Source: Candidatus Roizmanbacteria bacterium RIFOXYC1_FULL_41_16 (GTDB taxonomy: Bacteria; Patescibacteriota; Microgenomatia; UBA1406). Taken from it: a stretch of 50,249 nt of DNA. Under the pieces are notes generated by a model. The model made no database searches. It saw only the letters and a program-made list of their open reading frames with translations, and was not told where the DNA came from. The stretch lies in the NCBI GenBank assembly GCA_001788295.1, contig MGBO01000021.1, positions 162,562 through 212,810 of the forward strand. Reading direction: 5' to 3'. This document shows positions 1-50,249 of the stretch, piece by piece. The position numbers and the translations under genes were made by a program. Within the stretch, counting starts at the first letter, position 1. Each line of letters begins with the position of its first letter.

Positions 1-428
1 GGATTAGTGGGCGGCGGCGTACTGGTTGGCGTAATTGGCGCAATCGCACAGAGAGTGGTCGAACCAGCCGCCGTGGCAATTAGTTTAAAACGAATTATGG
101 CAAACGTGCCGGAACCGCTTTTAGCAGCCGCATTAGTGCCGGTAATAATAATGGTACCGGTTGAGGCCTCAGTGTACGTGACTGATTCAAAAAAATTCCC
201 CTTGGTCAAAGACACAAATTGTAAATACTCTGTTTCGTAAGTCACTCTGCCTTGAGTCGTGGTGATAGCCGTATTAAAAGTGTCAATACTCACCACAAAA
301 TCGTACTCCTGATCGCGCACGAGCTGCTCACTTGGCGCCTCAATCGTCATACTCAAAGCCAGAGCTTGAGGCACATGAGTAAATAAAGCCAGAAACGCGA
401 TTAACAATATTAAAAAACCTCGACGCAT
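1..428 (-). CDS. secreted cohesin-like protein, C-terminus outside window
   Basis: This gene reads leftward and runs off the window edge, so only the first 142 residues are seen. It begins with a signal peptide (Met-Arg-Arg, a hydrophobic stretch to about residue 20, then Ala-Leu-Ala). A beta-rich domain follows, with the cohesin-like pattern of a hydrophobic core, a Tyr-Glu-Thr-Glu-Tyr-Leu strand, a FVSLTKGNFF turn and a GSGTFAIIRFKL strand. The visible part ends in a Thr/Pro run that looks like the start of a linker. It resembles the cohesin-like protein at 40608-41318 in layout. The ATG at 428 is chosen because CATAAT lies 6 nt upstream with a TTGCAA box 16 nt before that. Cohesins bind dockerins, so this is probably another member of the surface set further right. 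The fold assignment rests on pattern only. Confidence 0.75.
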   Translation of the reverse strand, partial: MRRGFLILLIAFLALFTHVPQALALSMTIEAPSEQLVRDQEYDFVVSIDTFNTAITTTQGRVTYETEYLQFVSLTKGNFFESVTYTEASTGTIIITGTNAAAKSGSGTFAIIRFKLIATAAGSTTLCAIAPITPTSTPPPTN

Positions 429-434
429 ATTTAA

Positions 435-462
435 ATTATGACAGTTTGATAGAATTTTGCAA
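435..462 (-). promoter_or_regulatory. leaderless promoter of the cohesin-like gene
   Basis: TTGCAA (457-462) is followed by 16 nt and CATAAT (435-440) on the minus strand; 6 nt then separate it from the ATG at 428. Transcription would start at or next to the start codon. Confidence 0.6.
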
Positions 463-475
463 CCAAATCTGCGGG

Positions 476-504
476 TTGCTTTTTTTTACTTTGATTATTA
501 CAAT
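476..504 (+). promoter_or_regulatory. leaderless promoter of the SAM hydrolase-like gene
   Basis: TTGCTT (476-481), a 17-nt spacer, TACAAT (499-504), then 6 nt to the GTG at 511. The two boxes are identical to those of the 16S promoter at 34437-34465. This decides the start of the downstream gene. Confidence 0.7.
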
Positions 505-510
505 GGACGC

Positions 511-1323
511 GTGAAGAATTTGATCATTATCGCCGACTACTGCCAGGATACTTTGACCACTCAGGAATTGAAAAGTGCTTTTATTGGTCACTTGAGTTCT
601 TCTTTTTCCAGTCAGCTAAGTTTTGTTCACTCTACTCCCTCCACTATTCACACCGCATTTTTACTAAAGCAAATTCTCATTACCGAAAGCCGGCTTGGTG
701 ATCCTAATAATCTGGTGATTTTTGTTAATACCGATCCTCGGCTTCAAACCATTAAGGGAGTCAAGCTTTCCCAGGGAGCCCAGTTTGTCGTGGCCAAACT
801 CAAAAATGGCGCCTGGCTTTGTGGGCCAAACGCCGGTCACAGCTTTTCATTAATCCGGGAAGAAATTGAATATCTGTACCTTTATCCCAACCTTGACAAA
901 GGCAGCCAATTCCGCTCACGAGAATTGTATATGAGAGTGGCGGCACTTTTGGTTGAGGCCAAACAAGACGAGATGCAACTGGAGGAAATTCGCAACAACG
1001 ACATTCTGGTTTTAAACGAGTTTTATATTGGCCACATCGACAACTACGGCAATATGAAAACCACAGCCCCCAATTCGTTTATGAAAGGCAAGCATGAATT
1101 TGGTGAGAAAGTGAAAATTACTTTAAACGGCCAAAACAAAGAAGCGGTCTATACTGATAATATGTTTGGCCAGGAACCCGGAATGCTGGTTTTGGCCCCA
1201 GGCAGTAGCGGCCTGCCCAACGATCCTTATCTGGAATTAATCATCTGGCAGCATTATCCCGACACTTCGGCTCGCAAAGCTTTCCCCCAAGCTAAACCCG
1301 GTGACGAGATAAAGCTAATTTAA
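511..1323 (+). CDS. SAM hydrolase (adenosine-forming)/DUF62-like protein
   Basis: The product (270 aa) resembles the S-adenosyl-L-methionine hydroxide adenosyltransferase family (old name DUF62, related to fluorinase), which splits SAM to adenosine and methionine. The N-terminus NLIIIADY matches the family's opening strand and conserved Asp. A GPNAGHSF segment stands where the family has its Pro-Asp/Asn-Gly loop. The C-terminal domain has IDNYGNMKT, matching the family motif VDxFGNxxTN. A longer reading from a TTG at 457 is possible, but the extra residues would lie over the promoter, and GTG 511 puts the conserved strand right at the N-terminus. The gene is transcribed away from the cohesin-like gene at its left. 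The family role in free-living bacteria is SAM turnover; its role here is not shown by context. Confidence 0.8.
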   Translation: MKNLIIIADYCQDTLTTQELKSAFIGHLSSSFSSQLSFVHSTPSTIHTAFLLKQILITESRLGDPNNLVIFVNTDPRLQTIKGVKLSQGAQFVVAKLKNGAWLCGPNAGHSFSLIREEIEYLYLYPNLDKGSQFRSRELYMRVAALLVEAKQDEMQLEEIRNNDILVLNEFYIGHIDNYGNMKTTAPNSFMKGKHEFGEKVKITLNGQNKEAVYTDNMFGQEPGMLVLAPGSSGLPNDPYLELIIWQHYPDTSARKAFPQAKPGDEIKLI

Positions 1324-1341
1324 TTCAATCTTTGTTTTCAG

Positions 1342-1347
1342 TATAAT
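1342..1347 (+). promoter_or_regulatory. -10 element, leaderless start
   Basis: TATAAT ends 6 nt before the ATG at 1354. No good -35 hexamer is seen at 17 nt; the site overlaps the end of the preceding gene region. Confidence 0.55.
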
Positions 1348-1353
1348 TAACTC

Positions 1354-1818
1354 ATGATAATTTCGCTAAGAGAAGTCGATGTGATTGGATTTTTGGGATT
1401 GAATAAAATAATGAAGCCAGGAGAAATTGATGAATTGCTTGAGGGTCTGAATAAAGAAATTTGGTTTCGCCTCTTTCATCAAGAATTACCCAAAATTTTA
1501 AATCAAAAGGAGTTTAATCAGTTGGTAAAAAAACATGAGCTCGCCTCTAATCTAGACTCAATCACTGCCGAAATTGAGCAGAAATGGCCGCATTTTAACT
1601 TTCGTCTTATAATTAATAAGATTGCTACTCAAGTAAAAAAGGAGTTTGTTCTTAATTATTTAACAAAACTGTCTCAAGACTACGCCAGTAATGCGGATTT
1701 ACAAAAATTGATTACTCAAATCAAGACTTTTTTTGAAAAAAAAGAACTCAACCAGAAAAAACTCGATCAATTTCAACAACAGCTTTACCGATTAGTGATC
1801 TCAGCCGCCTCAGATTGA
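1354..1818 (+). CDS. small helical protein, DUF5663-like
   Basis: A 154-aa protein with no signal peptide or membrane segment, predicted to be almost all helix (runs of Lys, Glu, Gln and Leu). The first 45 residues, a short acidic helix followed by a leucine/phenylalanine pattern, recall the small DUF5663-type proteins common in CPR genomes, as does the 123-aa protein at 19517-19888. That family tie is an impression. The ATG at 1354 sits 6 nt after TATAAT. Its last 34 bases overlap the 3' end of the giant PBP-like gene on the other strand, so the two transcripts would be complementary there. Function unknown. Confidence 0.75.
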   Translation: MIISLREVDVIGFLGLNKIMKPGEIDELLEGLNKEIWFRLFHQELPKILNQKEFNQLVKKHELASNLDSITAEIEQKWPHFNFRLIINKIATQVKKEFVLNYLTKLSQDYASNADLQKLITQIKTFFEKKELNQKKLDQFQQQLYRLVISAASD

Positions 1819-4800
1819 TTAGTCTGGCGAATAAGTCCAATATAAGGCAAGGTAATATTTTTCTGTAGATAATTGTTATATTGCTCATCAGAAAGGCCTG
1901 ATAATAGACTAACCAAATTGTCATTAGTAACGGCAATAATTCGTGTTTCACCCTTTCCAGTAACATTACTGTCGAAAATCAACATATACTCTTGACCACC
2001 GGCAGTCACCCCACGATGTAAAACAATTCCAATATGGCCAGTACTGTCAAATTGTGGCGATTTGGAAACAAAAAGATCTCCGGGCTTAAAGTCATTAACC
2101 TCTGGTTTATCAAGCCATGTTTTGAAAAAATCACTCACTGTTCCCTGTTCTCCTAAGGCAAATTTAATCCCACCCATAAAACCAGCGGCATTCCCAATTG
2201 TTTGCGAATTGGCCCCGAATTCACTGATACCGGTTGAGGCCAAACCAGAATGATCATATTGGAAATCCAGGCCAAGTGATCCCACCAAAGAAGGAAAACT
2301 CATCACACTATCAACACAGTCAAAATGACCTTGTGAAGAGAACAAAGAGTCAAGCCAACTAGTCATTTTAATCCCCTCTAATCCTAATCCTCCTTCGTGT
2401 AGTTTTTTTGCAAATATATCTCTTAGCAATTCCTCTTTAGCGCTTTCAGACAAACCTTTGATCTGAATAGATTGCTGATATGCATAATCTAAAGCATCAG
2501 CAATTACCACTAAACGCCTGCTTAAAACCTGCTCAGTATTCTCTTCAACTAATGACTCGGATGAAGGCTGTGTAATTATCTGTTTAATAACTTGGTCAAT
2601 ATTAATCCCATCAAAAGAGGTTTCGGTAACTGCAGCCGTTACTTCTACCATATCAGGTTCAATAACTACGGGCACCGCTGAAAAAGCCATTGGCGGTACT
2701 TGACTAGGGATTTGTGATTGAACTAATTCCAGTTTTTGCATCAGCTCTGGCCAGGTGGTTTTCTCAATTCGCAATAAAGACTGTAAAAATTCCTGTGACA
2801 TTGTCGGATCAGGTAAACTGGTTGATCCAGGAACAATATTAGTGGATTGACCATACAGTACTTTAAAAGCTTGATAGGCCCGTACTAAATCTGGAGCGGC
2901 AGTTAGAGCATTAGGACTATCAATTATCGCCAAAAAACGGTGTACCAAGGCCGTTCTCTCTTTAGGTAAAGGTAAATTTCCCTGAAAAAACATGGTATCC
3001 AAGAAAATATCCAGTAAACGTCTTTGACTACTGGACTGATTGTTTACAAACATCAGTTGATCCATATTTAGATCCAAGTTGGCGCTACTTACTATCCGTT
3101 CAATTGCCGAATACCCTTGCTGATGTTGTAGATAATAAAGTAGGTTTGGAACATTGTCTTCTGTAAAATATAAACCGGCCAGTTCTTCATTAACAAACAC
3201 GGTGTGACTGGGATCAAAACCCAACTGTTTCATGGCCAAGCCAAATTCCTCTGATCCGGCAAACAAATGACCATTTTGCTTCATGTGATGATAAATCGTT
3301 TGCAAGAATGGTGAGTTATTTTGTTCACCGACTAAAACAAAACGAAACCCATGAGCCTTGAGGCGCTCTAAGGTTGGCTGACTTTCGACTAAATTAGGCA
3401 ACAAATCAACAAATAACTGATCCCAGGTTTTTTGGGAATAGAATTCGGTGCTGCCAGGTGTTATTGTCTCTACTAATTCCTGAGGAACGGCTAGAGTGGC
3501 AATGCGCATTCCTTCATCAGTGTTAAAAGCAATTGAAACATTTTGAACACCATTTTCACTTTCGCCAATTAAATCAACATAATAGTATTTTTCCAGACCT
3601 AGAATTTCTTGAGGATCAAAACCAGTCACCTCTTTCAGTGTTCGACGGATAAAAGTGGCTGGAATCTTGGCCATTGAGTAATTAGTTATTGGTGACTGAC
3701 CATTAAAAATTAAGTCTAGTGAATTAAGCGCCACTGCTGGTGAAGTCGTTTCTATTTGCCCTAAACCATGACCGATTCTAACATTAGCCGGCAAGGCCGT
3801 GAGGCTTCCCTGCATTCCCCATTGTTCAAGACCAATTTGTTTCTGACCATCATAACCAGAATTAACGGTCAACAGTACTCGAACTTGGCCATTTGGTAAA
3901 TGCATCATATAAACATCAACGGTGTTTTTCACTCCCAAAGCTCCTAAATCTGCCGTACCGGTTTTACTGGCACAGACTGCCTGCTCATCAATCCCACATT
4001 GTCCACTCATTAATGGCCTAATTCCTCCCCAAATACTGGCACTAACTGGATTGTCACGGTTGTCATCGTCGGCCAAAGTGCCAAAAATTAAATCAGCTTG
4101 TTTAATATAATCCGGCTTAGCGGCAAAGAAAGCCTCAGGATTAGCAATCATCGAGTAAGCCCGAGCAAAAGCTTCGGCTCCGCTTTTATCAGCCCCTTCA
4201 ACACTTCCCAAAGGAACAAGCCCAATTTCAAATAAGTGCGGGACTTGATTATCCAGCTGTTTCAAATCACCTTCAAAATATATTTTCAGTCCTAATTCAG
4301 CTAATACTCTCTGAACATTGGCATAGCCGTCTTCTGGATGACGTTCTAGATATTCTCTCATCGCAGCCACAATCGGCCGATTTTGCGAATTAACAATTGC
4401 CTGAGCCAAAGTTTGTGTTGGCGTGGTGTTAGAAAGATTCCAAGGATTGCCATCATTATTAAGGGTCATACCGTTAATTTCAAAGGGTGTATTTGGAATT
4501 GGTTGATTGGCTTCGATTGAATATCGTTCTGGCTCCAGAACCGAAAGAACAAAAACCATGAGCGGCTTAACTGCACTTCCAAATTCCTGTGGACCAGCAG
4601 CAATAACACCAGTTAAATCAGTACTAGTCAATACTTCACCCGATCCATCAGTAATAATGGTCGCGATTCCTGGATTAACAATTGTTTCACCATTGGTTTC
4701 TGTAACCCAAGTCGGCGTTAATCCGGTAAAGCCTTTGGCTTCAAAAGTAAACGGAACCGCTGGGTTATGATCTTGCAGCTGCGAAGAAAACATCGCTGCA

Positions 4801-7800
4801 TAATGCCCCTGAACCCATAGACTGGTATTCTGCGCTGTAGTTAATTCGTACGGTTGAAAAAGTTCATGTGGCAATACTTTTTCCGAATGCTTCAAAATTG
4901 TCGGCAACTCAATCATTAATATACCGTCAGCACTCCAACTCACTCTGCCATTTTTCTTGGCTTCTTCTAAAATTGCGTCATTTAGAATTAAAGCTTGATT
5001 GGATCCGTTTAGGCCAAAAAATTGATTGATTTCCGGGTCTTCGAAGATATTTGGGTCATAATAACCAGGTGGAACTTTGTTTAAAAAATATTTATCGGGT
5101 TGACGAGCGATTCCATCCAGCTCGGCCATCCATTGATGCCAAAGTTCAGGATTAGAAGTTTGGATTGGTCCAAATTTTTCACTAACCATTAATTGATCTT
5201 TGGCTCGTTCAACCAAAGTTTCGATTTTAAAGCGAAAAATAGCGTTCCTCTGTTCCTCAGTAATATTATTAAAATCAAGCTTAACCCCAGACTGTTCTTG
5301 AAAAAGTAGAAAGTCTTCTTGGACTAGAGTCGCTGGCGACCAACGATCGCCAGCTTGAGAGATAACAAAAATCAAGTGCTGTTGAGGTAGGGTTAGTTCA
5401 TTGTAATGCTGGCCCAAATAAACCTGAGCCATCATGTCCCAACCGCGTATCTCTAAACCATTGATGTGCCCACCCGGAACCCAGCGAGCATATATTTGCG
5501 CTAATTCATCAGCCGTATACAGTTGGCCCAAGCGTTGCCCAGCCAAATAAGTTTCCAGTTTCCAACAAAGTTGTCCCAAAAGAGTTTGGTATTTTTCTTG
5601 ATCGGCCTGATCTAGCACTGGACGGACTTGTTCAATGTTAAACGAGGCTTCCAGATTTTTGGGTATATGCCCGCTCCAAACACTGCCAAAAAGTTTTAGT
5701 AGATATTCGGGACTATATTGATCTGGCCGATGCAAAAAAGATGGTTCTCGTCCAATCGTAAATTGGCCCGGACCACCGCCCAGCCAATCAATCATGCTCA
5801 TGGCATAATCCGACGAACCCGAAATCTTGGCGCCTGGAAATAGACGGCCGCCAGAAATCTCCATCAGTTTATATTTGAGATTCCGGCCAATAAAACGGCT
5901 CATAAAATGCCAGGCCTGATTATCTTGTGGCGCTTGCTCAATACTCAACCACTCCTGTGCTAAAGGAAAGTCAGTCACATTACTTTGCAAGGGCTGATAA
6001 GCGCCTTCATAAACCCCATTACGAGTAAAAATAATTGGCGGCAGCTGAGCTTGAGCAAGCATGGCCGTTTCCAGATGCAACCGGCCATCCAATACATTCA
6101 CTAACGTATCATTAACAGAACCATTCAAATTCAGTTCAAACTCCGGACTAAAATATGTGGCCGATTCAATTTCCATACCCACTGGTTGAAAACCAAGCTG
6201 GGTTGAATGATGAACCAAAGCATTTTGCAAAGATTGTTTAACTGGAGCCCCAGTTTGATTAGCAGCTAACAAAATCGCTTCATATAATTGCTGATTTTTT
6301 GCCGGATTCTCGCTGACAAAGATAGATTCAACCTGACCTGAGAAATGAGTTTCGACAAAGTGATAAATGCTATTAAAAGCAGCCACGTCACCTAAAATCG
6401 CTCGATCATATAGTACTCGCAAATCGGCTTTACCATCAAACTCCAATTGTTCCAGTTTTTTCCAAATCAGTGTTGTCTGACTACCCAATTCAGGATTTGT
6501 TTGAGCTAAGAAATCCACATAATATGGATTTCCCAAAGCGATTTGTAAGTCTTGATCTTCTCCCTGCATCAATCCTTGCATCTGCCTGATCAGACCTTCG
6601 GACCATTGACGATCTTGATATTTGACCCCTTCCATAAACTCGGCTACCAAAGCAGAGTCTTGACCTTTTATTGCCAGAATTCGATTATTTAACCAACCGG
6701 TCCAAATTATCGGCTCCTCGTTATTTAAGATTTGTTCTCGGATAGCTTTGGGCACTTTTAAATAGCTCACCTGATCTTCAAAACTAATACTGATCCCAAG
6801 TTTGCTCGCAAGCTCAGGTCGAGTTACTTGTAGTAGCGCTCCGAGATTAGTTGCCTCAATAGTTTCGGTTAGCCAAGTTCTGGGATTATTATCACGACCC
6901 ATGAAAAAAGCAATTGTCATGCTCAGATCAGCGGTCGTTTTACCATTGGCATTTTGAGCAATTACTTTAAGCTGATCTTCATTTCCAGTTCGCAGTAATA
7001 GATTAGTAAAATAACACAATTCTTCAATAGACAAATTAGAGGCTCGCAGCTGATTTTCAAAATTCAGAAATGACTCTGGAGTTAGACGATAATTGTCTAA
7101 AGTGGCCTCCTGCCAAACATTATCCAATTGAGTTCCAGATAATAAACCTCGACTCTGTAACTGAACATTTAGAGTGTGTAGATGACTAATTTTAGCGCTA
7201 ATTTCATTATTAATTGCCTCTTGATCAGTCGGATCAAATTCAAACAACTGACTTTCGGTAAAATCACGGGCTACTCCATTAATCACTTCCTGAGGTTGAT
7301 AATCAACTCCCCACTCCCCTGATAAGCCTTTTCCTACGGTCTCGGCCAGATGATGCAAGACCGGAATCGTTCTTGTCGCTCCAACTAATAAAGTTGAAGT
7401 TGTTCCGGTTAAAGCATTATAAATTAATTTTCGCTCTTTTAGGCGCTGACGAAAAGTTTTTTCTGTCGTCTGGCCGTGAACAAAACCAGAGCTGATCGCT
7501 AAAATCTGCTGTAATCCCTGGCATTCCTCTGGCGAATAATGGTGGCAAGCATAATCACTAAGTTGTTCGCGCAAAACATCAATCTCTCTAAGAATTTGAC
7601 GATTGTCTAAGCGGATTTTACGATCAGAATCATGTATTATTCGCGCTCCATAACGAGCCTCATTGTGAGCTAATAACAACATCATTTCCAATTTTGTCTG
7701 ACTCAATAGATCAGCAACAGTTTCCAATTCAGACAAACCAAATTGGCCTTGATAAAAATCACTCACCTGACCAGTGGTCAACAACTGACAGTGACCTTTA

Positions 7801-10091
7801 AAACGAGCCAGGGCTTGAAGGCGTTCACGATTTTCCTGAGTTCGTTGGGCCAGCTTGCCAGCCCGCCGTGACCTTGTTTCCAGTAAATTGCGCTTAGTTA
7901 CTAAAGGCAAATCTTCCGGATCTAAATGAACTATTTCGGCTGCTTGATTAACTACGGTCTTGTTAAAAAAAGCCTGGTTAATTAAGGATTCAGTCCCTGT
8001 TGCTTTAATTCCCAAAGAGGCTAATACTTGATCACTTAATAATTTGGCGACGGTTAAACCGCCAATTAACGTAGGCGAATCCAAATTCTGGCCCAAACCA
8101 ATCTGATTCATTGCTAAATTAGTTCCGGCAACTAAACCGGCACCAATAGTCCCTCTTAATAAACCTTTGGCTATTATCGGATAGTTGAGATGTTTAAAAA
8201 CTAAAGGTTTTTGATACCATTTCAGGTCTGAGGCCTCTTTGCCCAAAAACCAGGCCCCAGCAATCAATCCACCATTAATTAAGGGCAGCATATTACGTAA
8301 TACTTCGTGATTCAGTGTTCCCTCAGAGCTATAGTTGGCCAAACCCAACAAACCAGCAGTAATAACTCCAGGTAGAGCGTATTTAAGCGAAGCGAGGGCC
8401 TTTTCCTTTAGATTTTTTCCCGGAACCCTTAAGCGACCAAGGGTTTCCCCTTCTGGGGTAAATAGCCATTGTTTTAAACCCCGAGGAATTTTTTTTCCTT
8501 TAATTAGGGCTCGATGCCAAAAAGAGGTTTGTTTTAAGGCTAGTAGAGCCCGCTCACGGGTTTCTTGCCTCAGCGCCTCAGTATGACCCAGAGCTTCAGT
8601 TAATACCAAGTCTTCATCAGCCATGGTCTCGGCCAATTCCTCTTGGGATTTTTCAATTAGAGCCTGCTTTTCTAAAAATAATTCACGATATTGTTTCGCA
8701 GCATAACAACCGTAGGCAAAACCGGACAATGGACTTTTATTATCACTAACCAAGTGTTGATACAGCAGATCACCTTGTTGAGCAACTAACCACATTAAAA
8801 AATCATCAATCTTATTAACCTCGCCATGTTGCAGTTTCTGATAGCGTTTTTGTAGTTCAATCGGAAATCGCCCCTGATCTAATAATTGCAGAATTGAAGA
8901 ACGATAAGAACCAAGGTGTTGAGTAAGTTCACTTTGCAGTGTTTGCCTAGCGGCTGATTGTACCTGCTGTAATATTGGTTGCAAATGACCAAGTTTTTGT
9001 TTTAAAGCAACTAAATCTGCTTGCTCTCCAGAGACCAAAGGCAGATGATAATTGCTCAAACCCAGCTCTTCTCTTAAACTATAAAGAAAGCCCAAAGAAA
9101 CTTTATCAAGGGGTTGGCCAAACAACTGTTCCTGATAACCCAGAATATGCTGGGCAAAACCAGGCTCAAGTTGATTATGCCCAGAGGCATCTTTGGTTTG
9201 GAATAACCGGCGCAGTTGTTTGAGCTCGTCTTTTTTAGTTAAAGTCTGATCAAGATTCAGATTATCAGCCAAACGAGTCGATAATTGATTTTGCCAATAA
9301 TCAGAAGTCGTTGTTAGAGGTAACTGGCCATATTGATGATCAAATTCTAATAAGGCTTGAGCGACACCACAACCTAAATTAAATTGATCACGACTGTAAT
9401 CCCAAAGATAATAATTTTCAATTACGGCTGGCTCGGCTTTGCAGTATTCCTGAAAAAGCCTTTCCAGGTCAAAGGACTTTAGCTGTTTGGCTTTTTCAGA
9501 ACTAATCAAACCTGATCGACTAAGGTATAACCGAAAACCTTTCGCTTCTTGATCATTAAAATCATCCTCCGACAATCTTGCTAATTGGATGGTCGCCTGT
9601 TTCTGAACCAATGCCAATTGCTTGGCCGCCTCAGCGACTAAGGCCTGAGCTAGTTCCGGTTGTTCTTGATGATTAATCAGTAACTTGCTCAAAGTCCCTT
9701 GATAAGTTTGGTTATTGACTCTTAAGACCAAATTTTTTTGATCACGTAAACCATAAAGTAATCCCAGAGACAGGGTGTTGATTCTTGATACCGGAGTTTG
9801 GTCTTTGGGTAGATAACCTTCCGGTAAGTCCAGATTACGTAAGGCTTGTGGTGCAAACCGGAAAAACATGGCTTCTGAGGAATCTCCAAAAGAGCGTGCC
9901 AAAAAATCCTCTTGCTGTTTAAAATATATTTCCTGATCTGGCTGATACCGATCATACTGTTTGGTAATTAATTCTTGGCTGATAATTGTTTTAGCAAGAG
10001 CCTGATGGCTAGCAGGTTTGGGGCTTTCTGATTGTGCATTTCTGACATCTTCTTGAATTATTGGGCTTTCCACGACACTAACTTCGCTCAT
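1785..10091 (-). CDS. giant class A PBP fused to a CHAP/NlpC-like hydrolase
   Basis: A 2768-aa protein. The first 570 residues appear cytoplasmic and contain an internal duplication (about 90-285 and 330-480). Gly-rich hydrophobic segments near 570-590, 600-620 and 640-660 should insert in the membrane. Residues about 1370-1640 look like a divergent GT51 glycosyltransferase: E1385 in SIEQAP stands near the usual catalytic Glu position, and an LYTADELAQIYARW segment matches the family's KDEILELYLN region. The canonical GxSTxxQ motif is not clean. Residues about 1800-2060 form a transpeptidase with S1839-A-V-K1842 (SxxK), S1902-Q-N1904 (SxN) and KTGT at 2043-2046. The end, about 2560-2760, is a CHAP or NlpC/P60-like cysteine hydrolase with C2592 (FDCVDS) and H2686 (GHIGIV). 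It would polymerise, cross-link and possibly cut peptidoglycan outside the membrane. No Shine-Dalgarno or clear -10 precedes the ATG; the gap to the upstream gene is 52 nt, so cotranscription is likely. Confidence 0.85.
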   Translation of the reverse strand: MSEVSVVESPIIQEDVRNAQSESPKPASHQALAKTIISQELITKQYDRYQPDQEIYFKQQEDFLARSFGDSSEAMFFRFAPQALRNLDLPEGYLPKDQTPVSRINTLSLGLLYGLRDQKNLVLRVNNQTYQGTLSKLLINHQEQPELAQALVAEAAKQLALVQKQATIQLARLSEDDFNDQEAKGFRLYLSRSGLISSEKAKQLKSFDLERLFQEYCKAEPAVIENYYLWDYSRDQFNLGCGVAQALLEFDHQYGQLPLTTTSDYWQNQLSTRLADNLNLDQTLTKKDELKQLRRLFQTKDASGHNQLEPGFAQHILGYQEQLFGQPLDKVSLGFLYSLREELGLSNYHLPLVSGEQADLVALKQKLGHLQPILQQVQSAARQTLQSELTQHLGSYRSSILQLLDQGRFPIELQKRYQKLQHGEVNKIDDFLMWLVAQQGDLLYQHLVSDNKSPLSGFAYGCYAAKQYRELFLEKQALIEKSQEELAETMADEDLVLTEALGHTEALRQETRERALLALKQTSFWHRALIKGKKIPRGLKQWLFTPEGETLGRLRVPGKNLKEKALASLKYALPGVITAGLLGLANYSSEGTLNHEVLRNMLPLINGGLIAGAWFLGKEASDLKWYQKPLVFKHLNYPIIAKGLLRGTIGAGLVAGTNLAMNQIGLGQNLDSPTLIGGLTVAKLLSDQVLASLGIKATGTESLINQAFFNKTVVNQAAEIVHLDPEDLPLVTKRNLLETRSRRAGKLAQRTQENRERLQALARFKGHCQLLTTGQVSDFYQGQFGLSELETVADLLSQTKLEMMLLLAHNEARYGARIIHDSDRKIRLDNRQILREIDVLREQLSDYACHHYSPEECQGLQQILAISSGFVHGQTTEKTFRQRLKERKLIYNALTGTTSTLLVGATRTIPVLHHLAETVGKGLSGEWGVDYQPQEVINGVARDFTESQLFEFDPTDQEAINNEISAKISHLHTLNVQLQSRGLLSGTQLDNVWQEATLDNYRLTPESFLNFENQLRASNLSIEELCYFTNLLLRTGNEDQLKVIAQNANGKTTADLSMTIAFFMGRDNNPRTWLTETIEATNLGALLQVTRPELASKLGISISFEDQVSYLKVPKAIREQILNNEEPIIWTGWLNNRILAIKGQDSALVAEFMEGVKYQDRQWSEGLIRQMQGLMQGEDQDLQIALGNPYYVDFLAQTNPELGSQTTLIWKKLEQLEFDGKADLRVLYDRAILGDVAAFNSIYHFVETHFSGQVESIFVSENPAKNQQLYEAILLAANQTGAPVKQSLQNALVHHSTQLGFQPVGMEIESATYFSPEFELNLNGSVNDTLVNVLDGRLHLETAMLAQAQLPPIIFTRNGVYEGAYQPLQSNVTDFPLAQEWLSIEQAPQDNQAWHFMSRFIGRNLKYKLMEISGGRLFPGAKISGSSDYAMSMIDWLGGGPGQFTIGREPSFLHRPDQYSPEYLLKLFGSVWSGHIPKNLEASFNIEQVRPVLDQADQEKYQTLLGQLCWKLETYLAGQRLGQLYTADELAQIYARWVPGGHINGLEIRGWDMMAQVYLGQHYNELTLPQQHLIFVISQAGDRWSPATLVQEDFLLFQEQSGVKLDFNNITEEQRNAIFRFKIETLVERAKDQLMVSEKFGPIQTSNPELWHQWMAELDGIARQPDKYFLNKVPPGYYDPNIFEDPEINQFFGLNGSNQALILNDAILEEAKKNGRVSWSADGILMIELPTILKHSEKVLPHELFQPYELTTAQNTSLWVQGHYAAMFSSQLQDHNPAVPFTFEAKGFTGLTPTWVTETNGETIVNPGIATIITDGSGEVLTSTDLTGVIAAGPQEFGSAVKPLMVFVLSVLEPERYSIEANQPIPNTPFEINGMTLNNDGNPWNLSNTTPTQTLAQAIVNSQNRPIVAAMREYLERHPEDGYANVQRVLAELGLKIYFEGDLKQLDNQVPHLFEIGLVPLGSVEGADKSGAEAFARAYSMIANPEAFFAAKPDYIKQADLIFGTLADDDNRDNPVSASIWGGIRPLMSGQCGIDEQAVCASKTGTADLGALGVKNTVDVYMMHLPNGQVRVLLTVNSGYDGQKQIGLEQWGMQGSLTALPANVRIGHGLGQIETTSPAVALNSLDLIFNGQSPITNYSMAKIPATFIRRTLKEVTGFDPQEILGLEKYYYVDLIGESENGVQNVSIAFNTDEGMRIATLAVPQELVETITPGSTEFYSQKTWDQLFVDLLPNLVESQPTLERLKAHGFRFVLVGEQNNSPFLQTIYHHMKQNGHLFAGSEEFGLAMKQLGFDPSHTVFVNEELAGLYFTEDNVPNLLYYLQHQQGYSAIERIVSSANLDLNMDQLMFVNNQSSSQRRLLDIFLDTMFFQGNLPLPKERTALVHRFLAIIDSPNALTAAPDLVRAYQAFKVLYGQSTNIVPGSTSLPDPTMSQEFLQSLLRIEKTTWPELMQKLELVQSQIPSQVPPMAFSAVPVVIEPDMVEVTAAVTETSFDGINIDQVIKQIITQPSSESLVEENTEQVLSRRLVVIADALDYAYQQSIQIKGLSESAKEELLRDIFAKKLHEGGLGLEGIKMTSWLDSLFSSQGHFDCVDSVMSFPSLVGSLGLDFQYDHSGLASTGISEFGANSQTIGNAAGFMGGIKFALGEQGTVSDFFKTWLDKPEVNDFKPGDLFVSKSPQFDSTGHIGIVLHRGVTAGGQEYMLIFDSNVTGKGETRIIAVTNDNLVSLLSGLSDEQYNNYLQKNITLPYIGLIRQTNQSEAAEITNR

Positions 10092-10143
10092 AATCTAATG
10101 ATGTCAAAAACCTTACCGAAAGTAAACGGGAATTAAGGATGAA

Positions 10144-13100
10144 TTACTCTCTACTCTGCTCTTCCTCCAGCTTCTTTTTATATATTAATTCAGCTAACAA
10201 AAGACCATAACGACGACTGGGTGTAGTCGATAAACTCGGATTTTGTTTAATCTCTCTTTCAAATTCTTGAATTAAGAAGTGTAAAGAATCCGACGTAAAA
10301 CTGTTAAGAACATTTCCTAATCTAACTTCAAGCCAACTTTTTTCATTATAAGTGTCATCTTTAATTCTTCTCACTTTCCCTATAACACTGAGAGTTTGTC
10401 GAATACGATCTAGACTATCTTGAATATCACCGCTAAAGTAATTGGTTAGTTGATCTGGATCCAGCAATTTCCCAGAAATTAAGTCCTGATAGATTTTCTG
10501 CTCTTCTGGATTTAATTCGTTTGCTTTTTGTGCATCTATAGAAGCTATTAGATCATCTTTTAAATCATATGGATCGTTAAACTGGCCCGCTGACTCAGGT
10601 TCTTCTTGTAACCAATCTGGTGTGGTTGGAGATTGAGGTACTTGCTCTTTTGGCTCTTGTTCAGGAGCCGGCTCAGCTTGAGAAGATAATTCTTCTAGAT
10701 CATGTTCGTCGTCAGCCCCCTTATTCTGATGAGCGCTGGCCATCCTACCTTTTAAAAATCCAGGAATATCAGATTGATCAATACGCGTAGGAGCTGGCAC
10801 TGCTGACTCAGTTGGTAATTGTTCACTGAGAGCTTGATTCATCATGCCAGGAATTGCATCTTGATCAACCACTTTAGTTGGTACTCTCACATAGTCTGGA
10901 TTAGGTATTAGCGGATTTTCTACTGGCTCGCCAACTTGTTTAACTGGCGTATCGATTTCTATATCCTGAATATCTTGTTTTACAAAATTAGGAGTTGATC
11001 GAGTTTGGCGTTGCCTGGGCGGACGAGCTGGCCTTCTAAGCCTACCTGTTACCTCTCTAATGCGAGAAGTAAGCCTGTTGACTAGTTGCCTTGCCCGATT
11101 AACTTTTGGCTCAGCTGGAGTGACTGCTTGTTCTAATTCGGTTGTTTCGGTCTCAAGCTCTGTGCCAAACTTTGGCTCTACCACTGTATCTTGTTCTACT
11201 CTACTCTCAGTCTCGGCTACAGTCTCGGGTTCGAACCCGAGCTCTGCCTCAGTCTTAGGCTCTGTCGCAGGCTCTGAGTTTAACTCTAGTTGTGAAGGCA
11301 AGACAGCTGATAGTTCTTCTGAACCAGTAAAATAGTAGTACCCTTCATCATCACGAAGAACAGCCATGATCCAACGGTTGCTAGTTTCATTTTTGAACTC
11401 TAACGGTTGATTCTGACCAGGAATTACGACCGATAAGATAACATTTGGCGGAATATTGTACGTTGTCCGATTCTCCGGCTCAGGAGTTGTTACAGTAATT
11501 GTGGCCTCCTCTGACCTAAGGCTAAGCCAAACTTCATCGACGATAACTCCTTTTGGTAAGTTAAGTAAAACAGAAGAACTATTGGATGGTAGATTTAGCT
11601 CTACTGACTTGATGGTTAAGCTACCAAATTGAGCTAATCGGGGAAGCAATGAATCTATCTGAGTCTGATCACTTAGAAGAAGAGTTTCAATCGTATATTT
11701 TGGGTCTTCTCCTTCTTGACCTTCAGTTTTAGTAGCCATATTTTTCTCAACTAAGGCGTCCAGTATGTTTTCTTTTTGGAAAGGATCTAGATCAATTTCT
11801 AAAGTAGCAAAACCATTAAAAATCCTTACTTTTTCAGCCGTCGAGTCAGGTTCGATAGGTAGAGGTGCTTCCGGTGCAGGCGCAGGTGGAATTGTGGGTA
11901 AATTCGATGATTTAACAGTTGGTAACGGCTCTTGCGCTGGGGCCGAATCTAAAGACTCGGGAGTTTCCCCAACTGGTTCGCCCCCTCCTGCTCCTGATTC
12001 CCCAGAAGTTCCTTCTGTAGTTGGCGCTGGTGGAGTTGGTTCTTGATATTCATAAAACAAACCTTGCTCATCTTTTTTTGAAGCCCCAGTAACTCTTACT
12101 ACTTCGATTGGTTTGGGAGAGCTACCTGGCTCAAGTTTACGAACACTTAAGCTCTTGCCTCTCTTTGCCATTTCTTTCCGACTTTTAGCCCTTGGTTTTA
12201 ACTCATCAACAATAACCACTGCATAGCGGGGTAACTCTTGTTCATCAGCTGGTACTTTTTCAGTAGCCTGAGCAGTGAAAAGATAAGCAAATCCTTTTAG
12301 AGCATCTTGTTGATGTAATCGTGGATTAAGATCAGCCAAACGGTTGCCAGTATTAATTCGGTCCCAGATGTTCTTATCGCGGCCAGTAGCGGCTCGCATT
12401 AATTCAATATCTAATTGCTGAACCAAATCATGATTAGCAGTATCACCTTGTTGATATTGATGTCCAACTAAACCATGGAGGGGATCTTCCTGAGCCGCAA
12501 ATTTAGATAAAATAGGATAATCAGCTGAATTTGATCTGATATAGCTCCAGATATCCTCTGATAGATTTGGACCAGCCTCTTTTTGACGACCAAATTTTCG
12601 GCGTTTAAATCTTCCTGAGACCTCCAGAGTCACTAATTCCTGACTTAATTGATCTCTATCAATTTCGCCTATATTTAAATTAAGCTGCTCGTTAATTTGA
12701 GTTAAAAGATCAGCAGCTCTATCTTGGTGAACTTTTCGGCCAGGAACCTCGTCTTGTTTATAACGTCTGGCCTGCTTAATTAAACGTTTGGCAATTTTTT
12801 GATCCTTATGATCAAAGTTTGAATAAAACCAACTTTCAAATTCCTGTTCAGAATCATTAAGAATAATGTGTTGCGCGGCCACAAAAGTTTCATGATTAAG
12901 GCCAAGATGGCTTAACATTTCACCTAAACGCTGATCAATAACCTGACCATAGTCCGCATTGCTCCAGTCGTTAACCCGCTGAGCCGCAAAAGAGGCTAAT
13001 CCAGAAAGCTCACCGGAATGATCTTCAAGCATCTTTAAAACATACTCTTCCATTTTTTCCTGGCTCTCAGGAGTTCCATTGGGATTGTCCTCAACCAAAG

Positions 13101-14394
13101 CTTTAATAATCAAGTCTGTATTGGTTAGTCCCATCACTCGCATTAATGCCAACCGACCCACCTGCTGATGTTCCAAAAGAGCCTGCTTGGCTTCTTGGAT
13201 CTGTCGGCGAACAGCAATAGAATCTCCTTGAGTTAGATTTGCATCAACTACCGCCTGCATTAATTGTTCTTGTGTGAGTACAAATTCTGGTGGCAACAAG
13301 GTCCAGGTATAGCGAGAAGCCAAGAAAATATCACGTAAAAAAGGTGCTTCAAGATCTTCTGTTCCTTTTTTACCAGTAATAATATCTACTCTACCCTCCG
13401 GTTGTTTTTGTCGACCAGCTTGACTTCGAGTAGTAACTCTTTCATGAATAAATTCTGCCGGACCACTGATTCTTCTGGCAACCTGAACCGACCTAGTTGC
13501 GGCATCTTCTTGTTTTTCTTCTAATATCTGTTTCATTGTTGCCTCGGTCCAATTAATATATTCGTTATAACTGAAATCAACTCCATATCGCAAACCATCA
13601 AACATATCAACAACATCAAGCGAACGTGGATTTTGACCTAAGTCATCAGGAACATCTACATGTGACAGAAAACCAACATTGCTTGACTGCCCAAACATTC
13701 GTCTCATAAATTGTTGAACAATTCTGGAACGATCTTGTTTTTGAACATCGTTTAAGAGATGTTTTTTATCTTCCTGAAGAGCTAGTTCTGAGCTGATGTT
13801 TTCTAAAATATAAGCAAGACGAACGGTATTTAAGCGATAACGCTCTGCCTCCTGCTCAACCTTGGTATTAAATTGACCTGGCAAATCGTTGTCAATAAGC
13901 TTAAACTTGTCTCCGTCTTGCTCCAAGGAATAGCCCATTTTTTCCAAAGTGGCTCTTGCTTGACTAATTTGATCTTGATCGTTTGATTTTTGAGCTTGCT
14001 CCAATACGCTTTGAAAATAATGCTCAACAATTTGTCCAGAATGTTGACTAAAAAATTCACCGATATAAACAGGTTGAGGAGCTTCTGATAGTCCATCTGT
14101 AGATTTAGCCTTACGGTCCAGAATCTTAAATTTTTCACTCGCCTGCTCTTCGGGTTTTTCACTGGTAATTAAAGAGTCGCTTCTAACTATGTCCTCTCCC
14201 TTAGGTAAAAGCAATGTTAAGGCCAGATTGGGATCGGTCATTTTAGCGAAATTATCAGGATAATATGGCAATTTCAACAACTCTTGGCGATCAATTTCGT
14301 CTGGACGGAGGAAAGTACGGCTTTGCTGTTCTGAAATACGGGTTGATAAAGACTGTTGCTTGAACCTTTCAAGAGAGTCATTTCCTTCGGACAT
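10144..14394 (-). CDS. 1416-aa acidic protein of unknown function
   Basis: I do not recognise this protein. It has no signal peptide or membrane segment, so it is probably cytoplasmic. Residues 1-740 are mostly helical and charged. A disordered Pro/Glu/Thr/Gly-rich linker follows (about 785-870), then a small beta-rich domain (about 870-1010), a Glu/Thr/Pro-rich acidic run, an Arg-rich patch (RLRRPARPPRQRQTR) and a helical C-terminus. Two short copies of a motif occur late in the chain: VDQDAIPGMMNQALSEQ and IDQSDIPGFLKGRMASA. The gene lies just upstream of the giant PBP-like gene on the same strand, and is divergent from the PP2C gene across a short promoter region. The alternation of globular and disordered parts suggests a scaffold or adaptor for neighbouring membrane proteins; this is inference. 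Confidence 0.8.
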   Translation of the reverse strand: MSEGNDSLERFKQQSLSTRISEQQSRTFLRPDEIDRQELLKLPYYPDNFAKMTDPNLALTLLLPKGEDIVRSDSLITSEKPEEQASEKFKILDRKAKSTDGLSEAPQPVYIGEFFSQHSGQIVEHYFQSVLEQAQKSNDQDQISQARATLEKMGYSLEQDGDKFKLIDNDLPGQFNTKVEQEAERYRLNTVRLAYILENISSELALQEDKKHLLNDVQKQDRSRIVQQFMRRMFGQSSNVGFLSHVDVPDDLGQNPRSLDVVDMFDGLRYGVDFSYNEYINWTEATMKQILEEKQEDAATRSVQVARRISGPAEFIHERVTTRSQAGRQKQPEGRVDIITGKKGTEDLEAPFLRDIFLASRYTWTLLPPEFVLTQEQLMQAVVDANLTQGDSIAVRRQIQEAKQALLEHQQVGRLALMRVMGLTNTDLIIKALVEDNPNGTPESQEKMEEYVLKMLEDHSGELSGLASFAAQRVNDWSNADYGQVIDQRLGEMLSHLGLNHETFVAAQHIILNDSEQEFESWFYSNFDHKDQKIAKRLIKQARRYKQDEVPGRKVHQDRAADLLTQINEQLNLNIGEIDRDQLSQELVTLEVSGRFKRRKFGRQKEAGPNLSEDIWSYIRSNSADYPILSKFAAQEDPLHGLVGHQYQQGDTANHDLVQQLDIELMRAATGRDKNIWDRINTGNRLADLNPRLHQQDALKGFAYLFTAQATEKVPADEQELPRYAVVIVDELKPRAKSRKEMAKRGKSLSVRKLEPGSSPKPIEVVRVTGASKKDEQGLFYEYQEPTPPAPTTEGTSGESGAGGGEPVGETPESLDSAPAQEPLPTVKSSNLPTIPPAPAPEAPLPIEPDSTAEKVRIFNGFATLEIDLDPFQKENILDALVEKNMATKTEGQEGEDPKYTIETLLLSDQTQIDSLLPRLAQFGSLTIKSVELNLPSNSSSVLLNLPKGVIVDEVWLSLRSEEATITVTTPEPENRTTYNIPPNVILSVVIPGQNQPLEFKNETSNRWIMAVLRDDEGYYYFTGSEELSAVLPSQLELNSEPATEPKTEAELGFEPETVAETESRVEQDTVVEPKFGTELETETTELEQAVTPAEPKVNRARQLVNRLTSRIREVTGRLRRPARPPRQRQTRSTPNFVKQDIQDIEIDTPVKQVGEPVENPLIPNPDYVRVPTKVVDQDAIPGMMNQALSEQLPTESAVPAPTRIDQSDIPGFLKGRMASAHQNKGADDEHDLEELSSQAEPAPEQEPKEQVPQSPTTPDWLQEEPESAGQFNDPYDLKDDLIASIDAQKANELNPEEQKIYQDLISGKLLDPDQLTNYFSGDIQDSLDRIRQTLSVIGKVRRIKDDTYNEKSWLEVRLGNVLNSFTSDSLHFLIQEFEREIKQNPSLSTTPSRRYGLLLAELIYKKKLEEEQSRE

Positions 14395-14405
14395 ATATAA
14401 TGTAA

Positions 14406-14434
14406 TAACTACTAATATTTTTATTGTTGCACAA
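14406..14434 (-). promoter_or_regulatory. possible promoter of the 1416-aa gene
   Basis: On the minus strand TTGTGC (14429-14434), a 17-nt spacer and TAGTTA (14406-14411) precede the ATG at 14394 by 11 nt. A second candidate -10, TACATT at 14399-14404, is 4 nt from the ATG. Neither is strong. Confidence 0.4.
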
Positions 14435-14437
14435 TAA
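14421..14437. promoter_or_regulatory. palindrome between divergent promoters, candidate operator
   Basis: TTATTGT-TGC-ACAATAA is a perfect 7-bp inverted repeat with a 3-nt centre. It covers the likely -35 box of both divergent promoters (minus-strand TTGTGC and plus-strand TTGCAC), a typical place for a repressor to act on both sides. Confidence 0.45.
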
Positions 14438-14455
14438 AAAAAATTTGTCTATATT
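14427..14455 (+). promoter_or_regulatory. leaderless promoter of the 48-aa gene
   Basis: TTGCAC (14427-14432), 17 nt, TATATT (14450-14455), then 6 nt to the ATG at 14462. Confidence 0.6.
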
Positions 14456-14461
14456 ATTTTT

Positions 14462-14608
14462 ATGACTAATAACTTGCCAATAAATTTTGTGGTTGCCAAC
14501 CAATTAAAGCAAGTTAATCTAGCCAAAAAAATTAACACTGAAGAAAAATCCGTTAAACAAGATCTTGATCTTGTTCGTAATAAACTGGCTCATTATCTGA
14601 AACACTAA
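14462..14608 (+). CDS. 48-aa protein resembling the N-terminus of the next gene
   Basis: A small open frame (48 residues) preceded at the usual distance by a good promoter. Its opening LPINFVVANQLKQ matches LPINLRVASNLRQ at residues 6-18 of the PP2C fusion that starts 49 nt downstream. The rest is a charged helix (Lys/Glu/Asp/Leu). It has no signal peptide. It may be a free copy of a docking or regulatory N-terminal element, or a remnant of a duplication. The well-placed promoter and the shared motif argue that it is real, although it is short. Confidence 0.6.
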   Translation: MTNNLPINFVVANQLKQVNLAKKINTEEKSVKQDLDLVRNKLAHYLKH

Positions 14609-14620
14609 TCTCTAAATCTT

Positions 14621-14649
14621 TTGCTTTTTCTTTATAAATAAGTCATTAT
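14621..14649 (+). promoter_or_regulatory. promoter of the PP2C fusion gene
   Basis: TTGCTT (14621-14626), 17 nt, CATTAT (14644-14649), then 8 nt to the ATG at 14658. TATTAT at 14647-14652 is an alternative -10 with 5 nt spacing. Confidence 0.5.
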
Positions 14650-14657
14650 TATTGAAT

Positions 14658-17600
14658 ATGGTGAGTGAAGGATTACCTATCAATTTACGGGTTGCCAGCA
14701 ATTTAAGACAGAAATCGACTCAAGAACCTGTCAGTGTGGCTATACAACAGTTTAAGAACAAAGCTGAAAAAGATGCTTCTAAAATTGAGTCAGTTGAACC
14801 GTTGGCCACAGAACCTAATCTGCCGCCTGCCCCAATTGAACCCTCCGAACCTTCACCAACACCGGAATCAAATGATAATAATGATTCTTTACCGCCAGCG
14901 CCCTCAAAAACTAAGGAAATCACTCCACCAGAACCTCCACCGCCAATTCCCCCACGACTGGAACCATTACCTCAACCCGAACCGCCACCTCAACCTAAAT
15001 TGCCAGAAACTGATTTTCAAGTCGCTTTTGTCGGTTTACAAAACGCTCTAATCCAAGAGGGTCAGCGGCTCGAAGAAACTTACAAATCCTGGGAGCAAAG
15101 TGACAGTATGCTACACGATTGGCGCTCTAAACCAGCTTTATTAGTTTCTCGTATCCCTCACATTGGCTCTTTTTTAAGCGGAGCCGCATATTCATTGGCT
15201 CATCCAATTAAATCTTTATGGCAAAATGTTTTGCTATCGAAGCATTTTGATAATCGCAACAAGCGCTTTAGCCGCGAATTGATATTGGCTTTAAAAACCA
15301 AAGATTTAGCTATGGCTCATGTCGAAATTCCTCAGGAATTTATGCAACAAGCTTTAGCCGAAGGGAAAAAGCGCCGCAACGCCACGATTTTGACCCGTTT
15401 GGGTTCGGCTTTTTGGGACGTTACTTTGGGTAATTTGGGTTGGCAGAACTCTGTACAACGTTCAACTCTTCGCTTTCTTCAGTCTGATGACGCTAATCCC
15501 TTAAGACAAAATTTGGAACAAGTGGTTAAGGATAGTTTAAAAAAACAGGAACGCTTGGCTAGCGGCCTTACCAAACATATCGAACAAGCTGGCCAGGCCG
15601 AAGATCTGTTAATTGCGAAAGAATTTGGCGAGGAGCGCAGCCGTTTACAAGCGGCTCCAGAAGTTCAGCAACAACTTGATACTCATTTCAAAAGTTTAAT
15701 AAGTCAATTTCATGATCAAACTCTGACTGAGAAAGCTTTTATTGCCGAACTTAATCGCTATTTGGCCAGTGAGAATTTTCAGAAACACCTAACTGATGAA
15801 CAAAAACAATATTTTAATCAACCCGAGTTTGCTAGCAATTTATTACAGACTGCTAAACAAATACACGAAAATTGGGATTCTTACCAACAATCAGATCAAC
15901 ATGAAGGCAAGAATGGCTCTTACTTTGATAGTCTCCACTTTGATATCATAATTGGTCAAGCAGAGTGGCATGAAGCCCGCGAAAAACTAAAAGGCAATGA
16001 AAAACAACAAGCCAGAGAACAAGCTTTATACCTTGAACTAACCAGATATGACCAGTTTTCTGCTACTGCCGGTAATTTACAACAGGCAATGAACTGGCAA
16101 CAACGCAATCATGGAATTCTTGAACGCACACTTGAGGGAGCAATTAGTAGCCCACTCACCGCTTATCTTGCCGGGGAAACAATTGGCGGCTTATTGACCT
16201 CTCTACCTTTGGGTCTAACCCGAATGGCCGGCTTAATTCCTGGCCCAGTTATGGCTGGAGTCAGCGCTGCTTTGGGTACACGTAGCCAACTTACTCATGA
16301 GCGCCAACAGGTATCACGAGAATCAGCCATGGGATATATGAGCGAACATCCACAACAACGCCGAGCCGAACTAGAAAAAACCTTAGTCCAAACGCGTTCT
16401 GCCACTGAGCTTTATAATCAAATTAAGGATTTATTAAATAAAGAAACTTTAAACGAAACAGAACAACAGCAGTTACTTTTACATGCGGCTCATCTACGCA
16501 GTCGATTACGCTTAACTGACCTTTCAACTAAAAATAGTCGTGTCCAACAAAATTTTATTGACTACAGTGACGCTAACAATCAAGAACTTTTGGGCTGGTG
16601 CAACGAAAATAATTTTACTCCGGATCGGCTTTTACGCAGTAGCTTAATTCAAGCTCAGGAAAAGCTTATCCGCTCTGGAATATCGGTTGAAAATACCAAC
16701 AGTCAGCTGGCTTTGTTTACCGACGTCATTACAGCTCAATTATTAAACGCCAGCCAAGATGTGGCTCAACTTGAGCAAGCCCTTAAAGAAATGCAGAAGA
16801 GGTATCATGAGCGCGGTTTAACCAATATAGACACTCAAGCAAGTGCTAATCAGATCACTCGGGCATTAGCCTTAATAAAAGCTAACCACCTTGACATTGA
16901 AGAGGCCGAATCATTAATTCACAAAGATCGCTGTTTTCAGCGTTATCTAACTGCTCAGATGGCTTATATGGGCGTTAAAACGGCTGCTTTCAGCTTGGCC
17001 TCTGGCCAAATGATGGGTTACCTTAATCCAGTTACTTATGCGACTTCGGAGTTACACAGTGCTTTTTCACAACAAGATTATGCTCAAACATGGGCTCAAG
17101 TTTGGCAAGGAAAGGCCGAATCGGGAACCGAACTGTCTTTGGCACAGAATATTATTCAAACTTTAAATAATCATTTAAAACCTGAGTCACCCTTTAGTGG
17201 TCCGACTGAGTTTGATTTTACCGACGGCGCTGGCGTCAATCACGAATTTAATATTAACGGTCTTAATCCGGCTCTTCGTTTTAGCGGAAATTTATTAATT
17301 GACCAGCGGGATGGACAAGTTGTCGGCTTGATTAACCGAAGTAATGGCCAGTTTGTGGCTCAGGTACCTGATTGGCAATCAAGAATGGAGTTACCGATAA
17401 TTGAACCTGGCCTGCCCGATTACACCCTGGCTTTTGATTACAACTCCCCAACCCATGAACAAACGATTCAGATTGATGGTCAAACTGTTAACATTCAAAT
17501 ACCCCAAGGAACAGAACTTTTTCAAGACTTAACCACGGATCCCAACGGTCGGACCTATGATTTGCAGGTAGCTATACCTAGAAATGGTTTGAATGATATT

Positions 17601-19520
17601 TTAGTTCAGGATATTGTTTTTAAAGAAGATGGCACGCTTAATTATGCGCCTCATCAAGATTTCAACATTAAGATTGAAACGCTTACTAGTCCTGACGTTA
17701 GCCCAACCGAACCAGAAACAACTCCTGAGTCGGTTGAAATTAACGCACAACAGTTTTGGCATGACGCTGCCGATAGTTATCGGGTTGTTCATGCCCGATC
17801 AGAATTGCCAGTAGCCATTACTAACCATCTTATTTCGGCCGAAAACCCCACCAGCGACCATCCTTTTGCGGTTGAGTTTCGCTTTCCAGAATCTATGGTT
17901 CATAATCCAAACATTAACAAAGATCAAAGTTTAAATACTTTTTATCAAGACGGCAAACTTGGTTTGCTGTTTCAAACAATAGAACTAGATCCAGATGGTA
18001 AGGAAATTACTCGCAGTATATTTTTACCAGTTGAGGAAACTTTTGATCATAATGGCCGAACATACTATCGCACAGTATTAGATCCAACCAGTGACGACTT
18101 AGTTGCCTTACCACGTCCCTTTAACGGCCAAACATCGATCAAGGAATCAGATTTGGCCCAGTTGATACTGAATGAAGAGTATCTGAGCCAACAGTCAGAA
18201 GGAGCCCTTAATTCCGAACTGACTTATGAGGGCCGGCAAGCCTTTAATTTGGGCCACCAAATGGTGAATAATAAAATTATCGATGGTCGCATTTTAGGCG
18301 GATATTTTGATGAAAATAAAACCTTTATAACGACTCATGCTATCCATGGCTCTGGTGATTTAAAAGATATTACAGTGGAAATTGATAAGCCGGTTACTCC
18401 ACCACCAGAACCGCCGCCAGCTGAACTCGGCCTTAAAATCGGCTTAGATGGTGAATTTCATCAGCCAGGAACTCCTGAAACAGTAGTTATTATTCCAAAA
18501 ACATTGGTTACTGATTACAAAGTCGCCCCTGGCTTATATAGCACTCGCATGAATTTGGAACTTGGTCAGAAAAGTAAACCTACAGAGCCTAAATTAACCG
18601 AACTTGAACCGACTGAAGAACTAGAGCAAACTATTACTCTCCCATCTCGACTTGAATTAGACGGCCAGACAGAACAAGTCGGAACCACAGAGTTTGGAAC
18701 AACCACTGTTTTAATCAACGGTCGTCAATATCAGGCCAGCGTCGCCTCAGATGCTGGCGGGACCCGAGCCGAAGATGAAGATTACTCTTTAATTACCTCA
18801 GGCAAGCTACAAGACTTGGATTATTCTTTTTTAGGGATTTTTGATGGCATGGGCGACCATGCCCAAGGAAATAAAGCCTCAGAGATAGCCGCCGAAGCTT
18901 GGAAAAAGACCTTATTAGCTTATCAAAATCAATATAAAGAAACTTCTCTTCCAGAAATTAATGAGCAATTTGTCTCTGATTTAACCTTGTTTTTCAGAAA
19001 AACTTTTAAGGAGCTGGCTCAAGAAAAACAGCTCGACAGTACGGCTGGCACAACCATGACGGCCATATTTAGCCTGGGCGGGAAAACTTTCACTCTCAAT
19101 TGTGGAGACAGTCGAATTTATCGCCAACGCGACAATCAACTTGAACAGTTGACCAATGATCATAGTGCCATCTTTTCTGATTGGAAAGCCGGCCAACTAA
19201 CAGATGAACAGGCAAACAAAGCCGAAGGGAAAAATATTATTTATCGAGTTATCGATGTGGGAGGAAAATCTAAAATAGATATTACCCAACTCGACTTACT
19301 CTCCAATGACTTGTTGTTATTAACCTGCGATGGCATTCCCGAGGCTTTTGATGATGAATATTCTCATAATCCCCAAACATTATTAAGTGCTCTTAATGTT
19401 GCTAGCCTTACGGATAAACCAGCTCTGGAACTGATTTCTCAAGCCCTTAGTCGAAAAAATAATAAAGCCGCGGATAACTTATCAGTCATTATCTTAAAAA
19501 AAGAAAAAGCAAGCGCTTAA
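14658..19520 (+). CDS. 1620-aa protein with C-terminal PP2C phosphatase domain
   Basis: The C-terminal 260 residues form a PP2C-type Ser/Thr phosphatase. The metal-binding motifs are present in order: RAEDED near 1367, FDGMGDH with D1396, an AGTTMTAIF strand, GDSR at 1483-1486, CDG with D1558, and ADN with D1606. The N-terminus (about 65-115) is disordered and contains polyproline runs. A long helical region follows, with hydrophobic Gly-rich segments near 490-540 and 770-795 that probably cross the membrane. Beta-rich extracytoplasmic-looking domains fill about 850-1300. If the hydrophobic segments pair, both ends would be cytoplasmic, as a PP2C domain needs. It would remove phosphate from Ser/Thr proteins; no kinase is in the window. 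ATG 14658 is preferred over a TTG two codons upstream because of the promoter spacing. The stop shares TTAA with the convergent gene. Confidence 0.85.
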   Translation: MVSEGLPINLRVASNLRQKSTQEPVSVAIQQFKNKAEKDASKIESVEPLATEPNLPPAPIEPSEPSPTPESNDNNDSLPPAPSKTKEITPPEPPPPIPPRLEPLPQPEPPPQPKLPETDFQVAFVGLQNALIQEGQRLEETYKSWEQSDSMLHDWRSKPALLVSRIPHIGSFLSGAAYSLAHPIKSLWQNVLLSKHFDNRNKRFSRELILALKTKDLAMAHVEIPQEFMQQALAEGKKRRNATILTRLGSAFWDVTLGNLGWQNSVQRSTLRFLQSDDANPLRQNLEQVVKDSLKKQERLASGLTKHIEQAGQAEDLLIAKEFGEERSRLQAAPEVQQQLDTHFKSLISQFHDQTLTEKAFIAELNRYLASENFQKHLTDEQKQYFNQPEFASNLLQTAKQIHENWDSYQQSDQHEGKNGSYFDSLHFDIIIGQAEWHEAREKLKGNEKQQAREQALYLELTRYDQFSATAGNLQQAMNWQQRNHGILERTLEGAISSPLTAYLAGETIGGLLTSLPLGLTRMAGLIPGPVMAGVSAALGTRSQLTHERQQVSRESAMGYMSEHPQQRRAELEKTLVQTRSATELYNQIKDLLNKETLNETEQQQLLLHAAHLRSRLRLTDLSTKNSRVQQNFIDYSDANNQELLGWCNENNFTPDRLLRSSLIQAQEKLIRSGISVENTNSQLALFTDVITAQLLNASQDVAQLEQALKEMQKRYHERGLTNIDTQASANQITRALALIKANHLDIEEAESLIHKDRCFQRYLTAQMAYMGVKTAAFSLASGQMMGYLNPVTYATSELHSAFSQQDYAQTWAQVWQGKAESGTELSLAQNIIQTLNNHLKPESPFSGPTEFDFTDGAGVNHEFNINGLNPALRFSGNLLIDQRDGQVVGLINRSNGQFVAQVPDWQSRMELPIIEPGLPDYTLAFDYNSPTHEQTIQIDGQTVNIQIPQGTELFQDLTTDPNGRTYDLQVAIPRNGLNDILVQDIVFKEDGTLNYAPHQDFNIKIETLTSPDVSPTEPETTPESVEINAQQFWHDAADSYRVVHARSELPVAITNHLISAENPTSDHPFAVEFRFPESMVHNPNINKDQSLNTFYQDGKLGLLFQTIELDPDGKEITRSIFLPVEETFDHNGRTYYRTVLDPTSDDLVALPRPFNGQTSIKESDLAQLILNEEYLSQQSEGALNSELTYEGRQAFNLGHQMVNNKIIDGRILGGYFDENKTFITTHAIHGSGDLKDITVEIDKPVTPPPEPPPAELGLKIGLDGEFHQPGTPETVVIIPKTLVTDYKVAPGLYSTRMNLELGQKSKPTEPKLTELEPTEELEQTITLPSRLELDGQTEQVGTTEFGTTTVLINGRQYQASVASDAGGTRAEDEDYSLITSGKLQDLDYSFLGIFDGMGDHAQGNKASEIAAEAWKKTLLAYQNQYKETSLPEINEQFVSDLTLFFRKTFKELAQEKQLDSTAGTTMTAIFSLGGKTFTLNCGDSRIYRQRDNQLEQLTNDHSAIFSDWKAGQLTDEQANKAEGKNIIYRVIDVGGKSKIDITQLDLLSNDLLLLTCDGIPEAFDDEYSHNPQTLLSALNVASLTDKPALELISQALSRKNNKAADNLSVIILKKEKASA

Positions 19521-19888
19521 GGCTTAACTGGCGCCGGTGGTAAATCTGGAAGTTTGTCCAAATCAATTAGATAGCCTTTTTTGAATTCAGAAAGAGCAGC
19601 AGCAATCTGGGCAGTCAAATCCGGAATACTATTAGAAAAAAATTGACTTATCTGTTCCTGAGACGCTTGAGAATCTAGAAGCTTTTCTAGTTGTTGTTGT
19701 TGGGTTTGTGAAAGCAAACCAACTAAGCGACTATTAACCGACTCCAACACCTGACTAATTAAAGATTCTTTGTAGTTTGCTATTTCGTTATTAGGAATAT
19801 TGGGCTTACGCTGAGCAACTAATTCGTTGACAAAGGTTTGCATTGATAAATAGTCAAGAGTATTTTGCTGAGTCCTTTGATCAGTCAT
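19517..19888 (-). CDS. small helical protein, DUF5663-like
   Basis: A 123-aa Gln-rich helical protein with no membrane segment and a short C-terminal Pro tail (LPPAPVKP). The pattern of a helix ending in NELVAQRKPNIP, a long helix, then LLSQTQQQQLEKLLDSQ recalls DUF5663-type proteins of CPR bacteria and is similar in style to the 154-aa protein at 1354-1818. It has one of the best promoters of the window. Its stop codon overlaps that of the PP2C fusion gene by 4 bp (TTAA). Function unknown. Confidence 0.75.
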   Translation of the reverse strand: MTDQRTQQNTLDYLSMQTFVNELVAQRKPNIPNNEIANYKESLISQVLESVNSRLVGLLSQTQQQQLEKLLDSQASQEQISQFFSNSIPDLTAQIAAALSEFKKGYLIDLDKLPDLPPAPVKP

Positions 19889-19894
19889 ATTCTA

Positions 19895-19923
19895 ACCTTA
19901 AACTGTTTTTCAAATTTTGTCAA
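19895..19923 (-). promoter_or_regulatory. consensus leaderless promoter
   Basis: TTGACA (19918-19923), exactly 17 nt, TAAGGT (19895-19900), then 6 nt to the ATG at 19888. Confidence 0.7.
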
Positions 19924-19929
19924 TTCTAG

Positions 19930-21747
19930 TTAAAGCTGAGTTAAAAGAGAGCGCTTAATTGCCGGCATCAAATTTAATTGATCAATTACGGAATGAATTT
20001 CTTGTTTTTGGCTTTGGCTCAGTTGATTGTTAATAAAATTCAGTGTTAAAGAATATCGATGATTGACTTCTTCATAATTCATGAGAGCATAAATAATCGA
20101 CAAAAAATGGGGACGGCAACGATTCTCTCCGGAGAGAATCTTGGCTAACTCCAATAAGTGACCTGGTAAAAAATATGCACGGGCAAAGTATTTGAAAGCG
20201 TCGTCTTGAGAGATCTGATTTTCTGTAGCAATTAATTCAATTAGAGCTGTCAAGACTTGGCCTTCGGCTGGATAAGCTTGAACTTTAACCACATGGTTCA
20301 TGGCCTGTAGCCAATCGGTGGTCATTTTCACCGTACAGGCTTCCATTAAACCCCCTCCCCGCTCAGTATAATCACTGTTGGGATTTTGAAAGTCAATTGG
20401 CTTGTATAAACTCAAGGCCCATTTCTCCGGTAAAGTCTTATTTTCATCACTAAGATTTTGCCAAAAAGCCATATCGCCCAATAAATGTGTCAGCTCGTGC
20501 GGCGCCACTTCTTTGAGGATTCTGGTCATAATTTCAACTAAGGTTTTTTTCGTCAACTCACCCCAGCGCTCATAACCAAAACGCTTGGCATGTTCCTGAA
20601 TAACACCATAGTCTGCAAAAATAATTGGCAAGGTGCCTTGCACAAAACCCAAGGCCTGCCCTTCGGGATTAAGAAGTTTGCTTTTTAAACCATAGATCGG
20701 TAAAAAATATAGTCTTTTAATTTCTGGTAATTGAATATGATATTTTTCTCTAACAAAATTGGAGTAAGTTTGCATCGCGTCAATCAGAGTTTGTTCGAGT
20801 TCCTGATTAGTAATGCCGACCGAGTTTAGCGAGCTTTCAAATAGACGTTCTTGTAAATCCATTTCTTGCTTGACCCATGTAACGCCCTGAGAGGCAAATC
20901 TTGAATCCTGGTCGCAAAGCGCTTGAGCCAAAAATTGATTATCAAAATAGCGTTTACCCAAACTCTCCAAAGGAAAATACTGTGGGTCACTTGGTTCTTT
21001 GCGATAATATTTCCAAATATCAGTTCGTGAATCTTGTGGACACAGCCACTTGAGAATGGCTACTTCTTTATCCTGAAGGCGATTTAATCGGTTATCCTGA
21101 TTATTTTCCGAAACTAAAATAGCTTTCTGGTTTGGGTTTAGTAATTTGGCTTCAGCATGGATTAACTCTCGTATTGCTTCACTGCTTATCTGACCAAAAA
21201 TATTGGCGAGCCAAGTTATTGCTTTAAGATCCTGCTCGATTTTAGCAAAATCAAAACTCGTTTTGGTTTTGTATAAACCGAGTACTTTTTGAATATAGAC
21301 TGTTGTTTGAGATTGACCACAGTATTCGTGATAAAGCTTTTCGGCGTCTTGTTTTTGAAAATTTAGGCAGTTTATTCCCAGGCGTTCAAATAGGTTTCGC
21401 CAGTTTGAATTACTAGGAGTTTTAATAAATTCTCTTGCCTGCTGAAATATTCTAATCACTGAATCAAACCAGTTTTGTTGCTGTTGTTCAAACTGATCTC
21501 CTAGTTTGCCTCGCCAATACTGTTTTCGTTCTCGAGTTGAGGCTTGCGACAAAAGCTGATAAGTTGTTTGTTCACGACACTGATAATCATTGATATCGCT
21601 CTCCCTTAGCTCGGATAAGTTGTCTTCTTGCCAATTAAGAGCTTGGCCACCCAATAAGAGTCTTGCCTGTAAGGCAATTAAGACAGAATCGTTCGTCAGA
21701 TTCTCGTGATTAGGCTTGTTCTCCAATCTTAAAGCCATTTCAATCAT
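19930..21747 (-). CDS. putative zinc metalloprotease (HExxH)
   Basis: A 605-aa protein with H417-E418-L-T-H421 in the context EVAPHELTHLLGD, and E469 in GGGLMEACT about 48 residues later. This is the gluzincin arrangement (HExxH plus a downstream Glu). No signal peptide or membrane segment is evident, so the protein is probably cytoplasmic or exported by another route. The first 220 residues share a domain with the neighbouring 919-aa GNAT protein: a helix ending in KLYHEYCG or ELYDRFAV, and a conserved ITWLANIFGQ or VQWLAGIFGH. TATAAT ends 5 nt before the ATG at 21747. The peptidase call rests on the motif; the substrate is unknown. Confidence 0.7.
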   Translation of the reverse strand: MIEMALRLENKPNHENLTNDSVLIALQARLLLGGQALNWQEDNLSELRESDINDYQCREQTTYQLLSQASTRERKQYWRGKLGDQFEQQQQNWFDSVIRIFQQAREFIKTPSNSNWRNLFERLGINCLNFQKQDAEKLYHEYCGQSQTTVYIQKVLGLYKTKTSFDFAKIEQDLKAITWLANIFGQISSEAIRELIHAEAKLLNPNQKAILVSENNQDNRLNRLQDKEVAILKWLCPQDSRTDIWKYYRKEPSDPQYFPLESLGKRYFDNQFLAQALCDQDSRFASQGVTWVKQEMDLQERLFESSLNSVGITNQELEQTLIDAMQTYSNFVREKYHIQLPEIKRLYFLPIYGLKSKLLNPEGQALGFVQGTLPIIFADYGVIQEHAKRFGYERWGELTKKTLVEIMTRILKEVAPHELTHLLGDMAFWQNLSDENKTLPEKWALSLYKPIDFQNPNSDYTERGGGLMEACTVKMTTDWLQAMNHVVKVQAYPAEGQVLTALIELIATENQISQDDAFKYFARAYFLPGHLLELAKILSGENRCRPHFLSIIYALMNYEEVNHRYSLTLNFINNQLSQSQKQEIHSVIDQLNLMPAIKRSLLTQL

Positions 21748-21752
21748 AGCTA

Positions 21753-21758
21753 ATTATA
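21753..21758 (-). promoter_or_regulatory. -10 element of the metalloprotease gene
   Basis: TATAAT on the minus strand, 5 nt before the ATG at 21747. No clear -35 is seen; the site lies between the two genes, just after the upstream stop codon. Confidence 0.5.
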
Positions 21759-21779
21759 CCATACTATGGGATATCTAGG

Positions 21780-24539
21780 CTAGAGAGCGTCTTTTAAATG
21801 AAGATTGTGAAGATCGATAAAATCATCAATCGTCATTGAATGTGGTTTGTTAATTGCCTGCAAGAATTCATCAAGTCTTTCCTGAAGTTGCTCTTTCTGA
21901 TTAGGATCTTTCTGACCAATTAGATATTTAAGTAAAGCGTCCCTTAAAGGATAGATAGCATCATGGCCAGGATGATTGCCTGAGGCACCTTCAATATCAA
22001 GAATGGTTTGTAAATCCATATTAAAAATTTGTGGAATTAAATTATTTTCTGCCAATTCAAGTCTTGATTTAAGTTCTTGGGCTCGAGTCTGAGAAATCTC
22101 AAGATAACTGGAAATGTCAGAATAGGCAGCATCGCCAAAAAAAGCCGCTATATCATCAGTATATTTACTTTGCAGCTCGTTATACTCTTTCTGAGCTTTG
22201 TTTAATTCAACCTGTGCATATTGATAATCCTTAAGTACCGAACCAAGCGTGGTTGACGGAGTTGTTTCAACAAATAACCGTTTTAATTCATCAAGTTGTG
22301 AGCTTAAATAAGTGCTACTGGAAAGATCGGTTGATGAGTAAATTTCTCCACCCATATCCCGCAATAGAATTAAAGCATCGCTGCCAAGATTTTCGTAAAA
22401 ACTACCGGCCGGCTGATCTGGTCGCTGACCTCGGGTAAGATCGCCAATTATATTAATCTTGGTAATTCCAGCTAGCGCTCCTTGAGAAAGAGCCAAATAC
22501 CAAATTGACTTTCCTAAACCCTGGCCGCGGTATTCCTGAGCTACTTTTACGGCCTCGAGATTTCCCTGCCATTTTTCATAGGCTGTTTTAATATTGGGGG
22601 TCAGCTCGTTAGGTAATGGCTGAGAAAATATCCTTGACAATTGATTAGTCGAACAATCTGCCTCATTTGAATTAGCTAATTTCGTAAAATCAACGTGGCC
22701 AATTATCTTAGTTTCTCCTGAAGCAGTGGTTTCAACAAGATTACATGAATATTGGCTGGTATTATCTGGATTGTCTTTTCGTAAGGCAAAATAGTGAAAT
22801 CGTTTCCCGTCTCTGGCCAGACCAGTTAATTCTATCTCCTGAGTAGTAAATATTCCCGGAGTTAGCTCCTGCCAAGAACTAAACTGATCACTCAAACCTA
22901 ACTTTTCAAGATAAGGAATCAGTCTCAAATCCTGTTGTGCTAATTGATCCTCTCTTAGATCAATCATTGTTGGCTCTTCAGGCTCAAAATCTCTCAGCTC
23001 TTCTAACGAATCAGGTTTAAGAATTTGTATCTGCTGGATAATTTCGTTAGTTCTCAACAACTGAATAATTTTATTAACATCAACGCTGTGAGAGAGAAAT
23101 TCGAGCCAACGTAAGTGATGAGCCTGTAGCTGATTGCTATCTAGGGCTTGTTGTAACTCTATAAGCCTCGGTTGCCAAAGTAAATTTACCTGATCCGGAT
23201 GATAAACAAGACCGCCTTCTTGTGTAACTTCAAAAGGCATTAATTGTGCTTGCATCAATGCCACTGTTTCTTCGAGAGTTGGTTGATGTTCTGCTTGATG
23301 TGCCTGATCAAGGATTTCTTGCCAACGTCTAACATCAAAGTTGATAAACATTGTGGCAGTGTTTTGGGCCTGATTATTTTCGACTTTATACTCTCCCTGA
23401 TTAGCTAACCATTGCTCAAGTAACTTATCATCATTTTGGTGTAAAAAAAGAACGTTATTGCAGAGTATTCGATAAAGCTGTGCTTCTTGTTCTGGAGTTT
23501 GAGCAGAAGAAGCGGCTAAACCCACCAACCCAGAATCCCCGTCTGTTTTCTTTTCCGCTTCAAGATAACGAGGATCATGTCTATTAACTTCTAATTCTTG
23601 TACCCAAGGAGCAATATTAGGATTAGGGCTGGCAAAACGTTGCCCTGATCCGTCTTCCCTAAACACAAAAAAAGGTTCTCTAAGTTTGTAGGCCTCAGTA
23701 GCAATAGTTAGACCCTCTGGCAAACTGCTTACATAAAAGGGTTGATCAGGATCTACAGGCACTTTAACGCTTGCAAACCAGTCTTCCAAACCAAAGGTCA
23801 GGCCTAACTCCTGATTTGATGGCGGCTCGATTGGCTCTACTGATTTTACTGGCCCTTGCTTTGAATGAAGCTTGGTCAAAAGAGCCTTTTCACGAATTGT
23901 CAGTTGTTCTTTTGGACAACGGCCGACTACCTCATGAGTAAATTCCTGAGGCTGAGTGAGCGCTTTTATTTTGCCATCAAGCAAATTGGCCACAATCTCC
24001 GCCTCATCATGACCAAAAATTCCAGCCAGCCACTGAACAGAACTTAAATTAGCTCGTAATTCAGGTAGATTATTTTCGTAAGCATTAAGTATGGTTTCTA
24101 AGAAAAATTGCACGGATGTCTGATCGGTTTTAGCCACGGCAAAGCGATCATACAGTTCTTGAGCTTTCTGACTGTCAAATCGCTCTATATTAGTGAATCC
24201 TAATTTTTTAAGAAAAGCTTGATGCTTGGGGCCAAATTTCTTGATTTTCAAAGCTATCTCAGTTCGCCATTGATTCATTGCCTGGTCATAACGCTGATCT
24301 TGCCAATGTTGCAATCGAGTCTCTAATGACAATTCCTCAGTAATACCAACGACTGCTCGCACTGATTGGTCAACCTGATCAGCATTTTGAAAAAAAGTCT
24401 GAGCGTCTTGGCTAGATATTGTAAATTCAGTTTCCGGATCAAGATTGTCAGCCATCAATATCATCCGGCCCTGTAAGCCAGCAAGGTTTTGATATTTGAG
24501 TTTTTCAGCTTCCCTTTGCCCAAGCTGTTCCTGTGTCAT
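21780..24539 (-). CDS. 919-aa protein with GNAT acetyltransferase-like domain
   Basis: The N-terminal 220 residues share a domain with the downstream metalloprotease (conserved VQWLAGIFGH and ELYDRFAV-type helices). The middle of the protein is unrecognised. At about 590-760 lies a GNAT-like domain: the acetyl-CoA-binding motif A is EYRGQGLGKSIW with R671-G-Q-G-L-G676, preceded by a VKVAQ strand, and followed by a GSFYENLGSDA segment typical of motif B. GNAT enzymes acetylate amines from acetyl-CoA; here the target is unknown. The C-terminal 160 residues are helical and may form a coiled coil. There is no signal peptide or membrane segment. It has a TGGACA-17-TATAAT promoter 6 nt from the ATG. 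Confidence 0.7.
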   Translation of the reverse strand: MTQEQLGQREAEKLKYQNLAGLQGRMILMADNLDPETEFTISSQDAQTFFQNADQVDQSVRAVVGITEELSLETRLQHWQDQRYDQAMNQWRTEIALKIKKFGPKHQAFLKKLGFTNIERFDSQKAQELYDRFAVAKTDQTSVQFFLETILNAYENNLPELRANLSSVQWLAGIFGHDEAEIVANLLDGKIKALTQPQEFTHEVVGRCPKEQLTIREKALLTKLHSKQGPVKSVEPIEPPSNQELGLTFGLEDWFASVKVPVDPDQPFYVSSLPEGLTIATEAYKLREPFFVFREDGSGQRFASPNPNIAPWVQELEVNRHDPRYLEAEKKTDGDSGLVGLAASSAQTPEQEAQLYRILCNNVLFLHQNDDKLLEQWLANQGEYKVENNQAQNTATMFINFDVRRWQEILDQAHQAEHQPTLEETVALMQAQLMPFEVTQEGGLVYHPDQVNLLWQPRLIELQQALDSNQLQAHHLRWLEFLSHSVDVNKIIQLLRTNEIIQQIQILKPDSLEELRDFEPEEPTMIDLREDQLAQQDLRLIPYLEKLGLSDQFSSWQELTPGIFTTQEIELTGLARDGKRFHYFALRKDNPDNTSQYSCNLVETTASGETKIIGHVDFTKLANSNEADCSTNQLSRIFSQPLPNELTPNIKTAYEKWQGNLEAVKVAQEYRGQGLGKSIWYLALSQGALAGITKINIIGDLTRGQRPDQPAGSFYENLGSDALILLRDMGGEIYSSTDLSSSTYLSSQLDELKRLFVETTPSTTLGSVLKDYQYAQVELNKAQKEYNELQSKYTDDIAAFFGDAAYSDISSYLEISQTRAQELKSRLELAENNLIPQIFNMDLQTILDIEGASGNHPGHDAIYPLRDALLKYLIGQKDPNQKEQLQERLDEFLQAINKPHSMTIDDFIDLHNLHLKDAL

Positions 24540-24545
24540 TTAAAG

Positions 24546-24574
24546 ATTATATTGTTAAACTTAATTATTGTCCA
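24546..24574 (-). promoter_or_regulatory. leaderless promoter of the GNAT gene
   Basis: TGGACA (24569-24574), 17 nt, TATAAT (24546-24551), then 6 nt to the ATG at 24539. The -35 box lies inside the end of the upstream gene. Confidence 0.65.
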
Positions 24575-25914
24575 CTACTACCCTCCCCGCTCATGGCGCC
24601 GGTATAAAGTTGCATTAGAACAAAAATTAGGGCAAAGGCCCCAATTGCTCCCCCAAGTTTCAAACCCTTAGCCACATGTCTTTCCAAAGTACTGGCCATA
24701 ATAGAAGTTAATTCCCCATCAATATCTTGAATTTTTAGAGCTGAAAACAGAGCTAGAAGTGTTTTTTTCGTATCTCCCTCACCATTAATTAAATCAAACC
24801 AAGCTGATTGAGCCACCGGTTCCTGACTGGGTAATTGTTGATAAAATAGGCTGAGATTGCTCAAAAAATTTTGAGCCCGAATATTGAGTTTGTCAGCTTT
24901 ATCAAGTCCATAAAAGTCTTTTTCCAATTGGTGGATTTCTTCCTGAGCTTTTATAATTACTGCCTGATCTCCTTTGTCCTGAAAATCAACTCGAGCCTTT
25001 ACCATGATTTTTTTCTTCTTAGCTTCAAGTTTTTCTTCCAATAATAAACGTAGAGCTTTTTTACCCTGCGCCCATTCACCTATAACTTTTCCTATTTTTT
25101 TTGAATCCTGGTTTGCCGAATCAGCTTTTGCTTCAGCCGCCTCTCCAACCTGACCACTTAAAAAGGATTGCCAAAAGGCCGATTCGGGCCTCAAGTCACG
25201 GGCAGTAACAATTAACCGGCCTTCGGGGGATAATCCCTGCAAAAAACCAGCCATTTCCTCTGGCGATAAAAGTCCTCTATAGGCCTCACTCATTAACTGG
25301 GTTAACCAATGATCTTGGTCAATTGGTCCGGCTTCGGAAGTAAGCAAACCTAATTCTTGAGCGGCTTTTTGCAAAGTATCGGTTTCGGTAATTTTAATCT
25401 CTGTTTGTTGTGGATTCTCTAATATTGGGCCAGTTTGTTCACCAAAATAATTGCTAACTAAAGTCATTATATTTGATCGAGTTTGGGTTAATTGACCAAG
25501 TAATTGGTCAGAACCAACAGGCGGATAATTAAGAACAAGCTTTTCCAAAATGGCTCGCTCTTGTTGGGTAATTACTACTGGCTGCTCTGTTTGAGTTAAT
25601 TTGATTTTTAAGGCTGTTAAGGCGTCTTCCAATTGAACTTGCTCATCTTTTGAATTAGCTTTTGTGAATTTTGCTTTATCTAATAGTTCGCTGATAAAAC
25701 CACCGACAAAACCCCGTTCCTGCATAAAGGCTTCACGCGACAAAACCTGCTCATGGTTAGTGCTAGGCTGAACTTCGTCTGTCACTAACTGCCCATTATT
25801 TGGATTAATCGGCGAGGCTTCCCCAACTGGCGGTGCGATTTCTATTTTTAGAGTATTAATTTTTACCTTTTCTGCAGGGGCCGGAGCCGAATTTTCCGGA
25901 ACAATGTCTACCAT
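24565..25914 (-). CDS. tail-anchored membrane protein of unknown function
   Basis: A 449-aa protein: a Pro/Glu/Asn-rich disordered N-terminus (to about 60), a long mostly helical and charged body with a basic coiled-coil-like stretch near 290-320 (KKALRLLLEEKLEAKKKKIM), and one hydrophobic segment at about 420-438 close to the C-terminus. This is the layout of a tail-anchored protein with its bulk in the cytoplasm. It is first in a same-strand run with the GNAT and metalloprotease genes, although each of those has its own -10. TAGGAT lies 6 nt before the ATG. No family recognised. Confidence 0.75.
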   Translation of the reverse strand: MVDIVPENSAPAPAEKVKINTLKIEIAPPVGEASPINPNNGQLVTDEVQPSTNHEQVLSREAFMQERGFVGGFISELLDKAKFTKANSKDEQVQLEDALTALKIKLTQTEQPVVITQQERAILEKLVLNYPPVGSDQLLGQLTQTRSNIMTLVSNYFGEQTGPILENPQQTEIKITETDTLQKAAQELGLLTSEAGPIDQDHWLTQLMSEAYRGLLSPEEMAGFLQGLSPEGRLIVTARDLRPESAFWQSFLSGQVGEAAEAKADSANQDSKKIGKVIGEWAQGKKALRLLLEEKLEAKKKKIMVKARVDFQDKGDQAVIIKAQEEIHQLEKDFYGLDKADKLNIRAQNFLSNLSLFYQQLPSQEPVAQSAWFDLINGEGDTKKTLLALFSALKIQDIDGELTSIMASTLERHVAKGLKLGGAIGAFALIFVLMQLYTGAMSGEGSSGQ

Positions 25915-25920
25915 AAGCTT

Positions 25921-25926
25921 ATCCTA
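25921..25926 (-). promoter_or_regulatory. -10 element, leaderless start
   Basis: TAGGAT on the minus strand, 6 nt before the ATG at 25914. Confidence 0.5.
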
Positions 25927-25969
25927 TCGGGATTTACTAAAAAATGCAAACATTGTCTTAGTTTTCATC

Positions 25970-25975
25970 TATAAT
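25970..25975 (+). promoter_or_regulatory. -10 element that sets a GTG start
   Basis: TATAAT, 6 nt before GTG at 25982. It argues that translation starts there and not at the upstream in-frame ATG at 25904, which lies inside the divergent gene. Confidence 0.6.
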
Positions 25976-25981
25976 ATTAAA

Positions 25982-26965
25982 GTGACTAATCAAAAAATTC
26001 TCTTTAATGTAATCTTGGCTTCTTTGACTCTGACTTTAGCCATACTTTTAGGTCTGTTGGATTTCTTTGGCTTTCTTAGGGGCGCTCACACCCTTAATTT
26101 TTTATATCTGGTTCTGTCGTTTGTCACTTGGCATTTGCTTGGTTTAACAATCTTTTTACTAAATCTGGATAAACCCAAGCTGGAAACAGTCTATCTGGTC
26201 GCCGCGGTTTTGTTTGGAACAGTATTTTTTATTTTTAATCAAAACTATCTTTCGGCCTTACTCGCCACTTGTTCTTTTTTTCTGTTTCAGATTTACACAG
26301 AAAAAGCCTTATCCAAGCGAGCCAAACTTTTTGTAAACTACTCCACCCGCGAAGTCGTTTTTCCAATCATCCGCCAAAGCTTTTTATTTTTGCTTTTGAT
26401 CCTGGTGACGGTTGGTTTTTTTCAAGGACAACAGCAAGCCAAACGCGCCCAGCTCATTACGCCCTACATGGTCCGAACTTTAAGCAAGCCGATTGTGATT
26501 ATTCTCAACAAACAGCTGGGAACCCAGCTACAGCAGCAATTGGGGCCGCAATTTGAACAAGCGCTGGGTACCGACGAACGCCGGACAATCGTAACCTTTG
26601 TTTTGAGTGAAATTATGGAAAGTTTTAGTGAAGGCACCACTCGCCAATTGTTTGGATTAAATTCTCAAAATCTGCCTTTGGAAAAAACCATTATTTATGA
26701 TTCCGGCGAGATTGACTTAACTCCGGTAGTTAACGATGTCTCGGACCAAATCGCCACGCAAATGAATCAGCGGCTTAATTTGTATCTACCCATTATTCCG
26801 CTTTTCTTTGCCTTGCTGGTTTTCTTATTTGTCTCTCCCCTGGTCGCTGTATCCGAAGTATTGCTCTTACCCATTATCCGAGCTATTATTGCCCTACTCA
26901 TCAATCACAAGATCATTATTGTCAGCAAGCAATCCGTGGACCGAGAAGTTTTACAGCTGTCATGA
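25982..26965 (+). CDS. polytopic membrane protein of unknown function
   Basis: A 327-aa protein (from GTG 25982) with about six membrane segments: four or five in the first 150 residues and two near the C-terminus (LPIIPLFFALLVFLFVSPLV and the following LLLPIIRAIIALLI). Between them lies a soluble region of about 120 residues with a Gln-rich helix (LGTQLQQQLGPQFEQALG). The stop overlaps the start of the epmA-like gene as ATGA, so the two are probably translated together. Family not recognised. Confidence 0.7.
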   Translation: MTNQKILFNVILASLTLTLAILLGLLDFFGFLRGAHTLNFLYLVLSFVTWHLLGLTIFLLNLDKPKLETVYLVAAVLFGTVFFIFNQNYLSALLATCSFFLFQIYTEKALSKRAKLFVNYSTREVVFPIIRQSFLFLLLILVTVGFFQGQQQAKRAQLITPYMVRTLSKPIVIILNKQLGTQLQQQLGPQFEQALGTDERRTIVTFVLSEIMESFSEGTTRQLFGLNSQNLPLEKTIIYDSGEIDLTPVVNDVSDQIATQMNQRLNLYLPIIPLFFALLVFLFVSPLVAVSEVLLLPIIRAIIALLINHKIIIVSKQSVDREVLQLS

Positions 26966-27870
26966 ACAAAGCCATCCAATTGCGTCAGAAAGTAAATTAT
27001 CAGCTTCGTCAATTTCTCTATTCACACTCTTATTACGAAGCAGACGTACCTACCTTGAGCCCCAAACTCATTCCGGAAAGTTATTTGGAGATTTTCTCAA
27101 CTCAAATTTCTTCTCCAAACTTAAAAACCAATCTGCCAATGTATTTACTGGCGTCGCCTGAGGCCTATCTCAAAAGGCTACTTGTCTCCCAAAGGCAAAA
27201 CTTGTTTTACTTGGGCAAGGCCTACCGAAATGATGAGCCAATAGGCAAATTACACAACCACGAATTCACGATTTTAGAGTGGTATAAGATTGGCTATAAT
27301 TATAAAAATTTGATGAAGGAAATTGAACAAATGATTACCTTTGTCGCTCACAATATACATACTGATGTTGGCATTCATTTTAAAAAGCCTTGGGAATACC
27401 TGACTATTGAAGAGGCTTATAGTAAGCATGCAAATGGACAGCCGATTAATCAGCAGACCTTTGAGCAAATATATGTTCAATACTTGGAGCCCAATTTAGG
27501 AACTCGCGGTGTCCCTACTTTTATTTATGATTTTCCATCTTGGCAGTCACCTTTGGCTAAGGCTAATAATGGTATTGCCGAGCGTTTTGAGCTTTATTTT
27601 AATGGAGTGGAATTAATCAATGGCTGGACCGAACTCACTGATGCTGCCGTACAGAGAAAGAATTTACTCGCTCAAAATCAGGATCGTAGGAAGGCCGGCA
27701 AAGAACCATTACCCTTAGATGATGATTTTATCAAGGCACTTGAAAAGGGAATGCCAGAGTGCAGTGGCGCCGCCATGGGCGTCGACCGTTTGATAATGCT
27801 TTTGGGTGGATTTAGTTCTCTTGAAGAAGTCATTCTTTTTCCAATCACAAAATTGCTAAAATCAGTATAA
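26962..27870 (+). CDS. epmA: EF-P--(R)-beta-lysine ligase EpmA-like
   Basis: A 302-aa class II lysyl-tRNA synthetase-like protein without an anticodon-binding domain, the size and build of EpmA (PoxA/GenX/YjeA). Family signatures are clear: ASPEAYLKRLL, YLGKAYRNDEPIGKLHNHEFTILEWYK, RFELYFNGVELINGWTEL, and the C-terminal GMPECSGAAMGVDRLIML. EpmA joins (R)-beta-lysine to a conserved Lys of elongation factor P. The efp gene is about 0.5 kb downstream on the other strand, which supports the call. The partner lysine 2,3-aminomutase EpmB is not in the window. The ATG overlaps the upstream stop (ATGA); no Shine-Dalgarno is present, so translation is probably coupled. A related EF-P-independent lysyl ligase cannot be excluded. 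Confidence 0.88.
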   Translation: MNKAIQLRQKVNYQLRQFLYSHSYYEADVPTLSPKLIPESYLEIFSTQISSPNLKTNLPMYLLASPEAYLKRLLVSQRQNLFYLGKAYRNDEPIGKLHNHEFTILEWYKIGYNYKNLMKEIEQMITFVAHNIHTDVGIHFKKPWEYLTIEEAYSKHANGQPINQQTFEQIYVQYLEPNLGTRGVPTFIYDFPSWQSPLAKANNGIAERFELYFNGVELINGWTELTDAAVQRKNLLAQNQDRRKAGKEPLPLDDDFIKALEKGMPECSGAAMGVDRLIMLLGGFSSLEEVILFPITKLLKSV

Positions 27871-27891
27871 TTTCTTAGAAAATTATTAGTT

Positions 27892-27897
27892 TATATT
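27892..27897 (+). promoter_or_regulatory. -10 element, leaderless start
   Basis: TATATT, 6 nt before the ATG at 27904. No clear -35. Confidence 0.5.
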
Positions 27898-27903
27898 TTA
27901 TCT

Positions 27904-28338
27904 ATGATTACTCAAGTTAGTACAGAAGAGGCCAAGAAAGTGACCACTTTTGATTTGTCTAAACAAGAGAATGGTTTTTTAATTGAATTATTTAAAGATC
28001 AAGATAAGACCGCCGTATACCTCAGTTGCGCCAAACCCGGGGCTTTTAAAGGTTATCATTTACACCGAGTGCGTGCGGCTCGTTATGTGTGTTTAAAAGG
28101 CACTATGAAGATTATTCTTTATGTAAACGGCAAACGGGAAGAACATATCTTGAGTGCTGACAATCTCAAACGGTTGTATATTCCAGCCAATGTTCCCACC
28201 GGCCTGGAAAATATCGGTAATGAGGACGGCTGGCTGGTAAACTATCCTGATCCGGCTTATGACCCAAGCCTCAAAGACGAGCAGCTGGACTTTACTCAGG
28301 AAGAGCTTGATAGCGGCGAGTATCTAAAAAACCTCTAA
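27904..28338 (+). CDS. RmlC-like cupin protein
   Basis: A 144-aa cupin. The segment KPGAFKGYHLHRVRAARYVCLKGTMKIILY matches the pattern of dTDP-4-dehydrorhamnose 3,5-epimerase and WxcM/FdtA-type sugar cupins, with H52 and H54 in the HxH position. The C-terminus is acidic (DPAYDPSLKDEQLDFTQEEL). These enzymes act on nucleotide-activated sugars for surface polysaccharides, but no other sugar-nucleotide genes are nearby. It stands between epmA and efp, and a role linked to them cannot be excluded. It ends against a long hairpin shared with the convergent efp gene. Confidence 0.75.
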   Translation: MITQVSTEEAKKVTTFDLSKQENGFLIELFKDQDKTAVYLSCAKPGAFKGYHLHRVRAARYVCLKGTMKIILYVNGKREEHILSADNLKRLYIPANVPTGLENIGNEDGWLVNYPDPAYDPSLKDEQLDFTQEELDSGEYLKNL

Positions 28339-28340
28339 TC

Positions 28341-28375
28341 AACCCAAATCAAACCGCGGCGGTTTGATAGGGGTT
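28341..28375. terminator. hairpin between convergent cupin and efp genes
   Basis: Arms ATCAAACCGC and GCGGTTTGAT (28348-28368) surround a single G, and outer arms AACCC (28341-28345) and GGGTT (28371-28375) extend the stem. The outer arm reaches the efp stop codon. T-tracts after the stem are weak on the plus strand and stronger on the minus strand. It probably ends transcription from both sides. Confidence 0.55.
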
Positions 28376-28938
28376 TAGTTGACGCGCTCGACGTACTCGC
28401 GGGTTTCGGGATTAACGGCAATGGTTTCGCCCTTTTTGATAAAAAGTGGCACCATCACTTTAGCTCCGGTTTCCAACATTACCTGTTTTTTGGCATTGGT
28501 GGCCGTATCGCCTTTGACAGCGTCATCGGCCTCAACCACTTTGAGCTCGGCGCGCTTGGGCGGCCGGACACCGACAGTTTTGTCGTCCAACATCAGCAAA
28601 AACATCCCCTGCCCTTCTTTTAACAGATCGACAAATTCATCGACCAAATAAAGAGGGACCTCAAACTGCTCGTAAGTTTTCTCATGCATAAAGCTGGCGC
28701 TGTCGCCGGATTTAAACAAGTACTGAACCGGCACGGCCAAAACATCCAGCACCTCCACGCTGTCGTTGGAAGTAAACACCTGGGCCTGACTTCGGCCAGT
28801 GCTGATATTTTTCAAGCGAGACCGAACCACAGTCCGGCCTTTGCCAGGATGATAAAACTCCACAAAACTTACCTGCCAAATATCATCTTTAAAAGTAATA
28901 AAATCCTTCTTTTTCAAATTGGCCGCTGTTGTCTGCAT
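28375..28938 (-). CDS. efp: elongation factor P
   Basis: A 187-aa EF-P with the three-domain build: an N-terminal KOW-like domain containing YHPGKGRTVVRSRLKN, and C-terminal OB domains ending in PLFIKKGETIAVNPETREYVERV. K33 in PGKG is at the position modified by EpmA in Escherichia coli (K34). EF-P rescues ribosomes stalled at polyproline. ATG 28938 is preferred to GTG 28944: it has TAACAA 6 nt upstream and TTGTAA 17 nt before that, and it gives the usual EF-P N-terminus. The promoter region is interlocked with that of the divergent gene. Several genes of the window encode proline runs that would need this factor. Confidence 0.95.
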   Translation of the reverse strand: MQTTAANLKKKDFITFKDDIWQVSFVEFYHPGKGRTVVRSRLKNISTGRSQAQVFTSNDSVEVLDVLAVPVQYLFKSGDSASFMHEKTYEQFEVPLYLVDEFVDLLKEGQGMFLLMLDDKTVGVRPPKRAELKVVEADDAVKGDTATNAKKQVMLETGAKVMVPLFIKKGETIAVNPETREYVERVN

Positions 28939-28944
28939 AACCAC

Positions 28945-28973
28945 TTGTTAGTAAATTTGTAAATATATTACAA
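28945..28973 (-). promoter_or_regulatory. leaderless promoter of efp
   Basis: TTGTAA (28968-28973), 17 nt, TAACAA (28945-28950), then 6 nt to the ATG at 28938. It is superimposed on the opposite promoter of the divergent gene. Confidence 0.5.
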
Positions 28974-28974
28974 T
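28945..28974 (+). promoter_or_regulatory. promoter of the cohesin-like gene at 28990
   Basis: TTGTTA (28945-28950), 18 nt, TACAAT (28969-28974), 15 nt before the ATG at 28990. Each hexamer overlaps a hexamer of the efp promoter on the other strand. Confidence 0.5.
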
Positions 28975-28989
28975 TCTATCACGACAACT

Positions 28990-29577
28990 ATGCAGAAAAA
29001 ACTGTCTTTGCTTAAATTAACTTTTATCTTATTATTGGTCTTGTTGCCGGTGGTTTTTTTTAGCTGGCGCTTTAACCGGCCAGAAAAGATACCTTCTCCC
29101 ACCAAAAAAATGTCTTTGAGCGATCTTTATCTTTACGCTCAAAAAACCAAGGCCATGGATGAAATTACCAGTTCGGAGGTTTATTTCAGCGCCACCAAAA
29201 CTCAGCTTAACAACGATCGTTTCCAAATTGATTTTTATCTGTCGGCCAAAGACGGCATGAAAGTAGACGGAGCCGATCTGGTACTAAATACCAGCCAGAA
29301 TTTGATCATTAAAAAAATCACTCAAGGTCAGGTGTTTCCCCAATACCCGCGCTTGGTTCACGATAATCAGAACGCGACTGTTACCGGCCTGGCGTCTTTG
29401 GCTGGCAATATGATAAAACTAGGCCAACCCAATCGCCTTTTTGCCAGTTTGATTGTCGAAAAAGTGATTTTCAATCAACCGGCCAAAATAACAATCGACC
29501 AGTCCTCGACCAAAGCCAATCTCAACGGTGAAGCCGTTCTTAATCAAAGCGTCAGTTTAAAAGAAATTAATTTGTAA
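28990..29577 (+). CDS. membrane-anchored cohesin-like protein
   Basis: A 195-aa protein with an N-terminal membrane anchor (about 5-23, after MQKK) and one extracellular beta-rich domain. The domain shows the cohesin-like order: SSEVYFSATKTQLNNDRFQIDFYLS, then VDGADLVLNTSQNLIIKKITQG, and a C-terminal strand LFASLIVEKV. Cohesins bind dockerins, and the next gene carries a dockerin-like tail, so the two products may pair. The stop overlaps the next start as TAATG. The domain call is by pattern and is less clear than for the proteins at 38710-41318. Confidence 0.7.
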   Translation: MQKKLSLLKLTFILLLVLLPVVFFSWRFNRPEKIPSPTKKMSLSDLYLYAQKTKAMDEITSSEVYFSATKTQLNNDRFQIDFYLSAKDGMKVDGADLVLNTSQNLIIKKITQGQVFPQYPRLVHDNQNATVTGLASLAGNMIKLGQPNRLFASLIVEKVIFNQPAKITIDQSSTKANLNGEAVLNQSVSLKEINL

Positions 29578-30623
29578 TGAAAAACAAAGTGGGATTTTTG
29601 ATTTTTGTTTTGAGTTTACTTCTTTTTATGTATTTGGGCACACTGTTTGCTTATCGCTCTCGCGCCAGCGGCGTCAATCTGGAACTCAAACTCAAACTCC
29701 AGGGTTTGTTTGCCCTTGACACCAAAATCAAACTCCGGGTTGACGTTTACAACAGTACCGGCAAAGTGGCTCAATTCGATAATGTTTTACTCAACTATAC
29801 CAATAACAATTTATTTGAGGGTCTGGTTATTTTGGAGCAAAATCTCGATCTCAATGTCCCTTATGCTTTGTTTATCAAGCCGGAAAATTATTTAGGTCAA
29901 CTCTTCTGCAGCGCCACCAAATCCGGATCAAGTTGCCAGTATCCGGAACTGATTTTAACTAACAGCCTTAATCAGCTTGATTTGTCGACCAAGCTCTTTT
30001 ATGCCGGTGATCTTGCCCCTCAGGATGGGAAAGTCGATTCCGGCGATCTGTCCACTATTTTTGCCAATATCGGTAAAACCGGCCCGACCGCTGACATTAA
30101 TCTGGATAAAATTGTCAACGGTGTCGACTACGCTTTGGCTCAAAAAACTTTGAGTTTAAACAAAAATGATGATCAAATCACCTTAGAGGCTCCGGTTACA
30201 CCCACTACTCCACCTGGCCCAACCGGCTCACCACCAACTGGTTTCCCCACTCCAATCCCCACGACAGTTCCGGTACCAACCAGTACGCCTACTCCAACCC
30301 CGGTTCCTCAAAGTGGCCGCGGCCGCTGCAACGGCATCGTCACCGGACAGGTAAGAATCAGTTATCTTGGCCAAACCGAATGCCGAGTTCTTAACGAAAC
30401 CGATTATCGCTGTGTCGACTCAGCCAGCGAATGCACCAATGCCGCCTGTGTCGACTTTACCAAAACTGAAATTCGCTCTATGGTAGACCGCTGCGGCTAT
30501 GGAATGGCCACTTTTGACGAAAGCAGTCCGATCAGTTGCCAAGCCAGCTATACCACTGATCCCTCATGCCAGGATCCGCCAGAAGAAACATCGTGTGACG
30601 ACAACAGTCAAACTTGCCCTTAA
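29577..30623 (+). CDS. anchored surface protein with dockerin-like and Cys-rich domains
   Basis: A 348-aa protein. Residues 5-26 form an N-terminal membrane anchor, followed at once by S28-R-A-S31. Next comes a beta domain (VNLELKLKLQG to about 135) that is also found in the 438-aa protein at 38710-40026. A dockerin-like pair of Ca-binding loops follows: GDLAPQDGKVDSGDLSTIF and ADINLDKIVNGVDYALAQ. A Thr/Pro linker (about 205-240) leads to a C-terminal Cys-rich domain with about 14 cysteines, likely disulfide-bonded. It is an extracellular protein, probably binding a cohesin domain. Its start overlaps the stop of the preceding cohesin-like gene. Confidence 0.75.
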   Translation: MKNKVGFLIFVLSLLLFMYLGTLFAYRSRASGVNLELKLKLQGLFALDTKIKLRVDVYNSTGKVAQFDNVLLNYTNNNLFEGLVILEQNLDLNVPYALFIKPENYLGQLFCSATKSGSSCQYPELILTNSLNQLDLSTKLFYAGDLAPQDGKVDSGDLSTIFANIGKTGPTADINLDKIVNGVDYALAQKTLSLNKNDDQITLEAPVTPTTPPGPTGSPPTGFPTPIPTTVPVPTSTPTPTPVPQSGRGRCNGIVTGQVRISYLGQTECRVLNETDYRCVDSASECTNAACVDFTKTEIRSMVDRCGYGMATFDESSPISCQASYTTDPSCQDPPEETSCDDNSQTCP

Positions 30624-30677
30624 AATGGTTGCAAATTGATAGCAAAAGAATTACGATTATCTTATATTTAATTTAGA

Positions 30678-31925
30678 ATGATTAAGAAATTACGTTTATT
30701 ATTTCGCAAAGTCAAAAACAAAGCCAGAAAACTGGGCTTGAGTTTAACCGTGGTCGTGCTTTTTATAATTGCTTTGGCAACAATTACCACTGTGGCCATT
30801 ATCCAGGCCCGTCGCGAATCCACTACCTCTCGCGCCAGTGGAACTTGTGAACAAACAGTGCCCGCCTGCATTTATGGTTCATATATGGAGGAATCCGGCG
30901 CCAAAAACGCCTGTGGACCAAGTCTGGGGACAGATTATCGAAAATGTCGTATCGGCAGTACTTGCAAATGGGAATGTCTTAACTCTGATGGTGGTGATGA
31001 TGATAAAAATTACGATTATCCCGCTTGTGGTACGCCCAATTATGGCTGGAAAAGCGAGTGTGAGAAAGATCTGGATGAAGGCAACTGCACCAGATGCACT
31101 AACGACGGCAAAACCGTTCGCTGGCACGAGGGCAAAGAACAAGATGACTCCGAAGATGAAAATGGGGACGGAAATGACAACACTACTCAGATATGCACGA
31201 GTACTAACTGTAAAACAGCTGACAGTACAAAATATAGTTCCGATACACCAGTTTGGTTTCCAAAAAGCTCTGATGTTAAAAAAGGACCACTATACGCTAA
31301 TCATTATGCTTGTTCAAATAAAAAAACCAGTAAAACCTTAGCGCAGCTCTGTGGATCAACAACACAAAATACTTGTACTTCCAAAACTTGTGGAACAATT
31401 GATCCTGATAGTTACATCGATGGCTCACCACCTATTCTTGTTTTTATAGATAGTAATGGGATTTATTATCAAAATGAAGCTAATTGTGAAGAAGAAAGCC
31501 ACCTTAAAACATTAGTTGAAATTTGTGGCAACCCACAAGCGGCTCAATCTACTTGTGAAGGCTCAAAAGCTTTATGTCTGGATATGGCAACGGCATACTA
31601 CTCCGGAGCCTGGAATGGAAAGCTACTTTACTTTAAAGTTCTTTCTCAATGCAATACTTACATTAATAATGGCACAGCTACAGGAAGTGTGGATTCCCAA
31701 AACGACATCTGTAATCCTGTTGAAACAGCAGAAGAAACAACTCATACATTAGATCCCAGTACATGCACCAAGTACTGCCAATCGGGTACTACAAAATGTG
31801 AAGTACGAGCAAAAAGAAGTGACAATGGTTCTATGCAAAAAGTTGTTTCTTCAACATTTACAAAAGACCAACGAACAATTTGTGAAACGGCTCAAAATAC
31901 TAACGGAACTCAATATTATGATTAA
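30678..31925 (+). CDS. anchored Cys-rich protein with tandem 60-aa repeats
   Basis: A 415-aa protein with a basic N-terminus, one membrane segment (about 21-43) and S51-R-A-S54 on the outside. A first Cys-rich region (56-140) is followed by an Asp/Glu/Asn linker. From residue 173 there are tandem repeats beginning CTSTNC (173), CTSKTC (233) and CEGSKALC (293), exactly 60 residues apart, with a fourth, diverged unit from 363 (CTKYC). Each full repeat has four cysteines in similar positions, which suggests two disulfides per unit. The repeat-coding DNA looks more AT-rich than the upstream part. I do not recognise the repeat family. Confidence 0.75.
   Translation: MIKKLRLLFRKVKNKARKLGLSLTVVVLFIIALATITTVAIIQARRESTTSRASGTCEQTVPACIYGSYMEESGAKNACGPSLGTDYRKCRIGSTCKWECLNSDGGDDDKNYDYPACGTPNYGWKSECEKDLDEGNCTRCTNDGKTVRWHEGKEQDDSEDENGDGNDNTTQICTSTNCKTADSTKYSSDTPVWFPKSSDVKKGPLYANHYACSNKKTSKTLAQLCGSTTQNTCTSKTCGTIDPDSYIDGSPPILVFIDSNGIYYQNEANCEEESHLKTLVEICGNPQAAQSTCEGSKALCLDMATAYYSGAWNGKLLYFKVLSQCNTYINNGTATGSVDSQNDICNPVETAEETTHTLDPSTCTKYCQSGTTKCEVRAKRSDNGSMQKVVSSTFTKDQRTICETAQNTNGTQYYD
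31914..31919 (+). promoter_or_regulatory. -10 element inside the end of the preceding gene
   Basis: TATTAT, 7 nt before the ATG at 31927. It overlaps the last codons of the Cys-rich gene and supports the shorter start. Confidence 0.45.
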
Positions 31926-31926
31926 G

Positions 31927-32424
31927 ATGAAAAAAAATATCAAAATATTTACAGCTATTTTCATTTCAATTTTAGTAACTGTTTTATTAAGCAATTACTT
32001 ATTCTTAAACGGAACAACCTCTATTAATCAAGCTGGATTAGCAAATCTAGTCAAGAATATTCAGACATTGGCCAAATTACCATTTAATTGGCTAACAAGA
32101 AATAATAAAAAGAACGAATTAGCTCATACTCCCAGCCTGAGACCAACATTAATTCCGACAATTAACCAAGACCAATCTAGCTCGATAGCTCCCAGTTTAA
32201 TTCCAACTAATACCTATCTCAGCCCAATTCCTTCCTTAATTACACCAGTTAATGCTACTCCCACAATTGGCCAAGATGCCAAAATTACACAAATTGCTCA
32301 TGGCGTTTATAGCATTCAACAAGGCAACGTCACTTTCTTTAGAGTTAATAAGTCAGCCAATGCTTATTACAAAGAAATAACACTCACAAACGGAACAAAA
32401 GTTTTATTTTTTAATTACGAATGA
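31927..32424 (+). CDS. small membrane-anchored protein with Pro/Ser linker
   Basis: A 165-aa protein with an N-terminal membrane anchor (about 6-26), a basic patch, a Pro/Ser/Thr/Ile-rich linker (about 65-110), and a short C-terminal beta domain (ITQIAHGVYSIQQGNVTFFRV to the end). ATG 31927 is chosen over an in-frame ATG at 31918 because TATTAT lies 7 nt upstream. The DNA is visibly AT-rich, as in the end of the preceding gene. The stop overlaps the next start as ATGA. Family unknown. Confidence 0.65.
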   Translation: MKKNIKIFTAIFISILVTVLLSNYLFLNGTTSINQAGLANLVKNIQTLAKLPFNWLTRNNKKNELAHTPSLRPTLIPTINQDQSSSIAPSLIPTNTYLSPIPSLITPVNATPTIGQDAKITQIAHGVYSIQQGNVTFFRVNKSANAYYKEITLTNGTKVLFFNYE

Positions 32425-32717
32425 AGCTGGGGCCATTTTTTTTTGACACCAAGGAATTGTTTTTGATTTTGCTGGCCGGATTGGTGTGGCTGGCCAGATA
32501 TTTTGGCTGGGAGATTCCCCTGTTTGATTTGCAAAAGTTGCTTTTATTAATCGTCTTATTTTTGCTGGCCAAAGGGCTGCTGCCGGCCATTCACAACGAA
32601 AACTTTTTGATTTTGGCGTTCTTCACCCTTTTTTTGAGCTTCTATCTTGTTGAGCTGCAGCTGGTATTATTCTTTGTGATTACTCTGATTTTATTCAGGT
32701 TTCTGAAAGTAATTTAA
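32421..32717 (+). CDS. small polytopic membrane protein
   Basis: A 98-aa protein with three or four hydrophobic segments (LFLILLAGLVWLARYF, LLLLIVLFLLAKGLLP, LILAFFTLFLSFYLVE, LVLFFVITLILFRFL) and almost no soluble part. The start overlaps the preceding stop (ATGA). It faces the 3' end of the 16S gene. Function unknown. Confidence 0.65.
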   Translation: MKLGPFFFDTKELFLILLAGLVWLARYFGWEIPLFDLQKLLLLIVLFLLAKGLLPAIHNENFLILAFFTLFLSFYLVELQLVLFFVITLILFRFLKVI

Positions 32718-32739
32718 GAAAAGTTTAGTAGTATTCTAG

Positions 32740-32752
32740 GCGCAAAACGCTT
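32740..32752 (-). repeat. 3' arm of the pre-16S processing stem
   Basis: This 13-nt arm is the perfect reverse complement of the sequence at 34357-34369. The two arms bracket the 16S gene and would pair in the precursor RNA to form the classic RNase III-type processing stem. Confidence 0.8.
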
Positions 32753-32789
32753 TTATTTTTCTTCTTTTTTCGCATATGCTATAAAAAAA

Positions 32790-34294
32790 GAAAGGAGATG
32801 ATCCAGCCGCTCCTTCCAGAACGGCTACCTTGTTACGACTTAGTCCCCATCGCCGAACTTACCCTAGCTCCCCGAAAGGATTTTCAGGTACTTCCGACTT
32901 TGGTGGCTTGACGGGCGGTGAGTGCAAGACCCAAGAACGTATTCACCGCAGTGTAGCTGACCTGCGATTACTACGAATTCCGCGTTCATGAGGTCGAATT
33001 TCAGACCTCAATCCCCACTGAGAAAAGTTTTATGAGATTTGCTTCTCCTTACGAAGTTGCTAAACCCATTGTACTTTTCATTGTAACATGTGTGCAGCCC
33101 AAGGTATAAGCGACATGATGACTTGACGTCTGCCCCTCCTTCCTCCCCGATGATTATCGAAGCAGTTTCTCCTGACACTTGTAACAGGAGACAGGGGTTG
33201 CGCTCGTTGTCCCACTTAAGGGCACTCCTCACGGAACGAGCTGACGACAGCCATGCATCAGCTGTCCTATTGTCCTTACGGAATTCCCAACTTTCGCCGG
33301 GCGATCATTAGGATGTCAAACCTTGGTGAGGTTCTTCGGTTCGTGTCGAATTGAGCCACATGTTCCACTCGTTGTGTGGGTCCCCGCCTATTCATTTGAG
33401 TTTTAAGCTTGCGCTCGTAGTCCCCAGGTGGTCTGCTTAACGCGTTAGCTTACGCCGCTCCCGTCCCCAAAGGGGTGAGAACAACTAGCAGACATGCGTT
33501 TAGGGCTAGGACTACAGGGGTCTCTAATCCCTTTCGCTCCCCTAGCTTTAGAGTCTCAGCGTCAGTTAGTCTCGAGAAAGCTGCCTTCGCCGTTGGTGTT
33601 CCGTTCTTTATCAACGCATTTTACCGCTACAAAGAACGTTCCGCTTTCCTAAGAAAAACTCCAAGTCTGACAGTATCATGCCGAGTCCAGGGTTAAGCCC
33701 TGGAATTTTAAACACGACTTATCAAACCGCCTACACGTCTCTTTACACCCAGTAATTCCGGATAACGCTTGTGGCCCCCGTATGACCGAGGCTTCTGGCA
33801 CGAAGTTAGCAGCCACTTTCTAGTAAGGTACCGTCAAACCCGCCAAAGGCGGGTCTTCTTCCCTTACCACAGCGGTTTACGACCCTAAGGCCTTATTCCC
33901 GCACGCGGTGTCGCTGCGTCAGGCTTTCGCCCATTGCGCAATATTCCTGGTTGCTGCCTCCCGTAGGAGTGAGGGCCGTGTCTCAGTCCCTCTCTGGCTG
34001 TCCGTCCTCCCAGACCAGCTACCCGTCATCGGCTTGGTAGGCTATTACCCCACCAACTACCTGATAGGCCGCGGGCTCCTCCCTAAGCGAGCAGTTACGC
34101 CCTTTCCCGCCAAAGGCGGGACATAGAGTATTACCCCGGCTTTCGCCGAGCTATTCTCTACTTAGGGGCAGATTCCCACGTGTTACTCAGCCGTCCGCCG
34201 CTGGACTTTCTCTTGCGAAAAAATCCCGCTCGACTTGCATACCTAAAGCACACCGCCAGCGTTAATCCTGAGCCATGATCAAACTCTTAAAAAT
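32790..34294 (-). rRNA. rrs: 16S ribosomal RNA, divergent CPR type
   Basis: A complete gene of about 1505 nt with no intron. Universal sites read on the minus strand include AGAGTTTGATCATGGCTCAG near the 5' end, CTCCTACGGGAGGCAGCA, a 530 loop changed to GTGCCAGAAGCCTCGGTCA, a 790 loop changed to ATTAGAGACCCCTGTAGTCC, AAACTCAAATGAATAGGCGG, GCACTCACCGCCCGTCAAGC and AAGTCGTAACAAGGTA. The 3' end is GGATCATCTCCTTT, so the anti-Shine-Dalgarno has U in place of the first C of CCUCC. These substitutions fit a CPR lineage. Ends are set by comparison with the Escherichia coli molecule and may be off by a few bases. No tRNA or 23S gene follows; a plus-strand protein gene faces it. The gene has its own promoter, leader and boxA. 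Confidence 0.97.
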
Positions 34295-34356
34295 GTGATC
34301 ATCCCGACGCAAGGTCGGGAGGCCGTTATTTTTAGAGTATCACTCAAATAATCAAT

Positions 34357-34369
34357 AAGCGTTTTGCGC
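34357..34369 (-). repeat. 5' arm of the pre-16S processing stem
   Basis: Reads GCGCAAAACGCTT on the minus strand and is perfectly complementary to the arm at 32740-32752. A smaller leader hairpin with CCCGAC and GTCGGG arms lies between this arm and the mature 5' end. Confidence 0.8.
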
Positions 34370-34390
34370 TCAGATTACTACTGACTAGCT

Positions 34391-34401
34391 TATTAAAGAA
34401 C
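34391..34401 (-). promoter_or_regulatory. boxA-like antitermination site in the rRNA leader
   Basis: GTTCTTTAATA on the minus strand resembles the rRNA boxA (TGCTCTTTAACA) bound by NusB and S10. It lies between the promoter and the processing stem, the usual place. Confidence 0.5.
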
Positions 34402-34436
34402 TGTCAAAAAAAAGAATCACTTTGACGAGAGTTATT

Positions 34437-34465
34437 ATTGTAACCGCTGAGTACAAAATAAGCAA
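34437..34465 (-). promoter_or_regulatory. 16S rRNA promoter
   Basis: TTGCTT (34460-34465), exactly 17 nt, TACAAT (34437-34442). The -35 box abuts the stop codon of mreB, and transcription would start about 135 nt before the mature 16S 5' end. Confidence 0.75.
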
Positions 34466-35557
34466 CTAGAATTTCGCGAACTTAATTATCACTTTGCTTA
34501 ATACTTCCGGATGCTCAATCAACCAACCCAAACCTCGGATAACCGCATATTCCGGCTCGCTGACAGTTGTTATTTTGAGCTTAAGTTCTTTGGCCAAATA
34601 CGTATCCAAATCGCCAAAATTGGCCGACATGCCGGAGAGAATTATTCCGTGGTTATGTACATCTTTGATTAATTCCGGCGGCGTTTCTTCAATGGCCTCG
34701 TGAATAAGATCGATTATCTGACCAAAATAAGGGTAAAGGGGTTCAAAAAGGACTTTTTTCTTAATTTTAATTGTCCTGGGCATGCCGGTCTCCATACTCC
34801 GACCGGAAATTTCCACTAGATCGGTGCTGTCTTTAACAATCGATCCCAATACCATCTTTAGTTCTTCCGCAGTTTTATCCCCTACCAGCAATCCATAGCG
34901 TAAGCGCAGATAATTTACCAAAGCCTGACTAAAATCACGACCGCCGGAAGGCAAAATCTTAGATAACACTACCCCGCCTAAAGAAATCAATGAAACTTCG
35001 GTCGTGCCGCCGCCAATATCAACCAGGAAAGTGCCAGTGTTTTCCATTACCGGTGCCTTTAATCCAAAACCAGCGGCAATGGGCGTTTCAATCAAAAAAA
35101 CTTCCCTGGCGCCAGTTTTTTTGCCCACCTCAACGACAGCCATTTCCTCAACCTCAGTCAAACCCAAAGGCACGGCAAACAACAAATTAAACCGTGTTAA
35201 AAGCTGATTTTTGAAATAAGGCTCCAGGGCTCTTTCAATGGCTTTTTGCAAAAAAAACAGCACCGCGTCAAAATCCGAAACTCGGCCCCGCTCTATGGGA
35301 TTAAAAACAATCAGGTTAGGCGGCGTTTTTCCTAACATATCGTAAGCCTCATCTCCGGACACAACAAACTCGTTGTTTTTGGTGTTTTTGACAATATAGA
35401 CTTTCTGACGACTCACAATCCCCTTACCCTGGAGATAAATTCGGATATTGCTGCTGCCCAAATCAATGGCCAAAAATGGTGGCGTGCCAAACAAATCTTT
35501 AAACCAGCCCGCAACTGTTTCCAATAAATCAATCTGAGTCCGCTGGCGTTTACGCAT
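34466..35557 (-). CDS. mreB: rod shape-determining protein MreB
   Basis: A 363-aa actin-family ATPase. The phosphate-1 loop is IDLGSSNIRIYLQGKGIV (about 31-48), phosphate-2 is VDIGGGTTEVSLISLGG (about 179-195), and the connecting segments (VFNPIERGRVSDFDAV, FAVPLGLTEVE, IETPIAAGFGLK) follow MreB. MreB filaments organise cell wall synthesis and cell shape. The N-terminus is about 25 residues longer than in well-known MreB proteins and may contain a membrane-binding amphipathic helix (LLETVAGWFKDLF). It stands alone; no mreC or mreD follows. TATACT lies 8 nt before the ATG. The 16S promoter begins right after its stop codon. It is a natural partner for the PBP fusion at 1785-10091. Confidence 0.93.
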   Translation of the reverse strand: MRKRQRTQIDLLETVAGWFKDLFGTPPFLAIDLGSSNIRIYLQGKGIVSRQKVYIVKNTKNNEFVVSGDEAYDMLGKTPPNLIVFNPIERGRVSDFDAVLFFLQKAIERALEPYFKNQLLTRFNLLFAVPLGLTEVEEMAVVEVGKKTGAREVFLIETPIAAGFGLKAPVMENTGTFLVDIGGGTTEVSLISLGGVVLSKILPSGGRDFSQALVNYLRLRYGLLVGDKTAEELKMVLGSIVKDSTDLVEISGRSMETGMPRTIKIKKKVLFEPLYPYFGQIIDLIHEAIEETPPELIKDVHNHGIILSGMSANFGDLDTYLAKELKLKITTVSEPEYAVIRGLGWLIEHPEVLSKVIIKFAKF

Positions 35558-35565
35558 ATTTTATA

Positions 35566-35571
35566 AGTATA
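35566..35571 (-). promoter_or_regulatory. -10 element of mreB
   Basis: TATACT on the minus strand, 8 nt before the ATG at 35557. Confidence 0.45.
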
Positions 35572-35589
35572 CATAAATTAAAAAATAGT

Positions 35590-35595
35590 TATAAT
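35590..35595 (+). promoter_or_regulatory. -10 element, leaderless start
   Basis: TATAAT, 6 nt before the ATG at 35602, divergent from the mreB -10 element 18 bp away. Confidence 0.55.
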
Positions 35596-35601
35596 TCTTG
35601 T

Positions 35602-37638
35602 ATGGGTAATTTTGTCTTTTATATTCTCTGCGCTTTGGTTATGGTTGTGCCTTTAATTTTCTCACCCCGCTCTTTAGAATTGTTTGAATTTCCCAAATTG
35701 CTAATTATTTACTTTGGGGCCTCGCTACTTGCCCCATTATTGATATTCAAGCAGCAAAAATTGGTAAAACTGATCTTTAACCGCAAGTCCGGCAATAGCA
35801 ATCTTATTTGGGCTGCAATTTTGCTTTTTCTTCTTAGTCAGGCTTTATCCACTCTTTTTTCCATCGATCAACATGTCTCCTTTTTTGGCTATTACTCGCG
35901 CTTTAATGGCGGACTGCTTTCGCTTTTGAGTTATCTCATTATTATGCTATCGGCCTGGTTTTTTTTAAATTCCCAACGAGTGACTCAATTGCTAAAAATC
36001 ATTTTGGGAACCGGCCTGATTGTGGCGCTGTGGGGGCTTCCCAGTCACTTTGGTTATGATTTTATCTGTTTGATCGTTATGGGCAGGCTGGGAACCGCTT
36101 GCTGGAGCAGCGACTTTATTCCGGAGCTGAGAATGTTCTCCACTCTGGGCCAGCCAAACTGGTTCGCCACCTATTTATTGGTCTTAATTTTTATTGTCCT
36201 CTATTTTTTTATTACAGGCCAATCACAATTGGACAAGAAAGTTAAACAATATTCGCCTTTTGTCTATTCTCTGATGTTTTTGCTTTTCAGTGTGGAACTT
36301 GTCTGGACCAATTCCAAATCCGGAATCCTGACGTATATAATTCTCGTGCCGCTCTATTTGATTGCTAATTTTTTTAATAAAAAAGAAAAACTAAAGAGCT
36401 GGTTACGCCAGAGTTATTTTCTTCCTTTGGCAATTATTGTTCTGGTTTTGTTTTCCGCTCTCTGGCCTGTTGCCAAACAGCTGACGCAATCTTTGGTTCC
36501 CTCACCTAATGCAAAACCGACTCAAAATCTTACTCAACCATTACCTAATACTCAGGCCATAAACATCACCCCTTCGTCCAAAATCAGAATGATTGTTTGG
36601 GAAGGCGCTCTCAAGCTCGGGCAAAAATATCCCTGGTTTGGGACTGGGGTAGAAACTTTTGCTTATGCCTATAATTTTACCCGGCCTATGGCTCACAACC
36701 TCACTTCGGAATGGAATTTTGTTTATAACAAAGCCCATAACGAGCTGTTGAACTATCTGGCGACCAGCGGTTATTTTGGTTTAGTCAGTTATTTATTGAT
36801 GTTTTTGGTTTTTGTTGTTTTGGGAATCCAAGCCTGGAAAGATCCTTTGCTAAAAAACTTTGGATTATTTTATCTCGCCAGTTTGTTGGCCATTTTTATG
36901 ATGAATTTTTTTGGCTTTAGCACTACTGCCACGAATTTACTTTTCTATCTCTTACCGGCTTTATTACTAGTCTATCAACGCGAGAAAACCAATCTTAATC
37001 AGTCAGTTTCATTAAATACCCAGCGCAGCTTAACCCGCGAACTAAGCTTTGGTCAATTGGCTCTGTATTTTGTCTGGCTTTTGTTTAGCTTTGTTTATCT
37101 GCTTAATTATTTTTCCGCCGACTATAACTACGCCCGGGCCAAGGAATATAAACAGACACAGGATTTTACCAATGCTTATATTTACGGTCAGAAAGCGCTT
37201 GATTTACGCAAAGAGCCGGTTTACCTGGATCAGCAAGCCGGCGTCGCTGCCAATTTGGCTGCGCTGCAGCAAATCCAAAAAAATAATCCTCAGGCTCAGG
37301 AATTCAGCCGGCTGGCGGTTGAATACAATAACTTGAGTATAACTATGTCGCCAAAAAATGTTTTGTATTATAAAACCCGGGCCAAAGTGTTTTATGTTTT
37401 GAGTATGTCTTATATTGACAAGCCGGAACTATCAAACAACTATTTTAACAAAGCCTTGCAGGCGCTTGAAAAAGCCAGAGCGCTTGCTCCCACTGACCCG
37501 ATTATTCCTTACACACAGGCTGGGTTATTTATGCAAACAGAGCCTGAGAAAGCCTCAGACCTATTAAGAAAAACTATTGACCTAAAACCGGATTATCAGG
37601 AAGCCAGAGAGCTATTAAAGCAGTTGCAAATTAATTGA
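35602..37638 (+). CDS. O-antigen ligase/Wzy-like membrane protein with TPR tail
   Basis: A 678-aa protein. About twelve membrane segments fill residues 1-510. In the last third of this part, GVETFAYAYNFTRPMAH and KAHNELLNYLATSGYFGLVSYLL match the Wzy_C (O-antigen ligase and PglL-type oligosaccharyltransferase) pattern, where the loop carries catalytic residues. The last 160 residues are TPR-like helices (FTNAYIYGQKALDLR, NYFNKALQALEKARALAPTDP, ASDLLRKTIDLKPDYQEARELL). The family transfers glycans to lipid A or to secreted proteins. The next genes encode Thr/Pro-rich secreted proteins, so protein O-glycosylation is a plausible job; this is inference. The stop overlaps a TTG start of the next gene (TTGA). 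Confidence 0.8.
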   Translation: MGNFVFYILCALVMVVPLIFSPRSLELFEFPKLLIIYFGASLLAPLLIFKQQKLVKLIFNRKSGNSNLIWAAILLFLLSQALSTLFSIDQHVSFFGYYSRFNGGLLSLLSYLIIMLSAWFFLNSQRVTQLLKIILGTGLIVALWGLPSHFGYDFICLIVMGRLGTACWSSDFIPELRMFSTLGQPNWFATYLLVLIFIVLYFFITGQSQLDKKVKQYSPFVYSLMFLLFSVELVWTNSKSGILTYIILVPLYLIANFFNKKEKLKSWLRQSYFLPLAIIVLVLFSALWPVAKQLTQSLVPSPNAKPTQNLTQPLPNTQAINITPSSKIRMIVWEGALKLGQKYPWFGTGVETFAYAYNFTRPMAHNLTSEWNFVYNKAHNELLNYLATSGYFGLVSYLLMFLVFVVLGIQAWKDPLLKNFGLFYLASLLAIFMMNFFGFSTTATNLLFYLLPALLLVYQREKTNLNQSVSLNTQRSLTRELSFGQLALYFVWLLFSFVYLLNYFSADYNYARAKEYKQTQDFTNAYIYGQKALDLRKEPVYLDQQAGVAANLAALQQIQKNNPQAQEFSRLAVEYNNLSITMSPKNVLYYKTRAKVFYVLSMSYIDKPELSNNYFNKALQALEKARALAPTDPIIPYTQAGLFMQTEPEKASDLLRKTIDLKPDYQEARELLKQLQIN

Positions 37639-38705
37639 AAAACCTGAATAATAAATACATGTCGCGGGTATTTTTTTTATTAGGTTCTTTATTGATTCTA
37701 GCTACCTATGTAGTCTGGTCACCATCTCCGGCTGAAGCCACACTTTACCTTGGCCAATCTTGTAGTGTTATTAACTCGACAATGTGCAACAATCAAAATG
37801 ATCTGTGTACTTGTCTTAATACAGCTGTTGGCAAACGCTGGATATGCGATACTGCAGCTGATTGCACTACCTCAATCACCCCGACACTGACACCAACCCT
37901 GACCCCAACTCCTACAACTGCCGCCACCCCAACTATTCCGCCGCCGGCAGCAACTGCCACACCAGTGCCGCCAACCCCAACATCGGCTCCGGTAATTACC
38001 GCTCCGCCAAACTGTTCCTTAAAAGGCTTGGGCGACGCCACTTGTGACAGTATTATTAATGACCTTGATTATACGATCTGGGCTTGTCAAGCAGCAGGAA
38101 ATTCAAGCTGTGGTGCTCCGGATAGAGCGGCTGATTTTGATTTAAAAAACGGAGTCAATATTAATGATTTTGAAATTTGGCGCCGCAACAATATTAATAT
38201 CAATCCTCCACCTCCCACACCCACGCCAAGCGGACCAGCCATGTATGATTATATGGACGAGGACGCCACCAATGTTATTGGCCAAACCGTACAGGATATT
38301 TGCCGCAGCAAAGGCTCGCAATGGAATTGTACCCCAAGCTGTATTATATATAACGACCCAACTTTCCCCAATAACGCCTTTTTGCGTATGACTCAAGGTG
38401 TCGGAGCTAACACCATGAGCGGCGATGACTGTTACTATGTTGTTCCGGACAATATCAGTTATATCAGTGTCTGTTGCGACGACAACGACGCCATTCCTCC
38501 GACGCTCACTCCTACACCATCGATTGAACCAGCACCCACAGATACTCCGCAATGTAAAAAATGTGATCCGGCTTGTACTTGCGTCTTTGCCGATCAGCAA
38601 TGCCCAACAGAACCGGTTAATTGTCTTGATGTGCCATGGGCCTGTTCTTATAGTCCAACAACCGATCAGTGTGTGATGGTTAGCGAACAAAACGAATTAC
38701 AATAA
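37635..38705 (+). CDS. secreted dockerin-like Cys-rich protein with Thr/Pro linkers
   Basis: A 356-aa protein with a signal peptide or anchor (about 10-32, ending SPAEA), a small Cys-rich region, a long Thr/Pro linker (about 78-118), and a dockerin-like pair: GDATCDSIINDLDYTIWAC and ADFDLKNGVNINDFEIWRR. A second Pro linker is followed by a domain with about ten cysteines, then a last Cys-rich tail. The start used is a TTG that overlaps the upstream stop as TTGA, in line with other coupled starts in this window; ATG 37659 is the alternative and also gives a good signal peptide. It probably docks to a cohesin and may be glycosylated on the linkers. Confidence 0.72.
   Translation: MKNLNNKYMSRVFFLLGSLLILATYVVWSPSPAEATLYLGQSCSVINSTMCNNQNDLCTCLNTAVGKRWICDTAADCTTSITPTLTPTLTPTPTTAATPTIPPPAATATPVPPTPTSAPVITAPPNCSLKGLGDATCDSIINDLDYTIWACQAAGNSSCGAPDRAADFDLKNGVNINDFEIWRRNNININPPPPTPTPSGPAMYDYMDEDATNVIGQTVQDICRSKGSQWNCTPSCIIYNDPTFPNNAFLRMTQGVGANTMSGDDCYYVVPDNISYISVCCDDNDAIPPTLTPTPSIEPAPTDTPQCKKCDPACTCVFADQQCPTEPVNCLDVPWACSYSPTTDQCVMVSEQNELQ
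38698..38703 (+). promoter_or_regulatory. -10 element, leaderless start
   Basis: TACAAT overlaps the end of the preceding gene. It is 6 nt before ATG 38710 and only 3 nt before ATG 38707, which favours the second ATG. Confidence 0.45.
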
Positions 38706-38709
38706 TATG

Positions 38710-40026
38710 ATGGAAAATATTGAGACCGACATTAAAAAACCAGAATCAAAAATATATATGAAAATTGGGCGATTAGTAATCATTTTGGTTGCCATTTCGG
38801 GAATGGTATGGCTGGTTAATCGTTTTGTGATCCGTTCCAAAGCAGCCTTAGACGTGGCCACCGTTGTTTTTTCACCCCGTACCCATTATTTAACTGCCGG
38901 CGAGCAATTCAGCCAAGCCATTCGTTTGAGTGCTGGTGAAAAAAAGATTTCCGCCATTGACCTGGTCATCAACTACAATCCTGAATTCGTGGAATATGTT
39001 CCTCAAGCCGAAACGCAAATGCTCAACTCCAGTATTCCGGCTCAATATTTTACTAATCGCATTATTGAAAAAGCCGAATCGGCCGAAAACGGTCTTAACC
39101 GAGTCAGAGTTGTTTTGGTTGCCAGTAAAGCCGAAACTGATCTTTTAAGCAATCTTGTTTTCTCATTGAATTTCAAGGTTATCAAGGCCTCGACAACGGT
39201 CAGATCGCTTATTTTAAACGAGCCCCAGTCTTTGATTGTCGGTACAACCGGAACTCTGGAGGAAAGTAATCATCAATTTGATATCGACAGCAGTCAAGCC
39301 GCCGCCAATCTTTATATCAGTGAAGCCAAAAGCTGTACCACTGACATTCAATGCGGCGCTAATGGCAATTGTACTTCTGACGCTATCTGCAAATGCCAAA
39401 CCGGTTTTTACAACTGCGACAACAATTGGGACAACGGCTGTGAATCCACTCAAGCTTGCTCTTCTGTCAGCGGTGGCGTCAAACTGCAGTTGTTACTCAA
39501 GCTTCAGGGCATTAATAATACACCGGTGACTGCTCCCAAACTCAAGTTTAAACTGACGCTGGCCGGATCAGGTGACAATCGTCAGCTCATTGAAGAAGTC
39601 GAACTCACTGCTTCATCAGCCAATAACGGCCTTTATGAAGGGACAGTTTTGTTTGATAAGATCAAGCCAGAGGGTTCTTTTAAACTTTTGGTTAAAGGTC
39701 CCAAACACATTCAAAAACGTTTTTGTCACACTCAGCCAACCGGCGGCACGGCTTACCGCTGTACCAGTCAGGAAGGTTTTACTGTAATTGACGGAGTCAA
39801 TGTTTTAGATTTAAGCCAAGTGCCTTTGCTAACCGGAGATGTCCCGATTCCCGAACAAGACGGGTTTCTTAATTCCAAAGATGTTGCTGCTCTCAAAAGC
39901 TGTATTCAAGCCCGGACAACCACTTGTATCAATCAAACCGACCTTAACTACGACGGCGCCACCAACGGCACTGATTTTACGATTATTTTAAACAGTATGG
40001 CCATTAAATATGATGATGAAAATTAA
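38710..40026 (+). CDS. anchored protein with both cohesin and dockerin domains
   Basis: A 438-aa protein: membrane anchor (about 20-41), S43-K-A-A46, then a cohesin domain (about 47-195) with ATVVFSPRTHYLTAGEQFSQAIRL and the AIDLVINYNPEFVEYV strand. An EGF-like Cys-rich segment (about 205-245, QCGANGNCTSDAICKCQTGFYNC) follows. Next is a beta module shared with the 348-aa protein at 29577-30623 (VKLQLLLKLQG), then a dockerin pair near the C-terminus: GDVPIPEQDGFLNSKDVAAL and TDLNYDGATNGTDFTIIL. Having both halves of the pair on one chain makes it a candidate adaptor or polymer-forming scaffold at the cell surface. The start at ATG 38710 is chosen from the -10 spacing. Confidence 0.82.
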   Translation: MENIETDIKKPESKIYMKIGRLVIILVAISGMVWLVNRFVIRSKAALDVATVVFSPRTHYLTAGEQFSQAIRLSAGEKKISAIDLVINYNPEFVEYVPQAETQMLNSSIPAQYFTNRIIEKAESAENGLNRVRVVLVASKAETDLLSNLVFSLNFKVIKASTTVRSLILNEPQSLIVGTTGTLEESNHQFDIDSSQAAANLYISEAKSCTTDIQCGANGNCTSDAICKCQTGFYNCDNNWDNGCESTQACSSVSGGVKLQLLLKLQGINNTPVTAPKLKFKLTLAGSGDNRQLIEEVELTASSANNGLYEGTVLFDKIKPEGSFKLLVKGPKHIQKRFCHTQPTGGTAYRCTSQEGFTVIDGVNVLDLSQVPLLTGDVPIPEQDGFLNSKDVAALKSCIQARTTTCINQTDLNYDGATNGTDFTIILNSMAIKYDDEN

Positions 40027-40038
40027 TATAAAAACAAG

Positions 40039-40611
40039 ATGAAACGCAATTCTTTTTTAATTGTTATTCTTAGCTTGATCGGTTTAATGTTTACGGCATT
40101 ACTCTTTTTGCTGACTCAAAAACCACAACTGCTTGGCTTAAACAAGGGTACGTCCACCAAAAAAGAATCGGCCCAGGTTCAGGCAGAACTGGTTCGGGCT
40201 GTATTGTTGCCCGAAATCATTGAGGTTTCGGCCAACCAAACGTTTATAGTTAAATTAAGTTATCAAAACCTTAAATCAGCTTTGCAGGCGTCTGACCTGC
40301 TTCTTAACTTTGACACTGATTTATTGGAGTTTGTGAGCGTGACTTCACTCAATCCGGCTTTTATCAACCCAAGAGCACTTGTTAGTGACCAAGGTTATTT
40401 GGTTTTGTCTTTTGTAGAAAAAGATGTTCAAACCGAACCGGTGGCAGAAGAGTTGATGATGGCCGATCTAACCTTCCGGGCCGTCTCCTCTGGTAAAGTC
40501 ACGATTGAGCCAATCCTAAATAACGAAGCCAACAGTTCAATGGTAATTGTGAAAGGACTGACCGACAACCAGTTAACCAATATTAATTCAGTTTCTGTCG
40601 TCATTAAATGA
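40039..40611 (+). CDS. membrane-anchored cohesin-domain protein
   Basis: A 190-aa protein with an N-terminal anchor (about 6-26) and a single cohesin-like domain (about 50-185): VSANQTFIVKLSYQNLKSALQASDLLLNFD, LLEFVSVTSLNPAF, VAEELMMADLTFRAVSSGKVTIE. TATAAA, not a clean TANNNT, lies 6 nt before the ATG. It overlaps the next cohesin gene as ATGA, so the two are expressed together. It would present a cohesin on the outer face of the membrane. Confidence 0.8.
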   Translation: MKRNSFLIVILSLIGLMFTALLFLLTQKPQLLGLNKGTSTKKESAQVQAELVRAVLLPEIIEVSANQTFIVKLSYQNLKSALQASDLLLNFDTDLLEFVSVTSLNPAFINPRALVSDQGYLVLSFVEKDVQTEPVAEELMMADLTFRAVSSGKVTIEPILNNEANSSMVIVKGLTDNQLTNINSVSVVIK

Positions 40612-41318
40612 TTAAAAAAACGTATCTAAGCTGGCTTTTCTTTCTGGCCATGACCTTTCTGAGCCTGGTTTACAGCCAGGCAGTGTCGGCGGCTACCCTG
40701 GAGTTTTCACCAGCCACCGGCTCCTATAGCACCAACGAAAACTTTAATGTGGAAATTAAGGTTGACACCAGCAGTCAGGACACGCAAAGCACCGATGCCG
40801 TGATTGAATTTGATACTACCCTTTTAAGCGTAGAGAATGTCACTTATGGCTCTTTTTACCCGACAGTTTTGCACAGCGAACAGAACGGCAAACTTTATAT
40901 TTCCGGCGTAGTCAATGATGCCGCTTCGGTGAAAAATGGCGCCGGCACTCTGGCAACAGTCAGCTTCAAAGGCCTGACAGCCGGCACGGCCACTCTGAGT
41001 TTTGTTTGTACCACCGGCCGTACCGACGATTCCAATGTTTCCAAAAATGACCTGGACGCTACCGATTTGTTAGTTTGTAGCTCGCTGGTCGAGGGATCCT
41101 ACACTCTTTCCGGCAGTACTGTCAGCACTCCCACTCCAACTAGCACCACCAATACAGGTACCGGAACTGACACTGGCACCACTACCGGCACCGAATATTT
41201 AGACGGCTCCGGCTCAACTATTCCGGCGACTGGTTTTACCGATATAATTGCCTTGCTTCCCAAAATGCTTATGGGCCTAATTTTTATTGCTATTGGACTC
41301 ATCCCTTTGTTAATATAG
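40608..41318 (+). CDS. secreted cohesin-domain protein with C-terminal anchor
   Basis: A 236-aa protein: signal peptide (to about 28, VSAA), one cohesin domain (about 29-165: ATLEFSPATGSYSTNENFNVEIKVD, TDAVIEFDTTLLSVENVTYG, GTLATVSFKGLTAGTATLSF), a Thr/Gly-rich linker, I205-P-A-T-G209, and a hydrophobic C-terminal segment. The IPATG plus hydrophobic tail resembles a sortase signal, but the basic end is missing; it may be a plain C-terminal anchor. It begins by an ATGA overlap with the preceding cohesin gene. Together the two and the 438-aa scaffold form a small surface operon. Confidence 0.85.
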   Translation: MIKKTYLSWLFFLAMTFLSLVYSQAVSAATLEFSPATGSYSTNENFNVEIKVDTSSQDTQSTDAVIEFDTTLLSVENVTYGSFYPTVLHSEQNGKLYISGVVNDAASVKNGAGTLATVSFKGLTAGTATLSFVCTTGRTDDSNVSKNDLDATDLLVCSSLVEGSYTLSGSTVSTPTPTSTTNTGTGTDTGTTTGTEYLDGSGSTIPATGFTDIIALLPKMLMGLIFIAIGLIPLLI

Positions 41319-41322
41319 GGTT

Positions 41323-41856
41323 ATGAAACTTAATTTGGTCACCACCCCCAATCCGGTTTTAAACCAACCAACAGCACCAATAGTTAAAATCGATCAGAAA
41401 ATTTTGGCAATTGTCAAAGAGATGAAGCGGGTATTAAACAATTGTACCAATCCCGAAGGCGTGGGCTTGGCCGCTCCTCAGGTGGGCTTGTCTTTGAGCT
41501 TGTTTCTGACCAAACCCTATCCCGATTCCAAAATTAACACTTACTTGAATCCAAAAATTATTGAAACAGCGACCCAGGAAAGTCATAAAAAAGACACTCT
41601 TGAAGGCTGTCTGTCAATAACCAATACCTGGGCCAATGTCAAGCGGCCCAAATGGGTGATTCTGGAATATCAAAGTCTGTCCGGAGAACAAATGACCAAG
41701 AAATTTAGTGGCTGGGAAGCACAAATTATTCAGCACGAAATGGATCACCTTAAGGGTATCCTTTTTACCCATCGAGCCCTTGAACAAGCCAAACAGCTGT
41801 ATCGAATTGAAAAGAACAATCAGGGTGAAGAAGAACTGGTCAGTTTGGAGATTTAA
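41323..41856 (+). CDS. def: peptide deformylase
   Basis: A 177-aa metalloenzyme that removes the formyl group from nascent protein N-termini. All three motifs are present: GVGLAAPQVG (46-55), EGCLSI (94-99) with the metal-binding Cys, and QHEMDHLKG with H138-E-M-D-H142. It starts 4 nt after the preceding stop; TAATAT lies 6 nt before the ATG. Its stop codon shares TTAA with the convergent HTH gene. Confidence 0.95.
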   Translation: MKLNLVTTPNPVLNQPTAPIVKIDQKILAIVKEMKRVLNNCTNPEGVGLAAPQVGLSLSLFLTKPYPDSKINTYLNPKIIETATQESHKKDTLEGCLSITNTWANVKRPKWVILEYQSLSGEQMTKKFSGWEAQIIQHEMDHLKGILFTHRALEQAKQLYRIEKNNQGEEELVSLEI

Positions 41857-42074
41857 AGCTGGGCATTCATTCCCAAAAACCGCATCACTTCTTGCTTTTT
41901 GTAGCGACGGTCGCCACGGGAATTAATCCGGATGGCTGGCAATTTGCCTTTCTTACCCCAACGTTTAAGCGTAATTTTGGAAACTCGTAAAATTTGCGAC
42001 ACTTCCTCCAGAGTCAAAAGTTCGGGTAAGTCGTCAAAAGACAGGTTTTGTTTCTGTTTAGTATTCTCTGACAT
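41853..42074 (-). CDS. excisionase-type HTH DNA-binding protein
   Basis: A 73-aa MerR-like HTH_17 protein: LPELLTLEEVSQILRVSKITLKRWGKKGKLPAIRINSRGDRRYKKQEVMRFL, with a helix-turn-helix followed by a wing. This small family (excisionase, BldC-like) binds DNA as a regulator. No mobile element is nearby, so a regulatory role is more likely than excision. ATG 42074 is chosen because TATAAT is 7 nt upstream with TTGCAA 17 nt before; the longer reading from 42110 would begin in the -35 box. Confidence 0.85.
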   Translation of the reverse strand: MSENTKQKQNLSFDDLPELLTLEEVSQILRVSKITLKRWGKKGKLPAIRINSRGDRRYKKQEVMRFLGMNAQL

Positions 42075-42081
42075 TGTTTGC

Positions 42082-42110
42082 ATTATAAAAGATATTTTAG
42101 GGGTTTGCAA
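42082..42110 (-). promoter_or_regulatory. promoter of the HTH gene
   Basis: TTGCAA (42105-42110), exactly 17 nt, TATAAT (42082-42087), 7 nt before the ATG at 42074. Confidence 0.7.
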
Positions 42111-42122
42111 ATGGATTTAAAG

Positions 42123-42155
42123 AGAAGGCTTCTCTTGAAAAAAAAGAAGCCTTCT
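42123..42155 (-). terminator. hairpin after rplL
   Basis: Perfect 11-bp arms (42123-42133 and 42145-42155) enclose a U-rich 11-nt loop as read on the minus strand. The 3' tail is only weakly T-rich. It most likely ends the rplJ-rplL transcript. Confidence 0.6.
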
Positions 42156-42158
42156 TGC

Positions 42159-42545
42159 TTATTTCAATTCCACTTTGGCACCGGCGGCCTCTAATTTCTT
42201 CTTGGCCTCCTCGGCGGCGTCCTTTTTGGCGGCTTTTAATACCTCCTTAGGCGCGGCTTCTACCAATTTCTTAGCGTCAATTAAACCCAAAGCCTGATCA
42301 ATTTCACGTACGGCCTTAATCACTTGGAGTTTGTTGGCACCAGCGTCGGTAATGACAACGTCAAAAGTGGTTTTTTCTGCCTCTGGGGCGGCTCCGGCAC
42401 CAGCGGCGGCGGGAGCGGCTGCCATCATGGCGGGTGCAGCACTGACACCAAATTTGTCTTCAATTGCCTTAACCAATTCGTTCAATTCTAAAACTTTCAA
42501 CTCTTCAATTTCTTTTAGGATTTTTTCTACTTTACTTTCTGCCAT
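42159..42545 (-). CDS. rplL: ribosomal protein L7/L12
   Basis: A 128-aa protein with the N-terminal dimerisation helices ([29 protein letters not shown]), an Ala/Pro/Gly hinge, and the C-terminal factor-binding domain ([45 protein letters not shown]). L7/L12 dimers bind L10 and recruit translation GTPases. ATG 42545 is preferred to GTG 42557, which overlaps the end of rplJ: a GGGAGG Shine-Dalgarno is 11 nt before the ATG. This is one of only two convincing Shine-Dalgarno sites in the window. Confidence 0.95.
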
Positions 42546-42549
42546 TTTG

Positions 42550-43107
42550 TTACTCACCTCCCTTTTGAATAATAGCGTTCAAACTTCTAACCAAGTTGCC
42601 CAAATTGTAAGTTAAACTGTAATGCAGTTTCTGAATAGGACTGTTGAGTAAGCCGACCAGCTTTGACTGGAGCTCAAGCACTGAGGGAATGCCGGCAAAC
42701 TCCAAAACCTGAGCCTTGTTATAAAGTTCCTTATCCAAAAAGGCAATTTTTACCTGAACCGACTTTTGCGAACCAAACTGCTCTTTAAGAACTTTGGTCG
42801 CGCTGATAAAGTCGTCTGTCAGAATATAAATCGCAGAGGTTGGGCCAGTAATGATTGCCTGTTCGTAAAGTGCCTCGGGCAATTTAAGCTCTTTTGCCGC
42901 CACCTTAAAAAGGGTGTTTTTAACAAAACGGAGCTTGGCGTTGATCTCAGCTAACTTAACCCTGAATTCTTCAAAAGATTTGTGAGTAATTGCTTCACTA
43001 GAAAATAGAATAATCGACTTGGCCTGAGAAAGTTCTAGTTTTAAAGCCTCGACTTGCTTTTGGCGAAGTTGTTTTTGTGATAATTGATTCCTGAATTTTA
43101 GTTTCAT
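42550..43107 (-). CDS. rplJ: ribosomal protein L10
   Basis: A 185-aa L10. The N-terminal domain matches the family ([52 protein letters not shown]), and the C-terminal helix that carries L7/L12 dimers is present. A GGAGGA Shine-Dalgarno lies 6 nt before the ATG. It is first in the rplJ-rplL operon with a TTGCGT-16-TATAAT promoter and a leader of about 55 nt, where L10 usually represses its own translation. Confidence 0.93.
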
Positions 43108-43165
43108 ATAGCTCCTCCGAAAGTCTTATCCGAAAATTTTAGCCGGTGCTTTCTTCTTAGGACAA
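43108..43165 (-). promoter_or_regulatory. rplJ 5' leader, possible L10 autoregulatory site
   Basis: The leader can fold by pairing GAAAG with CTTTC just before the GGAGGA site, with an inner CCG/CGG pairing. The Shine-Dalgarno is next to the stem, as expected for repression by L10 or L10-L12. The fold was drawn by eye. Confidence 0.4.
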
Positions 43166-43170
43166 AAGTA

Positions 43171-43198
43171 ATTATAACAAATGGAATAAGAGACGCAA
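43171..43198 (-). promoter_or_regulatory. rplJ-rplL promoter
   Basis: TTGCGT (43193-43198), 16 nt, TATAAT (43171-43176). Unlike most promoters here it gives a real 5' leader. Confidence 0.6.
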
Positions 43199-43206
43199 CC
43201 GGAATT

Positions 43207-43518
43207 TTATTTGGTGGCCTGAATAAGATTGGCCTCATTCTGCACGCCCATCATCGGCTGGCCCACTGGCTGGCCGCTTTTGAAAACGTACATTGTCGGA
43301 ATACTCATCACGTTGTACTGCATGGCTAGCTCCTGAGCTTCGTCCACATTCACCTTCACCACCTTTACTTTCGGATTACTTTTGGAAAAGCTTTCCAAAA
43401 CCGGCTCCATCATTTGGCAAGGTCCGCACCAGACAGCAAAAAAGTCAACCAGAACTGATCCGTCCTTATAGTCCAAAACTTCTTTCTTGAATTCCTCAGC
43501 GGTTTTTACATAAATCAT
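43207..43518 (-). CDS. trxA: thioredoxin
   Basis: A 103-aa thioredoxin with the full fold and active site: VLVDFFAVWCGPCQMMEPVLE with C31-G-P-C34, and the cis-proline P74 in MSIPTMYVF. It reduces disulfides in the cytoplasm. ATG 43518 is used because it gives the standard N-terminus and stands 9 nt after the TATTCT of a consensus promoter; a reading from 43596 would add 26 residues lying over that promoter and into the divergent gene. Confidence 0.93.
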   Translation of the reverse strand: MIYVKTAEEFKKEVLDYKDGSVLVDFFAVWCGPCQMMEPVLESFSKSNPKVKVVKVNVDEAQELAMQYNVMSIPTMYVFKSGQPVGQPMMGVQNEANLIQATK

Positions 43519-43527
43519 CAGGCTTAA

Positions 43528-43556
43528 AGAATATCTAAAAATTGCCAAATTGTCAA
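43528..43556 (-). promoter_or_regulatory. thioredoxin gene promoter
   Basis: TTGACA (43551-43556), exactly 17 nt, TATTCT (43528-43533), 9 nt before the ATG at 43518. Confidence 0.65.
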
Positions 43557-43577
43557 TCCTAAAAAAGCGCTTTTTTG

Positions 43578-43583
43578 TAAAAT
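43578..43583 (+). promoter_or_regulatory. -10 element, leaderless start
   Basis: TAAAAT, 7 nt before the ATG at 43591. Confidence 0.45.
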
Positions 43584-43590
43584 ATGAGAG

Positions 43591-44238
43591 ATGCAAAACT
43601 TATTGGTCATTAGCAGCGATCTTAATCGGTTTGAACAGTTTCTGAGTGACTATGCCAAAAAACAGCGGTTAAAACCGGCCAATATCTATCAGTTTGGCCT
43701 GGATCAACCGCTTTCGGTAGAGGAATTTCGGCAGATATTAAAGCTAGAAGAGCGCCATTTTGTTAATCCCACTCTATTTGTCCTTCATCGTTTTCATCAA
43801 ACCTCAGGCATTATTCAAAACACGTTTCTCAAAACTCTGGAGGAACACCAAACTAATCTCGGTTTTATGCTCGTTGCCGGCAATCAGGGCTTGATTCTGC
43901 CCACGATCAAATCCCGCTGTGATATTGTCACTTTGCGGCTGCCTGAAACCAAACCATTAACTCCGGATTATCAGCAAATGGAGCAAACTGTAAGCCAACT
44001 TCGTGGGCAGCCCGGCTGCCTACTTTCAAGCTTGATTAAACTCGGCCTCAAAGACAAAAAAGAAAAGGCGCTTGTCTGGCTCGATTTGTTTCTCAAATAC
44101 GGCTATTTTCAATTAGCCTCAACCAGCGACCCAATCTGGTTAGGACGCTGCTTAAAACAAGCCTTAATCAATCATAATCTGATTGAAATCAACAATCTGG
44201 AACCGGAATTAGCCTTAGACCAGGTGTTCTTGAGTTGA
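43591..44238 (+). CDS. holB: DNA polymerase III delta-prime-like clamp loader subunit
   Basis: A 215-aa protein, shorter than the usual delta-prime (about 330). The diagnostic stretch is present: IIQNTFLKTLEEHQTNLGFMLVAGNQGLILPTIKSRCDIVTL, matching the family's NALLKTLEEPP and TIxSRC sensor-1 motifs. It lacks a Walker A loop and the zinc-binding cysteines; delta-prime does not need to hydrolyse ATP. It would be part of the replisome clamp loader. A partly shortened C-terminal collar domain is likely. Confidence 0.8.
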   Translation: MQNLLVISSDLNRFEQFLSDYAKKQRLKPANIYQFGLDQPLSVEEFRQILKLEERHFVNPTLFVLHRFHQTSGIIQNTFLKTLEEHQTNLGFMLVAGNQGLILPTIKSRCDIVTLRLPETKPLTPDYQQMEQTVSQLRGQPGCLLSSLIKLGLKDKKEKALVWLDLFLKYGYFQLASTSDPIWLGRCLKQALINHNLIEINNLEPELALDQVFLS

Positions 44239-44263
44239 CTTCTCGATTAACAATCTCTATACT
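44235..44263 (+). promoter_or_regulatory. consensus leaderless promoter
   Basis: TTGACT (44235-44240), exactly 17 nt, TATACT (44258-44263), then 6 nt to the ATG at 44270. The -35 box overlaps the stop codon of holB. Confidence 0.75.
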
Positions 44264-44269
44264 TTTTTT

Positions 44270-44929
44270 ATGTTCAAGCTTAAAGTCAAGCAAGTGCGTG
44301 TCGTGACTTATATTCTGGGCGCCGTCGCCTCAATTTTGATGGGTATACTTGGCTTTCGTTTTCTGGGGGAATACTTAACTTCCAGAGCCAGTGACAGCGC
44401 TCCCAAAAATCTGAGCATCACCGAAATTACTACCAGCTCGGCTGTGGTCAAATGGAGTTCTGATCAGGATATTCAAGTTGTGATCGAATACGGGACTTCG
44501 CCGACTTCACTCACCTTTTTTGCACCTGAAGCCACCCGAACCAAAGAACATCGGGTAGAATTAAATTTACTGACTGAAGCAACCACTTATTATTTTCAAA
44601 TCAAATCCGGCGACCAGGTTTTTGACAACGGCGGCGTGCCTTGGACCTTTACCACTCTTAGCCAGGCAGAAGCTAATCCCACTCAGGCGCCGGCAGTCAC
44701 CAGCGAACCAACTACGACCGCCGAACCGACAATTGCCGAATCCACACCCGCCTTATCGCCCACTATTGATCCAGCCGGCGTGACCAAAGACACCACTTGC
44801 AATCTTGAGACTTATAAAAACCGATTTTACACCGATGCGCCGGAATACGATCAAGACAACAACGGCGTGGTTAATCTAAGAGATTGGAGCCTTTGTAACG
44901 CCAAAGCAACGACTACTCCCACACCTTAA
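44270..44929 (+). CDS. anchored FnIII-like surface protein with a dockerin-like loop
   Basis: A 219-aa protein: membrane anchor (about 11-33), S38-R-A-S41, a fibronectin type III-like domain (about 43-135: APKNLSITEITTSSAVVKWSSD, TTYYFQIKSGD, PWTFTTL), a Thr/Pro/Ala linker, and a C-terminal segment with one Ca-loop-like sequence, YDQDNNGVVNLRDWSLC. Only one dockerin-type loop is seen, so it may be a half dockerin. It is extracellular. The stop shares TTAA with the convergent M50 protease gene. Confidence 0.78.
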   Translation: MFKLKVKQVRVVTYILGAVASILMGILGFRFLGEYLTSRASDSAPKNLSITEITTSSAVVKWSSDQDIQVVIEYGTSPTSLTFFAPEATRTKEHRVELNLLTEATTYYFQIKSGDQVFDNGGVPWTFTTLSQAEANPTQAPAVTSEPTTTAEPTIAESTPALSPTIDPAGVTKDTTCNLETYKNRFYTDAPEYDQDNNGVVNLRDWSLCNAKATTTPTP

Positions 44930-45555
44930 AGAATATTACCGGACGGAATCAAAAAACTAAGAACGAATTTTACCAGCGGATTAAGAATTGTAAATAATGC
45001 GCTCTGACCATTGGCAACTGGAAGCAACAAAAACAACAGTATAATCAATCCATAGCGTCGCAGACCATACCATTCTTGCAGCTGGCTGGCTGGTAAAAAG
45101 CCGGCCACCACCTGAAAACCATCGAGCGGATGAATGGGCAATAGATTGAAAATCCCCAAATAAGTATTAAGCAACACAAAATAGCTTAAAACCGCCATTA
45201 ACAAACTATTTTCAATCACTCTAATCAGCAGCGCCGCCCCAAGCGCCAGCAACAAACTACTCACCGGGCCAGCCAGCGCAATTTTGGCTCCGTCGCGATC
45301 GGCATTTCTAAGATTAAAAGGGTCGTAAGGCACAGGCTTGCCCCAACCAAACCCCCAAAACAAAATAAACAACAATCCTACCAGATCAATATGAACCAGC
45401 GGATTGAGTGACAATCGGCCACGAGCTCTGGGAGTGGGATCGCCCAGTTTATCAGCCACCAGAGCATGACTAAACTCATGAACAGCCACCGAAATCAGCA
45501 AAAAAAATAAAGAGATAAAAAATACCAGCGGGCTGACCGAGAGAAGATTCAACAT
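44926..45555 (-). CDS. M50 family site-2-protease-like membrane peptidase
   Basis: A 209-aa membrane protein with H26-E-F-S-H30 in the first hydrophobic segment and D145 in NLLPIHPLDGF, the two zinc-binding motifs of the S2P/M50 family. About five membrane segments are present; no PDZ domain. These enzymes cut proteins within the membrane, often anti-sigma factors or signal peptide remnants. ATG 45555 is the only sensible start; reading further upstream would translate the tRNA. The A of this ATG is the last base of the CCA of tRNA-Thr, and no separate promoter is seen, so expression appears to depend on transcription through the tRNA. Confidence 0.88.
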   Translation of the reverse strand: MLNLLSVSPLVFFISLFFLLISVAVHEFSHALVADKLGDPTPRARGRLSLNPLVHIDLVGLLFILFWGFGWGKPVPYDPFNLRNADRDGAKIALAGPVSSLLLALGAALLIRVIENSLLMAVLSYFVLLNTYLGIFNLLPIHPLDGFQVVAGFLPASQLQEWYGLRRYGLIILLFLLLPVANGQSALFTILNPLVKFVLSFLIPSGNIL

Positions 45556-45629
45556 GGAGCCCAGGGAGGGAATTGAACCCTCGACCTTCCCCTTACCAAG
45601 GGGATGCTCTACCACTGAGCCACCTGGGC
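45555..45629 (-). tRNA. tRNA-Thr (anticodon GGU)
   Basis: A 75-nt cloverleaf including an encoded CCA. The acceptor stem is GCCCAGG with CCUGGGC; the D-arm is GCUC/GAGC; the anticodon stem UCCCC/GGGGA encloses UUGGUAA with GGU at 34-36; and the T-arm is GAGGG/CCCUC with UUCAAUU. The discriminator is U73. It reads ACC and ACU codons. The final A of CCA is shared with the ATG of the M50 protease gene. Confidence 0.95.
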
Positions 45630-45646
45630 GCTTTCAACAGTTATTT

Positions 45647-45676
45647 ATTTTACCTTATTTATACTAATCATTGCAA
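45647..45676 (-). promoter_or_regulatory. tRNA-Thr promoter
   Basis: TTGCAA (45671-45676), 18 nt, TAAAAT (45647-45652) on the minus strand, giving a start about 10 nt before the tRNA. TTGCAA is its own reverse complement and also serves the opposite promoter. Confidence 0.5.
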
Positions 45677-45699
45677 AGGCGGTTGTCATCTGTTATCAT
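45671..45699 (+). promoter_or_regulatory. rpmB promoter
   Basis: TTGCAA (45671-45676), exactly 17 nt, TATCAT (45694-45699), 8 nt before the ATG at 45708. Confidence 0.6.
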
Positions 45700-45707
45700 A
45701 TTTCTCT

Positions 45708-46013
45708 ATGGCCACATGTTATGTCTGTCACAAAGGAAAACTTAAGGGGCACAAAGTGTCGCATTCGGCAATTAAAACCCGTCGCTTTTTTAAACCCAAT
45801 CTGCATGTTTTGAGCGTTAAGTTTACCGCTGATAACAATATTAAACAGGTTAAGATATGTTCAAAATGCTACAAAAAGATTAAAAATGATTTTTGGGCCG
45901 GTAAAACTCTCCCCTTTGTTCCGGTATCATTAACCAATCAACAAAAACTGAAAAGTAAAACTGTAAAAGTTGAACCAAACAAAAATGGCCAAGAAAAAGG
46001 GACAAAGAACTAA
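45708..46013 (+). CDS. rpmB: ribosomal protein L28
   Basis: A 101-aa L28 beginning MATCYVCHKGKLKGHKVSHS and containing TRRFFKPNLHV. Two Cys pairs, C4/C7 and C51/C54, form the zinc-binding version of the protein. The C-terminus is extended with a basic Lys/Asn/Gln tail that runs over the start of rpmG by 29 bases. ATG 45708 is chosen by homology and by the promoter; the frame is open far upstream but that part is the tRNA region. Confidence 0.92.
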   Translation: MATCYVCHKGKLKGHKVSHSAIKTRRFFKPNLHVLSVKFTADNNIKQVKICSKCYKKIKNDFWAGKTLPFVPVSLTNQQKLKSKTVKVEPNKNGQEKGTKN

Positions 46014-46161
46014 GCTGGGGCTGGTTTGCACTGTTTGCAACCGCCAAAACTACACTACAGAAAAAAATAAGACCAACACGCAAACGCCGCTCAAATTTAC
46101 CAAATACTGTCTTAAGTGCCGCAAACACACTCCGCACAAAGAAAAGAAAAAGATAGACTAA
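45985..46161 (+). CDS. rpmG: ribosomal protein L33
   Basis: A 58-aa L33, MAKKKGQRTKLGLVCTVCNRQNYTTEKNK to KFTKYCLKCRKHTPHKEKK, with two CxxC pairs (zinc-binding form). Its start lies inside the end of rpmB in another frame. No Shine-Dalgarno is visible; translation probably depends on ribosomes finishing rpmB. Confidence 0.93.
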   Translation: MAKKKGQRTKLGLVCTVCNRQNYTTEKNKTNTQTPLKFTKYCLKCRKHTPHKEKKKID

Positions 46162-46167
46162 ATATAC

Positions 46168-46173
46168 TACAAT
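46168..46173 (+). promoter_or_regulatory. -10 element, leaderless start
   Basis: TACAAT, 6 nt before the ATG at 46180. Confidence 0.5.
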
Positions 46174-46179
46174 AAGAGT

Positions 46180-46371
46180 ATGCAACGTTTTGTCTATTTC
46201 AGCTTATTTCTCTTGATCATTCTGGCGTTTTTTTTTGGACTGAATCTGGGAAAGCGCGTTCAGGAAATCGACACCCCGGTAAAAACCAAAATCGCCATCA
46301 CCAAAATCATGGTCACCAGAATTGTGACTCCCACAGTGACAGTGACAATACCAGTCACCAAAGCACCTTAA
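46180..46371 (+). CDS. small membrane-anchored protein
   Basis: A 63-aa protein with one N-terminal membrane segment (about 4-22) and a Val/Thr/Ile-rich beta-like tail. The stop shares TTAA with the convergent gene. Function unknown; the well-placed -10 supports that it is a gene. Confidence 0.6.
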   Translation: MQRFVYFSLFLLIILAFFFGLNLGKRVQEIDTPVKTKIAITKIMVTRIVTPTVTVTIPVTKAP

Positions 46372-47084
46372 GGATAGATGATATTCAGGCCAGATATCTG
46401 TTTCTGACTAAGCTCCAGGCCCAATAACCATTGCGCCACCCGATCCTTAAGAATCGCTCCGGACAAACGGGACGAACTGACCTTAAATTGAAAATAGCCC
46501 TGATCGTCAATCTCCAGCACCATTGAAAAATCAAAACTCTGATAAGGTAGCAAATTGGCCAGATAAACATCCGGCCTCTCCCTTAGAGTCCGTTCAATCG
46601 TTTTGGTTAGAGCCGCCTCAGGCCGGGTATCAGGCGAAGGCTGAACCGTTAGGGTCAAAAAACTGAATTCTTTGAGCACTCTTAGCTTCTGATCTCGTAT
46701 CCGAATGGTATAAACCGTTGATTGGGTTAAAACATTGGTTGATTCAAGTATTAGGGTGGTTCCTTGAATTTTCTGAGAGTGCTTCACGTTTTTTATAGCC
46801 GCATCCATAAATTCAATAATGACTTCGTTTGAGTTAAAAGAACGATTAAAGACAATCTCAATCCCACTGTTCAAGTCGACATTATCCGCCCCATCCACTG
46901 GGCTGGTAGAAACCACTTTTAATAATCCCAGCGCCGGCGCCTGACTGATTGGCACAGCAGTTGGCTGATCTGACGGCTGAGGCTTGATGTTACTCCCTTG
47001 ACGAACAGTACTAAAAATAATCAACAATAAAGTCAAGACAAACAATAAGCTGGCCAAGGCAATAATGATTAATTTCTTTTGCAT
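46368..47084 (-). CDS. anchored Big_5/SbsA Ig-like domain protein
   Basis: A 238-aa protein with an N-terminal membrane anchor (about 5-26), a Pro/Gln linker, and an Ig-like domain whose opening VVSTSPVDGADNVDLNSGIEIVFNRSFN is the Big_5 (SbsA Ig-like) pattern, followed by TVYTIRIRDQKL and FSFLTL strands (to about 145). The C-terminal 90 residues are a separate unrecognised domain. It is extracellular and follows the CHAP-like gene after an 18-nt gap. Confidence 0.78.
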   Translation of the reverse strand: MQKKLIIIALASLLFVLTLLLIIFSTVRQGSNIKPQPSDQPTAVPISQAPALGLLKVVSTSPVDGADNVDLNSGIEIVFNRSFNSNEVIIEFMDAAIKNVKHSQKIQGTTLILESTNVLTQSTVYTIRIRDQKLRVLKEFSFLTLTVQPSPDTRPEAALTKTIERTLRERPDVYLANLLPYQSFDFSMVLEIDDQGYFQFKVSSSRLSGAILKDRVAQWLLGLELSQKQISGLNIIYP

Positions 47085-47102
47085 ATTTTGTTTATCATTG
47101 TA

Positions 47103-48191
47103 CTAATTTTCATTGAACTTGGATTTTGACCTCAAAACACAGTCAATATCCGAACTATAAATCAATCTGTCCATACTCACGCTCATACTGCCGCTGACGG
47201 TCCAATTGGCCTCAGCCACCCGATAAGCCTGGCTGCCTTTGTAAAACTCCAAAATAATCATAATGTGGCCCCAGGGCGGCTCGGTATTAGCGACAATATC
47301 CCCGGGGCGGATTTGCCCCTTGTCAACGTAGCTATAATTGGGCGGCGGATTGCCAGAGCAATAATCCTTGGCGTTTCGGGAGGCCAGCATCCGCCCCATT
47401 CCCTGCTCAACCCCAATCACAAATCCCACACACTGAAGCCAACTGTTGCCATTGGCCGACGCTGATAAATCCAGATAGACATCATTTTTAACCTTGCCAT
47501 CCAGACAACGAATCGGCTCGGCATCCTTGCTTTCGGGTAAAGTACAGTTGTTGCAACCTAAAGTACGTGTCCGTTCGTTCGCCTTGGTCCAACCGCAACT
47601 TTTACCTGCTGTTTGTACCAAAGAGCGGGCGTATTCCACGGTATTATCGCCCTGTACCGGCGGAATGTCCTCATCCGGATTTTCCACTCCCGATGTGGGC
47701 GTGACACTTCCCGGCTCTAACGTCGGAATCGGAGTCAGCTGACCATTAAAAGCATATGGCAACTGGCTGTTTTTCACGGCTAAATGAGTTTTTTCTGTCT
47801 CAGTCTGTAAATTAATGCCTAGAGAATCATCTGTTTCATCAAGCGGATCAACCGCTTGTGGCAAATAAGTGTAGCCATAGCCGGTTTGCTTGTCTGAGGA
47901 TTTTTCAAACAAGCCGGTGAGAAAACTCCCAATCTTTTGCCAAAAAGTGACGCCTTCTTCGCTAATTTGCTGATTTTGAGGTAATAAATCAGCATGGGTA
48001 TAGTCAACCTTGGGAGCCGGACAATTAAAAATACCTAAAATTTTACAGGATTCCTCTTCCAAAACCACGGCCTGAGGCTTTTGTTGAGAGGCAACGTTGT
48101 CCAAGACTTGCTTTGTCGATTCCCCCACTTGAGCCCAAGCCGAAGACAGAGTCATCAGCCAAACCAACAACAAGAAAAATAACTTGCGCAT
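47103..48191 (-). CDS. secreted CHAP/NlpC-like cell wall hydrolase
   Basis: A 362-aa protein with a clear signal peptide (MRKLFFLLLVWLMTLSSAWA, cleavage near 20). A disordered Thr/Pro region follows (to about 200). The C-terminal domain has C254 in SWLQCVGFVIGVE and H309 in WGHIMIILEF, with RPGDIVA before it: the CHAP pattern of amidases and endopeptidases that cut peptidoglycan. Extra cysteines (CGWTK, LGCNNCTLP) may form disulfides. The start is set by the signal peptide and by TATACT 6 nt upstream; the longer frame to 48260 is antisense-like Gly/Ala coding of the previous gene's tail. Confidence 0.85.
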   Translation of the reverse strand: MRKLFFLLLVWLMTLSSAWAQVGESTKQVLDNVASQQKPQAVVLEEESCKILGIFNCPAPKVDYTHADLLPQNQQISEEGVTFWQKIGSFLTGLFEKSSDKQTGYGYTYLPQAVDPLDETDDSLGINLQTETEKTHLAVKNSQLPYAFNGQLTPIPTLEPGSVTPTSGVENPDEDIPPVQGDNTVEYARSLVQTAGKSCGWTKANERTRTLGCNNCTLPESKDAEPIRCLDGKVKNDVYLDLSASANGNSWLQCVGFVIGVEQGMGRMLASRNAKDYCSGNPPPNYSYVDKGQIRPGDIVANTEPPWGHIMIILEFYKGSQAYRVAEANWTVSGSMSVSMDRLIYSSDIDCVLRSKSKFNEN

Positions 48192-48197
48192 TAATAA

Positions 48198-48203
48198 AGT
48201 ATA
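48198..48203 (-). promoter_or_regulatory. -10 element of the CHAP-like gene
   Basis: TATACT on the minus strand, 6 nt before the ATG at 48191, in the 19-nt gap after the preceding stop codon. Confidence 0.55.
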
Positions 48204-48210
48204 CAAATTC

Positions 48211-49872
48211 CTACCAGCTGCCGCCACCACCGCCACCGCCACCACCGCCTGAGGAACCACCGGAAAAACCCGAGGAGAAGCCGCTGGAACTGGAGGTCGT
48301 GGTCATTGAGCTTGTCATGGTGTTAAAGGAACGACCCAAGCTATTGGCCAAAACCAAAGTATTGAAACGAGTACCGGTTTGGCTCTCGTACCAATCTGGC
48401 GTTTTCAAATCAAATTCGGCAAACCGTTTGGCCCAAATTTTTTCCACGCCAAAAACAATGGCATAAGGAAGCAGTTTTTCAAAAAGCAGCTGCTTTTGAG
48501 CTTGAAAAGCCAGCTGACGATCTTGGCTAATCAAAAAATTACGTAAAGACTTAACCATATTGGCCGTATCCACCCCAAGCGCAGTTTTTTTGGGCATAGC
48601 CATGCCAAAAATAAGCGCCACGACCAGTAAAAACAAATTGGCGCTGGACATAGCCAAAGCCGCAATCACCCCATAAAAAATTCGGATTGAACTAGGGTTT
48701 TGGGGGAACAGCTGTAAATGAACCACGGTCTGATAAAGGCTTTCGCATAATTGGCTATAAGCCGAAAGCATTTTTTTGCCTTTGATCCGAATTTCGGTTT
48801 TGCTGCCAAAAAGACTGTTTAGCAACTCCTTTTCATAATCCTGAATGTTCTTATCCTTACTCCAGTTCTTGCGGCGAATAAAATAAAGGTCGTTTTTAGC
48901 CCGCTCTTGAATTACAAAATAACCCCGCCTGGCCAAATCAACAATGGTGCCAAATAATTCTCTAAACGAAGCTTTTTCATCAATCAGAGTCCCGGCCTCC
49001 CCTGGCGTCAGCTCGTGCTTACCGATTTTAGGCGGACTAAACCAAGCGCTGGCTTCACCAATGATTCCCTTGGGATCGCGGCCGACTCTAAACCACTTAA
49101 TAATAATCCAAACCGGATACGCCAGATACCAGAAAACAATGGCCAATAAAAAACTGACTGCCAAAATTGTCTTGATCACCTTGCCCAAGCCGGTTTGCCA
49201 AAAAGGGGTATAGCTAACTGGCTCAAGAACGGCTACTAGATCTTTGGGAAAGCCAAAGACAATTGTCAATCCGCTCCCCGGACTTAAAGGAATCTGACTC
49301 TGAAATTGAGCTTGGTTTTGACTAAAACCCTGATCACACAGTGCTTGAGTGCTGCCTTTTGGCCCGGTAAAACACTGAAGTTTAATCTGCCTGTCCTCAA
49401 CTGCTTTTGGTAGATGAATATTGGCTTGGGTAGAAAGGATTGGTACTTCCCATTCCAAACCGGTCACGTTCCAATATAACTCGTCGTGATCGCTAAAATA
49501 TGTCAAACCGCCTTTGATCAGATATTCGATAATATAAGTTTGGCGGCCAATAAGAGTTTTGTCTGCCTCACCAATTTTCAATTTGATTTGGTTGTTTTCA
49601 ATGCTGGTCGTAAAAGGATAATTGACTTTAAAGTCAATTAAATCTAGTTTAAACTGCTTGCCCTCCTGATTGATCTTTAAATAAGGAATCTGCCGATAAA
49701 TGCCATGCCTAGGTTCAGTAAAATCATAAATAATTTTTTCTTTAACTAAAATAGTGCCGTCTTGATTAATCAAATAGTCAGCCTGAAAGTTTATGACTGA
49801 ATCAGCCAAAACCTGAGGAACAAATAGAAAAGCAAAAAAGCAAAGATAGACGGCTAATATTAGCCGTCGCAT
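48211..49872 (-). CDS. DUF2207-type membrane protein with Gly-rich tail
   Basis: A 553-aa protein with a signal peptide (about 1-23), an N-terminal beta-rich domain of the DUF2207 (YciQ-like) type (INFQADYLINQDGTILVKEKIIYDF, RHGIYRQIPY, ELYWNVTGLEWEVPI), a membrane segment near 233-255, a cytoplasmic part with GEAGTLIDEK, further hydrophobic segments near 395-420, and a Ser/Gly tail ending in ten Gly then Ser-Trp. This tail is typical of the family. Its role is unknown but envelope-linked. The start overlaps the glutaredoxin stop as TAATG. Confidence 0.88.
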   Translation of the reverse strand: MRRLILAVYLCFFAFLFVPQVLADSVINFQADYLINQDGTILVKEKIIYDFTEPRHGIYRQIPYLKINQEGKQFKLDLIDFKVNYPFTTSIENNQIKLKIGEADKTLIGRQTYIIEYLIKGGLTYFSDHDELYWNVTGLEWEVPILSTQANIHLPKAVEDRQIKLQCFTGPKGSTQALCDQGFSQNQAQFQSQIPLSPGSGLTIVFGFPKDLVAVLEPVSYTPFWQTGLGKVIKTILAVSFLLAIVFWYLAYPVWIIIKWFRVGRDPKGIIGEASAWFSPPKIGKHELTPGEAGTLIDEKASFRELFGTIVDLARRGYFVIQERAKNDLYFIRRKNWSKDKNIQDYEKELLNSLFGSKTEIRIKGKKMLSAYSQLCESLYQTVVHLQLFPQNPSSIRIFYGVIAALAMSSANLFLLVVALIFGMAMPKKTALGVDTANMVKSLRNFLISQDRQLAFQAQKQLLFEKLLPYAIVFGVEKIWAKRFAEFDLKTPDWYESQTGTRFNTLVLANSLGRSFNTMTSSMTTTSSSSGFSSGFSGGSSGGGGGGGGGGSW

Positions 49873-50249
49873 TACTGTAAATCAGGAACCTTGGGCGCGT
49901 CTGTGGGCTGAGCCGGAACCTCAGTGGGAGGCACTGGCGCTTCAGGTACAGGTGCCGGAGCAACAACCGCCTCTTTCAAACCAGTGGCTTCCAATTCCTT
50001 AACAAATTCGTCCTGAGTAAAACCCTTGACCACTTTTTTTCCCTTGGGACCGTTGAGGACAGTCACCGGCACTCCGGCAAAATTGTCACTCAAACTGAGC
50101 ATTTCCTTAAGGGCTTCGTTGTCTTCTTCAACGTTTTTTTCTGAAAAAGTTAATCCTTGCGTAGTTAAAAACTCTTTCTCAGTCTTGCAGAAAGGACAAT
50201 TAGTGGTGGTGTAAATGGTAATTTTGGCGTCACTGGCTTTTTTTTCTTC
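49872..50249 (-). CDS. glutaredoxin-like protein, N-terminus outside window
   Basis: The frame is open to the right edge, so the start is not seen; 125 residues are present. ITIYTTTNCPFCKTEKEFL contains the C-P-F-C redox site, and FAGVPVTVLNGPKGKKVVKGF contains the cis-Pro and the substrate-binding region of the glutaredoxin/NrdH fold. The C-terminus adds a Pro/Ala/Val-rich tail of about 30 residues (APVPEAPVPPTEVPAQP), unusual for a glutaredoxin. It may reduce ribonucleotide reductase or other partners. Confidence 0.88.
   Translation of the reverse strand, partial: EEKKASDAKITIYTTTNCPFCKTEKEFLTTQGLTFSEKNVEEDNEALKEMLSLSDNFAGVPVTVLNGPKGKKVVKGFTQDEFVKELEATGLKEAVVAPAPVPEAPVPPTEVPAQPTDAPKVPDLQ

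Follow-up and report, generated by a model that had tools for sequence, protein, structure and literature searches.

A rare, mosaic 2768-residue PBP-type protein with GT51-like, transpeptidase and CHAP-like regions in a Patescibacteria genome

Overall Architecture of the Giant Protein

The window, which is the whole 50,249-nucleotide stretch of DNA that was analyzed, belongs to a genome of 900,803 bases in 22 contigs (94% complete) and carries a giant PBP-type gene on its minus strand, with a small gene of the opposite strand at its 3′ end (Table 1). The giant is encoded by a 2768-codon frame, 10091–1785, that starts with ATG and contains zero internal stops. From its N terminus, the chain begins with a duplicated region and five weakly hydrophobic segments; a GT51-like region and a penicillin-binding transpeptidase come next, and a region spanning aa 2111–2480 precedes the CHAP-like domain.

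Table 1. Positions in the window of the giant gene, its predicted regions and residues, and the linked small gene
Feature	Position	Strand	Remarks
Giant PBP-type protein, 2768 aa	1785..10091	(-)	single ORF; intact homologous ORFs of 2824, 2501 and 1548 aa
N-terminal region, aa 1-563, predicted cytoplasmic	8403..10091	(-)	duplicated, diverged helical-looking domain, copies at ~41-265 and 271-500
Four weakly hydrophobic segments, aa 564-693	8013..8402	(-)	mean hydropathy of 4 homologues
Fifth hydrophobic segment, aa 894-912	7356..7412	(-)	averaged hydropathy
Divergent GT51 (transglycosylase) domain, aa 1350-1640	5172..6044	(-)	hhalign with canonical class A PBPs: 97.8% (local), 99.0% (global)
E1385, aligned with motif I catalytic Glu; ED -> EQ	5937..5939	(-)	global profile alignment and sequence
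E1513, aligned with motif III Glu; RKxxE -> CxKxE	5553..5555	(-)	invariant in 4 members
Transpeptidase, aa 1790-2110; S1839xxK1842, S1902xN1904, K2043TGT	3762..4724	(-)	motifs invariant in 4 members; hhalign 95.8%
Region between transpeptidase and CHAP-like domain, aa 2111-2480	2652..3761	(-)	common to P0001 and P0003; sub-cutoff HAD-like score
CHAP-like (NlpC/P60 superfamily) domain, aa 2575-2768; C2592, H2686, D2707/N2709	1788..2369	(-)	hhalign 90.6%
Small linked partner, 154 aa	1354..1818	(+)	tail-to-tail with giant, 34-base overlap; homologue beside giant in 4/4 full-enzyme loci

Searches of 96 relatives at the protein level and of the order with a profile yielded homologues of 2824 aa (P0001, genome G042), 2501 aa (P0002, G052), and 1548 aa (P0003, G044), as well as a 731-aa open fragment (P0004, G072). 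The enzyme-bearing homologues share the Patescibacteria order of the window genome and belong to genera other than its own. The first-pass annotation had described one 2768-aa chain at 1785–10091 and had raised the possibility of a frameshift or an assembly error. The uninterrupted frame and the intact homologues in other genera bear out the single chain, and a local assembly join is ruled out for the giant because three different intact long homologous ORFs exist. No junction signal appears in the codon-position GC pattern, which stays the same throughout the frame, and homologous fusions are present in three other metagenome-assembled genomes, one of them with an internal CHAP domain; a fusion of separate genes by artefact, already refuted for the family, has a negligible probability here. 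Judged from its distant relatives, the giant gene is real, rare, and mosaic.

The N-terminal repeat is significant in P0002 (E 2e-7), its copies cross-match among family members, and the duplicated region is missing from P0003. The hydrophobic segments that follow (564–582, 597–615, 643–661, 675–693, and 894–912) are conserved but weak in the giant, and the equivalent segments are prominent in individual family members. If all five segments span the membrane, their odd number would place aa 1–563 inside the cell and the enzyme half outside. The five weak segments within 564–912, preceded by about 563 residues, agree with the earlier description of mid-chain membrane segments behind some 570 residues.

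GT51 and Transpeptidase Regions

The GT51 (98%), transpeptidase (96%), and CHAP (91%) assignments are each supported by profile–profile comparison with hhalign, in which cross controls for these three regions gave at most 0.5% and column shuffles at most 1.4%. The canonical class A PBPs used for the GT51 comparison come from the same genomes as the giants. The PF00912 score is below the cutoff of 27 bits in the window protein, at 14.6 bits for the whole protein and 18.4 bits for the isolated region, and reaches 26.3, 54.5, and 45.8 bits in the three relatives. A four-member GT51 profile matches PBP1A (4oon, E 8.8e-12) through its motif IV–V half, and a GT51 profile gives 396–436 bits for the four giants versus at most 51 bits for ordinary PBPs of the order among the matches listed. 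These comparisons uphold the initial reading of the region as a divergent GT51.

The divergence is concentrated in named motifs. In motif I (EDxxFxxHxG), the window protein reads EQAPQ..., with the Glu kept and the remainder replaced; the relatives are similar, such that across the four members ED becomes EQ or EG and the F, H, and G are gone. Motif II (GxSTITQQ) reads SGSSDYA, the family form being SG(S/A/G)S(D/T)xA in place of GGSTITQQ, and the Arg of motif III (RKxxE) is an invariant Cys in the four members. A family-specific insert lies between motifs II and III. Because motifs I, II, and III are changed, the region argues against normal glycan polymerization, and a GT51 polymerizing activity is doubtful. 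It is accordingly at this domain that the machine implied by the first-pass annotation, in which GT51 polymerizes, the transpeptidase crosslinks, and CHAP cuts, has to be weighed: both Glu positions, E1385 and E1513, are kept in all four members and the motif IV–V half scores 54–60 bits in G052, but the altered ED, the lost motif I residues, the altered GGSTITQQ, and the exchange of the RKxxE Arg for an invariant Cys make three working activities unlikely.

In the transpeptidase, the SxxK (S1839/K1842), SxN (S1902/N1904), and KTGT (K2043–T2046) motifs are intact, occur in order, and are invariant in four homologues that share only about 21–29% identity, an invariance that points to selection for transpeptidase activity. 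A transpeptidase profile matches FtsI (4ztk) at 6e-4 in a PDB profile search, and the G052 domain exceeds the PF00905 cutoff (25.5 vs 22.1 bits). Nothing scored when the window transpeptidase region alone was searched against Pfam. The conserved motifs argue for an active crosslinking enzyme, and the transpeptidase proposed from the first reading stands, with every residue number given for SxxK, SxN, KTGT, C2592, and H2686 correct.

CHAP-like Domain and Structure Models

The CHAP-like domain was compared with eight Patescibacteria CHAP proteins of the same order (hhalign 90.6%), and column-shuffled targets gave at most 1.0% in 150 trials; the G042 domain taken alone gave 8.6%. The only Pfam match of the isolated domain is PF05257, at 13.8 bits and under the cutoff of 26, and the domain falls under the Pfam cutoff in all members that carry it. 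The best viral matches are two PHROG endolysin families (E 0.0074 and 0.021), and a PDB sequence search with the domain returned no relative. Of the three enzyme-domain assignments, CHAP is the least secure. C2592, H2686, and D2707/N2709 are nevertheless invariant in the three CHAP carriers, and these kept residues argue for an active cutter. Of the C-terminal CHAP/NlpC-like domain with C2592 and H2686 recorded at first, the profile match and the residues hold, whereas the Pfam score is below cutoff and the C-terminal position varies within the family. A separate 385-aa protein at 47103–48260 (-), 37 kb from the giant, has a C-terminal CHAP domain just over the Pfam cutoff (26.4 bits).

For the region ahead of the CHAP-like domain, a HAD-like identity of aa 2211–2300 was considered and rejected, as the score is 12.7–13.7 bits versus a cutoff of 26.4 and the DxD motif is not seen.

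AlphaFold models of aa 1340–2480 (four-row alignment, mean pLDDT 35) and aa 2380–2768 (three-row alignment, mean pLDDT 41) gave no significant match in fold searches. In the latter model, strands come after the CHAP His region, and Foldseek returned CHAP lysins only at E values of about 1 or more. Structure prediction had been proposed as a check on the folds; at this low confidence, the models neither support nor refute them.

Relatives and Distribution

P0001 aligns with residues 265–2767 of the window protein at 22% identity (E 5e-85) and repeats the GT51–transpeptidase–CHAP order with a C-terminal CHAP domain in 2824 aa, the recurrence that the first-pass annotation had suggested looking for. 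In P0002, the CHAP domain is instead located between GT51 and the transpeptidase: window residues 2640–2731 match P0002 residues 2029–2114, directly upstream of the transpeptidase match at 2111–2483. In P0003, the CHAP domain is missing. Because the CHAP domain and the N-terminal duplication vary, the conserved core of the complete genes, as read from their sequences, is the membrane region, GT51, and the transpeptidase. The G072 copy (L020:3159-5354 (-)) consists of the N-terminal and membrane half, and its frame ends directly behind the fifth hydrophobic segment; the sequence downstream showed no resemblance to the enzyme half, and a search of the G072 genome gave no family-type GT51.

A membrane-region profile matches 5 of the 83 order genomes and had no match elsewhere among the 373 class and 380 phylum genomes sampled. 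No relative of the giant was found in the viral contigs searched. By these searches, the giant family is narrow and distinct. In a tree of GT51 plus transpeptidase with canonical PBPs as the root, G052 branches off first and G044 second, leaving the window genome together with G042 (supports 92%). The taxonomic family of the window genome differs from that of G042, G044, and G052, and the tree order conflicts with the taxonomy, which suggests horizontal transfer or differential loss of the giant; this reading is tentative because the tree branches are very long.

Patescibacteria are often episymbionts, and the patchy, mosaic distribution would fit an accessory interaction gene whose CHAP domain attacks the wall of a neighbor or host during attachment or entry, while the PBP part would protect or seal the wall of the attacker itself. 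The CHAP domain is tethered to the membrane through the PBP body, however, in G052 it lies between GT51 and the transpeptidase, near the cell's own wall, and no secretion or adhesin domains were found in the chain; this explanation is accordingly rather improbable. A catalytically dead scaffold, with PBP and CHAP folds retained for binding, would be in line with the degenerate GT51 motifs and with the membrane half that stands alone in G072. Such a role is more improbable still, given that the three transpeptidase motifs and the CHAP Cys and His are strictly kept at 21–31% identity.

Small Partner Gene and Neighborhood

The partner gene is tail-to-tail with the giant in three loci; in G044 it shares the giant's strand and lies directly upstream. 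No partner homologue was found in any other of the 80 order genomes searched, including G072, which has the membrane half only. Chance co-occurrence of partner and giant in 4 of 80 genomes is about 6e-7 if the genomes are independent. The partner matched no Pfam family, and an assignment to DUF5663 was discarded (hhalign at most 2.3%).

The giant's upstream neighbor, encoded on the same strand, is a 1416-aa protein with no recognized domain (10144–14394 (-)), followed by a 1622-aa protein (14652–19520 (+)) whose sole recognized domain is a C-terminal PP2C phosphatase (residues 1391–1574). These two neighbors were rejected as parts of a conserved cluster, as no homologues stand beside the relatives' giants beyond chance. 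Elsewhere in the window are a 288-aa protein (457–1323 (+)) that matches the C-terminal domain of SAM hydroxide adenosyltransferase below threshold and a 919-aa protein (21780–24539 (-)) in which only a GNAT acetyltransferase-like stretch is recognized, slightly under cutoff. MreB is encoded at 34466–35557; near it and a Wzy_C-type ligase is a 439-aa protein (38707–40026 (+)) with a dockerin-like match above cutoff and a cohesin-like match below.

Comparison with Known Wall Enzymes

Similar to class A PBPs (PF00912 plus PF00905), the giant has GT51 followed by a transpeptidase with SxxK, SxN, and KTGT, and keeps both GT51 Glu residues. The main differences are its size (2768 aa, where almost all complete ordinary class A PBPs of the order have about 700–915 aa), five weak hydrophobic segments behind a 563-aa N-terminal region rather than one N-terminal membrane segment behind a short cytoplasmic tail, the GT51 insert, the degenerate motifs I–III, and the CHAP domain. 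Like the CHAP hydrolases (PF05257, NlpC/P60 superfamily), the CHAP-like domain has a Cys, then GD..GH, then Asn/Asp; those hydrolases are secreted lysins or autolysins, whereas this domain is part of a membrane-anchored synthase and scores below the Pfam cutoff. An extended class A PBP of G026 (L061:4033-8385 (+), 1450 aa) also has a very long predicted cytoplasmic N terminus of about 770 aa, but its GT51 motifs are canonical, it has a single membrane segment, and it is without a CHAP domain or a partner gene nearby. It was rejected as a family member, having no homology to the N-terminal half of the giant, and represents an independent enlargement.

Multiprotein complexes of synthases and hydrolases include PBP1B–MipA–MltA in Escherichia coli and PBP1–RipA in mycobacteria. 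In these complexes, synthase and hydrolase are joined as separate proteins, in contrast to the one chain observed here. No such fusion turned up in a literature search with subscription journals mostly outside its coverage, so the evidence for novelty is weak.

Proposed Function

The window genome encodes two class B PBPs as well as two ordinary class A PBP loci, one of 864 aa and the other apparently broken across two contig ends. Every enzyme-bearing host has canonical class A PBPs. Because the hosts also have ordinary class A PBPs, the giant would be an accessory remodeling enzyme or paralogue and not the main synthase. It is probably a fast-diverging class A PBP paralogue that was enlarged into a multi-pass, membrane-anchored wall-remodeling enzyme. 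The earlier argument that a synthase–hydrolase fusion suits an ultra-small cell is weak, as the gene is restricted to 5 of 83 order genomes, with none elsewhere in the sample, and its hosts keep normal class A PBPs.

For this accessory remodeling enzyme, the intact motifs suggest that the transpeptidase crosslinks stem peptides outside the cell, and the fold assignment with its Cys and His that the CHAP module cleaves peptidoglycan at peptide or amide bonds. GT51, degenerate around its two Glu residues, may polymerize poorly or mainly bind lipid II or glycan. Tethered on one chain, the two activities could remodel the wall locally at one site, opening old wall and closing new links, and the internal N-terminal region together with the small partner would probably set where or when the giant works. 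It is plausible that one chain couples synthesis with hydrolysis; such coupling is neither obligatory nor the core function, because the G044 member lacks CHAP. The full combination, a single polypeptide that crosslinks and cuts peptidoglycan and is steered from inside by its N-terminal region and a dedicated small partner, is put forward tentatively, as somewhat short of an even chance. Of the synthase–hydrolase fusion in the first-pass annotation, the fusion itself is sustained by the profiles and the intact homologous ORFs, whereas CHAP is not a fixed part, and only the transpeptidase can safely be called a wall synthase, because GT51 motifs I–III are degenerate, though both catalytic Glu residues persist.

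A passage of PMC10475089 describes the coordination of bacterial wall synthesis with wall cutting as unresolved. A natural synthase–hydrolase fusion would allow a direct test of coupling, in which one active site is mutated and the other activity is measured. As predicted from its conserved transpeptidase motifs, the giant would also offer a β-lactam-reactive target in an order of Patescibacteria that is known largely through metagenomes. The gene indicates that accessory wall genes of 8 kb can be retained in bacteria with small genomes and, if the proposed function is true, it would be a one-chain version of the synthase–hydrolase coupling that other bacteria spread over separate proteins.
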